Shown piece after piece: positions 1-64,000 of a stretch of 64,000 bases of DNA. Made by a program: the position numbers and the translations under genes. The notes under the pieces were generated by a model. It saw only the letters and a list, made by a program, of their open reading frames with translations. It searched no databases and was not told the DNA's origin. Positions within the stretch are counted from its first letter, which is position 1; each line of letters begins with the position of its first letter. The DNA comes from Bacteroidia bacterium (GTDB taxonomy: Bacteria; Bacteroidota; Bacteroidia; AKYH767-A; OLB10), in assembly GCA_016788065.1 (NCBI GenBank), contig JAEUTI010000001.1, positions 62,001-126,000 on the forward strand, in the 5' to 3' direction.

Positions 1-1254
1 ATAAATTATCAGAATCAAACCGATAGCCTTTTGCAAGTGTTAATTCAGAATGAAAAAGGTCTATTTTCTCCGGCTGCAGACTCCTTACTGATTAGTTTTT
101 TTAATTATAGTATCCTGATTCCGTTTCAACCTGCATATACTGATTCGCTTTATGCAAGGTATAAGAAGATCCGCATTGCTGTGAAAGAAATACAGCGCTT
201 GCTACCGGATGATATCAACACAAAAAGGAGTATTTATAAATTGTTGTATGGAACACGTGCCGCAATGGAAGAAATTATTTTGCAATTGCCTCAAAAAACT
301 GATGCGCTGGTGATATTTGATTCCGGTAATGAAGATCAATCAGGAATAAATGTTCATGGATTAAAAATAAAAAGCGGAGATGTATTATTATCGAGAGGAA
401 GCGCATCAGTATCTGCATTAATTGCCAGGGCAAGTAACTTTCCCGGCAACTTTTCTCATGTCGCTTTGCTTCATATAAATGAATCGAACAAAAATATAAG
501 TGTCATTGAATCACATATTGAAAAAGGAGTGGCAATAGCCGATTCTACAGCATACTTCAAAGACAAAAAGCAACGTATTCTGGTGCTGCGAAAACGCACT
601 ATTAATGACAATATGGTACCGCACAAAGCTGCCAGTGCAATGCTGGAAATGCTTTCCAAACAAAACATTCCATATGATTTTAGTATGGACTACAATGATG
701 CCGATAAAATGTTTTGCAGTGAAGTTGCATCCTATGCTTACAGCACACAGGGCATCAAACTTTGGTCAGTTCCCTCTGGCATTTCACATCCCGGAGCTGT
801 TGCCTGGCTAAATAGCTTTGGTGTCCAAAACTTCTCCACACAAATGCCATCTGATTTAGAATATGACAACGAAATGATGCTGATTGCAGAATGGTACGAT
901 CGCGATTTGCTTTGGGAAGATCATGTTTACAATGCAGCGATGGATGCACTTTATGAGCAGGCAAAAAAAGGATTATCTCCTGAAGCTTCATGTTGGTTGC
1001 TGCCGCTTGCAAGAGTGTTAAAAGGATGGAGTATTATCAAAAATAAAATGGGTAACATTGGACCAATTCCTGAAGGTATGAATGCAACTACCGCATTAAA
1101 AAATATGTGGTTGACCGAAAATCATGAAGATTTAGTTAAACACATAAAAGTGTCAGCAACTGAATTTCAAAAGTCAAAAGGTTACCTCCCACCCTATTGG
1201 CAATTGGTAAAAATAGCAAACATGCATGCTGCAGAAAAATTTTCCAACAAATAA
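1..1254 (+). CDS. YiiX/YebB-like permuted papain-fold hydrolase, 5' end outside window
   Basis: The reading frame is open from base 1, so the gene begins before the window; the first start-like codon (TTG at 31) is probably internal. The central part matches the circularly permuted NlpC/P60 (DUF830, YiiX) fold. A GDVLLSRG segment lies near base 380. The likely catalytic His is in SHVAL near base 455, and the likely catalytic Cys is in MFCSEV near base 712. In this permuted family the His precedes the Cys, as here. The region after base 850 is not recognised. Members are thought to cleave amide or ester bonds in envelope molecules, but the substrate is unknown. The gene is followed by a lipase gene on the same strand after 85 nt. 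Family assignment is fairly sure; function is inferred. Confidence 0.72.
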   Translation: MNYQNQTDSLLQVLIQNEKGLFSPAADSLLISFFNYSILIPFQPAYTDSLYARYKKIRIAVKEIQRLLPDDINTKRSIYKLLYGTRAAMEEIILQLPQKTDALVIFDSGNEDQSGINVHGLKIKSGDVLLSRGSASVSALIARASNFPGNFSHVALLHINESNKNISVIESHIEKGVAIADSTAYFKDKKQRILVLRKRTINDNMVPHKAASAMLEMLSKQNIPYDFSMDYNDADKMFCSEVASYAYSTQGIKLWSVPSGISHPGAVAWLNSFGVQNFSTQMPSDLEYDNEMMLIAEWYDRDLLWEDHVYNAAMDALYEQAKKGLSPEASCWLLPLARVLKGWSIIKNKMGNIGPIPEGMNATTALKNMWLTENHEDLVKHIKVSATEFQKSKGYLPPYWQLVKIANMHAAEKFSNK

Positions 1255-1339
1255 ATCTGCACCTTCACAAAAAAAATTAAACATACCATATCGATTATCT
1301 GTTTATGAGTATACGTTCATCAATTAATACATTTCTCCT

Positions 1340-2431
1340 ATGAAAAAATGGTATTTAATGGTGCTTATCAGTATTATAAGCTTTTCAGCAATAGCTCAAA
1401 AATTACAACCGGGCTTTAAAAAGACCGAATATATTCAAATGTTGCAACTGGCACTACGTCAAGTAGACGAATTGGACATGGCCATGAATGCATCATCACC
1501 TCAGGGATATCGTTTAATTTACCGATCAGGAATAGTTGGTCTCGATAACAGATGGGATTTATGGATGAATTCAGATAGCATTGCAGTTATCAGCATTCGT
1601 GGAACTACGCGTGAAATGGTGAGCTGGCTGGCTAATTTTTATGCAGCCATGGTACCTGCAAAAGGAAGTCTGCAACTCGAAAAAAAATACAACTTCGAAT
1701 ATCACCTTGCTGATGACCCCAAAGCCGCAGTTCACATAGGATGGTTGATAGGAACCGGAATGTTATCGCGTGATATTTTACCGAAAGTTGACTCTTTGAT
1801 TCAGCAGGGAATTACACAATTCATAATTACCGGTCACAGTCAGGGTGGAGGAATTACATTCTTATTGAATTCTCATTTACAATCCTTACAAAAATCAGGA
1901 AGGTTATCAGATAAAATACGCTTTAAAACCTATTCCAGTGCTGCACCAAAACCCGGCAACCTCTATTACGCTTATGAGTATGAAGCACAAAATGAAGAAG
2001 GATGGGCTTACAATGTTGTGAACAGTGCTGATTGGGTTCCTGAAACACCTGTGACCATTCAAACTGTTTACGATTTCAATGGTGTAAATCCATTTGCTAA
2101 TGCTTCTGCATCTATACAAAAGCAACCTTTCCCGCAACGTATTATCATGCGGAAAATTTATCGCAAGTTATCGAATCCACCCCGTAAAGCACTCCGAAAT
2201 TATCAGAAATACTTGGGCCGGAAAATTTCTGTTTTGGTTCGGAAACATCTTCCTGAATTTGAACCGCCGGTATACTTCAACAGCAGCAATTATTCGAGGG
2301 CGGGAAACACAATTGTGATGATACCTGATTCCAATTATAAGGTCCTCTTTCCCGATAATAAGGATCAGATTTTCATTCATCACCTTTTTGATCCCTATTT
2401 TTACCTTGCCGGGAAATTGCCGAACCGGTGA
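1340..2431 (+). CDS. Secreted class 3 lipase-like alpha/beta hydrolase
   Basis: This 363-residue protein starts with a signal peptide (lysines, then a hydrophobic stretch ending in AIAQ near residue 20). The nucleophile elbow GHSQGG is at about residues 165-170. Downstream, ADWVPE supplies a plausible catalytic Asp and IHHLFDPYFY near the C-terminus a plausible catalytic His. This order fits the class 3 (triacylglycerol) lipase family, whose members hydrolyse ester bonds in lipids. There is no T9SS sorting domain, so export by Sec to the periplasm or as a soluble secreted enzyme is expected. The real substrate cannot be read from sequence. The ATG chosen begins directly at the signal peptide. 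Confidence 0.78.
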   Translation: MKKWYLMVLISIISFSAIAQKLQPGFKKTEYIQMLQLALRQVDELDMAMNASSPQGYRLIYRSGIVGLDNRWDLWMNSDSIAVISIRGTTREMVSWLANFYAAMVPAKGSLQLEKKYNFEYHLADDPKAAVHIGWLIGTGMLSRDILPKVDSLIQQGITQFIITGHSQGGGITFLLNSHLQSLQKSGRLSDKIRFKTYSSAAPKPGNLYYAYEYEAQNEEGWAYNVVNSADWVPETPVTIQTVYDFNGVNPFANASASIQKQPFPQRIIMRKIYRKLSNPPRKALRNYQKYLGRKISVLVRKHLPEFEPPVYFNSSNYSRAGNTIVMIPDSNYKVLFPDNKDQIFIHHLFDPYFYLAGKLPNR

Positions 2432-2786
2432 TTAGAAATGGTATTTATCCTGAAAATGAGTGGATTATACACACCGGTTAACATCTTAAGTAGCTGATAT
2501 TCAAAACAATATCCATTGGAGCTAAGAAAATCATGAATTTTCTTGTCGAAATTGATTCTTTTCCTTATCATTACCAATCAGTTAGACAAAGCTCTACCCC
2601 AAACGCAACGCTCCAGGCCAACAGGTTTCAGATTCGCTCGAAAATTTATTGAAACTAAACGGATCATTAGTGAATTGCATTTTTACCAAAACAATATTTT
2701 TATTCGATACTGCGGACTTTTCGGGAAGCCCGGTTTCAATTGTTGTTAACTGAAATGTAGTTTTTAATGATTCATCAACCAACTAA
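2432..2786. other. 355-nt intergenic gap before the giant adhesin
   Basis: I see no convincing gene here; the short open frames on both strands lack a recognisable product. An 8-bp inverted repeat (AACCGGTG at 2423-2430 and CACCGGTT at 2472-2479) spans the end of the lipase gene, with a 41-nt spacing that is too long for a classical terminator. No clear TAnnTTTG promoter box precedes the adhesin start. Confidence 0.5.
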
Positions 2787-5700
2787 ATGAGTATGATGAA
2801 AAAATTACTTCTAAGCACACTAATTTTTCTACTGGCGCATTTCAGCTCCGTGCTTGCTCAAAATTATAACATTTCGAATTCTACTGTTTCCACTTGTTCG
2901 GGAAATTTTTATGACAGTGGAGGAAGTGGTGGTAATTATGCGAACAACGAAAATTACGTAATGACATTTTGCTCGAATGTTCCCGGCGAATGTGTGCGGG
3001 TATCATTCAGTGCATTTGACCTTGAGGATGGATTTGATTTCTTAACAGTTTATAACGGTTCCAACACATCAGCACCTGTTTTGGGAACCTATACCGGAAC
3101 TACAATTCCCGGAATACTTACATCCACAACCGGTTGTTTAACTTTTGAATTTACATCTGATTTCTCACAACGGGGACCGGGTTATGAAGCTGTGCTCTCC
3201 TGCGTACCATGTCCTGGTTCAGCCTGTCCGTCTTGCAATGGTGGTGCACCACCTGCAAATGATGCATGTAGTGGCGCAATGAATTTGGGAGCATTGCCTG
3301 CTCCTGCTGCGTGTCCTAACGGTGTGGGCGCATGGGCAAATTTTAACACTACCAATATTTGCGCTACAGCAGAAAATCCATACACCACACTTTCCGGTTG
3401 TCAGCCTGCGGGAAATATGGCATCTCCGGCAACTGATGTATGGTATCGTTTTACCATCACAGGACCAACTTTAAATATTCAGATTGCAGGGATGCAAACT
3501 CCAAACATTGGATTGTATGCAGGAAATAATTGCAACAATTTAACAGGACGAGGTTGTGCCATTGGCGGAGGTGGAATTTTGAACACTTCATTTGGGGGAC
3601 TAGCACCGGGCACCTATTATCTTCAGGTGAGTGGAGGAAATTTGAACGATCAGTGTGCATTTACACTTTCCATGCAAAATAATTTCGATTGTCAGGGTTG
3701 CGTGATTCAAAGTGGATTTACTGCAGCACCACCACCAACTAACGGAACATATTCTGCAGGTCAAACAGTAACGTTTTGTTATACAGTAACCGATTACAAT
3801 CAAACTTCTATCAACTGGCTTCATGGAATAGTTCCTTCTTTTGGAGCAGGATGGGATATGAGTACGCTGGTTACAAATCCTCCTGTTTCATGTTCCGGAC
3901 AAGGCACCTGGTCGTGGTACAATACGAATGTTACCAGTACTTCAACAGGTAATGTCACAGGTCCCGGATTTTATTTCGAATCGGCTTTAGGAAATGTTGG
4001 AGGTGTTACGGATGGTAACCCCGGGAATAATTTTGGAGATAACAATCCGAATAATTTGTGTGACTGGACCTTCTGCTGGACTATTACTACTTTACCTCCG
4101 GCCGCATGTGTGCAGGGAGCTTCTTTGAATATTACAGTGGATACCTATGGAGATGGGGAGTCGGGTTCATGGACTTCACTTGCATGTACCGGAGATCCGG
4201 TAGCAGATTTCTTTGCAACACTTACCTGTTGTGCGCCTCCTTCAGTCGCCGTAACTGATCCACTATGTTTCGGTCAAAATACAGGTTCTGCAACTGGTAC
4301 CGGGCAAGGTAATGCACCATGGGACTATATATGGAAAAATAATGCCGGTGTAACTATACAAACGGCAAACAATGTTAATGGATCAAATACTATCAACAAT
4401 CTCGCACCAGGTAATTACTCTCTTACATGTGTTGATAATACCGGATGTACTTCAGTAACTAATTTTACCATAACAGCTCCAACTCAAATTGTCGTCAACA
4501 CAGTTCCCACCCCAGCATCCTGCAACGGATTAAGTGATGGATCTGCAACTGTGAGTGCTGTCGGCGGTGCAGGTGGTTACACGTACCTGTGGGCACCATC
4601 AGCAAATACTGGCACAATTGAAACATTGCTGGCTGCAGGCACATACACTGTTACTGCTACTGATGCAAATGGTTGTACCCGATCAACAACAGTTGTAATT
4701 ACACAACCGGGTGTTATCAATGTTAATACCAGCTCAGTAAATGCAAATTGCGGTGCGAATAATGGATCTGTAACCGTCACTGCAAATGGGGGTGTTGGCG
4801 TTTTACAATACAGCATCAATGGCGGAACTTCCTTTCAGGCATCAAATATTTTTCCTGGTCTGGGGTCCGGAAATTACAATGTTGTTGTACAAGATGCCAA
4901 TGGATGTCAGGGTACCGCAGTTGCTCAGGTAAATAACTCACAGGCACCGGTTATAAACAGTGCTCCATTTACAAATGTCACTTGTAATGGAGGAAGCAAC
5001 GGGAGCATTACTATCAATGCCTCCGGAGGAACAGGAGCATTGCACTATAGCATAAACAATGGAACCAGTTTTGTTGCAGGAAATGTTTTCAATGGATTGG
5101 CAGCGGGCAACTACAGTATTATTGTTGAAGATGCAAATGGTTGTCAAGCCACTCTCAACATTACCATCACAGAACCACCATTACTGGTTGTAAATTTAAC
5201 AGGTGTTGATCCTATTTGCGGAAATGCAAATGGAACGATCACTGTAAATGCTGTCGGCGGTACTGGTGCACTTCAATACAGTTTGAACGGAGGCGCATAT
5301 CAGGCAGCTGCAACTTTCGGCTCTTTATCACCAGGAAATTATACGGTTACTGTCAGGGATGCAAACAACTGCACCATGAATGCCGCTATTGTTCTATCAA
5401 CGGCTCCACCATTAGTAATTGCCGGAGTGCCAGTTGCAAGTACTTGTGGTAATTCAAATGGAAGCATCACAGTTAATGCAAATGGTGGAACCACCAATTA
5501 TGATTACAGTATTAACGGAGGCGCATTACAATCAACCACTGCTTTCAATAATTTAAGTGCAGGAAATTATACAGTGATGGTAACAGATGCTAATGGATGT
5601 ACCGCAACTGCACTGATTGCAGTTGCCGATCAGCCAGGGCCAAACATTGTAACTGCAGTTCCGACTGAAGTTACTTGCTTCGGTGGCTCGAATGGAGCAA

Positions 5701-8700
5701 TTACAGTTACAACAGCCGGTGGCACAGCACCAATTCAATATAGTCTGAATGGAGGTCCCTTTCAATCATCAGCTATTTTCGATACTCTTTATTCCGGAAA
5801 TTACAGCATACTAATACAGGATGCGAATGGCTGTACGGATGTAGTGAATGTCACAGTTTCAGAACCATCAGCGGTATTGGCACCATGGAATGGACAGAAC
5901 TCCACTTGTGGATTTAGCAATGGATCTGTTACAGTAACTGCATCAGGCGGTACCGGAACGCTGATGTATTCTCTGAATGGTGGTCCGTTCCAGTTAAGCA
6001 ATACATTTAACAATTTATCAGCCGGCAATTATGATATAACCGTTCAGGATGCCAACGGTTGTATTGTTGTAGCGCAGACTTCAGTAAGCAATGTTCCGGG
6101 ACCAGTTATTCCAAATCTTACACTCACCATGGTCACATGTAATGGTGGCAATGATGGATCGGTAATAATTAATACCATTGGAGGAACATTACCATTTCAG
6201 TATTCAATCAATAATGGAGCAACTTATCAGGCCGGAAATACTTTCAACAATTTACCAGCAGGAAATTTAGTGATTCTTGTTACTGATTCTAATGGTTGCA
6301 CTGTTGCTACCAATGATGTTATCACGGAGCCATCATTAATAGTGGGTAATGAAATTATTACCGGATCAACCTGTAGTAACAGCAATGGATCGGTAACCAT
6401 TACTGCAGCAGGTGGAACAGGTGCATTGCAATATAGTTTATCAGGTGCACCATTTCAGGCAACAGGAAATTACTCCGGCTTAGCTGCCGGAAATTATTCT
6501 TATGAAGTTCAGGATGCTAATCATTGTATTGTAACAGGGAATTTTGTTATTCCTGATGCCCCCGGTCCAATTGTTACAAACACAGCTTTCACAGAACCTT
6601 TATGTAACGGTGGTACTGATGGCACCATAACCATCACAACGAATAGTGGAACCAATCCTTTGCAATTTACATATCCCGGCGGCCCAACATTAGCTTCAGG
6701 AAACTTCACTTCTGTTGCAGCGGGAACATACGACATTACAGTAACTGATGCTAACGGTTGCACTGCAACTACACAGGTTACGGTTACAGAACCTACACCT
6801 GTAGCAGTAAATATAAACATTACAGGATCAACCTGCGGTTATGCAAACGGCTCCATTGCAGCAGTCGGCAACGGAGGAACAGGTGCGATTCAATACAATG
6901 TTGATGGAGGCGCATTTCAGGGAAATGGCAATTTCAACAATTTACTTGCAGGAAACTATACAGTGATTGTTCAGGATGCGAATGGATGTTCACTTTCGAC
7001 TCCGGTGGTTATACCTGATGCTCCCGCACCTACTATTAGTAATATTCCCATAGTAAATCTGGTTTGCAATGGTGGAACTACCGGTGAAATTTCAGTTATA
7101 ACTGCAGGAGGAACCGGAGCACTTTCATATGCTCTTAATGGCGGCCCATCTCAGGCCAATAATACGTTTACGAATCTTGCGGCAGGTGCGTATACTGTTG
7201 TGGTAACAGATGCCAATGGTTGCACAGTTTCAGGAAATGTTAATTTGACGGAACCAACCTTGCTTGTAGTTACTCCTGCTGAAACACCATCCACTTGCAG
7301 CAATTCAAATGGAGTGATTACAGTAACAGCTAATGGTGCAACACCAGCTTACCAATATAGTTTAAATGGTGGAGCATTTCAGGCTTCTAATACTTTCAAC
7401 GGACTAGCAGCAGGCAATTATTCTGTCACAGTTGAAGATGCTAATGGTTGTCAGATTACAGAACCCATAACTGTTACTGATCTCCCCTCACCTGTTGTTT
7501 CAAATGTTGTAGTTGTAGATGCAGCATGTTACGACAGCGATGACGGCTCTGTAACAGTTACTGTTAATGGTGGGACAGCGCCACTTACATATGCAATGAA
7601 TGGAGGTCCATCGCAGGCAACCGGCATATTCAATAATCTGGTAGATGGCAATTACACGGTAATCGTTACCGATGCAAACGGATGTACTGCAACTGCAAAT
7701 GCTGTTGTCAATGAACCAACAGAGATAACATTAGTTGCAGTTCCTACTCCTTCAACTTGCGGATTTGCCAATGGCAGCGTTCTGATGAACGGGGCCGGTG
7801 GTACAGGAGCACTGACATACAGTCTGAATGCAGGACCATTTCAAGCATCAAATATTTTCAACAATCTACTTGCAGGAAACTACAATGTAACTATTCATGA
7901 TGCTAATGGATGTGAATTAAAAACCAACATCGCCATTTCTGATTTACCCGGACCGATAATAACTTCAGCTCCTGTAACCGATGCTCTCTGTTTTGGATCT
8001 GCAGATGGAACTATTACCATAAATACAAATAGTGGCACAGCTCCTCTTAATTTCAGCATAGATAATGGAACAACTACACAGGCTTCCAACAACTTCAATA
8101 ATCTTGTTGCCGGAAATTATGATATTGTGGTAACTGATGCAAATGGTTGTACTGCTATTTCCTCTGTAACTATAAATGAACCTGCTCTGCTGATTGGAAA
8201 TGCAGTGACTGTATCTTCTACTTGCAGCAATTCGAACGGATCTGTTACTGTAACTGAAGCAGGTGGTACACCCGCATATCAATTTAGTTTGAATGGTGGA
8301 GCACCACAACCTACAGGTAGTTTCTCCGGTCTACTGGCAGGAAATTATGATGTAGTTATTACCGACGATCACAGTTGTTCGGTGACAGTAAACTTTACTG
8401 TTTCCGATGAGCCATCACCTACACTTACCGCAAACAACATCACCAATGTAAGTTGCTTTAATGGCAATGATGGTGAACTTACAGTTGGCATAGCAGGAGG
8501 AACTGCGCCAATCAATTTTGCTTTAAATGGTGGTGCGAATCAGTTATCTCCTACATTCAGCGGACTTACCGCAGGAAACTATACCGTATTGGTAACAGAT
8601 GCTAACGGTTGCACGGTTCAGACCAATGAGGTAATCACAGAACCAACTATTCTTGCAGCAACTTACACAACCATTAACTCAACATGTTCAGCAAACAACG

Positions 8701-11700
8701 GAGCTGCAACGATCAATGCTTCCGGTGCTACTCCGGGATATACATTCCAGCTCAACAGCAATCCTGTTCAACCCGATTCTGTTTTCCAGAATTTGCTTGC
8801 AGGAAATTATACTATTACCATAACCGACTTGATGAATTGTCAATTGCAATTGCCAATTACCATCATTGACGAACCATCCCCTGTAATCTCTGCTGTTGCT
8901 GTAACCCCTGTAACATGTAACTCAGGAACCGATGGTACTATTACCATTACTTCTAATGGTGGAACTGGTACAATAAATTACAGTATTGATAACGGAGCAA
9001 GTTCAACCACGGGAAATATTTTCAGCACTCTTGTCGCAGGAACTTATGATATTGTTATTACCGATGCAAATGGTTGTACCGCCATTGATCAGGCAGTCAT
9101 ATCGGAGCCCACAGCAATTACTTCTAATATTAATACTACAAGCGCTTCATGTGGTAACAGTGACGGAACTATTACAGCAGTTGCTAATGGAGGAACACCG
9201 GGCTATCAGTATTCAATCGACAATGGTATAACCAATCAACCAAGTGGCAATTTCACCGGACTTCTTGCAGGAAACTATACCGTACTCGTAACTGATGCTA
9301 ACGGTTGCACAGAAAACTTTGCTGCCGCAATCAGTAATACCGCGGCCCCGGCGATCACCGGCGCTCCGGTTACTGACCTTACCTGCTTCAATTCAGGAAA
9401 TGGAACACTAACCATAAATGCAAATGGTGGAACAGCACCTTTAAATTACAGTATCGATAATGGTGCAACTTTCCAATCAGGTAATTCATTTACGAATCTG
9501 CCTGCCGGAAATTATCAACTGGTGGTTGAAGATGCTTTAGGGTGCCAGGCTAATTTTGCTGCCACCATAACAGAACCCGCATTACTTACTATCAACACAG
9601 CCTCAGTAAATACAACTTGTAGTGCATCGAATGGTAGCATTACCATAACTGCCGGAGGTGGAACAACCGCATACAATTATAGTATCGATGGCGGAACCAC
9701 GAATCAGTTAAGCGATGTTTTTGCTGGTATTGCATCAGGCAATTATGTGGCATTAGTTACAGATGCCAATGGTTGTACCGCCCAGGCAAATGTGACTATA
9801 ACTGATGCTCCCGGTCCGGGAATCACTTCTGCAAATGGAACAGATGCAACCTGTAATGGCTCAAATGACGGATCAATAACGGTTGTTGCAAATAGCGGCA
9901 CAGCACCATTGACATTTAGTATCGATAATGGCGCAACGACACAAAACAATGGCAACTTTAATAATCTTTCACCTGCTAATTATACCATTCTTATTAGTGA
10001 TGCTAATGGCTGTACAGCTTCAACATCCGTTACCATAAATGAACCATCTGCAATAGTTATAAATTCAAATTCAACTCCTGCTTCCTGTGGAAATAGCGAT
10101 GGAACTCTCACAATAGTTGCAGTTGGAGGTACCGGCACGCTGGAATATAGCATCGACAATGGAACAACCTTCCAGAGTTCAGCTACATTTAATAATTTGG
10201 TAGCTGCAACTTACGATGTTGTTGTAAAAGATGCAAACGGATGTACAGCAGCAGCAACCGGCACTGTGAATAATGCCGCTGCACCTGTAATAACCAACAG
10301 TGCAACAACCGATATTACCTGTTTTGGTTCTAACAACGGAACTATAACTATCAGCGCCAATGGTGGTACAGGGGTTCTGCAGTACAGTAATGATAACGGA
10401 GCTACTTATCAAGCGACAGGAACATTTAGCAATCTTGCGCCCGGAACATATAATATTATTGTTGAAGATGTAAACGGATGCCAGGCAACTACATCACTCA
10501 CTATCGTAGAACCTACTGCAATAACTGCTTCCGCCACTCTTGTAAATACAACATGTTCAGATGCCAATGGGTCCCTGCAAATTAGTGCCGGCGGAGGAAC
10601 AGGCAGCTTGTCCTACAGCATCAATAATGGTGTCTCATTTCAGGCATCAAATAACTTTAACAATCTGCTTGCAGGAAATTATACTATTATTATTGAAGAT
10701 GACAATGGATGTCAGCTTTCAATAAATGAAACTATTCAGGATGCACCGGCTGCTATCATCAGCAATATTGCAATTACAGACCTGACATGTAACGGATCAG
10801 ATGATGGAATCCTTATTGTTACTGCAAACGGAGGAACGGCACCATTGCTTTACAGTATCGATAACGGAGTAACCACTCAATCGACAAATACATTTAGTTC
10901 ACTTACTCCGGGTAACTACACCATCCTTGTTACAGATTCAAATGGATGTACCGTAACTGGTCCGGCAACAATTACAGAACCTGCAGCTATAACTGCGGTT
11001 TACTCATCAACAAATGCTTCCTGTGGCAATGCCGATGGAACATTAACCATTAATGCTAATGGAGGAAGTGGCACCTTGTATTACAGCATTGATAATGGAG
11101 TTTCCTTCCAATCTTCATCAACTTTCTCATTCCTGACAGCCGGAAGTTATACCATCCTGATAAAAGATGTTAATGGTTGCGAAATTTCACTGGCCACAGC
11201 CGTAAACAACAATGCAGCTCCATCTATTCAAAGTAATCCATTTTCAAACATTACCTGTAACGGAGCCGATGATGGAACAATTACCGTAAATGCCTCCGGT
11301 GGAATCGGAAATTTATTGTACAGCATAGACAATGGTGTTACCACTCAAAACAATGGCGTTTTCACCAGTCTTACTTCAGGCATTTATAATATAGTAGTTA
11401 CTGATGTGAATGGTTGCAGCGCAACATCAATTGTGACAATTACAGAACCACAATTACTTACTGCTACTGCGGCAGCTGTTACAAGCACTTGTTCTTTAAA
11501 CAACGGAAGCTTGACCATCTCAACCAATGGAGGTACACCCGGTTATCAATTCAGCATCAACGGCGGCACAACTTTTAGCAACAACGCTACCTTTAACAAT
11601 CTGATTTCACAGGCTTATAACATCACAGTTCAGGATGCTAACGGCTGCTCCTTCTCGTTCATATCCAATGTACCATCTGCACCAGGTCCATCCATCGCAG

Positions 11701-14700
11701 CAGTATTCACCAACAATATCAGTTGTAATGGTTATAGTGATGGAATAATTACGATATCAGCCAATGGTGGAAGTGCACCTTTACAATACAGCATAGATAA
11801 TGGTACTACCTTCTCTTCAGGCCTTGTTTTCGATTCACTGGGAGCAGGAAATTATCAAGTTGTGATAATGGATGCCAATGGTTGTACATCCACATCTGCA
11901 GGCACCATTACACAACCATTTGCAATAACTTATTCTGTAAATGTTGTAAATGCAAATTGTGGCAATAGTGATGGAAGTCTGCAAATTACTGCCAATGGTG
12001 GTAGCGGCACATTCACTTACAGCATCGACAACGGAGCCACATTCCAACCAGGCAACTCATTCAGTTCATTGCCTGCAGGAACGTACCAGATTATTGTACG
12101 CGATGCAAGTGATTGTATCAATAGTGGTACAGCGACCATCTTAAATAATTCTGCTCCGGCAATCCAAAATACTTCGGTAACCAACAACAGTTGCAACGGA
12201 TCAGATGATGCCTCTATTACGATTGCTGCTGCAGGCGGAGCTGCACCTTTATCCTACTCTATTGATGGCGGATTCACATGGCACACTAATCATATTTTCA
12301 CTGGTCTTGCACCCGGCAATTACTCCATAATAGTAAGTGATACAACCGGATGTACTGCAACCGGTTCAGCAACACTCACAGAACCTGGTGCGATAGTAGC
12401 AACTTACACTACAATACCTGCAACATGCAGTAACAGTGATGGATCAGTATTACTTTCAGCATCAGGTGGCTCGGGAGCATTGTCATATAGTCTCAACGGA
12501 GGCCCTGCACAAACCGGTTTGACATTCAGCAATCTTGCAGCCGGTAATTACAATATTGTGATAACTGATGCTACCGGATGTTCACACACATTAGTTACCT
12601 CCGTGAGCAACCTGAATGCACCTTTGATCAACAGTATCACTTCAAATGACATTAGTTGTTTTGGTGGAACTAATGGAAGCATTTCAATTGGTGCTACCGG
12701 CGGAACAGGAATACTTCAGTTTAGTATTAATAACGGACAAAATTTTGTTCCCGCTTCTGTCTTCAATAATCTTTCAGCAGGCACATACAGCATTGTGATT
12801 ATTGATGCCAACAATTGTGTTTCGACAGGAAATATTACACTTAATCAGCCGGATCAACTTGTTCTGAATTCGCTGGAAATTCCTTCGACTTGCGGAAATG
12901 CAAACGGTCAGATTCAAACATTGGTTACCGGAGGAACATTGCCGGTACAATATTCAATTAATAACGGAACTACCTATCAAAACCAATCGGTTTTCAATAA
13001 CCTCGCACAAGGCAACTATCAGATATTAATTACAGATGCCGAAGGTTGCACCACTTCTACAAGTCAAACTGTTACCAACATTGCAGGACCATTGGTTGCT
13101 GCTTTGCCTGTTACCAATAGTTTGTGTAATGGAAGTGATGATGGATCTGCTACCATTAACTTAAATGGCGGAACCGGACCATTTCAATATGTGCTTAATA
13201 ATGGAACTATCACTCAACAAAATAATTTCTTCTCACCATTAGCACCCGGAAATTACACAATTGAGATTACAGATGCTAATGGTTGTAACACCGATTCATC
13301 GTTTACCATCAGTGAACCAACTCCGGTAACCTTGTCTTTCACCGTTGTGAATGCCACCTGTAGCGCTTCAAATGCATCCTTACAACTTTCAGGAAATGGC
13401 GGAACAGGTACGATCACATATAGTAACAATAACGGATTAAGCTTCCAGAACAGTTCTTCGTTCCAAAATCTGCAAGCAGGTAATTACACACTTATAGCTA
13501 TTGACAGTAACGGTTGCACTGCATCCCAGAACGCAGTTATTACAGATGCCCCTGCACCGGTTTTACAAACTGTTTCATCGACAGATGTAACTTGCAACAG
13601 CCTTGACAATGGAACACTAACCGCAAACATTACAGGTGGAACGGCACCGATACTTTTCAGTATAGACAATGGAATTAATCTGCAAACTTCACCAACGTTT
13701 AACAATCTGGCACCCGGAGTCTATACAGTTTCCATCACCGATGTGAATGGCTGCTCTACCAATGGAACAACACTCATCCATGAACCTGCAGCAATCATTA
13801 CATCTACATCTTCAATAGCTGCATTATGTTTCGGAACTGCAACCGGTACTGCATCTATAACGGTTAACGGAGGAATTGCTCCATATTCATACAACTGGCC
13901 GGCTTCCGGATCGAATGGTAGTACTGCAACCAATTTGAGTACCGGAAACTATTTGGTAATGGTGACAGATTCAAATGGATGCACCATCACTGATTCGGTT
14001 TTTGTGGATCAGCCGGATGCAATCACAATGAATTCAACATTACAAAATATTTCATGCAATGGTTTAACTGATGGCAGCATTCAAATCATTCCTTCCGGAG
14101 GAACAGCTCCTTTCAATTATAACTGGTCTTCACCTGCCATATCAGGAACAGGAAACTTCGGAATTGCTGCCGGAGCTTATACAGTTACAATTACTGACGC
14201 AAATGGTTGCACCGGTGTTCAGAACTTCACTTTAACTGAACCTGCAGCTTTAAGTTTAGGAACATCATCGACTCCGGCAGGTTGCTTCGGAACTTCAACC
14301 GGTACAGCAACTACATCCATATCCGGTGGAACAGCACCTTACTCCTACTTATGGTCAAACAATGCAATCACAGCAAATCTTTCGGCAATCCCTGCAGGCA
14401 CTTATACGGTAACCGTTAGTGATGCGAATGGATGTACAGCAATGCTTTCCCAAGTTGTTACTCAACCTGACGAATTAATTGCATCTTCAACTGGCACCAA
14501 TGTTACTTGTAATGGTTCATCAAATGGAACAGCTAGTGTTACCGCAACAGGAGGCACACTTCCTTATTCATACTTGTGGAATAATGGTGTAAGTACATCC
14601 GGCATTTCAGGTGTTAATGGAGGAAATTATCAGGTAACTGTTACTGATGCCAATAATTGCCAATCAGTCACTACAATCCTCATAACAGAACCTGCTGCGA

Positions 14701-15947
14701 TCACTGTTAATGTTGCCGGTGCTGCAACGATTTGCATCGGGCAATCGACACTCATAAGCGCAACAGCACAAGGTGGAAATGGTGGATACAGTTATTTATG
14801 GAGTAATGGTGTTACAGGAAGTTCTCAATTAGTAAATCCAACAACCACTGCAGGCTTTAGTGTTGCAGTTACCGATTCAATGGGCTGTACCGGATCATCT
14901 GTTCCAGTAACCGTTACGGTCAACCCTCCTCTTGCAATTTCAATTTCTCCTAATGATACAATCTGTGAAGGGGAAACTACATCAATAAGTGCCATTGCTA
15001 CAGGTGGTAATGGAGGCCCTTATTCATTCAGTTGGAATTCACTTTCAGACATTACTGCACAAGTAAATGTTGCTCCAACAACTACTACCTCCTACATCGT
15101 AACTGTAACTGATGGTTGCGGAACACCTGCAGTCAATACTTCTGCAACGATTCTGGTAAATCCATTGCCTGTAGTCGACTTCACACCAGTTCCTGCTTCA
15201 GGTTGTGCTCCGCTTACAGTATTATTCGACAATAACACGGTTTCTGCAACCACCGGCACTTCATTTACCTGGTATTTTGGAGATGGTTTCAACAGTAACG
15301 ATTTTGAGCCTTCACATATTTATAACGAACCCGGATTCTATACAGTAATTCTGAAAGCTGTTTCATCAGAAGGCTGCATCAATGAACTGGTACAAAATGA
15401 TGTCATTGAAGTATTCCCGGTACCGGAAGCTAATCTTGCAGTGAGTCCAATGGTTGGTTCTATCCTGTATCCATACATAAATTTCACCGATTTAAGTAAT
15501 GGTGCTACTATATGGAATTGGGACTTTGGTGATGGAAGTACATTTGGAACTGAAGCAAACATGCAACATACTTATGAGCAAACCGGAAATTATAATATCA
15601 CTCTTTATGTGATGAATGATTATGGTTGCAGCGACACTGCCTACAGTGAAGTTATCATTGAAGGCGCTTCTACGGTCTATATTCCAAATGCCTTCACTCC
15701 AAATGGTGATGGCAAAAACGATACTTTCTCTGTTTATGGAATAGGTTTAAATGATGCCGACCTGGTTATCTTTAACCGTTGGGGAAATGCAGTTTTCAGA
15801 ACTTCCAATCTCAATGAAGCATGGGATGGAAAAGATCACTTCTCAGGCGGAGATTGTCCCGTTGATGTGTACATTTACAACGTGAAAGTCAAAAACTTTA
15901 AAGGCGAAACTCAGGAATTCACCGGAAGAGTTACTCTGCTGAATTAG
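2787..15947 (+). CDS. Giant SprB-repeat surface adhesin with T9SS type B sorting domain
   Basis: The 4386-codon frame has a signal peptide ending near residue 25 (VLAQ). In order it carries a CUB-like domain (about residues 30-138), a PPANDAC linker with a jelly-roll-like segment (about 155-295), a further unassigned N-terminal region, 45 SprB-type repeats counted by eye (bases about 4250-14700, roughly 75 residues each), two Ig-like segments, two PKD domains (YFGDG and DFGDG, bases about 15170-15660), and a C-terminal type B (gliding-motility-associated) sorting domain beginning near IPNAFTPNGDGKND. SprB of Flavobacterium is a mobile adhesin moved by gliding motors, but this architecture also occurs in non-gliding Bacteroidota. 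Export through T9SS and surface attachment are inferred from the C-terminus. ATG codons at 2787, 2793 and 2796 are all possible starts. The next gene begins 8 nt downstream. Confidence 0.93.
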   Translation: MSMMKKLLLSTLIFLLAHFSSVLAQNYNISNSTVSTCSGNFYDSGGSGGNYANNENYVMTFCSNVPGECVRVSFSAFDLEDGFDFLTVYNGSNTSAPVLGTYTGTTIPGILTSTTGCLTFEFTSDFSQRGPGYEAVLSCVPCPGSACPSCNGGAPPANDACSGAMNLGALPAPAACPNGVGAWANFNTTNICATAENPYTTLSGCQPAGNMASPATDVWYRFTITGPTLNIQIAGMQTPNIGLYAGNNCNNLTGRGCAIGGGGILNTSFGGLAPGTYYLQVSGGNLNDQCAFTLSMQNNFDCQGCVIQSGFTAAPPPTNGTYSAGQTVTFCYTVTDYNQTSINWLHGIVPSFGAGWDMSTLVTNPPVSCSGQGTWSWYNTNVTSTSTGNVTGPGFYFESALGNVGGVTDGNPGNNFGDNNPNNLCDWTFCWTITTLPPAACVQGASLNITVDTYGDGESGSWTSLACTGDPVADFFATLTCCAPPSVAVTDPLCFGQNTGSATGTGQGNAPWDYIWKNNAGVTIQTANNVNGSNTINNLAPGNYSLTCVDNTGCTSVTNFTITAPTQIVVNTVPTPASCNGLSDGSATVSAVGGAGGYTYLWAPSANTGTIETLLAAGTYTVTATDANGCTRSTTVVITQPGVINVNTSSVNANCGANNGSVTVTANGGVGVLQYSINGGTSFQASNIFPGLGSGNYNVVVQDANGCQGTAVAQVNNSQAPVINSAPFTNVTCNGGSNGSITINASGGTGALHYSINNGTSFVAGNVFNGLAAGNYSIIVEDANGCQATLNITITEPPLLVVNLTGVDPICGNANGTITVNAVGGTGALQYSLNGGAYQAAATFGSLSPGNYTVTVRDANNCTMNAAIVLSTAPPLVIAGVPVASTCGNSNGSITVNANGGTTNYDYSINGGALQSTTAFNNLSAGNYTVMVTDANGCTATALIAVADQPGPNIVTAVPTEVTCFGGSNGAITVTTAGGTAPIQYSLNGGPFQSSAIFDTLYSGNYSILIQDANGCTDVVNVTVSEPSAVLAPWNGQNSTCGFSNGSVTVTASGGTGTLMYSLNGGPFQLSNTFNNLSAGNYDITVQDANGCIVVAQTSVSNVPGPVIPNLTLTMVTCNGGNDGSVIINTIGGTLPFQYSINNGATYQAGNTFNNLPAGNLVILVTDSNGCTVATNDVITEPSLIVGNEIITGSTCSNSNGSVTITAAGGTGALQYSLSGAPFQATGNYSGLAAGNYSYEVQDANHCIVTGNFVIPDAPGPIVTNTAFTEPLCNGGTDGTITITTNSGTNPLQFTYPGGPTLASGNFTSVAAGTYDITVTDANGCTATTQVTVTEPTPVAVNINITGSTCGYANGSIAAVGNGGTGAIQYNVDGGAFQGNGNFNNLLAGNYTVIVQDANGCSLSTPVVIPDAPAPTISNIPIVNLVCNGGTTGEISVITAGGTGALSYALNGGPSQANNTFTNLAAGAYTVVVTDANGCTVSGNVNLTEPTLLVVTPAETPSTCSNSNGVITVTANGATPAYQYSLNGGAFQASNTFNGLAAGNYSVTVEDANGCQITEPITVTDLPSPVVSNVVVVDAACYDSDDGSVTVTVNGGTAPLTYAMNGGPSQATGIFNNLVDGNYTVIVTDANGCTATANAVVNEPTEITLVAVPTPSTCGFANGSVLMNGAGGTGALTYSLNAGPFQASNIFNNLLAGNYNVTIHDANGCELKTNIAISDLPGPIITSAPVTDALCFGSADGTITINTNSGTAPLNFSIDNGTTTQASNNFNNLVAGNYDIVVTDANGCTAISSVTINEPALLIGNAVTVSSTCSNSNGSVTVTEAGGTPAYQFSLNGGAPQPTGSFSGLLAGNYDVVITDDHSCSVTVNFTVSDEPSPTLTANNITNVSCFNGNDGELTVGIAGGTAPINFALNGGANQLSPTFSGLTAGNYTVLVTDANGCTVQTNEVITEPTILAATYTTINSTCSANNGAATINASGATPGYTFQLNSNPVQPDSVFQNLLAGNYTITITDLMNCQLQLPITIIDEPSPVISAVAVTPVTCNSGTDGTITITSNGGTGTINYSIDNGASSTTGNIFSTLVAGTYDIVITDANGCTAIDQAVISEPTAITSNINTTSASCGNSDGTITAVANGGTPGYQYSIDNGITNQPSGNFTGLLAGNYTVLVTDANGCTENFAAAISNTAAPAITGAPVTDLTCFNSGNGTLTINANGGTAPLNYSIDNGATFQSGNSFTNLPAGNYQLVVEDALGCQANFAATITEPALLTINTASVNTTCSASNGSITITAGGGTTAYNYSIDGGTTNQLSDVFAGIASGNYVALVTDANGCTAQANVTITDAPGPGITSANGTDATCNGSNDGSITVVANSGTAPLTFSIDNGATTQNNGNFNNLSPANYTILISDANGCTASTSVTINEPSAIVINSNSTPASCGNSDGTLTIVAVGGTGTLEYSIDNGTTFQSSATFNNLVAATYDVVVKDANGCTAAATGTVNNAAAPVITNSATTDITCFGSNNGTITISANGGTGVLQYSNDNGATYQATGTFSNLAPGTYNIIVEDVNGCQATTSLTIVEPTAITASATLVNTTCSDANGSLQISAGGGTGSLSYSINNGVSFQASNNFNNLLAGNYTIIIEDDNGCQLSINETIQDAPAAIISNIAITDLTCNGSDDGILIVTANGGTAPLLYSIDNGVTTQSTNTFSSLTPGNYTILVTDSNGCTVTGPATITEPAAITAVYSSTNASCGNADGTLTINANGGSGTLYYSIDNGVSFQSSSTFSFLTAGSYTILIKDVNGCEISLATAVNNNAAPSIQSNPFSNITCNGADDGTITVNASGGIGNLLYSIDNGVTTQNNGVFTSLTSGIYNIVVTDVNGCSATSIVTITEPQLLTATAAAVTSTCSLNNGSLTISTNGGTPGYQFSINGGTTFSNNATFNNLISQAYNITVQDANGCSFSFISNVPSAPGPSIAAVFTNNISCNGYSDGIITISANGGSAPLQYSIDNGTTFSSGLVFDSLGAGNYQVVIMDANGCTSTSAGTITQPFAITYSVNVVNANCGNSDGSLQITANGGSGTFTYSIDNGATFQPGNSFSSLPAGTYQIIVRDASDCINSGTATILNNSAPAIQNTSVTNNSCNGSDDASITIAAAGGAAPLSYSIDGGFTWHTNHIFTGLAPGNYSIIVSDTTGCTATGSATLTEPGAIVATYTTIPATCSNSDGSVLLSASGGSGALSYSLNGGPAQTGLTFSNLAAGNYNIVITDATGCSHTLVTSVSNLNAPLINSITSNDISCFGGTNGSISIGATGGTGILQFSINNGQNFVPASVFNNLSAGTYSIVIIDANNCVSTGNITLNQPDQLVLNSLEIPSTCGNANGQIQTLVTGGTLPVQYSINNGTTYQNQSVFNNLAQGNYQILITDAEGCTTSTSQTVTNIAGPLVAALPVTNSLCNGSDDGSATINLNGGTGPFQYVLNNGTITQQNNFFSPLAPGNYTIEITDANGCNTDSSFTISEPTPVTLSFTVVNATCSASNASLQLSGNGGTGTITYSNNNGLSFQNSSSFQNLQAGNYTLIAIDSNGCTASQNAVITDAPAPVLQTVSSTDVTCNSLDNGTLTANITGGTAPILFSIDNGINLQTSPTFNNLAPGVYTVSITDVNGCSTNGTTLIHEPAAIITSTSSIAALCFGTATGTASITVNGGIAPYSYNWPASGSNGSTATNLSTGNYLVMVTDSNGCTITDSVFVDQPDAITMNSTLQNISCNGLTDGSIQIIPSGGTAPFNYNWSSPAISGTGNFGIAAGAYTVTITDANGCTGVQNFTLTEPAALSLGTSSTPAGCFGTSTGTATTSISGGTAPYSYLWSNNAITANLSAIPAGTYTVTVSDANGCTAMLSQVVTQPDELIASSTGTNVTCNGSSNGTASVTATGGTLPYSYLWNNGVSTSGISGVNGGNYQVTVTDANNCQSVTTILITEPAAITVNVAGAATICIGQSTLISATAQGGNGGYSYLWSNGVTGSSQLVNPTTTAGFSVAVTDSMGCTGSSVPVTVTVNPPLAISISPNDTICEGETTSISAIATGGNGGPYSFSWNSLSDITAQVNVAPTTTTSYIVTVTDGCGTPAVNTSATILVNPLPVVDFTPVPASGCAPLTVLFDNNTVSATTGTSFTWYFGDGFNSNDFEPSHIYNEPGFYTVILKAVSSEGCINELVQNDVIEVFPVPEANLAVSPMVGSILYPYINFTDLSNGATIWNWDFGDGSTFGTEANMQHTYEQTGNYNITLYVMNDYGCSDTAYSEVIIEGASTVYIPNAFTPNGDGKNDTFSVYGIGLNDADLVIFNRWGNAVFRTSNLNEAWDGKDHFSGGDCPVDVYIYNVKVKNFKGETQEFTGRVTLLN
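4250..14700 (+). repeat. Array of 45 SprB-type repeats, mostly alternating in two types
   Basis: Each unit of about 225 nt begins with a Cys motif and ends with a D-A/x-N-G-C segment. Type A units read C[NF]Gx2DG and end in a TEP linker; type B units read STC[GS]xSNG and end in a DAPGP-like linker. The types alternate A-B over units 7-41, giving a period of about 460 nt. Units 1-2 and 42-45 carry a YLW-like segment where the core units have YSIDNG. The repeats are clearly diverged at the DNA level rather than identical. Confidence 0.85.
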
Positions 15948-15955
15948 AAAAACTT

Positions 15956-16492
15956 ATGAGAAATATTGTACTGAAATATGGCCTCATAGCAGGCCTCATT
16001 CTGGTTGCTATGATATACACCATGATGGGACTTGTTGGCGATACGAGTGATTTTGATAAATGGGAATGGATAGGTTTTATTTCTATGGCAGGTGCATTCT
16101 CGATGATTTTCTTTGCTATTCGCGATTATCGTGATAAAATTGCCGGCGGAGTTATCAATTTTAATTATGGCTTCAGAATTGGAATACTTGTCACCATAGT
16201 TGCTTCGTTCCTGTATGTCATTGGCTGGATGATTTATTTCAATTTCATTGATGATTCATTTATTGTCAGATATACTGAATTTTATGAACGGCAATTAAAT
16301 GCCAGTGGCAAAGCTGTTGCTGATATTGCTAAAGAAATGGAAGCTTTTGAAAAGAATATGGCCGATTATAACAACCCGTGGGTAATGGCTATGTCAACTT
16401 TCCTCGAAGTATTTCCGATTGGACTTGTAATAACAATTTTGTGTGCGTTTCTGATGAAAAGAAATGCAGAGGAAGCACCAAAAGCACCATAA
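15956..16492 (+). CDS. DUF4199 family membrane protein
   Basis: This 178-residue protein has a pattern typical of DUF4199: a first helix (YGLIAGLILVAMIYTMMGL), a second near residues 35-55, the conserved FxxIRDYRDK segment, then a GxxxFxYGFRIG segment and two more helices. The region near residues 110-145 is charged and probably soluble. DUF4199 has no known function and is widespread in Bacteroidota. It starts 8 nt after the stop of the adhesin gene and may be cotranscribed with it, though nothing links it to secretion. A paralogue with the same layout is at 46212-46727. Confidence 0.82.
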   Translation: MRNIVLKYGLIAGLILVAMIYTMMGLVGDTSDFDKWEWIGFISMAGAFSMIFFAIRDYRDKIAGGVINFNYGFRIGILVTIVASFLYVIGWMIYFNFIDDSFIVRYTEFYERQLNASGKAVADIAKEMEAFEKNMADYNNPWVMAMSTFLEVFPIGLVITILCAFLMKRNAEEAPKAP

Positions 16493-16495
16493 ACA

Positions 16496-18037
16496 TTATC
16501 GGAATTTCCTGAAAATGTCCTCTTTGGATGTAGGCCTGAGATCACTCATCCAGACGAATCCTTTTAGTTTGAGCTCTGAGGGAGAAAGTTCATTAACTGG
16601 ATACAATGTTGCATCAGGTTGATTAATAAGTGTGATGGATTTAATTTTACTTTCTTCCAGAAAAATTAACATATCGGAACAATCGGATCGGTTAACTCCG
16701 GTAAGTTGTTTTTTGCTGTTTCTTGTATAATAAATTGACTGTCCGTTACCCTCTACTTTAATAGTGTGCAACTTATTGTCGGTAAAAAATCCGGTCATGT
16801 TTCTCCCTTTAATCTGATTAAAACGCAATGAATCTTCTAAAGAGCTAATAAACGAAGTATTGAATAACCGAAGTTCACTTATTTCAGAGTTCGCCATTTG
16901 CATATTCATAAAATCGGCAGTAAGTTGATTCTTCTCACTCCACAAAACAGGTTCATGATACATGGATAAAGTTGAATCGGCAGAATTATAAAGTAATGAA
17001 TCACATTTACCCTGCAAATCGGTTTTAAAAATTCGCACACCTTTGTAAGCAAACCATTGACGCGATAAATCAGAAGTATCCTGCTTAGCATATAATGTAT
17101 CTGCATGCAAAAAAAGTGAATCCGTCTCAAATGCTTTTGTAAGCATAGCTTTTCCTGTAACAAAAGCGATTTTCGATTTATCATCATTAAAACCGTAATC
17201 ACCGGAAATAATTACTTTTTGAATAGAGTCAGCAATTGTCACATTTCCATATCCGCGACCGGTAGCTTCCTTATTATTGTATAGCAAACTATCACCACTC
17301 AATTTATTTTCTTTTGAAATTACTACTGCTTTATTGGTAAACAGCGATTGTTCTGTAGCAGTATTATACCAACCACTCTCGCAATAAATTCGGGAGCTAT
17401 CAGTGCCTGTTGAGTTAATAGTGGTTGGACCGGCAAAAATAGCTGTCTTCGAGAGTGTATTGTATTTCAGTGTATCGGCATTTACTTTATATTTTGGATT
17501 TGTCAATACCACCTCATCTCTGAAATATAGCATTTTTTCCTTCGAAAAATAATATCCCTTTCTGCTTGTCAAAACATTTTCACGATCGGTAATTTTTCCC
17601 CCATCTGTATAATCAGCAGTTTCTGTTCCCAGATTATAATTCAAAATATCAGAGGTTAAAACCATCTGACGATCGGTCATTGTTACTTTGCCGGTGAGTT
17701 TAGCTTGTCTTGAATTCCCATCATAATTCAGAAAATTTCCTGTCAATTGAATGCTGTCGCCTTGCACAATACGAATTCTTCCAAAGGCATCCAGACTATT
17801 TGTTTCCTGATATAAATACGCACTGTCGCAATACATCAATGCTCCCTGATGTCGGAAACGGACATTTCCGAGGAGTCTGGAAACATTTTTTCCCAGACTT
17901 TCATCGCCTTCAAAAGTATCTGCATTATCGATTTCAACCTGTGTTTTACCCTGTGCAATAACATCAGTCCATGAAACGCAACAACAAAAAAGAATCGCAA
18001 AACAACAGCGGACTATAAAACTGATAGTATTACTCAT
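16496..18037 (-). CDS. OstA-like envelope protein (LptA/LptD N-terminal type)
   Basis: About 513 residues. I start at ATG 18037 (MSNTISF) because it opens a signal peptide (hydrophobic stretch ending VIAQG) and leaves 7 nt after purA; an upstream in-frame ATG at 18097 would overlap purA and add a non-signal leader. The body contains repeated beta-strand units with motifs such as ALMYCDSAYLY, GNVTIADS and LHADTLYA, matching the OstA-like fold that binds lipopolysaccharide in LptA and the LptD N-domain. No LptD beta-barrel follows, so a periplasmic role in outer-membrane lipid transport is an inference. It is the last gene of the rsh-Fur-STAS-purA cluster. Confidence 0.8.
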   Translation of the reverse strand: MSNTISFIVRCCFAILFCCCVSWTDVIAQGKTQVEIDNADTFEGDESLGKNVSRLLGNVRFRHQGALMYCDSAYLYQETNSLDAFGRIRIVQGDSIQLTGNFLNYDGNSRQAKLTGKVTMTDRQMVLTSDILNYNLGTETADYTDGGKITDRENVLTSRKGYYFSKEKMLYFRDEVVLTNPKYKVNADTLKYNTLSKTAIFAGPTTINSTGTDSSRIYCESGWYNTATEQSLFTNKAVVISKENKLSGDSLLYNNKEATGRGYGNVTIADSIQKVIISGDYGFNDDKSKIAFVTGKAMLTKAFETDSLFLHADTLYAKQDTSDLSRQWFAYKGVRIFKTDLQGKCDSLLYNSADSTLSMYHEPVLWSEKNQLTADFMNMQMANSEISELRLFNTSFISSLEDSLRFNQIKGRNMTGFFTDNKLHTIKVEGNGQSIYYTRNSKKQLTGVNRSDCSDMLIFLEESKIKSITLINQPDATLYPVNELSPSELKLKGFVWMSDLRPTSKEDIFRKFR

Positions 18038-18044
18038 TTTAAAT

Positions 18045-19328
18045 TCAGGATGCAAATTCCGGATCACGTGCAAGTGTTTCACTTCGATCGGGACCAACTG
18101 AAACTATGACCACCGGTACACCTAACTGAGCCTCCAGGAAATCGATATAGCTACTCAAAGAAGCAGGTAAATCACTAATTTCATGTACGCCATCTTCAGG
18201 TAAAGTCCAACCCGGCAATTCTGTATATACAGGTTCCGCTTTTTCAGTTACAATGTCATAAGGCATGTAATCAATTGTCTTTCCCTGAAATTTATAGTGT
18301 GTACAAACTTTTATAGAACTAAATCCACTAAGTACATCAGGCTTGGTCATAATAAGCTTGGTAACTCCATTCAACATGATAGTGTACTTGAGTGCAGGCA
18401 GATCGAGCCATCCGCAACGTCGTGGTCTTCCGGTGGTAGCACCAAATTCATTTCCTGATTTACGGATTAATTCACCTGTTTCATTTTCAAGTTCAGTCGG
18501 AAACGGGCCACTTCCTACTCTGGTACAATACGCTTTGAAAATTCCATAAACCTCACCTATCTTAGATGGAGCAACTCCTAATCCTGTGCAGGTTCCTGCA
18601 GTGATGGTATTGGATGAAGTCACAAACGGATATGAACCAAAATCAATGTCCAGTAATGATCCCTGAGCTCCTTCTGCAAGCACAGAACGACCTTCGTTCA
18701 GGTAATCATTTATTTTGTATTCGCTGTCGATCAAATTCATTTTGCGCAACAACTGAATTCCTTCCATGAAACCGGTTTCATAGTCTGATAACGGCCGGTC
18801 AAACTGATAAAATGATAGTAACTCTTTATGTTTAGCAACCAAAGCATCGTAACGAGCTCCAAATTCAGCATGTTCAATATCACCTACCCGTAAACCATTC
18901 CGTCCGGTTTTATCCATGTAAGCAGGACCAATTCCTTTAAGTGTGGAACCGATCTTAGCTTTACCTTTGATTGCTTCAGATGCTGCATCCAGCATCCGGT
19001 GGGTTGGCAAAATCAGATGAGCTTTCCGAGATATGAATAAATTACGGGAGATATCAACTCCCATTGCAGTGAGTGCATCAATCTCTTTCTTGAAAATTAC
19101 AGGATCAATTACTACCCCGTTACCAATGATGTTCACTTTCCCCGGATGAAAAATTCCGGAAGGTATAGTATGTAATACATGTTTAATACCTTCAAACTCG
19201 AGCGTATGCCCTGCATTAGGTCCACCCTGGAAACGGGCAATTACATCATATCGGGGAGCAAGTACATCAACTACTTTGCCTTTTCCTTCATCGCCCCATT
19301 GAAGGCCTAATAATACATCAACTTTCAT
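18045..19328 (-). CDS. purA: Adenylosuccinate synthetase PurA
   Basis: This 427-residue enzyme joins IMP and aspartate, using GTP, to make adenylosuccinate, the first committed step to AMP. The N-terminal motif GLQWGDEGKGKVVD includes the catalytic Asp and P-loop, followed by QGGPNAGHT. Further family motifs are GIGPAYMDK, TGRPRRCGWLD and VSVGPDRSE near the C-terminus. Length matches the family (about 425-430). It lies between a STAS gene (34 nt upstream) and an OstA-like gene (7 nt downstream). In other bacteria PurA is inhibited by (p)ppGpp, so its position downstream of rsh is notable. Confidence 0.97.
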   Translation of the reverse strand: MKVDVLLGLQWGDEGKGKVVDVLAPRYDVIARFQGGPNAGHTLEFEGIKHVLHTIPSGIFHPGKVNIIGNGVVIDPVIFKKEIDALTAMGVDISRNLFISRKAHLILPTHRMLDAASEAIKGKAKIGSTLKGIGPAYMDKTGRNGLRVGDIEHAEFGARYDALVAKHKELLSFYQFDRPLSDYETGFMEGIQLLRKMNLIDSEYKINDYLNEGRSVLAEGAQGSLLDIDFGSYPFVTSSNTITAGTCTGLGVAPSKIGEVYGIFKAYCTRVGSGPFPTELENETGELIRKSGNEFGATTGRPRRCGWLDLPALKYTIMLNGVTKLIMTKPDVLSGFSSIKVCTHYKFQGKTIDYMPYDIVTEKAEPVYTELPGWTLPEDGVHEISDLPASLSSYIDFLEAQLGVPVVIVSVGPDRSETLARDPEFAS

Positions 19329-19362
19329 GTTGTTGTTGTTTTAAAAATTTAATTAATTAATA

Positions 19363-19716
19363 TCAGGCTTCCTTCAGAAATAATTTTTCTGCTTCTGATT
19401 CATTGCCGGCAATAGTGAAGATGTTATTCAGTTTGGTGATTAACATGAGTGATTTAATATTGTCTGGTACCGATGCAATGATTGCTTCTCCACCCGACTT
19501 ACGCGCTTTGGTAAGGATGGTAATTAATGTGTTCAGTCCGGTACTGTTCATGTATTTGAAACCGGCCATATCAATAACGAATTTTTTGCAATCTTTATTT
19601 AACAATTCTTCAAAGCGGTCGAACATTTCCAATGCCTGACTTTTCTCAATCAGATTTCCTGAAAAGTGAAGTACGCAATAATCCTTTTTCTCATCAATTT
19701 TGTAAGTAAATTCCAT
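19363..19716 (-). CDS. STAS-domain protein (anti-anti-sigma factor type)
   Basis: This 117-residue protein is a single STAS domain. The signature segment VIDMAGFKYMNSTGLNTL (about residues 45-62) includes the Ser/Thr position that partner-switching kinases phosphorylate in SpoIIAA/RsbV proteins. No anti-sigma kinase or phosphatase gene lies nearby, so the partner is unknown and may be encoded elsewhere. It starts 9 nt after the Fur-family gene, which indicates cotranscription. A stress-signalling role is an inference from family and neighbours. Confidence 0.85.
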   Translation of the reverse strand: MEFTYKIDEKKDYCVLHFSGNLIEKSQALEMFDRFEELLNKDCKKFVIDMAGFKYMNSTGLNTLITILTKARKSGGEAIIASVPDNIKSLMLITKLNNIFTIAGNESEAEKLFLKEA

Positions 19717-19725
19717 AATTATTTT

Positions 19726-20220
19726 TTATGATTTTATAGGGTTGTTTTTTTTGTTTGAATGAAAATGTTCACAACTGCCATCTTTGATAAGCTTGTTACA
19801 TTTTCCAAAAAGATTTAAGGAATGATGTGTAATTTTAAAATCGAGCAACTCTCCCATCATCGATTGTATTTGTTGGATACGCGGATCGCAAAATTCTAAG
19901 ACTCTTTCACAATCAATGCAAATAAGGTGATCGTGCTGCTTGAAAGAATAAGATTTTTCAAATTGCGCCAGATTCTTACCAAACTGATGCTTGGTTATGA
20001 GATTGCATGCCAGCAGATGTTCAATGGTATTGTAAATGGTAGCTCTGCTAACGCGGTATTTTTTATTTTTCATGTGGATATACAGTGACTCCACATCGAA
20101 ATGTTCATTGATGGAATAAATTTCATCCAGTATGGTGAAACGCTCCGGTGTTTTCCGAAAGCCCTTTTCTTCCAAAAAGCCTGAAAATATTTTCTTTACT
20201 GTTTCCTTGATATTGTCCAT
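19726..20220 (-). CDS. Fur-family metal-dependent transcriptional regulator
   Basis: At 164 residues this has the Fur layout: an N-terminal winged helix (residues about 15-95, with [14 protein letters not shown] as recognition region), then the metal-binding dimerisation domain with [15 protein letters not shown]. The first Cys pair (C-x2-C) is present. The second pair of classical Fur is not intact: [17 protein letters not shown] keeps the first Cys, but Leu is at the usual second position and another Cys lies further on. It could be Fur, PerR or Zur type; I cannot decide. It sits 21 nt after rsh and 9 nt before the STAS gene. Confidence 0.88.
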
Positions 20221-20241
20221 TTGGTATGATTCACTGCGAAA

Positions 20242-22470
20242 TTACTGATTAGGATCGATCCTTGTTACACTCAGGATACCATTTACCTGACCTAATTTAG
20301 CCATCAGCTTCTTAAGGTGTTCTGTATCATGCACAAACAACATTATTGTTCCTTCAAATAGCCCTTCATTACTGTCAATACTTATTGAACGCATATTGAC
20401 CTTCAATTCATTGGAAATAACCCTGGTGATGTTATTCACAACCCCTACTTCATCGGCCCCGTTAATCCGGATTCCCGCAAGGAAGGCAATTTCCTGTTGT
20501 CCGGTCCACCGCGCCTTTACAATGCGATACCCATAATTCGACATCAGCTGAATGGCATTCGGACAATTCGTACGATGAATTTTGATGCCTTCATTGATGG
20601 TAATAAAACCAAATACATCATCTCCGGGAATCGGATTGCAACATGGTGAGAGTTTATAATCAATACGATCAATGTTTTCACCGATCACCAGCATGTCAGA
20701 TGACCCTCTGACATTCTTTACAATATCCTCAAATGATTTTCCTTCAGGTTTATTGTTTGCAGGTTTAGCTTTCGGCTGACCATCTTCCGTGAAGAATTCC
20801 CGCAAATTTTTCAAATCAATAGCTTCAATAGCTATACGATGGTAAAGGTCGAGTGCTGTGGGTACTTTATAAAATAAAAGCAACTCATTAATATTGACAT
20901 TGGCGGGATCAACTTTGAGATTTCGGAGTCGGCGCTCGAGTTTCTCTCTGCCATCATCAGCCAGCAAACGCTTTTGCTCTTTTAAGGCAGCTTTAATCTT
21001 CGATTTTGCCTTAGCCGTAACAACAAAACTCAACCAGTCTTCTTTCGGATGTTGCTTGGAAGAAGTTAATATTTCTACCTGATCACCACTATGCAATTTA
21101 TGACTGATGGGAACCAGTTTATGATTAATTTTTGCACCGATACACCTGCTCCCAATATCTGTGTGTATTTCGAAAGCAAAATCAAGTGCAGTACATCCCG
21201 AAGGTAATGTTTTCAATTCCCCGGAAGGAGTGAAAATAAAAATTTCATCAGCGAATAAATTCAGTTTAAAATCATCGATGAAATCAATGGCATTTGCTTC
21301 TGCATTTTCCAACATTTCACGAATGCGATTCAGCCATTCATCAAGCGCATTTTCAGCAGCCGATTCTTTATATTTCCAGTGTGCAGCATATCCTTTTTCA
21401 GCAATTTCATCCATGCGAATGGAACGAATCTGAACTTCCACCCATTTACCACTATTACTCATCACAGTGGTGTGCAATGATTCGTAACCATTGGCTTTAG
21501 GTGTAGAAATCCAGTCACGCAAGCGATCGGGATTTGGCACGAAATAATCTGTAACAATAGAATAAGCTCTCCAGCAATCTGCTTTCTCCTGATCGGGAGG
21601 TGAATCCAAAATAATCCGAATGGCGAACAGGTCATAAATTTCCTCAAAAGGAACCTGTTGTTTCTTCATCTTGTTCCAGATGGAATTTATGGATTTAGGC
21701 CGGCCTTTTATTTCAGCCTTGAAACCCATTCTCGCAAATTCATCTTTTAACGGTCTGATGAACTCATGAATGAAACGGTCGCGATCTTTCTTTGTCTGTT
21801 GCAGCTTGGTTGCAATGGTTCGGTAGACTTCAGGCTCTGTATATTTCAGAGCAAGATCATCGAGTTCCGTTTTCATTGCATATAGCCCTAACCTGTGAGC
21901 TAATGGAGCATACAAATAGGCGGTTTCTGAAGCAATCTTTAATTGCTTTTCTTCCGGAAGAGAACCTAAAGTCCGCATGTTATGCATGCGATCGGCCAAC
22001 TTTATCAGAATTACACGAACATCATCAGAAAGTGTTAATAACATCTTCCTGAAATTCTCAGCCTGCAAAGAACTGGTCTGATCAAATACTCCGGAAATTT
22101 TGGTTAATCCGTCAATGATTTTCTCAACCTTCGGACCAAACAAACCACGGATATCTTCCAGCGAAAGATGCGTATCTTCAACTACATCATGCAAGAGTGC
22201 GCAAACAATAGAGGTAGCCCCCAAACCTATTTCCTCAGCAGCAATTTGTGCAACTGCTATCGGATGGTAAATATAGGGTTCTCCGGACCGGCGACGCATA
22301 CTTTTATGGGCTTCGAGAGCAGTATCGAATGCAAGCCTGATCAGTTTCCTGTCGTGCTTATCGATATTATTCCGACATGCCCTCAATAAAGAGCGATACC
22401 TTTTTAAAATTTCTTTGTTCTCTGCTTCAGCATCCAGCAATGAGGCAGCAGACCTGGTTTCGTCTTGCAA
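20242..22470 (-). CDS. rsh: RelA/SpoT-type (p)ppGpp synthetase/hydrolase
   Basis: The 742-residue protein makes and degrades the alarmone (p)ppGpp. An HD hydrolase domain (about residues 30-190) contains ALLHDVVEDT and an intact HD pair. The synthetase domain (about 235-360) contains GRPKSINSIWNKMKKQ and YDLFAIRII. Then come TGS (EIFIFTPSGELKTLPSG, about 405-465), a Cys-containing helical region (CCNPIPGDDVFGF) and a C-terminal ACT domain (about 665-740). Length fits a long bifunctional Rsh. The start is TTG at 22470: an in-frame TAA lies just upstream and there is no suitable ATG nearby. It heads the cluster running through purA to the OstA-like gene. Confidence 0.95.
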   Translation of the reverse strand: MQDETRSAASLLDAEAENKEILKRYRSLLRACRNNIDKHDRKLIRLAFDTALEAHKSMRRRSGEPYIYHPIAVAQIAAEEIGLGATSIVCALLHDVVEDTHLSLEDIRGLFGPKVEKIIDGLTKISGVFDQTSSLQAENFRKMLLTLSDDVRVILIKLADRMHNMRTLGSLPEEKQLKIASETAYLYAPLAHRLGLYAMKTELDDLALKYTEPEVYRTIATKLQQTKKDRDRFIHEFIRPLKDEFARMGFKAEIKGRPKSINSIWNKMKKQQVPFEEIYDLFAIRIILDSPPDQEKADCWRAYSIVTDYFVPNPDRLRDWISTPKANGYESLHTTVMSNSGKWVEVQIRSIRMDEIAEKGYAAHWKYKESAAENALDEWLNRIREMLENAEANAIDFIDDFKLNLFADEIFIFTPSGELKTLPSGCTALDFAFEIHTDIGSRCIGAKINHKLVPISHKLHSGDQVEILTSSKQHPKEDWLSFVVTAKAKSKIKAALKEQKRLLADDGREKLERRLRNLKVDPANVNINELLLFYKVPTALDLYHRIAIEAIDLKNLREFFTEDGQPKAKPANNKPEGKSFEDIVKNVRGSSDMLVIGENIDRIDYKLSPCCNPIPGDDVFGFITINEGIKIHRTNCPNAIQLMSNYGYRIVKARWTGQQEIAFLAGIRINGADEVGVVNNITRVISNELKVNMRSISIDSNEGLFEGTIMLFVHDTEHLKKLMAKLGQVNGILSVTRIDPNQ

Positions 22471-22491
22471 AATAGGTTAATTCTTATGCTT

Positions 22492-22499
22492 CAAAAATA
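22492..22499 (-). promoter_or_regulatory. Putative -7 box (TATTTTTG) for rsh
   Basis: TATTTTTG on the minus strand fits TAnnTTTG and lies 22 nt before the TTG start of rsh. No TTG is found at the expected -33 spacing, so this is a weak prediction. Confidence 0.35.
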
Positions 22500-22512
22500 A
22501 CAAATCCCAGCC

Positions 22513-23553
22513 TTAATTGGCAGCCATGCTCGGTGTTTTTTTCCTCGCCAGAATTGAGAAATCACTTTCGAACTTACGAATGGTATTTTTCAGACGTCCT
22601 AATCCTGTCACTTCCATCTCCACAACATCGTTTTCCTGCAACCATTGTGGTTTGAAGTTTTTGGGATCATTCAACATCCCGGTTCCATTGAGCTCCAAAA
22701 AGCAACCGGTACCTACTGTACCTGAACCAATTATATCACCCGGATAAAGATAAGTACCATAAGAAGCACGCTCAATTAATTCCTCAAATGTCCAGTCCAT
22801 ATCACCGGTATTACCCTGAGAAACCTGAACACCATTGACCCAACATTTCATGTCGAGGTTATAATTGGTTCCTGTATGACCTTCTTTCGCCGGGATTTTA
22901 TAAGAATCAAGCTCATCAACAGTGACCAACATTGGACCAACTGCCGATGCAAAATCTTTTCCTTTGGCAGGTCCCAGATTTAGCTTCATTTCTTCCATTT
23001 GCAAAGTCCTGGCGCTCAAATCGTTAAAAATGGTATAGCCGGCAATGTAACTATGTGCTTCTTCAGCTTTGATGTTAATGCCCTTTTTACCGATGATACA
23101 TGCCCATTCAAGTTCAAAATCGAGTTTGTCAAAATGATCCGGCATGCAATAGACTTCCCCGGGTCCAATTACAGAACGGTGATTGTTGAAATAGAAAATC
23201 GGATATTCATCGAATTCCTTAATCATTTCAACACCGCGGTTTCTGCGGGCAGCTTCCACATGTTGTCTGAAAGCATAACCATCCCGTAAGGAGGCAGGCC
23301 TGGTAATTGGTGCAAGGATGTTTAACTTGTCCATTTCCATGGATTTAGTACCCATTAAACCGGATTTAATCAGGTTATCAATTTCCCTCGCAACTGACAT
23401 TACATGAGGACCAGCTTTCAAAAAGTCCTTCATGTTATCAGGCATTTTTAAGGCACTTTTTACAGATGCCGCTAATTTCAGATTGTAGACCCTGTTATTG
23501 ATAACAAGGCCAATCTGTTCTTTGCCGAACTCTAAATAAGTAACTAATTTCAT
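22513..23553 (-). CDS. Fumarylacetoacetate hydrolase (FAH) family protein
   Basis: At 346 residues this belongs to the FAH superfamily, whose members cleave C-C bonds in diketo acids or isomerise related compounds with a bound divalent metal. Metal-ligand regions are visible in DFELEWACIIGKKG and TIFNDLSAR, and a typical YPGDIIGSGTVGTG segment is near residues 270-285. Homogentisate dioxygenase lies about 2.8 kb away on the other strand, so fumarylacetoacetase or a nearby step of tyrosine breakdown is a reasonable guess; acylpyruvase-type activity cannot be excluded. A good promoter lies 42 nt upstream. The gap to rsh is 42 nt. Confidence 0.85.
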   Translation of the reverse strand: MKLVTYLEFGKEQIGLVINNRVYNLKLAASVKSALKMPDNMKDFLKAGPHVMSVAREIDNLIKSGLMGTKSMEMDKLNILAPITRPASLRDGYAFRQHVEAARRNRGVEMIKEFDEYPIFYFNNHRSVIGPGEVYCMPDHFDKLDFELEWACIIGKKGINIKAEEAHSYIAGYTIFNDLSARTLQMEEMKLNLGPAKGKDFASAVGPMLVTVDELDSYKIPAKEGHTGTNYNLDMKCWVNGVQVSQGNTGDMDWTFEELIERASYGTYLYPGDIIGSGTVGTGCFLELNGTGMLNDPKNFKPQWLQENDVVEMEVTGLGRLKNTIRKFESDFSILARKKTPSMAAN

Positions 23554-23595
23554 TTTTTTAAGGTTTTAAAAAAGTGTGTGTTTTGATAGATTGAA

Positions 23596-23623
23596 CAAAT
23601 TTAGGATTTTTTCAATCGGACAA
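23596..23623 (-). promoter_or_regulatory. Putative promoter of the FAH-family gene
   Basis: On the minus strand, TTG (23623-23621), a 17-nt spacer and TAAATTTG (23603-23596) fit the Bacteroidota -33/-7 promoter. The start codon lies about 43 nt downstream of the box. Confidence 0.6.
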
Positions 23624-23703
23624 ACAGAAAAAATAAAAAAATGCACCATGATGTAGGTACATGAAAATTACTAATTAATTGTTTATGAAAACAATAAGCA
23701 ATA

Positions 23704-26169
23704 TTATCTTTTTTTCACTTTTATCCGATCCCTGAATTTACGAATAGTTTCTTCCCGTTTATCGCGGATTTTCTTCAACGGATTATATTTGAAATGTAAT
23801 TCTCCTTTTTCGTCTGTTTCTGCCTTGATATATACATTCATTCCTTTTTCACCCTCATCGGAAACATTCTCAGAAATTTCTTCCCAATCACGCCTTTGCA
23901 GATTCGATAAAGGAACCTGAATATCCATATCGGCTCTACCATCGAGAAAATAGGCACCTTCAACATACATTTCCATAACAGAAGAATTAATTTTCATTCT
24001 TTCAAAATGAATCTGATTACCTGTGACTGTAAATTCATTTGTTAATTCCGAGAATTTAATCTCCGTAAAATCACGTTTTCTAAATATCAGTTTCGATAAT
24101 TTTCCAAGCGGCTGAAATCCTTTCAACTCTCCATTTTTTATGGAAAGTTGTGTCGTTCCCTTGAGCGATTTCTGGCTGATAACAGCCTTATTGTTCATCT
24201 GAAATTCGAGCTTTACACTTGCATCCAGCATTCCCACAATATTTTTGTCGGTGACCGATTTTTGTGAAAAATTTCCAAAAGCAATAAAAATTTTATTGAT
24301 GTCAACATGCTCCATCTCCGCACTCATACTCACATCATTTCTTACTGGTGAAACTTCTTTCATGGTGCCGGTTAGTGATACTTTTCCATCGGCATGCATG
24401 CAAGAAATATTATTGATATACCAAACATTATCTATGAGCTTCATGCCACCTTTTATTGCAGAAGCATTGAAAGTTTTATACTTCAGTTCTTTAACATCTA
24501 ACGACATGTTCAATCTGGAATCATTCAGTAAACGATCAGCTTTCCGACCGGCATTTGCAAGTGTGAGGTCTGCAGAAGCTACGGCACCCACTTTCTTTCT
24601 TTCCGTAAGAAATCCTGTGAAATCTGCAAGATCAATGAAGTCTGATTTAATATTCCAGTTTAATTCCGGTTTCCCTTTTAAACTATCAGCAAGAGTAAAA
24701 ATACCGGGTGCACTTCCTTTCATATTCAATTTACTTTTCCCGGTTACACAGGATAACTGATCAACAATAATACCCGAACCATCAAATCTTATTTTGGCAT
24801 TTATGTTATTAAATGGCATCGACCGGGGACCATACATAACGGCGCCATTATTTATGATAACACCTCCGGTAATGTCAGCATGCAGACCTGTTTTATCAGG
24901 ATTGGCTATTAATTTAAAATCGAGTTTGCCGTTTCCTGATGAGAAATTATATAAACCGGAACCCGACAATTTACTGACTGCTTTCAAAGGGAAATCAGAT
25001 GTAACATTGGTAACAACTAGTGGATGAATTAGGTTCGTGATTTGAATCAAATCAGATCGAAATGGAATACCTTGCCATGATGCCTGAAAATTAGTTACTG
25101 TTATAATCGAATTGGTATCGGAGCATGCAAGTTCTTTCTTCCATTGATTGTTGAATGCACCATTCATTGCAACCGATTGCAATGGTGTTTTGTCATAAGT
25201 TAAACTGTTTGATTTTGTTATAAAACTGGCCGAAATATTAGGTACATTACCATATTTCATAGAGCCTGAAATCAGGACATCAAGTTGAAGTGGCTTATCG
25301 AAATCAAATATCTTTAAACGTTGTTGAATACGACCCGGAAGTAAATTTACCACTTCTGAAAACTGAACGCGATTCGATTTAAATTCCAGATTAAATTGAG
25401 AACGATTTAAATCGAATGAACCCTGATTATCGAATGCATTTCCATTCAGATAAATTGTATTTTCAGGAACAGTCAGCAAACGATTTCGTGAATCATACCG
25501 CAATTCAGTCAACTGGTCAAAACTGGTATTCACTGCAAACAATCCTTTTCGTGTATTGAAGCCTAACATCTTCAAAATTCCTTTCCCTTTCAAGGAAAAA
25601 ATATGCATGGTACTATCAGACTGAATTCCTGCATTAAGCTCTTCTGCAACAATATTAAAATATTTAAATTTAGTTTGATCGCGGTAAATGAGCTGCATAT
25701 TTCTCAGCTCGATTTTCTTCAATGTTGTCGTGAACGAATTCGCTGATTTTCCTGAATTAAAAAGATATTTGTTCGAATAACCCAATGAATCGGTGAATAG
25801 ATTAAATCTCCCGTTTTCCAGCAACAATTTATCTATTACAATCTTAGATGAAAAAAGATCTTTTATATTTATCCTCACAAAGGCATTTTCAGCCTTCAAA
25901 GCCTCTGTCTGGTGTTTGTTATACAGAGAATCACGGATAGTTAAACCTTTTAAATTTATAGAAGTGGATGGAAAATATTTTATAAAACTGAATGCAGTAC
26001 CCTCTACCATAACCACACCGTTCATTTCGTTACCAAGCGCACTTAAAATACCGTTTACAATTTTATCTTTATTAAAATAAACATAGGTAAACGACCCTCC
26101 TGCAACCAATGCCAGCAGTAAAAATATTACTATAAATCCACGAATAAAAAATCGGATCACCTTATTCAC
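23704..26169 (-). CDS. AsmA-like outer-membrane assembly/lipid transport family protein
   Basis: The 821-residue protein has one N-terminal membrane helix (about residues 7-30) and then a long beta-rich region without cysteines of note. The C-terminal part (about 590-790) resembles the AsmA C-terminal region, with IKNGELKGFQPLGKLSKL and a closing DIQVPLSNLQRRDW segment; it ends in a strongly basic tail (IRKFRDRIKVKKR). AsmA-like proteins are anchored in the inner membrane and thought to bridge the periplasm and move phospholipids to the outer membrane. It separates the FAH-family gene from hmgA and shows no evident link to either. Confidence 0.8.
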   Translation of the reverse strand: MNKVIRFFIRGFIVIFLLLALVAGGSFTYVYFNKDKIVNGILSALGNEMNGVVMVEGTAFSFIKYFPSTSINLKGLTIRDSLYNKHQTEALKAENAFVRINIKDLFSSKIVIDKLLLENGRFNLFTDSLGYSNKYLFNSGKSANSFTTTLKKIELRNMQLIYRDQTKFKYFNIVAEELNAGIQSDSTMHIFSLKGKGILKMLGFNTRKGLFAVNTSFDQLTELRYDSRNRLLTVPENTIYLNGNAFDNQGSFDLNRSQFNLEFKSNRVQFSEVVNLLPGRIQQRLKIFDFDKPLQLDVLISGSMKYGNVPNISASFITKSNSLTYDKTPLQSVAMNGAFNNQWKKELACSDTNSIITVTNFQASWQGIPFRSDLIQITNLIHPLVVTNVTSDFPLKAVSKLSGSGLYNFSSGNGKLDFKLIANPDKTGLHADITGGVIINNGAVMYGPRSMPFNNINAKIRFDGSGIIVDQLSCVTGKSKLNMKGSAPGIFTLADSLKGKPELNWNIKSDFIDLADFTGFLTERKKVGAVASADLTLANAGRKADRLLNDSRLNMSLDVKELKYKTFNASAIKGGMKLIDNVWYINNISCMHADGKVSLTGTMKEVSPVRNDVSMSAEMEHVDINKIFIAFGNFSQKSVTDKNIVGMLDASVKLEFQMNNKAVISQKSLKGTTQLSIKNGELKGFQPLGKLSKLIFRKRDFTEIKFSELTNEFTVTGNQIHFERMKINSSVMEMYVEGAYFLDGRADMDIQVPLSNLQRRDWEEISENVSDEGEKGMNVYIKAETDEKGELHFKYNPLKKIRDKREETIRKFRDRIKVKKR

Positions 26170-26292
26170 TTAGTATTCAGTTATTAAAATTTCCTGCTAA
26201 GGTACATTGCATCCATGCTATCGTGGTCAAATTTCTACAAATATTTCGAAGTTCATTTAAACTGGCACCGTTAATATCCATTTGAATTTGCT

Positions 26293-26300
26293 TAAATTTG
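26293..26300 (+). promoter_or_regulatory. Putative -7 box (TAAATTTG) for hmgA
   Basis: TAAATTTG fits TAnnTTTG and lies 22 nt before the hmgA ATG. No clean TTG occurs at the -33 spacing. Confidence 0.42.
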
Positions 26301-26322
26301 TGGATTCACTAACCAATAAACC

Positions 26323-27480
26323 ATGCCTCAATATCATTCACTCGGACAAATCCCGCACAAGCGGCATACTCAGTTCCGGAAACCCAACGGAGAATTATAC
26401 AGCGAAGAACTCTTTTCTACACACGGATTTTCAAATGTTTACTCACTGATATACCATCTTTATCCTCCTACAATAGTGAAAGAACTGGGACCGGTTTTTT
26501 CACGAGAGCCAAAGATATCTCACCAACGATTCCTCCGTCATTATAGTCTGCTTGGCTTTAAAATTGCCCCGGAAGATGATTATATTATGAGTAAAAAGCC
26601 GGTACTGGTCAATAATGACCTTCAAATTTCATTGGCTGCTCCCAGAAAGTCAATTACAGACTACTTTCTTAAAAATGCAGATGCCGACGAGCTCATTTTT
26701 GTTCATGAAGGATCTGGTGTTATGCATTCCCTTTATGGAAGCATTGAATTTGGTTATGGCGATTATCTGATTATCCCAAGAGGAACTATCTTTCAACTTC
26801 ATTTCCACACCGAAAATAACCGGTTGCTTATTGTAGAATCATTTAGTCCGATTGAAATCCCGAAGCGGTATCGTAATGAATACGGTCAGTTTGAAGAGCA
26901 CGCTCCCTTTTGTGAACGCGATATTCGTCGCCCTCAAAACCTGCAAACTTTTGATCAAACAGGTGATTTTAAAGTACTTATTAAAAAACAAGGAATCGTA
27001 TATACCTATATTTATGCTACCCACCCGTTTGATGCGATAGGTTGGGATGGGAATAATTACCCCTGGGCTTTTTCAATTCACGATTTTGAACCAATTACAG
27101 GAAGAGTACATCAACCACCTCCGGTGCATCAAACCTTTGAAGCGCACAATTTTGTGATATGTTCGTTTGTGCCTCGTTTGTATGATTATCATCCTCAAGC
27201 TATTCCGGCCCCGTACAACCACAGCAATATCGATTCAGATGAAGTTTTATATTATGTGGATGGTGATTTCATGAGCCGGAAAAATGTGGAACGCGGACAA
27301 ATTACGCTCCATCCGGGCGGCATTCCCCATGGACCTCATCCCGGGACTGTTGAAAAATCGATCGGTGCCAAAGAAACGAAAGAGCTGGCGGTGATGATTG
27401 ATACCTTCAAACCCTTGTGGCTCACCGAAGAGGCATTGAAAATAAGCGACGATTCGTACTATCAATCCTGGTTACATTAA
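26323..27480 (+). CDS. hmgA: Homogentisate 1,2-dioxygenase
   Basis: The 385-residue enzyme opens the ring of homogentisate with O2 and non-haem iron, giving maleylacetoacetate in tyrosine/phenylalanine catabolism. The C-terminal cupin holds the expected iron ligands: NHSNIDSDEVLYYVDGDF supplies the His and Glu region, and LHPGGIPHGPHPG the later His. An N-terminal cupin segment (HEGSGVMHSLYGSIEFGYGD) is also typical. It is shorter than the mammalian enzyme (about 445). A hydrolase of the FAH family lies on the opposite strand beyond the AsmA-like gene and could act two steps later. Confidence 0.93.
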   Translation: MPQYHSLGQIPHKRHTQFRKPNGELYSEELFSTHGFSNVYSLIYHLYPPTIVKELGPVFSREPKISHQRFLRHYSLLGFKIAPEDDYIMSKKPVLVNNDLQISLAAPRKSITDYFLKNADADELIFVHEGSGVMHSLYGSIEFGYGDYLIIPRGTIFQLHFHTENNRLLIVESFSPIEIPKRYRNEYGQFEEHAPFCERDIRRPQNLQTFDQTGDFKVLIKKQGIVYTYIYATHPFDAIGWDGNNYPWAFSIHDFEPITGRVHQPPPVHQTFEAHNFVICSFVPRLYDYHPQAIPAPYNHSNIDSDEVLYYVDGDFMSRKNVERGQITLHPGGIPHGPHPGTVEKSIGAKETKELAVMIDTFKPLWLTEEALKISDDSYYQSWLH

Positions 27481-27666
27481 ATTGAAATACAATACCTTAA
27501 AAATAGTCAGTCCGATTTCAACTCAAACCGGAATCATTTCTGGTACACATGCAACGTTCAAACTCCCTGCTTCGTCTTAGCAGGTGGCGATTGCCTTAAA
27601 CAGGTAAACCAGTTTCTGTTAATTACTAAAATTTATCACGAATGCCGGATGATAAAAGTAAATTCG

Positions 27667-27674
27667 TATTTTTG
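27667..27674 (+). promoter_or_regulatory. Putative -7 box (TATTTTTG) for the multi-module secreted protein
   Basis: TATTTTTG fits TAnnTTTG and lies 55 nt before the ATG at 27730. No clear -33 TTG is present. The rest of the 27481-27729 gap shows no gene. Confidence 0.42.
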
Positions 27675-27729
27675 AACCACTAATCATAAAAACAACCAAC
27701 CTAAAGCATATTCTGAACAACCTAAAATC

Positions 27730-30700
27730 ATGATCATGAGGAAGTTAATCTTTACTTTACTATTTATCAGTTCTACTTTTCTGCTGAAAGCCCAAACAAC
27801 GGTTTTCTCGGAAACGTTTGATACGCCACCACCAAACATGTCTTCGAGCGGTTCTCCGGGTTGGTTTATCAATTCCAGATTGCAAACAAGCATTCCGAAC
27901 AGTGACTCGTCGTATATCAGTGCTCCCGGAGACATTTCCTATCTGGAGTCACCTTCATTCGACTGCTCCTTTAACTTTTTTGTCACTTTGAAGTTCAAGC
28001 ATATTTGTAAAATCGAATTCTTTGACAAAGGAACAATTGAATTGTCAATTGACGGTGGTGTAACATGGACACAGCTTATTGATGATGGAACTCCTGCATC
28101 CAACTGTACCTACATGGGAACAGGTCTGTTCGGAACTCAGCAAAATGCTTTCCGTGAAGCATCATATGCTACCTGGCTACCAGGTCAATCTGTTTTAGCT
28201 GACAATTCCTGGTGGAAAAGTGAGGAATTTGATATCTCTGCCTTAGCAGGTAATAATCCTGATGTTCGTATCCGCTTCAAAGTTGCAGATGATAATAACA
28301 ATGGTGGTGCCGGCAGAAATGGTTGGTTTGTTGACGATGTAGAAGTAATTGCATCTTTCTGTGAGTTAATTCCACCTGCTGTTTACAATTTGCCTCCAGT
28401 TTATCCAGGAACAGTTTATAACACCGGACCTTACACAATTAATATTGCAGCAACAGATATTTCAGGTATTGCATCTGCATCCTTGAATTATACTTTAAAT
28501 GGCGTGGCTCAACCAACTATTTTAATGGCAAATATTGCTGACAGTACCTTCCAGGGAATTATTCCTGCTGCGGTTGCCGGTGACACTATTTGCTATTATG
28601 TTGAAATTGCTGATGCTTCTTTCTGCGGTAACCTGAATTATATTCCCGGACCAAGTTCTGTTGAAACATTCTGCTTTATTGTTGAAGATGGAATTTCATT
28701 CCCTTATTGTGATAACTTTGATATTACTACTAATCTTTGGACACCAAGTGCTGTAAATACAACTTCCGTTTGGGAACTGGGCACACCAGCCTTTGGTGCG
28801 ACCAACTCTGCACATTCTGCACCGAATTCGTGGGATATTAATCTTGTATCTGCTTATGATAACGGAGCAAATGCAACCTTACTATCGCCTCAATTAAGTT
28901 TTATAACCGGTGCCGGTGCTACATTCGAATTCTGGCATAACTTCAGTACTGAAGGTGGCTGGGATGGTGTTCGTGTTGAATGGACTACCGACACAACTAC
29001 CGGACCATGGAATGTTTTAGGTTCTGTGGGTTGCGTTGATTGTGTTAACTGGTATACCGATGCTGCATTGAATACCGATCAGCTTCCAGGTTGGGAAGGT
29101 AATTCAGGTGGTTGGATAAAATCTTCAATTATTCTCGATACTCAATTTAATAACCTTCCACAAGTTTGGTTCCGTTTCCGATTTGTTTCTGATGGATCAT
29201 TAAATGGTGACGGTTATTCTATTGATGATATTTGTATTTCTTTACCTCAACCTGATGATGTTGGTGTGACTGCAATCACACAGCCTGGCCCAACAGGTCC
29301 TGCAGGTAACTGTTTAGATGTGATTGTAGACGTTAAAAATTATGGTCTCAATACTCAAACAACATTCCCTGTTACTTATGTTGTTCAACCAGGTGGTTTA
29401 ACAGGCACTGCTACCTATACCGGTTCATTAACTCCGGGTGCAACTGCACAGGTAACATTACCTTGTTTCAATGTACCGGTTGGACCATATAGCATTTGCG
29501 TTTACACTGGTCTTCCAGGTGATGCAAATAACTTTAATGATACTACCTGCACAACTTCTATAGGTATTCCTGTTCTTACACTTACAAATTGTGATGATTT
29601 TGAAAGTGGTAACAACGGATTCCAGACCTTCACTACCAATGCAAATAATGCTGACTGGCAACTAGGTACTCCCGCATTTGGAGCTACCACAGGTGCTTAC
29701 TCAGGTACCAATGCATGGGATATAAATTTGAATAGTGGTTATGGTGTTGGTGCTGAAGCAACTTTGACTACACCAATTTATGACCTTGTTAACCCAAGTG
29801 TTGCAGTCAATGCTTATCTTTCATTCAGAAGAAATATGAATACTGCAGCCAGTGATGGTTTCCGTGTTCTATATGACGTTAACGGTCTTGGCAACTGGAC
29901 TATTCTCGGAACTGTTGGTGATCCTAATGGTTATGACTGGTACAACACCGCTTCTATTAACTTCGGCGATCCAGGTTGGTCTGGAAACAGCGGTGGCTGG
30001 AAAGAATCAAGATATTATTTACAAGATGTAATTACTGCTACAGGTGCAACTTTCATTCAGTTCCGTTTTGAATTCACCAGTGGTTTCAATGGAACTCCAA
30101 ATGATGGAGTAAGTATTGATGACCTTTGTGTGAAACAACCTGGTCCGGATGATGTTGGTGTTACTGCAGTAGTAGAACCAAATCCAAATGGTCCTGCTGG
30201 AGGAACTTCAAACGTTTCTGTAGTTATTCGCAATTTTGGTACTGCAACTCAAAATTCTATTCCTGTAGAATATACTGTTAATCCTGGTGGTATCACAGGC
30301 ACTGCAACTTACATTGGCGCTCTTGCTCCAAATGCAACTGCATTACTTAATATGCCAACCTTCACTGTTCCTTCAGGAACTTATGTGTTCTCTGCTTACA
30401 CTCAATTACCTGGTGATTCTGATAACAGCAATGACACTACAACTGTTAACCGTGTCGGTGTTCCGGTAATTCCATTGACTTATACCAGTCCTTTCTGTGA
30501 TAATTACGATGGAACTAACGTTGGCTGGTCTGCTAACGTAGTAGGTACAGGAAATATCGGTTCTCAATGGGAACTTGGTGCTCCTGCATTCGGTGCTACC
30601 AACTCTGCATTTAGTGCTCCAAATGCATGGGATATTAACCTGAACGTTGGTTATACTCCAAATGCAAACTGTGAATTGTTATCGCCAATTTTTGACCTGT

Positions 30701-32283
30701 CAAATGCTGTTGATGTTAAACTTTCATTCTGGAGAAATAGCAACTGCGAAGACAACTGGGATGGTGTTCGTCTGGAGTATTCAATCAGCGGTGGTCCATG
30801 GACATTATTGGGTGGTGCAAATCAAACTGCTCCTTGCTGGGTAAACTGGTACAACTTTGCAAACCTTAACTCATCAGGTTTACCAGGATGGGCTGGAACA
30901 ACCGGTGGTTGGGTTAAAGTTGAAGCTAACTGCCTTGGTATATTTGATAATGAGCCCGAAGTTCAGTTCCGTTTCGTATTTACTTCTGATGCCAGCGTGC
31001 AGGAAGATGGATTCTCAATTGATGATTTCTGCGTAACTGTTCCTGTACCTTTGACTGCTGCTCCTATTACTGTAAATACTTCAGCAATCAATAACAGCTT
31101 CATCTTCCCAGGTCAGTCAATTCAATTCACATCTCCTATCTCGAACCCGGGAACTACTCCATTAACTTCAGTAGATGCAACGCTTACTATTAATGGTGTT
31201 CCAATCGTGACTGATCCAATTGCTTACTCACCAGCATTGGCTTCTCAAGCTAACCTGCCTCATACATTCAGCCAATTATGGACTGCTGCTCCTGGTGTTT
31301 ATGATGTATGTGTTATTACTTCGAATCCAAATGGAGGAACTGACTTGAATCCGTTTGATGATACAACTTGTATCACCATCTCTGTATTCGACAGCGTAAC
31401 GGTTACTTCAGGTAATCCTTATTGTACCGATTTCGAATCAGGACCACAATGGGTTTCTGTAAATGCACTTACTTATAATAACACTCCGGGTAACTCCTGG
31501 GAACTTGGTACACCAAATCAAACTATCATTAACAGTGCGTTCAGTGGTGTAAATGCATGGACAATCGATCTTGATGGAAACTACCAGGGTCGTGATACTT
31601 CCGGTTTATTCTCGCCAGTATTCTCAATAGATAATACTTCATGCTATAAACTCAGCTTCCACCACAAATACGACACTGAGCCATTTATGGACGGAGGAAC
31701 TGTTGAATATTCTACAGACTTCGCAACAACATGGAATCAGCTTGGTTTTGCTTCAGGTACTCCTCAACCATGGTACAACACAAGCTTTATCACAGCACTT
31801 GGCGGAATACCAGGACTTCCAGGTTGGTCAGGAACCGAAACCAGCTGGATACTTGCTGAAAAAGAAACCAGCTTCCCTACCGGTTCTACTGTAATCTTCC
31901 GTTTCCGCTTTGCATCTGATAATACAACCAACAACTATGAAGGTTGGGCTATTGATGATGTGTGCTTCGAAATGCTTCCTACAGCTTGTGTTGTTGGTAT
32001 CAATGATCCTCAAAATGGAAATGGTATGATCTTAGGTCAGAACTATCCAAATCCATTTAATACAACTTCTGTAATCGGATATTCTATCCCATCTGCCGGA
32101 GCGGTAAGAATCAGCATCACCAATGTATTAGGTCAGGAAATCGCTGTTCCGGTTGAAGGAACAAGAGCTGCAGGAAATCATACTTTCACCATCGATTCAA
32201 AAGACTTCGGTGCAGGTATCTACTACTACACTCTTGAATTCGAAGGACAGAAAATGACAAATAAAATGGTCATTACCGAATAA
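27730..32283 (+). CDS. T9SS type A secreted protein with five jelly-roll modules
   Basis: The 1517-residue protein has a signal peptide ending near LLKAQ (residue 22). Five jelly-roll (MAM-like) modules are visible, each closing in a segment like DGxSIDDxC; they lie at bases about 27800-28360, 28705-29250, 29585-30140, 30490-31035 and 31420-31975. Modules 2-4 share WELGxPAFGATxxAxS. Between them are CARDB-like linkers beginning DDVGVTA, at about 29255-29560 and 30145-30455, and a divergent one at 31050-31400. The C-terminal type A sorting domain starts with LGQNYPNPFN and ends MVITE. No enzyme motif is seen; surface binding or matrix function is inferred. Codon use is rich in GGT, GCT and ACT, suggesting strong expression. 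A clear terminator follows. Confidence 0.9.
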   Translation: MIMRKLIFTLLFISSTFLLKAQTTVFSETFDTPPPNMSSSGSPGWFINSRLQTSIPNSDSSYISAPGDISYLESPSFDCSFNFFVTLKFKHICKIEFFDKGTIELSIDGGVTWTQLIDDGTPASNCTYMGTGLFGTQQNAFREASYATWLPGQSVLADNSWWKSEEFDISALAGNNPDVRIRFKVADDNNNGGAGRNGWFVDDVEVIASFCELIPPAVYNLPPVYPGTVYNTGPYTINIAATDISGIASASLNYTLNGVAQPTILMANIADSTFQGIIPAAVAGDTICYYVEIADASFCGNLNYIPGPSSVETFCFIVEDGISFPYCDNFDITTNLWTPSAVNTTSVWELGTPAFGATNSAHSAPNSWDINLVSAYDNGANATLLSPQLSFITGAGATFEFWHNFSTEGGWDGVRVEWTTDTTTGPWNVLGSVGCVDCVNWYTDAALNTDQLPGWEGNSGGWIKSSIILDTQFNNLPQVWFRFRFVSDGSLNGDGYSIDDICISLPQPDDVGVTAITQPGPTGPAGNCLDVIVDVKNYGLNTQTTFPVTYVVQPGGLTGTATYTGSLTPGATAQVTLPCFNVPVGPYSICVYTGLPGDANNFNDTTCTTSIGIPVLTLTNCDDFESGNNGFQTFTTNANNADWQLGTPAFGATTGAYSGTNAWDINLNSGYGVGAEATLTTPIYDLVNPSVAVNAYLSFRRNMNTAASDGFRVLYDVNGLGNWTILGTVGDPNGYDWYNTASINFGDPGWSGNSGGWKESRYYLQDVITATGATFIQFRFEFTSGFNGTPNDGVSIDDLCVKQPGPDDVGVTAVVEPNPNGPAGGTSNVSVVIRNFGTATQNSIPVEYTVNPGGITGTATYIGALAPNATALLNMPTFTVPSGTYVFSAYTQLPGDSDNSNDTTTVNRVGVPVIPLTYTSPFCDNYDGTNVGWSANVVGTGNIGSQWELGAPAFGATNSAFSAPNAWDINLNVGYTPNANCELLSPIFDLSNAVDVKLSFWRNSNCEDNWDGVRLEYSISGGPWTLLGGANQTAPCWVNWYNFANLNSSGLPGWAGTTGGWVKVEANCLGIFDNEPEVQFRFVFTSDASVQEDGFSIDDFCVTVPVPLTAAPITVNTSAINNSFIFPGQSIQFTSPISNPGTTPLTSVDATLTINGVPIVTDPIAYSPALASQANLPHTFSQLWTAAPGVYDVCVITSNPNGGTDLNPFDDTTCITISVFDSVTVTSGNPYCTDFESGPQWVSVNALTYNNTPGNSWELGTPNQTIINSAFSGVNAWTIDLDGNYQGRDTSGLFSPVFSIDNTSCYKLSFHHKYDTEPFMDGGTVEYSTDFATTWNQLGFASGTPQPWYNTSFITALGGIPGLPGWSGTETSWILAEKETSFPTGSTVIFRFRFASDNTTNNYEGWAIDDVCFEMLPTACVVGINDPQNGNGMILGQNYPNPFNTTSVIGYSIPSAGAVRISITNVLGQEIAVPVEGTRAAGNHTFTIDSKDFGAGIYYYTLEFEGQKMTNKMVITE

Positions 32284-32300
32284 GAAATCAATCAAAATAA

Positions 32301-32331
32301 AAAACCCTCCATTCGTGGAGGGTTTTTTTTT
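32301..32331 (+). terminator. Intrinsic terminator
   Basis: CCCTCC (32305-32310) and GGAGGG (32317-32322), extended by A/T pairs, form a hairpin with a 6-nt loop. A run of nine T follows. It lies 18 nt after the stop of the five-module protein and isolates the response regulator gene from it. Confidence 0.93.
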
Positions 32332-32411
32332 GCCTAATATTTTGCAATTCTCCAGGCTTTTCTTTAACCATAACTTAACATTTCAACAATACCGGAGTGC
32401 GATTGCGAAAT

Positions 32412-32419
32412 TAATTTTG
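32412..32419 (+). promoter_or_regulatory. Putative -7 box (TAATTTTG) directly before the response regulator ATG
   Basis: TAATTTTGCA sits so that only 6 nt separate the G of TTTG from the ATG at 32426. This suggests a leaderless or nearly leaderless mRNA. No TTG lies at the proper -33 distance. Confidence 0.45.
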
Positions 32420-32425
32420 CAGGTA

Positions 32426-32821
32426 ATGAAAAATAAAGGCTATAAGCTCCTCATTGTTGATGATGAGCCTGAAATCGGAGAGTTGCTTACTTACAATTTT
32501 CGGAAAAGAGGATTTGATGTAATGACAGCTGCAAATGGATTTTCAGGAATGAAAACACTTGAGCAATTTTTGCCTGATGTCATTATTCTTGATATCATGA
32601 TGCCCTTCGTGAATGGGATCAATATGTGTAAGGAAATTAAAAATGATCCCCGCTTTAAACACATACCGGTGCTCTTTTTAAGTGCTACCAATAATGATGA
32701 ATTAATTAATGCAGCTATGGAAGCCGGTGGGATGAAATTTATTTCAAAACCAATTCATTTGAATCTGCTAATCGACATGGTTGTGAAAATGCAGCAGCAA
32801 GATCACCAGGATGTAGCTTAA
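32426..32821 (+). CDS. Single-domain response regulator
   Basis: I start at ATG 32426 (MKNKGYKLL), giving 131 residues; the longer in-frame extension to 32315 runs through the upstream terminator. It is one receiver domain: LLIVDDEPEIG (acidic pair), VIILDIMMP (phospho-acceptor Asp), FLSATN (switch Thr region) and FISKPIHL (Lys). There is no DNA-binding or output domain, so it acts through protein contacts, as CheY-type or phosphorelay proteins do. No histidine kinase is adjacent. Its stop overlaps the stop of the hemerythrin gene by 4 nt on the other strand. Confidence 0.88.
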   Translation: MKNKGYKLLIVDDEPEIGELLTYNFRKRGFDVMTAANGFSGMKTLEQFLPDVIILDIMMPFVNGINMCKEIKNDPRFKHIPVLFLSATNNDELINAAMEAGGMKFISKPIHLNLLIDMVVKMQQQDHQDVA

Positions 32822-33525
32822 TTCAGCCTAACTTGCCTGCTGAATTCTTTTAACAACAATCGCTCCCACTCCATTGCCATGGGAACTAATACCTGCTCTT
32901 CAATCAGTCCGTGGATCCGTAAGTCGTGTCCAAAAAATTCTAACTGATTCAATAAAACGCGGTACATAGATTGATTAACTGCCGGAGGCTGGTATTCCAA
33001 AATTTTATGCCTCACCTCTTCCAGTTCAATCTCATTATCGTGATGGTGCTCTAAAAAATCGATGATGCTGAATTGCGAAATTCCATTGAAAAAACGAAGC
33101 TGACTAAATCCTTCACTCTTACATTTATGCAGGAATTCTATATGCGGAATAAGTTTTTCATCCTCTTCACGAATATGCCTGATTAAGTCTGTTTTGTAAT
33201 GGACAAAAAAATCATTCAAAAATTCGAGTAACGGATGACCTACTGCATAAGCCTCTCCAAGAATAACAATCGATTGTTCAATTTCCTGAAGTGTTTTATC
33301 GAGATACAAACGATGTGTTTTGCGAATGTAATCCAGTATAAGTGTTACAGGAAATTGACTGAATTCTGAAATGTGAAAGGTTGGATCTTCCTCGAAAGCA
33401 CGTATTAACGTATTCACAAATTTTTCGTGATCAGAAAAATGCTCTGTTCTTCTGTCAGTCAATTGCGGCAATTCATATCGCTGTAAAGCCCGCTTCCTTA
33501 AAAGTAATGGATCAATTTCACTCAT
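32818..33525 (-). CDS. Hemerythrin-domain protein (RIC/YtfE-like)
   Basis: The 235-residue helical protein carries His and Glu residues of a hemerythrin-like di-iron site: KTHRLYL, FFVHYKTDLIRHIREEDEKLIPHI, LEHHHDNEIELEEV and FGHDLRIHGLIEEQVLVP. The combination of hemerythrin spacing and the closing HxxIEExVLVP resembles RIC (ScdA/YtfE) proteins that repair iron-sulfur clusters after nitric oxide or peroxide damage, but the N-terminal Cys domain of ScdA is absent. It overlaps the preceding small gene by 4 nt, so translation is probably coupled. A Fur/PerR-type box lies upstream of the pair. Confidence 0.78.
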   Translation of the reverse strand: MSEIDPLLLRKRALQRYELPQLTDRRTEHFSDHEKFVNTLIRAFEEDPTFHISEFSQFPVTLILDYIRKTHRLYLDKTLQEIEQSIVILGEAYAVGHPLLEFLNDFFVHYKTDLIRHIREEDEKLIPHIEFLHKCKSEGFSQLRFFNGISQFSIIDFLEHHHDNEIELEEVRHKILEYQPPAVNQSMYRVLLNQLEFFGHDLRIHGLIEEQVLVPMAMEWERLLLKEFSRQVRLN

Positions 33526-33836
33526 TGTAATAACTTTCCTATTTCATTGGTAATATAAGACTCCTGTAACAGGCGGTTGAAATTACGAATTTCCCGGGAA
33601 TTAAATACCAGATTAAATGCACCGGCCGGATGCTCCAGAAAAATGGTGCGCCCGGTATCGGTATCTGACTTGATATGTTTCTGTGTTTCCACTTCCACGG
33701 CATTCACCAATTGCTGAAACTCATTTTCGTCGCAATTAACCACCAGATTTCCAAAACACCATCGTATTTTATTACACGACTTGCACTTCACCACAAAGCC
33801 ATGCTGATCTTTTTGCAGAATATCGAAATTGCACAT
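33522..33836 (-). CDS. Small DUF6686-like cysteine-containing protein
   Basis: I start at ATG 33836 (MCNFDIL), giving 104 residues. The longer frame would start with a TTG at 33896 that is itself part of the -7 promoter box, so it cannot be translated from this promoter. The N-terminus holds Cys at MCN, KCKSCNK and WCFGN, a pattern I associate with the Bacteroidota family DUF6686, perhaps metal binding. The C-terminal half has no known motif. Its stop overlaps the start of the hemerythrin gene by 4 nt, so both probably work together in an iron or stress response. Function unknown. Confidence 0.7.
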   Translation of the reverse strand: MCNFDILQKDQHGFVVKCKSCNKIRWCFGNLVVNCDENEFQQLVNAVEVETQKHIKSDTDTGRTIFLEHPAGAFNLVFNSREIRNFNRLLQESYITNEIGKLLQ

Positions 33837-33893
33837 TGTATTTAAATGGAATTCAAATGGTTCAACCTTTATTTTTCCGGGATGCCAATACTG

Positions 33894-33924
33894 CAAACTT
33901 AGAAAGGATTGAGGAAAACAACAA
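33894..33924 (-). promoter_or_regulatory. Putative promoter of the DUF6686-like/hemerythrin operon
   Basis: On the minus strand TAAGTTTG (33901-33894) has TTG 20 nt (33924-33922) or 17 nt (33921-33919) upstream. The leader to the ATG at 33836 is about 50 nt. It fits the -33/-7 pattern well. Confidence 0.65.
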
Positions 33925-33929
33925 TGATT

Positions 33930-33948
33930 ATTTAGAATTATTCTAAAT
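33930..33948. promoter_or_regulatory. Fur/PerR-type 7-1-7 palindrome
   Basis: ATTTAGAATTATTCTAAAT is a perfect 19-nt inverted repeat around one central base; its core TTAGAAT-T-ATTCTAA has the 7-1-7 layout of Fur and PerR boxes and differs from the PerR consensus TTATAAT-N-ATTATAA by one base per arm. It lies just upstream of the -33 TTG of the hemerythrin operon. A Fur-family regulator is encoded at 19726-20220. Confidence 0.55.
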
Positions 33949-34213
33949 TAATTTATGAACAATGGAATTTGTTGATATTGAATCATTTAAGATTCAATAT
34001 GTTTCCAACTTCTCAGGGTATTTATGGATAATTGCTTCCGAAAACATATTAAAGACTTCGAAACATTTTAACGTCCAAACTTTAGTTTTCTCAAGGTAGT
34101 TTTAACGAGAATTATTGTGTCGAAATAGCTGATTTCCAGTTACCCAATTTAGCCAACATATTAAATATTTGAATAAGCAGATTAATGATGCTAACGAAAA
34201 ATTTTATAAGAAA

Positions 34214-34240
34214 TAACCGGCACACAAGTGTGACCGGTTA
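34214..34240. repeat. Imperfect hairpin sequence
   Basis: TAACCGG-CACAC and GTGTG-A-CCGGTTA pair over 12 positions with one bulged A. No T-run follows on either strand. It lies just beyond the tRNA-Ala 3' region and could be a transcript-end stem of the minus strand. Confidence 0.6.
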
Positions 34241-34243
34241 TAG

Positions 34244-34290
34244 TGGAGAATACCTGACCCCGATAGCTATCGGGAGAAGCGGTGACCTGT
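34244..34290 (-). pseudogene. Fragment resembling the tRNA-Ala 3' end, interrupted by a palindrome
   Basis: Bases 34244-34254 repeat exactly the 3' end of the neighbouring tRNA-Ala (TGGAGAATACC on the plus strand), and 34279-34288 repeat its CGGTGACCT region. Between them lies the perfect palindrome CCCGATAGCTATCGGG (34259-34274). No D-arm or anticodon arm is present, so it cannot be a working tRNA. Confidence 0.55.
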
Positions 34291-34323
34291 CCGATTTTAA
34301 TAGGAAAGGGTAAGAAAATATTT

Positions 34324-34398
<75 letters not shown>

Positions 34399-34688
34399 AT
34401 ATATGTTTCTGACTTATTATTTTAAAGAACTATTTATAGGGAGCAAAGGAAGCTATTTTATCAAAGAATAGCAAACCGGTTTAATACCAGACTCAGGAAT
34501 CAATTAATTTGATGTAACTCCCCTTCATACTTTCACATCTGAATAAACCTGTATTGAACTAGTTCGAAATTGTCAGAAAAGCTGTAAGAATCTCAAATTG
34601 AATCAGATAAGATGCTATGCAATATAAACCTTAATATCAAAAACATTCATAAATTAGTCAACTATATCACAATTTAAGGACTATAATA

Positions 34689-34898
34689 GTGAAAGAGGAC
34701 AGCAAGAAGAAAGCAAATTCATATTTCCGAAAGGTTTCAATCAGTATTGTTGAGGAATCGGAGGAACTGATGCAAACTCATACCGCCAAAATGAGTCATG
34801 CTGAACGTCTTGCATATTTGCAACAATTACATGAAATTTCTTATGATCCAAACCTTACAGCAGAAGAGAAAAGAAAAAATTTCAAAAAATCAAAATAA
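34689..34898 (+). CDS. Small hypothetical protein (69 aa)
   Basis: The frame starts with GTG and encodes a charged, probably helical protein: KEDSKKKANSYFRKVS at the N-terminus, then SHAERLAYLQQLHEISYD, ending in a basic tail. An internal ATG near 34776 would give only about 42 residues. Residue composition looks like a real protein rather than a shadow frame, and no other gene overlaps it. It has some resemblance in size and helix content to toxin-antitoxin antitoxins, but no toxin gene is adjacent. No promoter box was found. Confidence 0.4.
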   Translation: MKEDSKKKANSYFRKVSISIVEESEELMQTHTAKMSHAERLAYLQQLHEISYDPNLTAEEKRKNFKKSK

Positions 34899-35000
34899 TC
34901 CACCAGATGAAAATTCGTGAACCTCTGTTTTTGGAAGCTATTTCTTCACACAGTACATCCGGATTCAGTTTTTAATCCTACGGCTCCGCTACGGGCGGCA

Positions 35001-35064
35001 CTTGTCACTTGCCACTTGTCACTTGCCACTTGTCACTTGCCACTTGTTACTTGCCAGTTGTCAC
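35001..35064. repeat. Tandem repeat of a 14-bp unit
   Basis: The unit CTTGTCACTTGCCA is repeated about 4.5 times; the last copies carry single-base changes. It abuts the left 28-bp direct repeat. Confidence 0.88.
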
Positions 35065-35071
35065 AAAATGT

Positions 35072-35176
35072 TTGATGGCGGAGACGAATTCAATGGATAG
35101 GTGTTTTGTGACGGAGACGCATGCAATGGATAGGTGTTTTGTGATGGAGACACATGCAATGCGTCTCTACAATAAT
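35072..35176. repeat. Three imperfect copies of a ~35-bp unit
   Basis: GGAGACG-AT-CAATGGATAGGTG followed by TTTTGTGA occurs twice, and a third copy starts GGAGACACATGCAATG but continues into the GCGTCTCTAC arm. The third copy thus completes a palindrome that the first two lack. Confidence 0.72.
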
Positions 35177-35222
35177 TCGGCGTCGCTTAGGGCTGCGCGT
35201 GTCAATTAAATGTTTGTTGGCG

Positions 35223-35243
35223 GAGACGCATTCAATGCGTCTC
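35223..35243. repeat. Palindromic repeat GAGACGCATT-C-AATGCGTCTC
   Basis: A perfect 10-bp inverted repeat around one base, followed by TACAA. The same arm (AATGCGTCTCTACAATA) occurs at about 35158-35174 and 39859-39875, showing a dispersed family. Confidence 0.85.
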
Positions 35244-35344
35244 TACAATTTGTCACCCTTCGGCTCCGCTCCGGGTGGCACTTGTCACCTACCAGCTCAA
35301 GCTAATCCAACTTTCAACTTTCAACTTACAACTTTCAACTGTTC

Positions 35345-36118
35345 TCACTTCACCGCCACATAAAACAAATCGAAACAATCATCAGTGGCTTCCTGAACGC
35401 GGTAGTCTTCCATTTTAATGTCGGAGACTAAGGAAGTATTTGATTGCAATAATTTGCGGCGATTCATGCGATTGAGAATGTCGTAGGGGATTTGCAAAAG
35501 TTGGCGAGGCAAACGATATTGCAGATTAAAAATATCGAAACGGGTAATTTTTTCTACCGATGCTCTGTTCTTACGATAGTACTCCATAATTTTTTCATTG
35601 CCTGCTACTCCCCTTTTCTGAACTGCGGAAAAAGATTTCTTCAGCAACTGCTCCAGTTCAGCAATGGTATACTCGCGAATGTGCCAGGGATTTCGTGTAA
35701 TCGACATTTTAATATTAGGAGTGGTAACAATTAATTTTCCACCCGGCTTCAGCACCCGGTGAATTTCACTCACAAATTTATTGTCATCCTGAATGTGTTC
35801 AATCACTTGAAAAGTAATTACAAAATCAAATGAATTATCTGCAAGTCCTTTTAGTGGAGGAACATCCATTTGCATGAACTTAATGTTAGGCAAAGTTTTT
35901 ATATGCTCCAAAACGGAAGCATCCTCAAATTTATCGATTGTAATAAATTCCGTTACATTCGGACTAACCACATCAATTCCATAACCACTTCCCGTTCCAA
36001 TTTCAAGCACTCTACCTGAAACTAGTTTTGCCGCCTCCACATAGGCTAGTAAAGAACGCTGAAATACGTAATTGTCTGAAAGATCTTTGTGCGATACACG
36101 TTCTGCTGTCTGAAGCAT
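35345..36118 (-). CDS. Class I SAM-dependent methyltransferase
   Basis: The 257-residue protein has a Rossmann methyltransferase core: VLEIGTGSGYGID (SAM motif I, about residues 39-51), ITIDKFED (acidic motif II region), NSFDFVITFQVIEH (motif IV) and LKPGGKLIVTTPN (motif V). This is the methyltransferase 11 type common in small-molecule, quinone or sugar pathways. The C-terminal third is helical and basic and unassigned. The gene is isolated: repeats lie downstream and a promoter lies upstream. The substrate cannot be told. Confidence 0.86.
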   Translation of the reverse strand: MLQTAERVSHKDLSDNYVFQRSLLAYVEAAKLVSGRVLEIGTGSGYGIDVVSPNVTEFITIDKFEDASVLEHIKTLPNIKFMQMDVPPLKGLADNSFDFVITFQVIEHIQDDNKFVSEIHRVLKPGGKLIVTTPNIKMSITRNPWHIREYTIAELEQLLKKSFSAVQKRGVAGNEKIMEYYRKNRASVEKITRFDIFNLQYRLPRQLLQIPYDILNRMNRRKLLQSNTSLVSDIKMEDYRVQEATDDCFDLFYVAVK

Positions 36119-36149
36119 TTGTCGGTTTTATTTGAACTTAATTGAACCT

Positions 36150-36179
36150 CAAAAATAGCCATAATTGTGGGGATGGCAA
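36150..36179 (-). promoter_or_regulatory. Putative promoter of the methyltransferase gene
   Basis: On the minus strand TTG (36179-36177), 19 nt and TATTTTTG (36157-36150) match the consensus exactly in spacing. The ATG lies 31 nt downstream of the box. Confidence 0.68.
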
Positions 36180-36301
36180 AAAGGTTAACTGTAACTAATT
36201 TTGGTCATCCATCTGTCAGCAAATAAAACTATTAATACTTCTGATCAAGACATATGTAACTGACTTATAAATAATTACCATCAAATAACATCACCCAATT
36301 C

Positions 36302-36988
36302 TCATACTTTTTCAATAGCAATATTGAAAGCTCCGTTCTTCGTCGCACCATAAACTCTTGTCCATAGCAGCAAATAGCCTTCTGTGCCGCGTGCTGCCGT
36401 GATATCTCCCAGATCAATGTGCTGATTGCTATTCCAGCCAAAATCATTGAGTAAGGCCATGACTTTAGCTTTCGAATCGATATCATTTCCACAAATAAAA
36501 TTAATATGGTTATTTCCGGGAATCAATGTTGGATTCAGCATCAGTCCGCACCACATGGTGTTAAGAGTTTTCACAACTTTAGCTTCCGGCAATAATTGTT
36601 GAATAGCTTCTCCAAGTGAATTCGTGTTGTTTAATCCGGCTAATAATGTAGGCGGAAAACCCTTTGAAAAATCGAGTGGGTTTGAAATATCCATTACAAT
36701 TTTTCCGCTAAAGCGGGATGGATCACAACTCTTTAAAACATCAAGTGTGTGATTGCCATTTAAGGCGTTTATGATTATAGTCCCCTCCTGAACTGCCCCC
36801 TGGAATGTTTTCACTTCAATGCACTGTTGCAATTTATACCAGTCACCGAAAGAATTTTCACCTGCCCTTGACAATGTCTCATCGGGATTTCTTGTACCGA
36901 TTATTACCTGATAACCTTTTTCACTAAATTTTCCTGCAAGGGTCCTTCCTACAGTTCCTGAGCCTAATATTGAAATAGTTGTTTTCAT
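36302..36988 (-). CDS. NAD(P)-binding oxidoreductase (F420-dependent NADP reductase type)
   Basis: The 228-residue protein starts with a dinucleotide-binding motif ISILGSGTVGRTLAGKF, followed by VIIGTRNP, in which the Arg suggests NADP(H). The rest fits the family of short reductases related to F420H2:NADP oxidoreductase, which in non-methanogens usually act on other substrates. Segments IVMDISNPLDF and VVKTLNTMW are typical. It is divergent from an HxlR-type regulator with which it shares a 34-bp promoter region, so it is probably the regulated target. The substrate is unknown. Confidence 0.8.
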   Translation of the reverse strand: MKTTISILGSGTVGRTLAGKFSEKGYQVIIGTRNPDETLSRAGENSFGDWYKLQQCIEVKTFQGAVQEGTIIINALNGNHTLDVLKSCDPSRFSGKIVMDISNPLDFSKGFPPTLLAGLNNTNSLGEAIQQLLPEAKVVKTLNTMWCGLMLNPTLIPGNNHINFICGNDIDSKAKVMALLNDFGWNSNQHIDLGDITAARGTEGYLLLWTRVYGATKNGAFNIAIEKV

Positions 36989-36994
36989 GATATA

Positions 36995-37009
36995 CTATAT
37001 TATTTATAG
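36995..37009. promoter_or_regulatory. Putative operator CTATA-N5-TATAG
   Basis: A short inverted repeat, positioned just after the -7 box of the oxidoreductase gene, near its predicted transcription start. Its half-sites resemble those of the palindrome at 37047-37062. Confidence 0.4.
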
Positions 37010-37043
37010 TTGCAAACTTAATTATAGTGAAATATATTTGCAA
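37010..37043. promoter_or_regulatory. Interlocked divergent promoters of the oxidoreductase and hxlR-type genes
   Basis: Plus strand: TTG 37010-37012, 20-nt spacer, TATATTTG 37033-37040, reading into the HxlR-type gene. Minus strand: TTG 37043-37041, 20-nt spacer, TAAGTTTG 37020-37013, reading into the oxidoreductase. Each -33 element abuts or shares bases with the opposite -7 box. Confidence 0.68.
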
Positions 37044-37046
37044 GAG

Positions 37047-37062
37047 CTATCATTTTTGATAG
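37047..37062. promoter_or_regulatory. Putative HxlR operator CTATCATTTTTGATAG
   Basis: A perfect 6-bp inverted repeat with a 4-nt spacer, located at the predicted transcription start of the HxlR-type gene. Its position suits repression. Confidence 0.55.
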
Positions 37063-37078
37063 GTTAAAATAATTCTGT

Positions 37079-37453
37079 ATGAGAATCAAAGACAAGGAAG
37101 TAGTCATTAAATTAAAAGGACAAACCTACCATTGTGCTATGGATGTAACGATGGATTTCATCGGTGGCAAATGGAAAACAATTGTATTGTGGTATCTGCG
37201 TAACGACAAAAAACGGTTTGCTGAAATTCGGAAACTGGTGCCTCAGATGACAGAACGCATGCTATCTATTACACTAAAGCAATTGGAGTCAGATAGACTG
37301 ATAATCAGGAAGGTACATGCTTCAAAACCACCCTTAAAGGTAGAATATTCGTTAAGCGAATTCGGAAAAACCCTTATACCATTGTTAAATGCCATTTCTA
37401 AATGGGGCCGGGAACTGGCAGAAACGGAAGGTAAAATTGTGGAGGTGAAGTAG
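37079..37453 (+). CDS. HxlR-family transcriptional regulator
   Basis: The 124-residue winged-helix protein shows the HxlR pattern: a Cys near the N-terminus (HCAMDVTMDFIGGKWK), the ILxxL-type helix (TIVLWYLRNDKKRFAEIRKL), the recognition segment MTERMLSITLKQLESDRLI, and the wing (PPLKVEYSLSEFGKTLIP). In redox-sensing members a conserved N-terminal Cys responds to electrophiles or peroxide; Cys20 here is in that position. It is divergent from an NAD(P)-binding oxidoreductase, the classical arrangement for HxlR repressors and their targets. Confidence 0.92.
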   Translation: MRIKDKEVVIKLKGQTYHCAMDVTMDFIGGKWKTIVLWYLRNDKKRFAEIRKLVPQMTERMLSITLKQLESDRLIIRKVHASKPPLKVEYSLSEFGKTLIPLLNAISKWGRELAETEGKIVEVK

Positions 37454-37568
37454 CCACAAAACCACCATTTTGGTGAAAAATGCCGAATTCTCAAAAATTT
37501 CAACTGAATACTCAAAACTCTCAAACGAAATCAAATAAGACTTGCACATTTGTTTAAAATTAAAACAA

Positions 37569-39152
37569 ATGAAAAAGCTACTACAAATCGTAATCATACT
37601 TATTCTCTCAAGTACGCTACATGCACAGAATACAGCATGGATTACACAACTGAATGAAGAAGAAAATTTTGTTGCCGCCGGAGCAACGAAATATTTTACA
37701 GTTTCAAAAACACCGTATAATAACAGAACCTATACCGTGCGATCGTTCAATTCTAGCGGAACTCCTCTACTGGCAACTACGATTTTTCCAAATTCTCAGT
37801 ACACCAACATGAAGATAATAAAGATACTTGCTACTTCTTCTGATGAATTATACATATTAGGAAATATTAGCTTTGGCACAACTTTTCGATGTGTACTGAT
37901 TAAGTTAAACAGCAACCTACTCCAGCCCTGGATGCGGGAAATTACCCAAGGCGTTAAAACTTATGGAATAGATCTTGCTGTAAAAGGATCAAATATAACT
38001 GTTCTAACAGCATTTTATCCAACTGCAACCGGTGGCACAAGAGCCGGCCTTACATCATGCAGTATTTCCAATGGAAATATAGTCCAGTCGTCACAACCTA
38101 CATTCGACTTTACACCGCGACAAATGGCAATTGATGGAAATCAAAATGTATATGTATGTGGTGGATCAGAATTAAGTTTGAATCATGCTCGAGTAGTAAA
38201 ATTTAATTCTTCACTTATAGTTACATGGAATTTTCTGACAACGCTAGCTTCCAGCACAACGACTCTAACTCCATTCGAATTTGTTCAGGTAGACATCGCA
38301 GGGAATGTTTATGTTGGCGGCAACAGTTTCAATAGTACCTGGGGAGTATTCAGAAATGAAGTGAGAAAATTATCCTCTTCCGGCACTCAAGTCTCAAGTT
38401 ACGTTTCATCAAATATAAATTCTCATGAGCTTATAAAAGCCATGAAACTTAATATCGCAGGTTCCCTGTTCTATGTATCAAGGATGCAATCATCTGCTGG
38501 AGATTATGTTAACCACAGAATAGTAAAACTTTCAACTGCAACTGCTTTAGCATATCAAAACTCTTTTGTTACCAATAATGTGTGGCCAACAAGTGGAGTG
38601 ACGTTAACGGGTTTTGAAGTCACACAAGGAGGTGCTGTATTCATGACGGGAAAACGTACAGGAACATCCAATCTTACAATCAATTACTTGTCTTTCAAGC
38701 TCAAAAGTAACTGGACATACGATTTCTCTGAACAATATAATGGCGGCAGATGCAATAGCTTGATAATAGCTATACCGGGCTCTTTCCCTAACGATGAATT
38801 CGTTACCACCGGAGTGATTGGTAATATAAATATGCTGATTAAATATACCGGAGTAGCACCAAAACTAACACCCGATTCAGCGCCTTCTCCAGTAGCCGAA
38901 ATAACTAAATTGACTTGCTATCCAAATCCTGCAAACTCTTTTATTTCTATAGCAGGCATAACCGACATGACCGGAATTAATTTAATTGATATGTCCGGAA
39001 AGCAACATGCAATTCAAACAATTGAATCAAATTTTGATGGCTCTACATACAACATCAAAATTGATGTTAGTCAGTTAGCCAAAGGAATATACATTTTATC
39101 AGCCATCAACCAAGGTAAAGTTGAAAATATAAAAGTGGTTGTTGATCATTGA
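37569..39152 (+). CDS. T9SS type A secreted protein, repeat-propeller-like
   Basis: I start at ATG 37569 (MKKLLQIVIILIL), which begins the signal peptide ending LHAQ; the frame extends 27 nt further to a less suitable ATG. The mature 500-residue body has repeated segments of the kind KFNSSL, DIAGNVYVGGNSF and LYILGNISF, resembling SBBP/NHL-type beta-propeller proteins that are often annotated as delta-60 repeat-like. The C-terminus (LTCYPNPANSFISI to KVVVDH) is a type A sorting domain. Function is unknown; export to the cell surface or medium is inferred. A very strong terminator follows the stop. Confidence 0.86.
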   Translation: MKKLLQIVIILILSSTLHAQNTAWITQLNEEENFVAAGATKYFTVSKTPYNNRTYTVRSFNSSGTPLLATTIFPNSQYTNMKIIKILATSSDELYILGNISFGTTFRCVLIKLNSNLLQPWMREITQGVKTYGIDLAVKGSNITVLTAFYPTATGGTRAGLTSCSISNGNIVQSSQPTFDFTPRQMAIDGNQNVYVCGGSELSLNHARVVKFNSSLIVTWNFLTTLASSTTTLTPFEFVQVDIAGNVYVGGNSFNSTWGVFRNEVRKLSSSGTQVSSYVSSNINSHELIKAMKLNIAGSLFYVSRMQSSAGDYVNHRIVKLSTATALAYQNSFVTNNVWPTSGVTLTGFEVTQGGAVFMTGKRTGTSNLTINYLSFKLKSNWTYDFSEQYNGGRCNSLIIAIPGSFPNDEFVTTGVIGNINMLIKYTGVAPKLTPDSAPSPVAEITKLTCYPNPANSFISIAGITDMTGINLIDMSGKQHAIQTIESNFDGSTYNIKIDVSQLAKGIYILSAINQGKVENIKVVVDH

Positions 39153-39185
39153 TCAAGCAGAATTTCACCTACTTCAAAGCAGTTC

Positions 39186-39232
39186 ACAACAAAATTATTG
39201 TCAACAACTATTGACAATAATTTTGTTGTTTA
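39186..39232. terminator. Long perfect hairpin, bidirectional terminator candidate
   Basis: Arms 39186-39204 and 39211-39229 pair perfectly over 19 bp around the loop CAACTA. T-rich sequence follows on the plus strand. It lies 34 nt after the stop of the T9SS protein. Confidence 0.82.
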
Positions 39233-39342
39233 ATATGCATTTTACCTCTCTATAAGCTTCAGATTCAATATACTAGACGCGTTCAACAGTAATATTTTTT
39301 AATTTAAGCCAATTTTTCGATCTTTGAATCAAACCCAAGCCC

Positions 39343-39807
39343 ATGCAATCGACCGAAAAAACTCCGGATGCTTATGTTGACTCCCTACCAGAAGATCGCC
39401 AGGAAGCCATTACAAAATTGCGTAAAGTCATCAAGAAAAATCTGCCAAAAGGATTTGTTGAAGAAATGAATTATGGTATGATTGGATATGTTGTACCTCA
39501 CAAATTATATCCGGCAGGTTACCATTGCGATCCGAAATTACCTTTGCCATTCTTAGCTGTTGCCAGCCAGAAAAATTTCATTGCCGTGTACCACATGGGT
39601 ATCTATGCCGATCCCAAACTTTTGAAATGGTTCACCACAGAATTTTCAAAAAGGGTAACGTCCAAACTCGACATGGGAAAAAGTTGCCTCCGTTTCAAAA
39701 AACCGGAACAAATACCATTTGATTTAATAGGAGAACTCGTTTCAAAAATGACTCCAGCCGACTGGATCAATCTTTATGAACTAAATTATATCAAAAAGAA
39801 AAAATAG
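39343..39807 (+). CDS. DUF1801-domain protein
   Basis: The 154-residue protein matches DUF1801 (YdhG-like): TPDAYVDSLPEDRQEAITKLRKVI at the N-terminus, EEMNYGMIGY, then LAVASQKNFIAVYHMG and DMGKSCLRFKK. The fold is related to the frataxin-like YdhG family with no proven activity. A near-match to a -7 box (GATCTTTG, 39319-39326) lies upstream. It stands alone, between a terminator and a non-coding repeat region. Family sure, function unknown. Confidence 0.85.
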   Translation: MQSTEKTPDAYVDSLPEDRQEAITKLRKVIKKNLPKGFVEEMNYGMIGYVVPHKLYPAGYHCDPKLPLPFLAVASQKNFIAVYHMGIYADPKLLKWFTTEFSKRVTSKLDMGKSCLRFKKPEQIPFDLIGELVSKMTPADWINLYELNYIKKKK

Positions 39808-40388
39808 GTTGACCCTGGCGTTATCGTAGCATAAATGTATTGCCAAATAGGCTCACAGCAATGCGTCTCTACAATAGTTTCACAAAAACCAGGATCGCCT
39901 TCGATCTGCTTGCTGGTGGATTAATTAGCGCTTCATGCTGCAGAGCAGGATTTTGGAGTAAGAGGAGTTTTCTGTTCACAAGCCTCGCCTATTCGAGCGG
40001 CCACCAAATTTTGAACGCAGAGTTTGGGAGACGCAGAGAAATGCGCTTACGCGATGATGAGATGCGGAGATGGTGTTATCTAATTGCTACTCACTATTCA
40101 CTATTAACCCTGAGGTTTAACCTTTGAAGTAGAATTGAAGTAAGCTTCTGGGCATGCTGATCACTTAAAAACATGTGAAAAACGAATTCTTGAAAGTAAA
40201 TTGCAAAAACAATGTGAACTGATCACTTAGACACATGCTAAAGTCGAAATTCCTTTCAGTATACAGAACGCAACTTCCAACCTTCAACACACAACTTTAA
40301 ACCCTGCAGTGGTACTTTCACTTCAGGGCAAACATAAAACCAATCAACAATCCTAATCATCAAATTATCAAATCACCAAATCATCAAA
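39808..40388. other. 581-nt region without a convincing gene
   Basis: It contains a half copy of the GCGTCTCTACAATA repeat (about 39860), two copies of a 19-bp sequence starting CTGATCACTTA (40157-40175 and 40219-40237, 17 of 19 identical), a near-perfect inverted repeat CCCTGCAGTG/CACTTCAGGG (40302-40328), and an AATCATCAAAT-type low-complexity run before 40388. An open frame at 39840-40127 has repeat-derived composition and I do not call it. Confidence 0.65.
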
Positions 40389-41867
40389 TCAATTCTCGTC
40401 TTTAAAAAAATCTTTCTCCGACAACATCGATCCTAGAATATCGGTGAACTTCACCCCTCTTTGTAATGCGCTTTTGCCAATTAAAGAATGTTCGGCTAAT
40501 GCATAAAGCACGAATTCCATCATCACCAACTTATCATCGGGTTGATGTTTTCCTGTGTAGGTTTCAACCAATTTCGATAAGCCAGGAACAGCTTCCAGAT
40601 TTTTCTTGTATGATTTATCACCTTCCTGCAAAAGCATATCAACAGAATTGCCATCACCAAACCACGAAACAATTTCCTGATAGGGACTAGCCTCTTTTTT
40701 CTTCTTCAACTTAGCAGGATCAGGGAATAATTCGATAAACTCATTCCGGATTGCCTTTCCCAATAAACTCATCGCAACAATTCCTGCTCCCTCCTGCTCA
40801 CCTTCATACACCAGCTCAATTTTCCCATTTACAGCTGGTATCACACCAAATAAATCGCTTATACGTACAAATGTTTTTGTCTCTCCGTTTAATAACATTC
40901 TTCGTTCAGCAGTACTGACTAAATTCTCGTATGCAGTGATGGTCAATCGTGCTGAAACACCACTTTTCGAATCCACATACTCACTTTCACGCGCTTCAAA
41001 TGCAATTCGCTCAACTAATGTTGCAAGGAGTTCATTCACGACTACGTTTTCTTTTTGTGTCGCAGATAATCTTGATTCTTGTCTGGTAATTGACTTCGAC
41101 AAGGCAATACTCTTCGGATAATGCGTTAGAATTTGAGAACCAATCCTGTCCTTTAATGGTGTTACAATACTGCCACGGTTGGTGTAATCTTCGGGGTTAG
41201 CTGTAAAAATAAACTGAATATCTAATGGGATTCTCAATTTAAATCCACGAATTTGTATATCGCCCTCCTGCAAAATATTAAACAATGCCACCTGAATACG
41301 TGCCTGCAAATCGGGTAATTCGTTAATCACAAAAATACATCGGTTACTTCTTGGAATAATTCCAAAATGTAACACACGCTCATCAGCATAACTCAGTTTT
41401 AAGTTCGCTGCTTTTATAGGATCCACATCACCAATTAAATCAGCTACCGAAACATCAGGAGTAGCAAGTTTCTCCAAATATCGCTCCGAGCGGTGCAACC
41501 AGGAAATCGGTGTGGCATCACCCATTTCATCAACCAATTGTTTCCCAAAAACAGAGACCGGCTGAAACGGATCATCGTTCAATTCACTTCCTGCAATGAA
41601 TGGAATATATTCATCCAGCAAATTGGTGAGTTGTCGCGCAATTCTGGTCTTAGCCTGACCACGCAAGCCCAACAGATTTATATTATGTCGTGATAAAATT
41701 GCTCTTTCAATATCAGGAATTACAGAATCTTCATAGCCAATGATGCCGGCAAAAACAGATTCTTTACTTTTCATTTTTTCAATCAGATTTTCTCGCAACT
41801 CATCTTTAATGGTGCGTGATTTATAACCCGATTTTTTTAATTCTCCAAATGTCTTTATTGTATTCAT
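40389..41867 (-). CDS. MoxR/ChlI-like AAA+ ATPase
   Basis: The 492-residue protein is annotated in relatives as magnesium-chelatase-like. The Walker A motif is GLRGQAKTRIAR (about residues 66-77). The Walker B region reads CIFVINELPDL, with Asn where Asp is usual; as far as I recall this is normal for this subfamily. Sensor 1 is FIFTANPEDYTNRG, with LKDRIGSQ after it. No cobaltochelatase or bacteriochlorophyll genes are nearby. The preceding gene encodes a VWA protein, so this pair is an AAA+/VWA chaperone-like module, probably remodelling or inserting metals into unknown targets. It is the last gene of a three-gene set. Confidence 0.88.
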   Translation of the reverse strand: MNTIKTFGELKKSGYKSRTIKDELRENLIEKMKSKESVFAGIIGYEDSVIPDIERAILSRHNINLLGLRGQAKTRIARQLTNLLDEYIPFIAGSELNDDPFQPVSVFGKQLVDEMGDATPISWLHRSERYLEKLATPDVSVADLIGDVDPIKAANLKLSYADERVLHFGIIPRSNRCIFVINELPDLQARIQVALFNILQEGDIQIRGFKLRIPLDIQFIFTANPEDYTNRGSIVTPLKDRIGSQILTHYPKSIALSKSITRQESRLSATQKENVVVNELLATLVERIAFEARESEYVDSKSGVSARLTITAYENLVSTAERRMLLNGETKTFVRISDLFGVIPAVNGKIELVYEGEQEGAGIVAMSLLGKAIRNEFIELFPDPAKLKKKKEASPYQEIVSWFGDGNSVDMLLQEGDKSYKKNLEAVPGLSKLVETYTGKHQPDDKLVMMEFVLYALAEHSLIGKSALQRGVKFTDILGSMLSEKDFFKDEN

Positions 41868-41912
41868 AAATATTGTTTCATCCCTGTTAAAGGAGATTGA
41901 TTCCTGATTAAT

Positions 41913-43004
41913 TTAAACTCTTCTTTTTTTATTTCTTTCAAAGTCTTCAAAGATAAATTCCCCTAATCCTTTGAGTGATGTATAGTATGCTTTGCCATTA
42001 TTTGCTTCTGTAAAATCATGGACAAATTCCTGCAAATATGGATCTGTTGCAACCATAAATGTTGTAATGGGAATTTTTAATCGTCGACAACTTTGTGCCA
42101 ATTCTAAACATTTAATAAATATTTTCCGATCGAGACCAAAACTATTCTTGTAGTAATTTCCATTCTCCTTAATACAGGTTGGTTTGCCATCCGTAATCAT
42201 AAAAATTTGCTTGTTAGCATTTTTTCGTCGGCGCAATAAATCCATTGCCAACTCCAAACCTGCAACGGTATTGGTATGATAAGGGCCAACCTGTAGGTAA
42301 GGTAAATCTTTCACTTCAATCTCCCAGGCATCATCACCAAACACCAGAATGTCAAGGGTATCTTTGGGATAACGTGTGCGGATGAGTTCCGCCAAAGCCA
42401 TAGCCACATTTTTAGCAGGTGTAATCCGGTCTTCACCATACAAAATCATGGAATGAGAAATGTCAATCATGAGTACGGTTGATGTTTGTGTCTTGTGTTC
42501 CTTTTCATAGACTTCCAAATCATCTTCCGTCATTCTGAAATCACCAATCCCATTATTGATTTGTGCATTGCGGAATGAATCGAGCATAGATATTTGTCCG
42601 ATATCATCACCAAACTGAAATGGCCGGGTATCAGGAGTAATTTCATCTCCATTTCCGGTAAACCGCGTAGCATGATTGCCTTGTCTGCTTCTTTTTAATT
42701 TGCCAAATATTTTCTCAAGCGCCTGTTGGCGGATGGCTTGTTCTGTTTTGGCAGTAATGATAAATCCACCACCTTGCGGCTGGTCTTCCTTGATATAGCC
42801 TTTTTCCTTTAATTCATTAATGAAATCACCAATGCCATAGCTTTTATCGGTTAGCTGATACTCTTTGTCGAGCTCTGTTAACCAACTGATTGCCTCATCA
42901 AAATCACCATTGGTATATGTCAGTAATTGTTTGAAAATATCAAACAAGGCCTCAAATGGGGTTTGATCGGGCTTTTTATAATCTGAAAATCGAAATCCAA
43001 GCAT
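41913..43004 (-). CDS. VWA-domain protein, partner of the AAA+ ATPase
   Basis: The 363-residue protein has a helical N-terminal half and a C-terminal von Willebrand A domain. The metal site (MIDAS) is visible in LMIDISHSMILYG (DxSxS pattern, about residues 173-185), with DITPAK-type and MITDGKPT segments following. No signal peptide or membrane helix is seen, so it is cytosolic, like CoxE-type partners of MoxR ATPases. It lies 45 nt before the AAA+ gene and 47 nt after a DUF4153 gene on the same strand; the three probably form an operon. Confidence 0.87.
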   Translation of the reverse strand: MLGFRFSDYKKPDQTPFEALFDIFKQLLTYTNGDFDEAISWLTELDKEYQLTDKSYGIGDFINELKEKGYIKEDQPQGGGFIITAKTEQAIRQQALEKIFGKLKRSRQGNHATRFTGNGDEITPDTRPFQFGDDIGQISMLDSFRNAQINNGIGDFRMTEDDLEVYEKEHKTQTSTVLMIDISHSMILYGEDRITPAKNVAMALAELIRTRYPKDTLDILVFGDDAWEIEVKDLPYLQVGPYHTNTVAGLELAMDLLRRRKNANKQIFMITDGKPTCIKENGNYYKNSFGLDRKIFIKCLELAQSCRRLKIPITTFMVATDPYLQEFVHDFTEANNGKAYYTSLKGLGEFIFEDFERNKKRRV

Positions 43005-43051
43005 GTTTTGTAAACAAATTGCAGCTACTATTGTTTTGACTAATTCTTGAT

Positions 43052-44893
43052 TTACTGCACGGAAGTTTTCTCAAATTTAACAAAAACATCAGCATTCATG
43101 GCATTAATTTTTTGCTGTCCATTGATTTGCTTTCCGGAAATTGATTTCACCACCAGTTTTATCCTGACATCCGGCAACGATGCATTTAATGTCATGTCAG
43201 TCACCGGATAAGTGGAATTAGCCGACCGTTTTGACTCCATACGGTTTACGAAATCGACCATGCTTATTTGAGCCGAATCATTCAAATGAGTGATGGTAAT
43301 TTGCTGGCTTTTGGTGATATAAACTAACTTTACGGAATCCTCACCAAAACTGAAATCACGGACCTGTTCCTTCACATCTGTATCATAAATATAAAAATCC
43401 ACATTTCTGAATGCATCGTAACCGGCTACCGGAATCACGGCATTGTCATGCAGATTTCCATAAAAATATTTTTCAGAATCATTGTTCAGCATATATGTAT
43501 TCATCCATTCCAAACCTATCAGCTTGATCATCCTGTCATCCTCCGAAACAAAAGCCCCAACAGTATCCGGTTTCATCACCGAATCAAGTGACTGAACAAA
43601 GTAAGGTTGAAATTCTTTGTAGCCATGATATTCATTGATATAATCAATAGTCTCACAAATTTGAACATTATCTGTTTTCGGAATGGTGTCGGTAGCTTTA
43701 ACAACCAGGCCATTTTCAATCAGCTTATTCTTTTCAAGTAGTGTTTCGAATCGGTTTAACTGACTTTGTTTACTGATGCTAAATGCACTCCATGGTCCAT
43801 GTACAGAAAAAATAGCCAAAACAAATAATGAAAAGGGAATTACTTTAACTGATTTCGATTTGCTGATTAAAAAATAGGTTGCCATGCCAGCCAGCCAGCA
43901 GGCTAAAATCAACACATAATATCTGGGTTCCGTGAATCCATACTCGTTAATTCTTATACGAATGGATGCAAACAACAATATCACCAGAGGAAAAATAGCA
44001 AAATAAAAACTCTTCGAATAAAAACCGATCCATTTATTTCCCTCATCATTACGAATCGGCCATATCAACAGCAACGCCAGAATACCGGCAACTGCAAAAC
44101 ACATCACCAACCAGGAAACCCATCCCTCCGGCCACACTCCGGTAATAATAATTTTTCCCATGTAAACATACAGGATCACCATGTAAAGTGTTATGAGTGG
44201 CAACAGCACAAACTGCGTGAAAACTTTTAATCCTTTAGGATAAGTAGTTTCCATTTGCAACTGCTCCAGTTGCTTCGGAACACCAGACAGGAAAAACCAG
44301 GTATTAAAAATCCCCATCATGGTGAAAATTATTTTCGCATAATATTCACCTTTCACTTCAATTTCAAAAAGCTGATCTACGGCCAGCAAAGCAATACATA
44401 ATCCAACGGCCAATACACCGGTGTAAAGAACAGATGTCAGAATACGAAGAAATAATGATTTATTATATTGCCAAAATCCTTCAGGTTCATTTATACCTGC
44501 AAATGGCAGAAAAGCAACCAGCAAATGTCCTGCAAAAACATAAATGGCATACCTGAAAATTTCATAAATGGTAAATGTATCAGGTAAGGTTATGTAATAC
44601 AAGAAAAGTATAGCGGCCCACAGTAATTGTATGGCCCATCGGACTACATCACTATGTTTTCTTCTTTCCGAAAACAAGGTAAATGCAGTCAAGACAGTAA
44701 GTCCAAGAGCACAAACCATAAGCAACTGGCCCATTTGCATGGCTTGCAGATCTTTGTTTTCATTCGACAGGTCTATCAGCTCCCAGACAGCATAAGTTCC
44801 AGCCACAGCGCACGCTAATACCAGTGGAAAACGAACTAGAGTTGCACCAGCTTCTTTAATAAGCTGTTGCAGGGATGGTAAATTGATTTTCAT
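43052..44893 (-). CDS. DUF4153 polytopic membrane protein
   Basis: The 613-residue protein has about ten hydrophobic helices in residues 15-375 (for example FPLVLACAVAGTYAVWELI and FAGHLLVAFLPFAGI), then a soluble C-terminal part of roughly 230 residues that is beta-rich and ends VKFEKTSVQ. The membrane part matches DUF4153, a family of unknown function. The extra C-terminal domain may be periplasmic or cytosolic. It is the first gene of the set leading to the VWA and AAA+ genes. Function unknown. Confidence 0.82.
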   Translation of the reverse strand: MKINLPSLQQLIKEAGATLVRFPLVLACAVAGTYAVWELIDLSNENKDLQAMQMGQLLMVCALGLTVLTAFTLFSERRKHSDVVRWAIQLLWAAILFLYYITLPDTFTIYEIFRYAIYVFAGHLLVAFLPFAGINEPEGFWQYNKSLFLRILTSVLYTGVLAVGLCIALLAVDQLFEIEVKGEYYAKIIFTMMGIFNTWFFLSGVPKQLEQLQMETTYPKGLKVFTQFVLLPLITLYMVILYVYMGKIIITGVWPEGWVSWLVMCFAVAGILALLLIWPIRNDEGNKWIGFYSKSFYFAIFPLVILLFASIRIRINEYGFTEPRYYVLILACWLAGMATYFLISKSKSVKVIPFSLFVLAIFSVHGPWSAFSISKQSQLNRFETLLEKNKLIENGLVVKATDTIPKTDNVQICETIDYINEYHGYKEFQPYFVQSLDSVMKPDTVGAFVSEDDRMIKLIGLEWMNTYMLNNDSEKYFYGNLHDNAVIPVAGYDAFRNVDFYIYDTDVKEQVRDFSFGEDSVKLVYITKSQQITITHLNDSAQISMVDFVNRMESKRSANSTYPVTDMTLNASLPDVRIKLVVKSISGKQINGQQKINAMNADVFVKFEKTSVQ

Positions 44894-45032
44894 GTGTTTC
44901 GTTTGGATAAAATTAGATAAATTAACTGAAAATCATTGTCCATGTTGTGAGATTGTTGAAATTATTTTATTCTGAAATGACACCGCTGAAAATCATGACT
45001 ATTTTAGTACTTTAGTCCTAAATTTTAAGAGT

Positions 45033-46175
45033 ATGTACGTTCCAAGTTACTGGGATTACGATCAGCTATTCAAAAATATTGATGTTTGCATTATTGGCAG
45101 TGGCATTGTTGGGTTAAATGCTGCACTGTCGCTAAAAGCCGCCTCCCCTGCACTTCAAATCACTGTGGTAGATTCCGGTTTTCTACCTTATGGTGCCAGT
45201 ACCCGCAATGCCGGTTTTGCCTGTTTTGGATCGATGACTGAATTACTCGATGACCTGCAGCAGGAATCTGCCGATCAGGTGTTTGAACGTGTTAAGCTAA
45301 GGTGGCAGGGATTACAACGGTTGCGCGCAATCATTGGTGATCACGAAATGGAATATGAACCACTGGGAGGCTATGAAGTGTTCACTCCCTCCGATGAAGC
45401 ATCATTTGAATTGTGCAGAAATTCCATGAACGAGTTTAATCTACGAATGGAAGCACTAACCGGCATGAAACAAACCTATACGGTGGCAGATGAAAAAATT
45501 GGATCAATGGGGCTTGGAAACACCAAACACATGATTTGCAATAACGGAGAAGGTCAAATAAATACCGGTCGCATGATGACCTCATTAATCCGCAAAGTAC
45601 GCGCTGCCGGCATAACCATACTTAACGGTCTGCGCATATATGAAATTCAGAGTAACGGCAGTGGCGTGTCACTTGCCTGTGAAGATGGATTTACATTCAC
45701 AGCCAAAAAAGTATTAGTTGCCAACAACGGATTTGCCCGTAAACTATTTCCTGAAATGGATGTGATTCCTGCACGCGCTCAGGTACTGATAACAGAACCT
45801 GTTGAAGGACTAAAATTAAAAGGTAGTTTTCACTATGAAAAAGGGTACTACTATTTCCGTAATGTGGGAAACCGCATATTATTTGGAGGTGGCAGAAACC
45901 TCGATTTTGAAACTGAAAAAACTACTGAATTTGGTCTTACTCCTCTCATCCAAAATACCCTCGACCGGTTGTTACATGAACTGATTGCCCCGGGAATTAA
46001 GCTAACTGTAGCACATCGCTGGAGCGGAATCATGGGACTGGGATCTTCCAAAACCACCATCCTTAAAAAAGTTAATCGCGGTATCTTTTGTGCCTTAAGA
46101 ATGGGTGGCATGGGAGTGGCCATCGGAAGCATGATTGGAGAACAAGCTGCTCAACTAGTTTTGGAATCTGATTGA
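45033..46175 (+). CDS. FAD-dependent oxidoreductase (DAO/glycine oxidase type)
   Basis: The 380-residue protein begins with an FAD-binding motif VCIIGSGIVGLNAALSLK (about residues 17-34), followed by STRNAGFACFGSM, characteristic of D-amino-acid-oxidase-like amine oxidases. A second FAD segment is ILFGGGRNLDFE (about 283-294) and the C-terminal motif is RMGGMGVAIGSMIGE. Members oxidise amines or amino acids with O2 to imino compounds and H2O2. The substrate is not deducible. A downstream gene has its own promoter inside the end of this gene. Confidence 0.85.
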   Translation: MYVPSYWDYDQLFKNIDVCIIGSGIVGLNAALSLKAASPALQITVVDSGFLPYGASTRNAGFACFGSMTELLDDLQQESADQVFERVKLRWQGLQRLRAIIGDHEMEYEPLGGYEVFTPSDEASFELCRNSMNEFNLRMEALTGMKQTYTVADEKIGSMGLGNTKHMICNNGEGQINTGRMMTSLIRKVRAAGITILNGLRIYEIQSNGSGVSLACEDGFTFTAKKVLVANNGFARKLFPEMDVIPARAQVLITEPVEGLKLKGSFHYEKGYYYFRNVGNRILFGGGRNLDFETEKTTEFGLTPLIQNTLDRLLHELIAPGIKLTVAHRWSGIMGLGSSKTTILKKVNRGIFCALRMGGMGVAIGSMIGEQAAQLVLESD

Positions 46176-46189
46176 AAAGTATAAATTTG
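46161..46189 (+). promoter_or_regulatory. Putative promoter of the second DUF4199 gene
   Basis: TTG 46161-46163, 18-nt spacer and TAAATTTG 46182-46189 fit the consensus. The -33 element lies inside the FAD oxidoreductase coding end; the ATG is 22 nt after the box. Confidence 0.6.
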
Positions 46190-46211
46190 CACCAATAAAA
46201 ACTCGCGAACT

Positions 46212-46727
46212 ATGAAACCAAATATTCAATACGGCCTGATTCTCGGAGGCATCCTGATTGCTATTTCCCTCCTGATATATGTTCTGGGACTCGAAAAGAA
46301 TGAAACGGTTACTACTGTTTCCGGTATCATTAATATTGCCGTTCCTGCAATTGTCACCTTCCTGGGAATCCGGGAACTAAGGGATAAATTTCAGCATGGG
46401 TTTATTTCATTCGGACAGGGTTTTTCATGCGGTTTGGTAATTTCTATCATTGGAGGTGCACTTTCTTCCATCTATTCTTTTCTGTATTTCAAAGTGATCA
46501 ATCCCGGAATGCTTGCTTATATCCGTTTGAAACAAGAGCAGGAAATGTTGGACCGTGGCATGTCAGATTCTGATATTGAAAAAATGTCGGGCACTATGGA
46601 TTTCTGGACAAATCCGGCAATGATGTCGGCATTCGCTTTTTTAGGAATGGTGATCTTAGGACTGGTAATTTCATTAATCAGCGCTGCTATTCTCAAAAAA
46701 GAAGATCCTGCGGCAATGATTTCCTGA
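46212..46727 (+). CDS. DUF4199 family membrane protein
   Basis: This 171-residue protein has four predicted helices in the DUF4199 layout: IQYGLILGGILIAISLLIYV, IINIAVPAIVTFLGI followed by RELRDKFQ, CGLVISIIGGALSSIYSFLY, and a C-terminal FAFLGMVILGLVISLISAAI. It parallels the protein at 15956-16492. A promoter lies immediately upstream, so it is probably transcribed separately. Its stop abuts the stop of the convergent aminotransferase gene. Function unknown. Confidence 0.82.
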   Translation: MKPNIQYGLILGGILIAISLLIYVLGLEKNETVTTVSGIINIAVPAIVTFLGIRELRDKFQHGFISFGQGFSCGLVISIIGGALSSIYSFLYFKVINPGMLAYIRLKQEQEMLDRGMSDSDIEKMSGTMDFWTNPAMMSAFAFLGMVILGLVISLISAAILKKEDPAAMIS

Positions 46728-47942
46728 TTATGCGGTAAACGACAAAATCGTTTTACGAATGATAGCAATGCATTCCTGAAGTTGTTCTTCTGTAATTACC
46801 AACGGAGGAGCAAAACGGATAATATCACCGTGGGTAGGCTTAGCTAACAGACCGTTTTCGGCAAGTTTCAGACAAACATCCCAGGCATCTTTACCATTTA
46901 CTGGTTTAATCACTATTGCATTCAGAAGGCCTTTTCCCCGAACCAAAGTAATCATATCAGACTTGATGGACTTCAATTCATTTCGAAGAATTTCACCAAG
47001 ATGCTCCGCATTTGCACTTAGATTTTCATCTTCTACCACTTGCAACGCCGTCATTGCCACAGCACATGCCAAAGGATTCCCACCATAGGTGCTACCATGT
47101 TCACCGGGTTTAATGCATAGCATTACTTCATCATTGGACAGTACTGCCGACACTGGCATGGTTCCACCACTGAGAGCTTTTCCAAGCAACAAAATGTCTG
47201 CTTTCACATCTTCGTGATCGCAGGCAAGCATCTTACCTGTTCTGGCAATTCCTGTCTGAATTTCATCAGCTATGAACAAAACTTTTTTCGATTCACAATA
47301 AGATTTTGCCGTTCGCAAATAACCGGCATCCGGAACAACAACGCCAGCTTCGCCCTGAATAGGCTCCACCAGAAAACCTGCTACATTGGGATCTTCCAAA
47401 GCATGTTTCAGTGCAGGCAAATCGTTATAAGGAATTATTTCAAATCCCGGTAAATAAGGTCCGAAGTTTCGGTTTGAATCGGGATCGGTTGATGCTGAGA
47501 TGGCAGCCATGGTGCGACCGTGAAAATTGCCGGCACAGACAATAATTTTTGCCTGATTCACAGGAATTCCCTTCACTTCATAGGCCCATTTCCGGCAAAG
47601 TTTTAACCCTGTTTCAACCGCTTCAACACCGGTATTCATAGGTAATACCTTGTCGTATCCGAAAAAGGATGTGATAAAGGATGCATATTCACCAAATAAA
47701 TTGTGATGGAATGCCCGTGACGTCAGCGTTAAACGGGATGCCTGATCAACCAGCGACTGAATGATTCTTGGATGACAATGTCCCTGATTTACAGCACTAT
47801 ACGCTGACAAAAAATCGAAATATTGTTTTCCTTCCACATCCCACACCAGTGCTCCTTCCCCTCTTGCCAAAACAACCGGTAAAGGATGGTAATTATGTGC
47901 ACTGTATTTTTCTTCCAGTTCAATTGCAGCCTGGCTGGTCAT
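46728..47942 (-). CDS. rocD: Ornithine aminotransferase (ornithine-oxo-acid transaminase)
   Basis: The enzyme of about 404 residues transfers the delta-amino group of ornithine to 2-oxoglutarate, producing glutamate semialdehyde, using PLP. The N-terminal [19 protein letters not shown] and [17 protein letters not shown] are highly typical of OAT. The PLP-binding Lys is in [10 protein letters not shown]. Starts at ATG 47942 or 47954 both fit the promoter (box TATCTTTG 47980-47973); a longer frame to 48026 runs through the promoter and an upstream terminator and is rejected. The family also includes acetylornithine aminotransferases, but the N-terminus favours OAT. Confidence 0.92.
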
Positions 47943-47972
47943 ATGTGAAATCATAACAAACGAATAATAATA

Positions 47973-48002
47973 CAAAGATACGAATTCATTGAAAGCAAGC
48001 AA
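47973..48002 (-). promoter_or_regulatory. Putative promoter of rocD
   Basis: On the minus strand TTG (48002-48000), 19 nt and TATCTTTG (47980-47973). The -33 TTG lies inside the terminator hairpin of the upstream gene. Confidence 0.62.
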
Positions 48003-48023
48003 AGCCGGAGGTCCGGCTTTGCT
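47998..48023 (-). terminator. Terminator hairpin after the 355-aa T9SS protein gene
   Basis: GCAAAGCCGGA and TCCGGCTTTGC form a perfect 11-bp stem (12 with a flanking A-T pair), loop GG plus the closing bases. A weak T-rich stretch follows on the minus strand. It ends 11 nt after the stop codon. Confidence 0.6.
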
Positions 48024-48033
48024 CAATTTAATG

Positions 48034-49095
48034 TTAATCAGTTACTTTAGAGATTACAAGTTTTCGAAACACACTACCTTCCTTCAGCTTCATTTCTGAC
48101 ACATAAATTCCGGCGGGTAATTCGCTTAATTCCAGTGGCACATCTGATAAGCCCTGAGGTAATTCGATAAATTTACCGGTGCGAAGTAGTTTGCCCTGCA
48201 CATTGTAAACCAGAATTTGCATTCCGGTAGCGCGCGATGCTTCAACAGATACTACAAACTTGCCAGATCCTGGATTTGGAGCAATTTTGACATCCCCCAG
48301 CAACGAATTTTCATCCAGACTACCGCAAACATTAAAATAATAGCAGGAGTCGGCATAGTAAAAACAAAAATTGTTGAAGGCTGCTGCATGCATACAGGAA
48401 TCGAAATAAATCTTCGTTGCGCCATGATCGAAACAGGTTAATTGCTGGTAGAAATCCCTGAAGATTCCATCCTGACAAATCCACATAAACAGTCCACCAA
48501 ACATATTGGCAGAATGCGTATAGATCAGGTGTCCGGGATAACCAACGCCCTCAATCCACTGCAACGAACTTTGAGACCACGCTTGCGAATGATTGGAAAG
48601 ATAAAAACTCCGGCGAGGACCTGCCATAATTGTTACCACTCCAATACTGTCTAAAGTAAAATAACCTGTTTCGAAAATTCCTTGTTGCAAAAAATCCAGA
48701 TAAATACTGTCTCCCGGCAACATGGAAAAGTCATAAATCAACTTTTCCGTTCCAAACTGATTATCTACGAAATAAACTTTTTTCGCAACATTGTCTTCTC
48801 TCAGAAATCCAAAGAAGCAATCGGATGTCGGATTCGTTTGCTCCCGGTTTTCCAGTTGCAAATACGTGTAACCATTAAAGGTTGTGTCGCCTGCCGTACT
48901 CATGTAATTACTGCTCATACTGTTCCACGAAGGATAAGTACAATCAGGTAAATTACTGGAGGCTACCCGAACCGGAATAATTGAAGTGGTATAATACCAA
49001 TTGTTATCCGACGGGTGAAGCATAGACAGATAGGGCTGTGCCCTCGCAGCTAACTGACAAACGACTAATACAAGAATCATGTAGAATTTTTTCAT
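48034..49095 (-). CDS. T9SS type A secreted protein
   Basis: The protein of about 353 residues starts [12 protein letters not shown] (signal peptide, cut near ARAQ); ATG 49101, two codons upstream, is equally possible. The mature region has many Tyr, Ser and Cys residues (for example [14 protein letters not shown]) and no enzyme motif. Its C-terminal 80 residues ([14 protein letters not shown] to KLVISKV) form a type A sorting domain. The family of the central part is unknown to me. It is followed by a hairpin terminator and separated by 257 nt from the next gene. Confidence 0.82.
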
Positions 49096-49358
49096 AGGCA
49101 TATAAGTTTTTAGTTTACTTAAAAGTAAGAATAAAAAGCTCAGATTTGCAGAAAATAAACTTGAAAGTGTTCAATTCCCTACAAAATTAGTATAATGAGC
49201 CACTAATTTGAATCCAATTTAAAGTATCGTTTTCAATTAAAATGGGGTTAAATTGACAATAATTATTGACAACAGAGGGGATAGATTGTATAAAAATAAG
49301 TTATTTCGAAGAAAAAATAAATATCAAATGATAATTATTATTTATCAATTTGTTTTCT

Positions 49359-50840
49359 TTATTCCTTAACAATCTTTACACTCGCCACGTCTTCTTCCCA
49401 ATTGATTCTGCAATAATAAATCCCGGCAGGTAAATTAGTTATATCCACCTTCTTATATTGACTCCATTGTGCAACCTTTTCACTATAAACCCTTCTTCCC
49501 AAAGCATCAAATATTTCCAGAATGCCAAATTCTTTCTGTGCAATGAATCCTAATGTAAAATATCCATAATTTGGATTGGGAAATACATTGAGCTTTTGGT
49601 TAAAAAATAGTTCAGTAGGTAATGATGTTAACGTATCACACGGACTTCCAGCCAACGCTCCTAAAAAATAATTTGGATGATTGGGTAAACTGTTGAAATT
49701 GTATGCCGGCAGAGGCACCCCGTGCTGTACCAGGTCACAAGCTAGTCCTGCGCTGTCGGGTTGGTTAATTACGTGAAGATGAAGTGTACCGTTGCCTGTG
49801 GAAATATAAATTTTACCATCTGGTGCCAATTGAGCTATGTCAAAATAAGTGCCCAAAGGTGGATTAGGTGAATAAAAACCATCCCAAACGGCAACCGTTG
49901 TTTGAGATGCAGGAATATTCGGTGCAGAAACATCAAATTGATATACATAACGAAGTGACGAAACATATAGAAATTTGGAATTGGATGAAAATGATACACC
50001 AACTCCACTTGAACTGTCATTTATGGCAACATGCACTGGGTTGCTAAGCAACCCAGTGCATCGGTCGAAGCTGAATATGTCAAGATCTTCAATTAAGCCA
50101 TAATAAGCAAACTTTAATCCATCTGGAGAAAATTGAGCCTGACCTGCGTCAGCTGCTCTTACTACTCCAATACTTTGTATGAAAGGGCCAAATAAACCAG
50201 ATGGGGTGAGCAGAAATTTTAAATAAATATTTGTAAATCCCTTGTGACAAATTATCCACCAGTCACGTCCATTTGCATGTTTGCATGCTGTCAGTTTACC
50301 AGCGTTTAATGTGTCATTAAGCAGAATTTGGTTTTTCGTTGTTATCGCTCCCAATCCTCCATTTGCGGTAATATCAATCTCACTGTAATAAAGGTATCGA
50401 GTCAATAGGTTTCCTGGAGGATCATCAACGGTACAATGAAATAAATAATACGAATTGGTATTTCCAGGGTTGGGAACAATTATATTCATTTGGTGCGGAG
50501 GTAGGCCATCTGGATACCAAGAGGTGTAAACGCTTGGGTTTAACCCCGAACCATTCTGCATAGTATCGCCTGTTGCATCGGCAATGTACACACCGTTAGT
50601 GACAAACAATAAATTGCCATTGCTGTCGCAGATGTTGGATACAGCTCTTCTAAATTCCATTTCTCTAGTAAAAGAAGAAATTACTGGCGATCCTGAGATA
50701 AAATTCATATCAATTCCACCGAAAGGTATTGTAGCTTGTGATCCACCATACCCCATAGTCCAAAGATTGTTTATACCCTGGGACAAAACCGTAAAGGGTA
50801 ACACTAGCAGAACAAGGTATATTCTTAAGGTTTTTACCAT
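49359..50840 (-). CDS. T9SS type A secreted protein, last gene of a three-gene set
   Basis: The 493-residue protein has a signal peptide ending VLSQ. The body contains segments such as FSPDGLKFAYYG, SSNSKFLYVSSLRYVYQFDV and LAPDGKIYISTGNG, which look like WD40/PQQ-like beta-propeller strands. The C-terminus (LNVFPNPNYGYFTLG to VKIVKE) is a type A sorting domain. It starts 4 nt after the stop of the 2583-residue beta-helix protein gene, so both are cotranscribed. Function unknown; a secreted scaffold or binding role is inferred. Confidence 0.85.
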   Translation of the reverse strand: MVKTLRIYLVLLVLPFTVLSQGINNLWTMGYGGSQATIPFGGIDMNFISGSPVISSFTREMEFRRAVSNICDSNGNLLFVTNGVYIADATGDTMQNGSGLNPSVYTSWYPDGLPPHQMNIIVPNPGNTNSYYLFHCTVDDPPGNLLTRYLYYSEIDITANGGLGAITTKNQILLNDTLNAGKLTACKHANGRDWWIICHKGFTNIYLKFLLTPSGLFGPFIQSIGVVRAADAGQAQFSPDGLKFAYYGLIEDLDIFSFDRCTGLLSNPVHVAINDSSSGVGVSFSSNSKFLYVSSLRYVYQFDVSAPNIPASQTTVAVWDGFYSPNPPLGTYFDIAQLAPDGKIYISTGNGTLHLHVINQPDSAGLACDLVQHGVPLPAYNFNSLPNHPNYFLGALAGSPCDTLTSLPTELFFNQKLNVFPNPNYGYFTLGFIAQKEFGILEIFDALGRRVYSEKVAQWSQYKKVDITNLPAGIYYCRINWEEDVASVKIVKE

Positions 50841-50844
50841 TTTG

Positions 50845-53800
50845 TTAATGTATAATTACCAGTTTTCCATTCAATTGAAAATCACTGCTCGTATTAACTT
50901 GATAATGGTATACACCGGGAGCTAATTGTTCTGTTGAAAAACTCATTTGAGTAATATCGATTTTCATCTGTTGCTTCAACTGCAACATTCCAACTGAATT
51001 AAACAGCAGAAACTCGGCTGTCGATACTTCCGGCAATTCATAAACTAATGTAACACTATTGTTAGCAGGATTAGGATACAATCTTGCTGTTGGTTTCTTA
51101 GGTATTTGTCTGAGAATGATACCGGCTTGTAAACAGATATTAATATCATCGTAAACAAGTTCATCATTGAGTAACGATAGAATTGCTCTTGCTTTGAAGA
51201 CTGCATTACCTCCGGCAAGGGGGCATTGATCAGCAATTACCTCCAATTGATTAATGGCATCGTCTCCCAATTGAAATTGCTCCTGACCTATAACAGAAAG
51301 AAAAATTTCATTTACTACCTGTTCATTAACTTCAATGGTTTCTGAAGAATAAATAGATTCATTAACAAAACGGATATTGTCAGTTGTAAGCACCAGAGAA
51401 CTATCAGCAATGCTAAATACATTTCGGTTGTAATTCAAAATTGATTCCATATTCTGACGGATGCCTTGAATAGTCAACAAATAAACAGATGGATCCTCTG
51501 CTGATTCCAATGCATGACGGTACAGTTCCATCTGCTCAGCAAGCAATGCCATTTGAACATCAAGTGCATTTCTATTCTGATTCAAATTGTTAATCACCGA
51601 TTGATCCAGTTGCATCATTTCATATTGCTCGCCAGTCAATTGTTCCAATTGTGCAGCAACGGAAACTTCCATCTCATTATAGAAATTCTCGAAAAGAGAA
51701 TTGGCTAACAGAGTAGAATCTGAAAGCAGATTTCTATACAGTTCTCTTTTTAACCGCCATAAAGTTTCAGCAGTGTAGGGTGTATTTTCAATGCTATCTC
51801 GTGCAATGCGTTCGTGAATGACAATATCAATCGGGCAGTCGGGACAAGGTGGAAATTGGTCACAATAATGATGATTATTAACTAAACAATAAAATGTTTC
51901 ATTGGTATAATCAATTCCAGGTTGAAACCAGTTAGGGGGTTCAAATCCTACTGGATTAAGGGAACTGGTAGTAGGTTCAAAACTTAGCCCTGATGGTGGA
52001 TTGGAATTGTCATATGAGTATGGAGAAAATGATGCAATGATTGGATTATCACTAAACGCGCCCCAATTTAGATTCACAGGAGTAACAGGCCACAAATTTC
52101 CTTTCCAATCCTGAGAATTGGTAATTCCCTGATTGTAAAACAAGCCCTTATTATGGTTATTAAATTCATTTCCTTGTAAAACCACATTCAAGCCGGCATC
52201 ACCTACCATTCGTATTCCATTCATGGTTTTGTCAACAACATTGCAGGAAATAATTGGATCACTACCAAGCACATTTGTAATTGCAGATTGATGAACGGAG
52301 GCGTTAAGATTGTTAGACCCATCAACAACATTGCAACTTATTTCGGTTTTGTTACTACCACTCACAATAATTCCATTAATGTTGACAAGATTATCGGTCA
52401 TGAATAAATCATTTTCCGTTACAAAATAATCAGATGTACTTGTCATACTAATACCATTCGCAGCATTGTTTGCGCCGCTATTGTAAAATATGTTGTTATT
52501 GTGAATGCGCGAATCACGGTTTGACCCTTGTCGCTCTAGTGACTGAATAGCACTTACACCACGAAAGGCACCGGAAACAAATTCACCAAAATAAATTTCA
52601 TTATCGCTCACCCAAAGATGGTCGGCATTGTCATTAAACCTAAGATCGATCGCTGTGCTTCGGGATTCAATGTGATTGCCAGTTATATCCATTGTAAGAT
52701 TGCTACCAAAATTTGTTCGGTAGCCAGTAAGCATATTAGTCATATTATTATCCCGTGAATCCACATTCATTCGGTCGGTAAAAATTCCGTACTTGCAATT
52801 ATCAAATGCTGTTTGTCCATTTTTACCAAAACCACGTTGCTTAAGCAAACCACCAAATCTGCCAATAGCATAAATAGCACTGCCATTATAACTGGTATTT
52901 GATACCATGGATTGAGTTAAATTTTGATATACAGGGTCAGGTACAATATCCTCAAAGATACAATTTGTAATTGAAATTGAGGTATTTCTTGAGATAACTC
53001 CATTGCTCATATCATAAAATCTGTTTGGCTGATATTGAGAGCCCAGATTCAAAATGGCATCATGAGATAAAACTCCTGAAAGTGATTTTACCCCGGGAAG
53101 TGTTAGCTGCCCTGCATAATTGGGTCTTATTGTTCCAAATGTTGCAAATTGGCAATTTCTTACATCTGTAGACACAGAATTTAAACCAGTCAAAGCTTGT
53201 GGTATAAATAATCCAACATAATTTCGGTAAAGTTTAGAATTTTCGAGGAAAACAGTTGAGTTATTTTCTTGAAAAACAGCATATTCGGCATCACATATTT
53301 CTGAATCGGCTGCTATTAGTGTTCCTCCGACTAGTGTTCCTCCGTCCTCTACCCTCATTCCTTTCCACATATCGGTACAGGAATAAATTCTGCTGTTTTC
53401 AAGCACTAGCGTTTTGCCTGCCTCCACAACTATCTCAACACCCGGATTTACATAAAATGTGTTATTAGAGTATGAAACATTGTGTTTAATGAAAAAATCT
53501 TCTATAATGTAAATGGTTTCATTAGGATAAAATGTATATGATGTAGACTCATTGTGACCTTGCAAAGTAACCTGATCTGCAAACGAAGCGCAGTCAGATG
53601 CCACCTGTAGCGTGCATTGTGCTGTAAATGGGCCGCCACTTACAAACGGATCCAATAGTAATTCGGCTTTATTGATAGCAATTCCGCCTGGTGGAATTTG
53701 AGTGAAATATCCAGTTAAAATTAATGTAGTACATTGAACGGCAGGCCATGCGATAAAACCGGTGGGCAAAGGGCTGGTAACAACAAAATTAGGCGGAAGA

Positions 53801-56800
53801 TTGTCTAAAATCTGAAAGGATGGAACAGGAGTTAAAGACGGCGATAGGTTACAGATTTCAATGTAAAAATCTATTGTTGTATTAAGAGGAATGTTGTATG
53901 TTGATGGTGTTTTTGTAATTGTAAAGCAGTTTGTGCAATCATTTCCAGTCATTTGAAGCAAGCCCGGGTAATTTGCAGAAATGTCTAATGAGTTTCCACA
54001 ATAATTCACAACATTAAAATCAATTTGAGGCAAAAATCCTTTATATTCACAAATTGGCAAAAAAGTAATTTCAAGATTAAGGATATTTCCATATTCAAGC
54101 TCTGTTCCTGTCGGGAAAGCCCATTGATTAAATCCAATAGAGGTTAATGGAATGGAATTTATTGTTCCATTAACATCTATAGTGCAGATGGGTGTTCCAA
54201 CCACTGTAAGACCTATCGGCATATTTAACAGTGAGAAATCAATTGCCTGGAGTTCACCTCTTCCATTTGATTCCAATGAGGGTTTCAAGGTAAATGGTTG
54301 GCAAAGTATAAATGGTGTTGTTGGGCCAGGATCCAGCAAAAATGAAGTTGTTGAATTGACCAATGCTAAGTCAGCTATTTCGTTTTGACAAATTATGCTA
54401 TTTAAAGGATTTGTAGGTGCTGGCAACCCATCACAATCCCAGCCCCAATTTAATTCAATAGGTATAAAACCCAATATTGGATCATGGTCTGTACATGAAC
54501 TGTATTGAGCACAAATTGTACCCGATATTTCATCACCTACCCCAAGGCTAGCATAAATAATGCCTTGATTATTGCTATTGAAATTAATTTGTGTGCCGTT
54601 AATTGTAACAACGACATTTGTAAGAAAGGAAGTATATGAACTTAAATCCAAAAATATATTAAAAGCAGGTGTAATAGCGCCGGTAAAATCATCAACATTT
54701 TTTAGCTTGAATCCCCAGCAAATTGTATTTGATATTGCTGTTATTTGAGGAACAGTGATTGCCAAATTGAGATTTGGATTCATATCCTCTGTTAATATTT
54801 GCGTTTTTGTGATTGGCTGCAAGTTTAATGATGAGCTGCACGTAGGAACCGAAATACCACCAGAACTACAATAATCTGTTGTATTCGATGCGAAAAATCC
54901 GCTCACAACCAAATTTCCACTTAAATCGCAATTGTTCGATCCTCCAACATCAAGGTTGATTTTATGACTTAAAATAAACTTCTGATCACCAATAGCCAAA
55001 TCTGATTGAGTGGAATTCATAAAACAATTTATTGCAGGGCTACTGGAAGAAATATCCGAGATATTAACATTGCAAGTTGGAGACAATGGACAGCTATACG
55101 GGGAAATAACAGTTGCATCAACTTTAATAAGTGAGGAGGCCTGATTACCATAAAAATTGCTGGATGTTGATTCGATACTAGTTATGTTTAAGTTTGATGC
55201 ATCAAATGACCACTGATCAGGAACAAGTCTTGGTCTTCTAATCTCATAAGGAAAAAAGTCATAGGTTGAACCACCTCCAATAGTTGAAGAAGACCAAAAT
55301 GAAATATAACGATCGCAGCCATTTTCAGTGAAAACCACTGGTGAAGTTAATGATAAAGTACTGAAATATTCATTGGAAATAAAGCTATGACCTCCGCTTG
55401 AAGTCTCGCAATAAAATCCAAAACTATTAGTAAAAGTAGGATCAGAAATATGTGTGTATAGAGTGTTTGAAGGATCAGATGTCCAACCTACTGAATTTAA
55501 TGCTGATTCATTATTCGGCATAGGAGTCGGTTGTGTTAGCCAAGGATCTCCTGTTAAATATAGCATGTTATCAATTGTGGTTTGAAGAACTCCATTGTCT
55601 GGATCATTTACTGACATAAAATTTCCACAAACAGCATACCTGACAATAATACGATATCGCTGATCGGGTTCGAATTTTTTGATTTGAAAATCATATAATG
55701 CATTAGTGGTTGTATTTAAAACCGCTCCATTTGAGGCCGTAATAAAGTCTGCTGCATCAAATGTCAATATCATTGTATTGGAATTAATATTATATGGATT
55801 AACACCAGCACCATTCACATAGTCATATTGAACCTGAGTATGAAAATTAATTGGATTAGAATCAAACAGGTTACAATCTAAACACTCCGTTGGAAGACAG
55901 GTAGCACATGGTTTATCTATATAAACAGTTACACTTTGCACTTCTAAGCCCATTTGAACTAAAGCATTTTGCGAAAAAGTACGTCTCAACTCCAATTTGT
56001 CTAATGAATGTGGTGCCATTTGAAAATATTCATATCCAATGATGGAATTGTCACAAGGCAAACCAGAACTATTTAATGGTCCATCAATACTACCATCCTG
56101 AAAATGTGCTTCAAGTCTATCTTCAATAAAATCGCCATGCATGGAAGCTCGCCGGTTTAATTGTGAAGCTTGAGCATAAGTTGAAATATCAATTGCCGTC
56201 TGAGTGTCAGCCAGTCGGTCATTTAGTTCATCCGGCAATCCAAATGAATTATCGGATCTAATCATTTGATAATTGTCCACGATGACACCTGGTGCTCTGC
56301 ATCCCGGGCATTGAACATTTATTAGTTCCTCAACATTCGAAAGTGGCAGCCATTTGTAATTAAAATTTATGTTAGTATAATTCTGAGGTGTAATGTTATA
56401 ACTTCCTGGTATCCCAATTGCTGACTGACATCCAGTGCTCATGGGGTCAATTAATAAATGAAATAAGACTTCGTAAGTGGAAGTTGGATCAGCAGTACAA
56501 CAAGGAATCATCCGCCAATTAAATTGACCCGCATCTAACAGTTCTTTAGCTGTTGTTCCAGCAGGAGGGTTTGCTAAATCGTAATAATAAAAGTATTCAG
56601 TATCACTACATCCACTCTCAGTATTAATGGGAGAAGTATTAATAGGTAACCATGTTTCCCCTCCTGATATAAGAGCAGAAGGAGAATTCGATTCATCTAC
56701 AAGTAATCCTTGTTGTGTTTTGACTTTAACTCTTAAAATACCACTCAACGGATTAGATGCATTATTAGTTGCACCTAAAACACCATAACTATAATGGTCT

Positions 56801-58596
56801 CCGGCAACAAACATTCCATTCATGTAAATAACGTTATTGGAAACCTGAAGATTTGAAGAGTAAGGAGGGTTTTGAGGGCAATTAGGATTGCCAGGATCAA
56901 TTGGTGGCCATGCTGTTAAATTATAAACTGCAGGGAACATGAATAATTCTAAATCCATTTCAGGAGTTTTTATTGCATCAAACCCTAGCCAACCTGCTCC
57001 TGGAATAGAAAAACCATTTTGACATTCATCACGACCATTCACTTTTGTAGACCATAAATTGAATCTTTTCTCTTCGTTGAGCAATATATTGTCCGCTTCC
57101 TCAATGCAACGAAACATTTCAAAATGAATAGTACATCGTTGTCCTACTAATAATTCTTTAATAATAAATGCCAAACTATTAATTGGGTTCTGAATGACAC
57201 TTGAACATAACTGCGTTGTGGAAGAATACGTAATGCAATTACCACAATTACCGTTTGTTGGCGTCCCATTTATAGGCATTGGAACTGGATTCGACAGATC
57301 TATCGGGGTTGCAAAGGATCCGGTACTTGGGCTGGAAAAAGTATAGGTAAAAGAAGAACGATCTATAAGTTCTAAAGTGGTTTGATCAATGTTTCCATTA
57401 TATCCCATACTAAAAATTACATCTGCCACTGCATTTTGTCCGGTATTTTCTAAAATAATATCCCATCCTGTATTAGCATTTGAGCAAGTATGGTCGTATT
57501 GGCGCTGAATTAATGTAGGTGTTGGAATGCTGTAACTTACATCGTATGTTCCAGTTCGTTGAATTGCAAAAGAAGATACATAGTCTTTTTGACATTCCTG
57601 GCATTCTGCTGGATTTTGAAATATACTCCCCATATTGCATTTCCAGCTAAATTTTACTTTTCCGCCAAAACATTCGCATCCATTAACATTTACTTTTTCT
57701 CTAAATACAATCTTTTCAGAATTTAATATTATAACAGGTAGATTTGTTCCTCCTGCATAAGATGTCCACGGAAAGGTAAGAGCACTAATATCATCAACAA
57801 TGGTATTTTCAGGAATAATAGTATAGCTATAATCAATAAATGAATAGCTATTTAGGCAAATCTGTAGATCATTTTGTAAATCTTCAAAATTAACAAATAC
57901 ATTTGCGGTGGAACTCCCTGCATTAGCATACTCAAAATATAAATATTTATAGTTGTTTGTTGCATTTATTCCTAAATAATTTGCTGAGTAAATATTACCA
58001 TTAGGGCTGGAAATTAAACGGACATCCTCAAACAAAGGGTAATCCACATTGGTTACCAGTTCCTGCGAATTTCCATTAATAATTAATGGAACATAACTAC
58101 CCGAATTATCTATGTACCATTTTTGAACAACATCAAAAGTTGCATTGCCGTCTAAAACAGAAAGAGCATTACAATCAATTGTCATATCAAGGGAAAATAC
58201 AAAATTTTGACCAGGGTTTGGATTAACAATATTCCATTCAAAAATATGATCAGGCGAGCCGGAAATTGGTGTAATGTTCGCATTATTAATTACAAGCTCA
58301 GCTAAATGTTGTCCACTACCTGGAGGTGTTTGAGCTACAACTGGCTTTAGGCATTCCAATTTTTCAAAATCATTACTAAATGTTGGAAATCGAAAACGTA
58401 CTTCTATTTTTATTTTGAAATTTGCCGCAGTTGGTCCAATAATTTCGGCTTGAAAATTTTTTGTATTGCATAATTCCGCGCTGGACGGTGGTATGATTGT
58501 CACGGATTGTGCAGCTGATTCCATATAAAAGCTAAATAAGAAAAACATTAAAATATTCAACTTAGCTAAGGTCTGGTGAGTCATAAAAGTGTTCAT
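50845..58596 (-). CDS. Very large T9SS type A protein with parallel beta-helix region
   Basis: I start at ATG 58596 (MNTFMTHQTLAKL), giving about 2583 residues, because it is followed by a hydrophobic signal peptide ending ESAAQ; the frame extends 24 codons further upstream and would overlap the preceding gene. The first 1650 residues are beta-rich and not recognised. Then comes a parallel beta-helix segment (about residues 1690-2130), with GVEIVVEAGKTLVLENSRI and CTDMWKGMRVEDGG. A helical segment (about 2240-2490) follows, then a type A sorting domain (ARLYPNPANNSVTLV to KLVIIH). Adhesin or polysaccharide-binding function is an inference. Confidence 0.87.
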   Translation of the reverse strand: MNTFMTHQTLAKLNILMFFLFSFYMESAAQSVTIIPPSSAELCNTKNFQAEIIGPTAANFKIKIEVRFRFPTFSNDFEKLECLKPVVAQTPPGSGQHLAELVINNANITPISGSPDHIFEWNIVNPNPGQNFVFSLDMTIDCNALSVLDGNATFDVVQKWYIDNSGSYVPLIINGNSQELVTNVDYPLFEDVRLISSPNGNIYSANYLGINATNNYKYLYFEYANAGSSTANVFVNFEDLQNDLQICLNSYSFIDYSYTIIPENTIVDDISALTFPWTSYAGGTNLPVIILNSEKIVFREKVNVNGCECFGGKVKFSWKCNMGSIFQNPAECQECQKDYVSSFAIQRTGTYDVSYSIPTPTLIQRQYDHTCSNANTGWDIILENTGQNAVADVIFSMGYNGNIDQTTLELIDRSSFTYTFSSPSTGSFATPIDLSNPVPMPINGTPTNGNCGNCITYSSTTQLCSSVIQNPINSLAFIIKELLVGQRCTIHFEMFRCIEEADNILLNEEKRFNLWSTKVNGRDECQNGFSIPGAGWLGFDAIKTPEMDLELFMFPAVYNLTAWPPIDPGNPNCPQNPPYSSNLQVSNNVIYMNGMFVAGDHYSYGVLGATNNASNPLSGILRVKVKTQQGLLVDESNSPSALISGGETWLPINTSPINTESGCSDTEYFYYYDLANPPAGTTAKELLDAGQFNWRMIPCCTADPTSTYEVLFHLLIDPMSTGCQSAIGIPGSYNITPQNYTNINFNYKWLPLSNVEELINVQCPGCRAPGVIVDNYQMIRSDNSFGLPDELNDRLADTQTAIDISTYAQASQLNRRASMHGDFIEDRLEAHFQDGSIDGPLNSSGLPCDNSIIGYEYFQMAPHSLDKLELRRTFSQNALVQMGLEVQSVTVYIDKPCATCLPTECLDCNLFDSNPINFHTQVQYDYVNGAGVNPYNINSNTMILTFDAADFITASNGAVLNTTTNALYDFQIKKFEPDQRYRIIVRYAVCGNFMSVNDPDNGVLQTTIDNMLYLTGDPWLTQPTPMPNNESALNSVGWTSDPSNTLYTHISDPTFTNSFGFYCETSSGGHSFISNEYFSTLSLTSPVVFTENGCDRYISFWSSSTIGGGSTYDFFPYEIRRPRLVPDQWSFDASNLNITSIESTSSNFYGNQASSLIKVDATVISPYSCPLSPTCNVNISDISSSSPAINCFMNSTQSDLAIGDQKFILSHKINLDVGGSNNCDLSGNLVVSGFFASNTTDYCSSGGISVPTCSSSLNLQPITKTQILTEDMNPNLNLAITVPQITAISNTICWGFKLKNVDDFTGAITPAFNIFLDLSSYTSFLTNVVVTINGTQINFNSNNQGIIYASLGVGDEISGTICAQYSSCTDHDPILGFIPIELNWGWDCDGLPAPTNPLNSIICQNEIADLALVNSTTSFLLDPGPTTPFILCQPFTLKPSLESNGRGELQAIDFSLLNMPIGLTVVGTPICTIDVNGTINSIPLTSIGFNQWAFPTGTELEYGNILNLEITFLPICEYKGFLPQIDFNVVNYCGNSLDISANYPGLLQMTGNDCTNCFTITKTPSTYNIPLNTTIDFYIEICNLSPSLTPVPSFQILDNLPPNFVVTSPLPTGFIAWPAVQCTTLILTGYFTQIPPGGIAINKAELLLDPFVSGGPFTAQCTLQVASDCASFADQVTLQGHNESTSYTFYPNETIYIIEDFFIKHNVSYSNNTFYVNPGVEIVVEAGKTLVLENSRIYSCTDMWKGMRVEDGGTLVGGTLIAADSEICDAEYAVFQENNSTVFLENSKLYRNYVGLFIPQALTGLNSVSTDVRNCQFATFGTIRPNYAGQLTLPGVKSLSGVLSHDAILNLGSQYQPNRFYDMSNGVISRNTSISITNCIFEDIVPDPVYQNLTQSMVSNTSYNGSAIYAIGRFGGLLKQRGFGKNGQTAFDNCKYGIFTDRMNVDSRDNNMTNMLTGYRTNFGSNLTMDITGNHIESRSTAIDLRFNDNADHLWVSDNEIYFGEFVSGAFRGVSAIQSLERQGSNRDSRIHNNNIFYNSGANNAANGISMTSTSDYFVTENDLFMTDNLVNINGIIVSGSNKTEISCNVVDGSNNLNASVHQSAITNVLGSDPIISCNVVDKTMNGIRMVGDAGLNVVLQGNEFNNHNKGLFYNQGITNSQDWKGNLWPVTPVNLNWGAFSDNPIIASFSPYSYDNSNPPSGLSFEPTTSSLNPVGFEPPNWFQPGIDYTNETFYCLVNNHHYCDQFPPCPDCPIDIVIHERIARDSIENTPYTAETLWRLKRELYRNLLSDSTLLANSLFENFYNEMEVSVAAQLEQLTGEQYEMMQLDQSVINNLNQNRNALDVQMALLAEQMELYRHALESAEDPSVYLLTIQGIRQNMESILNYNRNVFSIADSSLVLTTDNIRFVNESIYSSETIEVNEQVVNEIFLSVIGQEQFQLGDDAINQLEVIADQCPLAGGNAVFKARAILSLLNDELVYDDINICLQAGIILRQIPKKPTARLYPNPANNSVTLVYELPEVSTAEFLLFNSVGMLQLKQQMKIDITQMSFSTEQLAPGVYHYQVNTSSDFQLNGKLVIIH

Positions 58597-58615
58597 TTTA
58601 TTAGTATTTAAATTG

Positions 58616-59101
58616 TTAATAATTATATCTAAGTGTATTCGGAGAGGGAGATAGAGCAATAAATTCAACAGTACTAAATAAAATCCCGTGATTATTTGAT
58701 GCTAGGCCCGAATAATTATTTCCTAAAGAAATAAAATAAGTTATTTGATACTTTTTGTTTATTTGCATGGGAGATATTAATGCACAAGAAATGTGTTCTC
58801 GGTAATTCAAACCGTTGCGACTGTAAGTAATAAGTCCAGCATATGCTTTACCATCTTGGGCAAATTGAAAACCTAATGGATTATTTGGAACTGACTGGTT
58901 TCCATTTGGACCATCACATTCATTATAATAGTCTGGAGAATTCCAACTGGAGAACCAGCCTACTGCATATTCAAGTTGATCAGGGAAAATTGGGCAACTT
59001 AAAGTATCCTCAAAACTCGGATTAGGAACCAAATTAAACTGAGCCTTTAAAGGTCCATAAGTCAATGCCACTAATATTATAAGCAAAAAGCAATTTTTCA
59101 T
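58616..59101 (-). CDS. Short secreted N-terminal fragment, probably truncated
   Basis: The 161-residue protein has a signal peptide ending LKAQ and then the widespread Bacteroidota opening LVPNPSFEDTLSCP, GWFSSWNSPDYYNECD and GKAYAGLITY. In other proteins this domain continues another 50-100 residues and is followed by an OmpA-like or T9SS domain; here it stops at NTLRYNY and the next gene starts 19 nt later, with no sorting domain. It is thus probably a truncated remnant, though a secreted short protein is possible. It heads the set that includes the beta-helix protein. Confidence 0.6.
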   Translation of the reverse strand: MKNCFLLIILVALTYGPLKAQFNLVPNPSFEDTLSCPIFPDQLEYAVGWFSSWNSPDYYNECDGPNGNQSVPNNPLGFQFAQDGKAYAGLITYSRNGLNYREHISCALISPMQINKKYQITYFISLGNNYSGLASNNHGILFSTVEFIALSPSPNTLRYNY

Positions 59102-59104
59102 GAA

Positions 59105-59120
59105 TTCTAAATTTTTAGAA
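59105..59120. repeat. Small palindrome in the leader of the T9SS set
   Basis: TTCTAAA-TT-TTTAGAA is a perfect 7-bp inverted repeat, 3 nt upstream of the ATG at 59101 on the minus strand. It could form a leader hairpin or bind a regulator. Nothing else in this leader is recognisable. Confidence 0.5.
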
Positions 59121-59241
59121 AGGTAATTTGAGTAATGAACTCACACAGCAATACAAATTCTAAAGCCAAAAGCTAAATCTAAATTCTAAATAAACTATGA
59201 AAAGGGCATAATGAAAAGGTGTGTTACCGGGGCCGGCGAAT

Positions 59242-59270
59242 CAAAGATATAAAATTATTTTAAAAAACAA
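59242..59270 (-). promoter_or_regulatory. Putative promoter of the three-gene T9SS set
   Basis: On the minus strand TTG (59270-59268), 18 nt and TATCTTTG (59249-59242). The leader to ATG 59101 is about 135 nt, unusually long for this window. Confidence 0.58.
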
Positions 59271-59440
59271 ATAATTTTCATATATAATTGATAATTAATC
59301 ATATAAACATCCAGGTCCTTTTTTATTCTAATGAATTAATTGATTATGAGCTGTGTATAAAAAATTCTTTTCTACACCATCTCAATAGTATGTTTTTGAT
59401 CCAAGACAAATCATAGCCCAAATTCCTCGCAATCAAAAGC

Positions 59441-59448
59441 TATCTTTG
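59441..59448 (+). promoter_or_regulatory. Putative -7 box (TATCTTTG) directly before rlmD
   Basis: TATCTTTGCA ends 6 nt before ATG 59455. This box decides the start, because the TTG at 59446, which opens the longer frame, is part of it. No clean -33 TTG is seen. Confidence 0.5.
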
Positions 59449-59454
59449 CAGTCT

Positions 59455-60849
59455 ATGCAAAAAACAATTTTAGAATCCATTACGGCTTACGACATTGCCG
59501 ACAAAGGTCGCGCGGTTGGTAAAAATGGCGAGAAAACAATTTTTATTGAAAGTGCAGTTCCCGGTGATGTGGTGAATGTTACACTTCTTAAAAAATCGAA
59601 ATCATTTGATGAAGGTGTTGTTGAAACTATAATTCAACCTTCTGCCTACAGGCAAGAACCATTTTGTCAGCATTTCGGATTGTGTGGTGGATGCAAATGG
59701 CAACACATGACTTATGCTGCTCAAATTCATTTCAAAGAAAAGCAGGTTCATGATGCAGTTCAACGTTTGGCTAAGATAACCGATACCTCCTACAATCCTG
59801 TTTCGGGATGTGACCCCGATGTTTTTTACAGGAATAAAATGGAATATACTTTCACGAATAAACGCTATTTGCTGAAAGATGAAATGAATGACCCGGAAGC
59901 AAAACAAATGAACGGACTCGGATTGCATATCCCCGGTAAATTCAATAAAGTATTACATATTGAAACTTGTTTTTTACAGGATAAACGTGCCGATTCGATT
60001 CGCAAAATGGTTTACGATTTTGCACTTCGTAATGACTTCACTTTTTTTGATTTGAAACAACAACATGGTTTGTTAAGAAATTTAATTATCCGCAATACTA
60101 CCGTTGATGAATGGATGGTGATTGTGGTTTTCAAAGAAGATAATCCGGAAAAAAGAGAATTGTTGCTTGCTGCTATCAAAAAAGAATTTCCGTGGCTGAC
60201 TTCGTTGCAATACATTATCAATTCAAAAAGAAACGATACCATTCAGGATCAGGACCCGGTTGTGTATCATGGAAGAGCTTTCATTATTGAGCAATTGGAA
60301 AATCTGAAATTTATTATCAGTCCGAAATCATTCTTCCAAACCAATACCAAACAAGCCCTTCAACTTTACAAAATGACTCGGGACCTGGCGGGACTCACCG
60401 GAAATGAAATTGTTTACGATTTATATACCGGCACAGGTTCCATCGCAGCTTTTGTATCACACCAATGTAAAAAGGTAATTGGTGTGGAGTATGTTGAAGA
60501 TGCCATTGCAGATGCAAAATACAATGCTCAGTTAAACGGAATTGAAAACATGCAATTCTTTGCAGGTGATATGAAAGATGTTTTTACATCTAATTTCATT
60601 GCACAACATGGAAAGCCTGATGTAATTATAACAGATCCACCACGTGCAGGAATGCATGAAGCCGTCATTCAACGAATACTTGAATCAGGAGCCCGTAAAG
60701 TTGTGTATGTAAGTTGCAATCCTGCAACCCAAGCACGTGACTTACTCCTAATGAGTGAAAAATATCAGGTTCAAAAAATTCAACCGGTTGATATGTTTCC
60801 GCATACGGCACACGTTGAAAATATTGCTTTACTGACGTTAAAAAATTAA
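59455..60849 (+). CDS. rlmD: 23S rRNA (uracil-C5) methyltransferase, RlmD/TrmA family
   Basis: The protein has about 464 residues from ATG 59455. An N-terminal TRAM domain (about 1-55, with IESAVPGDVVNVTLLKKSK) precedes the iron-sulfur cluster cysteines CQHFGLCGGCKWQH, with a further Cys near HIETCF. The Rossmann domain carries VYDLYTGTGSIAAFVS (SAM motif I), ITDPPRAGMH (motif IV) and the catalytic Cys in VSCNPATQARDL. This family makes 5-methyluridine in rRNA or tRNA; the exact site (1939, 747 or tRNA 54) cannot be told with certainty. A TPMT-like gene follows after 3 nt. Confidence 0.9.
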   Translation: MQKTILESITAYDIADKGRAVGKNGEKTIFIESAVPGDVVNVTLLKKSKSFDEGVVETIIQPSAYRQEPFCQHFGLCGGCKWQHMTYAAQIHFKEKQVHDAVQRLAKITDTSYNPVSGCDPDVFYRNKMEYTFTNKRYLLKDEMNDPEAKQMNGLGLHIPGKFNKVLHIETCFLQDKRADSIRKMVYDFALRNDFTFFDLKQQHGLLRNLIIRNTTVDEWMVIVVFKEDNPEKRELLLAAIKKEFPWLTSLQYIINSKRNDTIQDQDPVVYHGRAFIIEQLENLKFIISPKSFFQTNTKQALQLYKMTRDLAGLTGNEIVYDLYTGTGSIAAFVSHQCKKVIGVEYVEDAIADAKYNAQLNGIENMQFFAGDMKDVFTSNFIAQHGKPDVIITDPPRAGMHEAVIQRILESGARKVVYVSCNPATQARDLLLMSEKYQVQKIQPVDMFPHTAHVENIALLTLKN

Positions 60850-60852
60850 ATT

Positions 60853-61452
60853 ATGAACCATCCACTTCAGTTTAATGAATCGTATTGGGAAGAACGTTAC
60901 ACCAAAGGTCAAACCGGTTGGGATGCAGGTGAAATCACAACTCCGCTAAAAGCGTATGTGGATCAATTAAAAGATAAGTCGATTCGAATTTTAATACCCG
61001 GTGCAGGAAATGCGCACGAAGCAGCATACCTTCATGAAATGGGTTTTACGAATGTTACTGTAATTGATCTGGCAAAACAACCACTCGACAACCTGAAGAA
61101 ACGTGTTCCTGGTTTCCCTGATGAACATTTAATTCAGGGAAATTTTTTCGATCTGAATCAAAAATTTGATCTGATCATTGAACAAACATTCTTTTGTGCC
61201 CTCCACCCTTCTGAACGGAAAGCCTGGGCTGAAAAAATGGAGCAGCTTACCTCTGAAGGCGGCAAGATTGCCGGTGTACTCTTCAATAAACATTTTGAAG
61301 GCGGCCCCCCTTTTGGAGGTTCCAAAGAAGAATATCGGACCTACTTTGAGCCGCTATTTGACATAAAATGCATGGAAACCTGCTATAACTCCATCAAACC
61401 CAGGGAAGGCTCCGAATTGTTTATCATTTTGCAAAATAAAAGAAACAATTGA
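60853..61452 (+). CDS. Thiopurine S-methyltransferase-like methyltransferase
   Basis: The 199-residue protein matches the TPMT family: FNESYWEERYTKGQTGWDAGEITTP split at residues 7-31, then RILIPGAGNAHEAAYL (SAM motif I), VTVIDLAKQPLDNL, FDLIIEQTFFCALHPSERKAW and YYNSIKPREGSE-type closing segment. TPMT-like proteins methylate small sulfur, selenium, tellurium or halide compounds. The natural substrate here is unknown. It starts 3 nt after the rlmD stop, so cotranscription is likely. Confidence 0.9.
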   Translation: MNHPLQFNESYWEERYTKGQTGWDAGEITTPLKAYVDQLKDKSIRILIPGAGNAHEAAYLHEMGFTNVTVIDLAKQPLDNLKKRVPGFPDEHLIQGNFFDLNQKFDLIIEQTFFCALHPSERKAWAEKMEQLTSEGGKIAGVLFNKHFEGGPPFGGSKEEYRTYFEPLFDIKCMETCYNSIKPREGSELFIILQNKRNN

Positions 61453-61480
61453 TTGTTAATAAATTAGAATTCCAATTGGA

Positions 61481-61500
61481 CGTTTTGCTTTCGTAAAACG
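61481..61500. repeat. Inverted repeat CGTTTT-N8-AAAACG
   Basis: A 6-bp inverted repeat between the TPMT-like gene and the NlpC/P60 gene, just upstream of the -7 box. It could be a terminator stem or an operator. Confidence 0.45.
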
Positions 61501-61511
61501 ACCGGAATGTG

Positions 61512-61519
61512 TAATTTTG
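61512..61519 (+). promoter_or_regulatory. Putative -7 box (TAATTTTG) directly before the NlpC/P60 gene
   Basis: TAATTTTGCA ends 5 nt before ATG 61525. The ATG at 61507 precedes the box, so it is unlikely to be the start. No good -33 TTG at standard spacing. Confidence 0.48.
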
Positions 61520-61524
61520 CATCC

Positions 61525-62082
61525 ATGCTGGTCAAAAATCTACATAAGCTTCTGATAATCACCATCTTGATGGCAATGCCATTCATTGCTGGTGCTCAGG
61601 CTCCATCCGGCCCACCGGAAAAGGAACAGACGCAAACCGGCTTTTTCGATGAATATGTAAAAGGCTACTACAGTCAGGTTTTTGGAATCGATATAACCGG
61701 AATCATGAATGTGGATCTTTATGCCTCAATTGAAAAATGGCTTGGAACTCCTTACAGATATGCAGGTAAATCATTGGAAGGCATTGATTGCTCTTCATTC
61801 GTAAATAAAATTTATGAATCGGCATACTGCTATTTGCTGACCGGGAATTCGGCCGATTTATTTAAAAAAGTAACTCCACTACCCTTGAATAAACTTGCTG
61901 AAGGTGATCTGGTATTTTTTAAGATCAACCGCAAGACAATTTCACATGTTGGAGTTTATCTCGGCGACAATAAATTTGCGCATGCAAGCCGCACCAAAGG
62001 TGTAGTTATCAGCGACCTGAATCACCCTTACTACAAAAAGTATTTTGTTAAAGGTGGCCGTGTCAATTTTGAAATTCACTGA
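61525..62082 (+). CDS. C40-family NlpC/P60 peptidoglycan hydrolase
   Basis: The protein has about 185 residues from ATG 61525 (MLVKNLHKLLI). A signal peptide ends near AGAQA. The NlpC/P60 domain carries the catalytic Cys in GIDCSSFVNKIY (about residues 89-100), GDLVFFK, and the catalytic His in SHVGVYLGDNKFAHAS. These enzymes cleave bonds in peptidoglycan stem peptides. There is no SH3 or LysM domain. It precedes a phosphoribosyltransferase gene by 12 nt; a functional link is not evident. Confidence 0.9.
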   Translation: MLVKNLHKLLIITILMAMPFIAGAQAPSGPPEKEQTQTGFFDEYVKGYYSQVFGIDITGIMNVDLYASIEKWLGTPYRYAGKSLEGIDCSSFVNKIYESAYCYLLTGNSADLFKKVTPLPLNKLAEGDLVFFKINRKTISHVGVYLGDNKFAHASRTKGVVISDLNHPYYKKYFVKGGRVNFEIH

Positions 62083-62094
62083 TTCACTTTTCGC

Positions 62095-62598
62095 ATGAAT
62101 AAGTCGAGAACTCTTTTATTAAATCATCATCAGATTTCGCAAAAAATAAATCGCATTGCTTATCAGATTTATGAAGATAATTATGATGAAAAAGAAATTA
62201 TCATTCTTGGAATCTGGCAGAACGGATATATTTTGGCTGAGAAAATTCAGAAAGCTCTCAATGGTGTTTGCGATATTAAGACTACACTTCTCGAATTACG
62301 AATCGATAAACACAGTCAGGTAGATCATGAAGTGGTAATCTCCGGTTCACGCGATGTGATGGTTGGAAAATCTATTATCCTGGTGGATGATGTTTTGAAT
62401 TCAGGAAAAACGCTGATCTATTCCATGAAAGCGATTTTGAGAACCGATACCCGCAAAATCAGAACTGTATTGTTGGTTGATCGTGATCATCGCCGCTACC
62501 CTATTCTCACCGATTTTGTCGGGATGACTTTGTCAACTACTTTTCAGGAACATGTAAGTGTTGAGTTTGGTGATGAAGATGCAGTTTATTTAAGCTGA
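62095..62598 (+). CDS. PyrR-like phosphoribosyltransferase
   Basis: This 167-residue type I PRTase carries the PRPP-binding loop IILVDDVLNSGKTLIYSM (about residues 98-115). The rest matches PyrR/Upp-type proteins, with a TTLLELRIDKHSQ segment and the closing VDRDHRRYPILTDFVG. In Bacteroidota this paralogue is generally annotated as phosphoribosyltransferase; whether it acts on uracil or as an RNA-binding regulator is not readable. Its 3' end overlaps that of the convergent aroK gene by 13 nt. Confidence 0.85.
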   Translation: MNKSRTLLLNHHQISQKINRIAYQIYEDNYDEKEIIILGIWQNGYILAEKIQKALNGVCDIKTTLLELRIDKHSQVDHEVVISGSRDVMVGKSIILVDDVLNSGKTLIYSMKAILRTDTRKIRTVLLVDRDHRRYPILTDFVGMTLSTTFQEHVSVEFGDEDAVYLS

Positions 62599-63101
62599 GC
62601 TTCTCCCTCAAAAATTAATTTCACCAAAGCATCCGGTTTCAGATCTTCACCTTTAATGGTGTATTTGGATTGCGAATAGTAAACTTCTCTGTAACGTAAA
62701 GTCTCCATGATGTATTCCATCAAAGCCACATCACCTTTCTTTTGTAACAACGGACGATCTTTTTTGGATGCTGCCAAACGGTGAAACAGACTTCCGGCAG
62801 CAAGTTTAATATAAACCGTTACTCCGTGTTCATTCATCCATTTCATATTATCTTTAAAGCAAGGGGTTCCGCCTCCGGTAGCTATCACTGCATTCTTTGC
62901 ATCAGATGTTTTTAACAGAATTTTCGATTCTATATCCCTGAAATGGGATTCGCTGATGGAAAATAATTCCGAAATAGTTTTTCCAGTTTCCTTTTCAATA
63001 AGAGCATCTAAATCGATGAAGGTATAATTTAAAAGCGCTGCAACTTTTTTACCGGCAGTAGTTTTCCCTGCACCCATAAAACCTGTAAGAAAAATCAGCA
63101 C
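62586..63101 (-). CDS. aroK: Shikimate kinase
   Basis: The 171-residue enzyme phosphorylates shikimate with ATP in aromatic amino-acid synthesis. Walker A is GFMGAGKTTAGK (residues 7-18). The substrate-binding motifs are FIDLDALIE, FRDIESKIL (Arg), ATGGGTPC (Gly cluster) and KKDRPLL (lid Arg). Length agrees with the family. The peptide deformylase gene lies 26 nt upstream on the same strand, so the two may be cotranscribed with ruvX. Confidence 0.95.
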   Translation of the reverse strand: MLIFLTGFMGAGKTTAGKKVAALLNYTFIDLDALIEKETGKTISELFSISESHFRDIESKILLKTSDAKNAVIATGGGTPCFKDNMKWMNEHGVTVYIKLAAGSLFHRLAASKKDRPLLQKKGDVALMEYIMETLRYREVYYSQSKYTIKGEDLKPDALVKLIFEGEAQLK

Positions 63102-63127
63102 GTCATTTATTTTTATTTGATAGAACT

Positions 63128-63685
63128 TTACTTACTCATGAATTTCATTTTGTAATCAACATTCACTTTACCTCTTGAAATATCATTCAGTTTGCCTTTC
63201 AGTAGTTGACGCTTTAACGGGCTCAACCGGTCAGTGAATAATACTCCTTCCAGATGATCGTATTCATGCTGAATAATTCGTGCTGCAATGCCATCAAAAG
63301 TTTCGGTGTGTTCTACAAAATTTTCATCCATATATTTCAGATGAACAACGGAATGGCGGTCAACATCTTCACGCACACCGGGTATACTCAGACAGCCTTC
63401 ATTGAACTTCCATTTATTACCCGATTCATCAATCATTTCGGGATTAATAAACACTTTCTTAAATTTCACCAGTGTAGGTTCTTCATCTGAAAAAGGTTCA
63501 CCATCGACAACAAAAAGCCGGATCGAAAAATTAATTTGTGGAGCAGCAAGTCCCACTCCTGCACTATCATACATAGTATCAAACATACTCTGAATTAAGG
63601 TTTTCAACTCAGGATAATCGGGTGTAACAGGTAAAGCTTTCTTTTTCAAAACCGGACTGCCATAAGCCACAATAGGGTAAATCAT
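63128..63685 (-). CDS. def: Peptide deformylase
   Basis: The 185-residue metalloenzyme removes the formyl group from new proteins. All three signature motifs are intact: GVGLAAPQ (about residues 43-50), EGCLSIPG with the metal-binding Cys (about 95-102) and QHEYDHLEG with two metal-binding His and the catalytic Glu (about 138-146). Length and spacing are standard for type I. It lies 16 nt downstream of the ruvX stop. Confidence 0.97.
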   Translation of the reverse strand: MIYPIVAYGSPVLKKKALPVTPDYPELKTLIQSMFDTMYDSAGVGLAAPQINFSIRLFVVDGEPFSDEEPTLVKFKKVFINPEMIDESGNKWKFNEGCLSIPGVREDVDRHSVVHLKYMDENFVEHTETFDGIAARIIQHEYDHLEGVLFTDRLSPLKRQLLKGKLNDISRGKVNVDYKMKFMSK

Positions 63686-63701
63686 AATTCAACTAATATT
63701 T

Positions 63702-64000
63702 TTAACGGGTATTACCGTTTCGTAATTCTTTTTGCTCGAGCCAGGATTGCAAAATGATGGTAGCACTTACTTCGTCAACCAATGCCTTATTTCGTCTTTC
63801 CTGCTTTTTAATACCACTGGCTAAAATTGCTTTGGAAGCCATGGAAGAGGTGAAGCGTTCATCAATCCTGTAAACAGGTATTTCAGGGAATAGTTTTCCC
63901 AGTTTAGTTACAAATAAATTAATGGCAGCGGTTGCATCGGTTGGTTCATTATTTAATCTTTTTGGTTCCCCAACTACAATTCCGGCAATACCATTTTCAA
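63702..64000 (-). CDS. ruvX: Holliday-junction resolvase-like protein RuvX/YqgF, 5' end outside window
   Basis: The minus-strand frame is open from the window edge to a TAA at 63704-63702, giving 99 codons of the C-terminal part. It contains IAGIVVGEPKRLN, YRIDERFTSS and KKQERRNKALVDEVSATIIL, matching the YqgF family, with the RID-E and D (VDEVSA) acidic residues of the RNase H-like fold. RuvX acts in rRNA maturation or junction processing. The start is beyond the window. It is followed by def after 16 nt, a common arrangement. Confidence 0.93.
   Translation of the reverse strand, partial: ENGIAGIVVGEPKRLNNEPTDATAAINLFVTKLGKLFPEIPVYRIDERFTSSMASKAILASGIKKQERRNKALVDEVSATIILQSWLEQKELRNGNTR

Follow-up and report, generated by a model that had tools for sequence, protein, structure and literature searches.

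The locus studied here raises the question of how a giant secreted bacterial protein comes to carry repeats of two types in strict alternation, and what such an order might be for. The window, that is the whole stretch of 64,000 nucleotides that was analysed, contains an open reading frame of 4386 aa (2787..15947, + strand, as are all further features of this gene) encoding a giant type-B secreted protein of the type IX secretion system (T9SS) with SprB repeats, CUB, PKD_4 and CHU_C/TIGR04131 domains. The profile matches identify it as a SprB-repeat protein (PF13573, E 1e-278, 898.8 bits over 34 stretches, several matches above the Pfam cut-off) and as a T9SS type-B substrate (TIGR04131, 52.8 bits against a cut-off of 35, aa 4299-4385). 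An N-terminal region with the CUB domain (aa 1-482, 2787..4232), which serves as the marker of an orthologue family, precedes the repeat array, and a PKD_4 domain (aa 4232-4288, 15480..15650; profile match) and the type-B C-terminal sorting domain (TIGR04131/CHU_C, 15681..15941) follow it. The name SprB, used in the first-pass annotation, is loose for this gene: the SprB repeats are present, but the sprB-sprF locus of the genome lies on another contig (contig 61, 155.6-164 kb, - strand), where the porP/sprF gene (153806-154687, -) is found just past the array of a paralogue, L010. No sprF/porP was found beside the window gene and no TIGR03519 match on its contig, the neighbours being lipase 3, peptidase C92, DUF4199 and OstA-like genes. 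The genome encodes GldJ, which permits gliding and is no proof of it. Elsewhere in the window, two more secreted proteins carry T9SS Por_Secre_tail domains (27730-32283, + and 37542-39152, +), one of them with MAM-like repeats, and a 2607-aa protein (50845-58668, -) has an end resembling a T9SS sorting tail.

With boundaries set just before the first conserved Cys (unit position 12), 45 SprB-like units of 75-85 aa each were cut from the protein; the Pfam SprB model, with 37 positions, covers about half of such a unit. The array opens with two A-type units (U01-U02, 4233..4715), of which U01 is the sole unit conserved in position across genera, followed by an irregular start of B A B B (U03-U06, 4716..5642) that holds the sole B-B junction, U05-U06. 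From U07 to U41 (5643..13793), where each unit measures 77-78 aa, A and B alternate without exception, and the array closes with A-type units in tandem (U42-U45, 13794..14699). The alternation had been read from unit 7 to unit 41, and unit cutting recovers the same numbers without a break; the probability of such perfect alternation in a random order of 18 A and 17 B units is 1/C(35,17), or ~2e-10. A two-unit period of ~153 residues or ~460 nt had likewise been claimed and stands as a two-unit period, its size being corrected to 466 nt since the mean unit is 77.6 aa (233 nt). A units start with C-[NFY]-x-x-x-[DN]-G and end in [EQ]P plus two residues, while B units start with C-[GS]-x-x-[ND]-G, with a post-Cys loop one residue shorter than that of A, and leave through a linker of the form "..PGP/AAP", one residue longer than that of A and mostly P-final. 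Mean identity in the window is 0.440 among A units, 0.419 among B units and 0.370 between the types (0 of 10000 relabellings as extreme), with complete separation at four columns and partial separation at more than 10 others. The two unit types and their strict alternation are thus confirmed.

The differences are unevenly spread along the unit. The prediction that A and B would form separate clades holds for all columns, where the 20 B units (U03, U05, U06 and even-numbered U08-U40) are all set apart by a single branch (support 96/97), but with core columns only, from the loop to the second Cys, the types mix while keeping some clustering (6 changes against 11.9 in shuffles). It is thus chiefly in their neighbour-facing ends that A and B differ, and across nine proteins the differences lie at Cys-2, at Cys+1 to +3 and in the closing residues of each unit. 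A given loop type goes with its matching linker type in 91% of the units in the window and in 90% of those in orthologues, and the diagnostic residues follow the unit itself, whatever the type of its neighbour. What unit comes next has little bearing on the residues of an A unit; the dependence on the previous one is stronger, but descent is a confounder here, as the superrepeat is inherited. Protein identity along the window array zigzags (0.390, 0.445, 0.382 and 0.462 at lags 1-4), in agreement with the periodicity that had been expected near 460 nt, although in a codon alignment the signal is weak (0.490 at lag 1 against 0.511 at lag 2) and Tandem Repeats Finder reported no repeat in the window. 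The same zigzag, stronger in the clean two-unit superrepeat of L010 (0.59 at lag 2, 0.39 at lag 1), could be taken to mean that neighbouring units are kept unlike so as to prevent inter-domain misfolding, an idea put forward for the Ig domains of titin (PMC4660218). We hold this to be very improbable: misfolding should depend on the core, whose identity in the window is nearly the same at lag 1 (0.501) and lag 2 (0.511), adjacent A units in one orthologue (L050, genome G005, array units 10-17) reach 94% DNA identity, a recent single-unit amplification, and other SprB arrays show 69-84% identity at lag 1. As a general rule, neighbour divergence is ruled out by such recent A runs.

Structure prediction suggests what the unit ends may look like. 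AlphaFold2 models built from shallow alignments of window sequences only (16 and 17 sequences) gave an all-beta chain for U23-U26, in the order ABAB, with pLDDT 93.8 and a pTM of 0.61 that leaves the chain shape open, and a model of the U23-U24 pair with pLDDT 95.2. Both B units of the four-unit model show a short strand just ahead of the Cys (88-89 and 244-245) as well as one within the exit linker (152-153 and 308-309), and these two probably pair with each other; the DSSP strings of the A units are without the exit-linker strand, again so in the A-B model. The predicted fold is Ig-like and appears closest to the Aureispira protein GhpA, whose fragments top the Foldseek and VIA-align comparison of the four-unit model (Z 10-11, rmsd 5.6-6.5 over 279-293 residues). 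One fibronectin fragment scored 10.6 against the same model, so that part of the GhpA match reflects the common geometry of beta-domain chains. A single-sequence search for solved relatives gave none.

Since identity over the first 482 aa is 58-98% across about a dozen related genomes of several genera, the arrays downstream can be compared; the protein at 98% comes, in the named collection, from Bacteroidota bacterium KLAP29, of the same genus. Three orthologues from other genera (L055, L056, L059) combine AAAB blocks with ABAB runs, another with 71 units (L057) contains A6B, AAAB and ABAB within one array, and L054 repeats A6B three times, a period-7 order that is clear by unit type but has p 0.7 by identity. 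Long runs of A occur in L050 and L057, A17B is also found behind the same N-terminus, and a more distant relative (L097) has BBBAA with a period of 5. In OLB10 (L052/L072) the array is split over two reading frames, of 2939 and 712-913 aa, by a frameshift, a gene break or an assembly error, and one in-frame TGA was observed in the N-terminal region of another orthologue (G038 contig 1, 1741000-1742451, -). The first-pass annotation had suggested that the A-B pair may be a structurally fixed two-domain block, duplicated as a unit, for which the G5-E domains of SasG would be a parallel. Strict alternation, the pTM of 0.77 of the A-B model and the pair duplication seen in L010 would agree with it; the fixed interface is nevertheless weakened by A-A junctions, which are common in the window protein (U41-U45) and predominate in the AAAB, A6B and A17B orthologues, by diagnostic residues that ignore the neighbour's type, by A and B distances without shared history and by the four-unit block of several orthologues. 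We thus consider a fixed pair unlikely; A and B are autonomous modules, and the strict A-B sequence is one order among several.

This four-unit order appears to be superimposed on the two-unit order in part of the window array as well. Two forms of B can be told apart, B1 with CG.. and an N..AAP linker and B2 with CS.. and an APGP-like linker, and in U20-U41 (8652..13793) they would follow one another as A-B1-A-B2 with a period of ~931 nt. The residue after the Cys of B units alternates between G and S from U08 to U40 apart from a single slip at U18/U20 (16 of at most 17 runs, p 0.0007, a post hoc observation), and in U20-U34 this coincides with the two linker forms. When lag 4 was compared with lags 2 and 6, A/B parity being preserved in the shuffles, the excess in the window had p 0.02 in U20-U41 for all columns and 0.01 for edge columns, but was weak (p 0.28) over U07-U41; no lag-4 order was seen among the A units of the window. 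The orthologues give p 0.0005 (L057), 0.001 (L055, L056), 0.012 (L059) and 0.02 (L050, L052), and the Fisher combination of the window with four other genera, five genera in all, yields 1e-6. In L057, the final B residue alternates faultlessly, 12 times, between P and A/G. Four units is thus the true period in several orthologues, of which traces remain in the window.

How the array grew is not legible in the window, because fourfold sites are flat (identity 0.35-0.39 at all lags); past duplications have left no readable trace, and the pattern survives in the protein alone. The Mantel test found A and B distance matrices uncorrelated in either register (p 0.25 and 0.09). Growth by duplication of pairs, as first suggested, is plausible all the same and is seen directly in L010, with up to 93% DNA identity at lag 2, while units 17-23 of L057 are lag-4 block copies (91% DNA). 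The window array itself is frozen: in a same-genus genome (G001), 39 of 39 comparable units correspond one-to-one in the same order, with 88-100% aa identity and 68% identity at fourfold sites. The same genome, assembled separately, disposes of misassembly. Long repeats are prone to it and the window comes from a draft of 97 contigs, but units that are ~45% identical are too diverged for collapse, and chance or artefact can be given a negligible probability. Duplication followed by purifying selection would be the simplest account.

We propose that the array forms the stalk of a giant T9SS-exported surface adhesin, a stalk of patterned hinges made of two Ig-like modules in a lineage-specific superrepeat, and give this reading a probability slightly better than even (about 0.55). 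The two modules would be autonomous and share a common core, each with its own coupled exit hinge: in A, a longer post-Cys loop with an [EQ]P linker, and in B, a loop one residue shorter with a linker one residue longer, mostly P-final and, in the model, beta-bridged. Their order would be a superrepeat whose period is set by lineage, of 2, 4 or 7 units in the orthologues and 5 in the more distant relative, arisen from the duplication of one-, two- or four-unit blocks and afterwards maintained by purifying selection; in the window it would be A-B-A-B and in part A-B1-A-B2. If the hinge of B is docked and that of A is freer, as the DSSP strings of the AlphaFold2 models may indicate, the order of modules would set the bending and stiffness of the stalk. 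We infer this mechanical role, and likewise the use of the array as an adhesive stalk; what is observed are the two types, the order in which they stand, its conservation and the variable period. The plain A-A-A arrays of other Bacteroidota (L186-L188) speak against the hinge model in that patterned hinges are dispensable for a SprB-repeat protein. They agree with the main rival, in which unequal crossing-over copies blocks of two or four units along with an existing order that has no function of its own, as do the period that varies among orthologues and the recent block copies in L010 (lag 2), L057 (lag 4) and L050 (lag 1). Such a neutral relic is a serious possibility, though a clearly less probable one, as all 35 units, and the same-genus genome too, keep the A/B signature intact despite saturated synonymous sites. 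The count of B-B junctions from unit 7 onward, which over nine proteins is 0 where shuffles lead one to expect 28, also tells against it, with the reservation that strict block repetition would give the same.

Outside the orthologue family, SprB repeats are widespread, occurring in 76 of 296 genomes of a phylum sample. Two giants of 7001-7027 aa at sprB-sprF-like loci of one genus (L174 in G264, L176 in G280) have a seven-unit superrepeat, with lag-7 identities of 0.48 and 0.46 against 0.26-0.29 at other lags, and a giant directly followed by porP/sprF (G307) has a five-unit one (0.47 against 0.30-0.37). The loop-linker rule is obeyed by 90-91% of units in L010 and the orthologue family, by 77-80% in other sprB-sprF-like giants and by only 59% in the remainder of the survey, so that superrepeats are more widespread than the A/B code. 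Because relatives reuse the same two types at other regular spacings (4, 5, 7), the two-type pattern is apparently a general and undescribed building rule of the adhesin family; the papers found in a literature search describe no superrepeats in SprB-type adhesins, though the subscription literature may contain an earlier remark on them. It may be speculated, as a rather improbable extension, that a phylum-wide modular code governs SprB-family giants including the canonical gliding adhesins, with two hinge modules whose lineage-specific period (2, 4, 5, 7) sets filament mechanics or helical pitch; the properties of a stalk could then be read from its sequence. A two-module code with shifting periods offers a handle on the growth of giant stalks through block size, on the spread of array lengths among orthologues that share the N-terminus (the longest reaching 71 units in a 6145-aa frame), and a guide to constructs worth solving. 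The seven-unit superrepeat at other Bacteroidota sprB-sprF-like loci brings the question within reach of tests on a laboratory strain.

SprB-type adhesins transmit the force of gliding to the substratum. Among known systems, the window protein shares SprB repeats, giant size and a T9SS type-B signal with SprB/PF13573 proteins, and a superrepeat with the sprB-sprF-like loci of the same-class genomes G264 and G280, but it has no adjoining sprF/porP and its period is 2/4, not 7. SprB itself, the gliding adhesin of Flavobacterium johnsoniae, measures 6497 aa (PMC9870892). SasG of Staphylococcus aureus is similarly a long surface stalk with two domain types, E and G5, in tandem; its E domain folds only with the following G5, which makes the order obligatory (PMC4458895), whereas in the window array, as in its orthologues, A also stands beside A and both types have one common core. 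The best structural match, the grappling-hook protein GhpA of Aureispira (PDB 9flp-9fly, 9g8b), is also a giant Bacteroidota protein, made of Ig-like domains such as are predicted for the window array, at 15-18% identity in the structural alignments and with a weak profile hit (E 0.0026). The A-band super-repeats of titin are unrelated, and their mix of Ig and FnIII domains reflects features of the thick filament, but they too form a giant chain of beta domains in which types recur with fixed higher-order periods (PMC10665226, PMC7427331).
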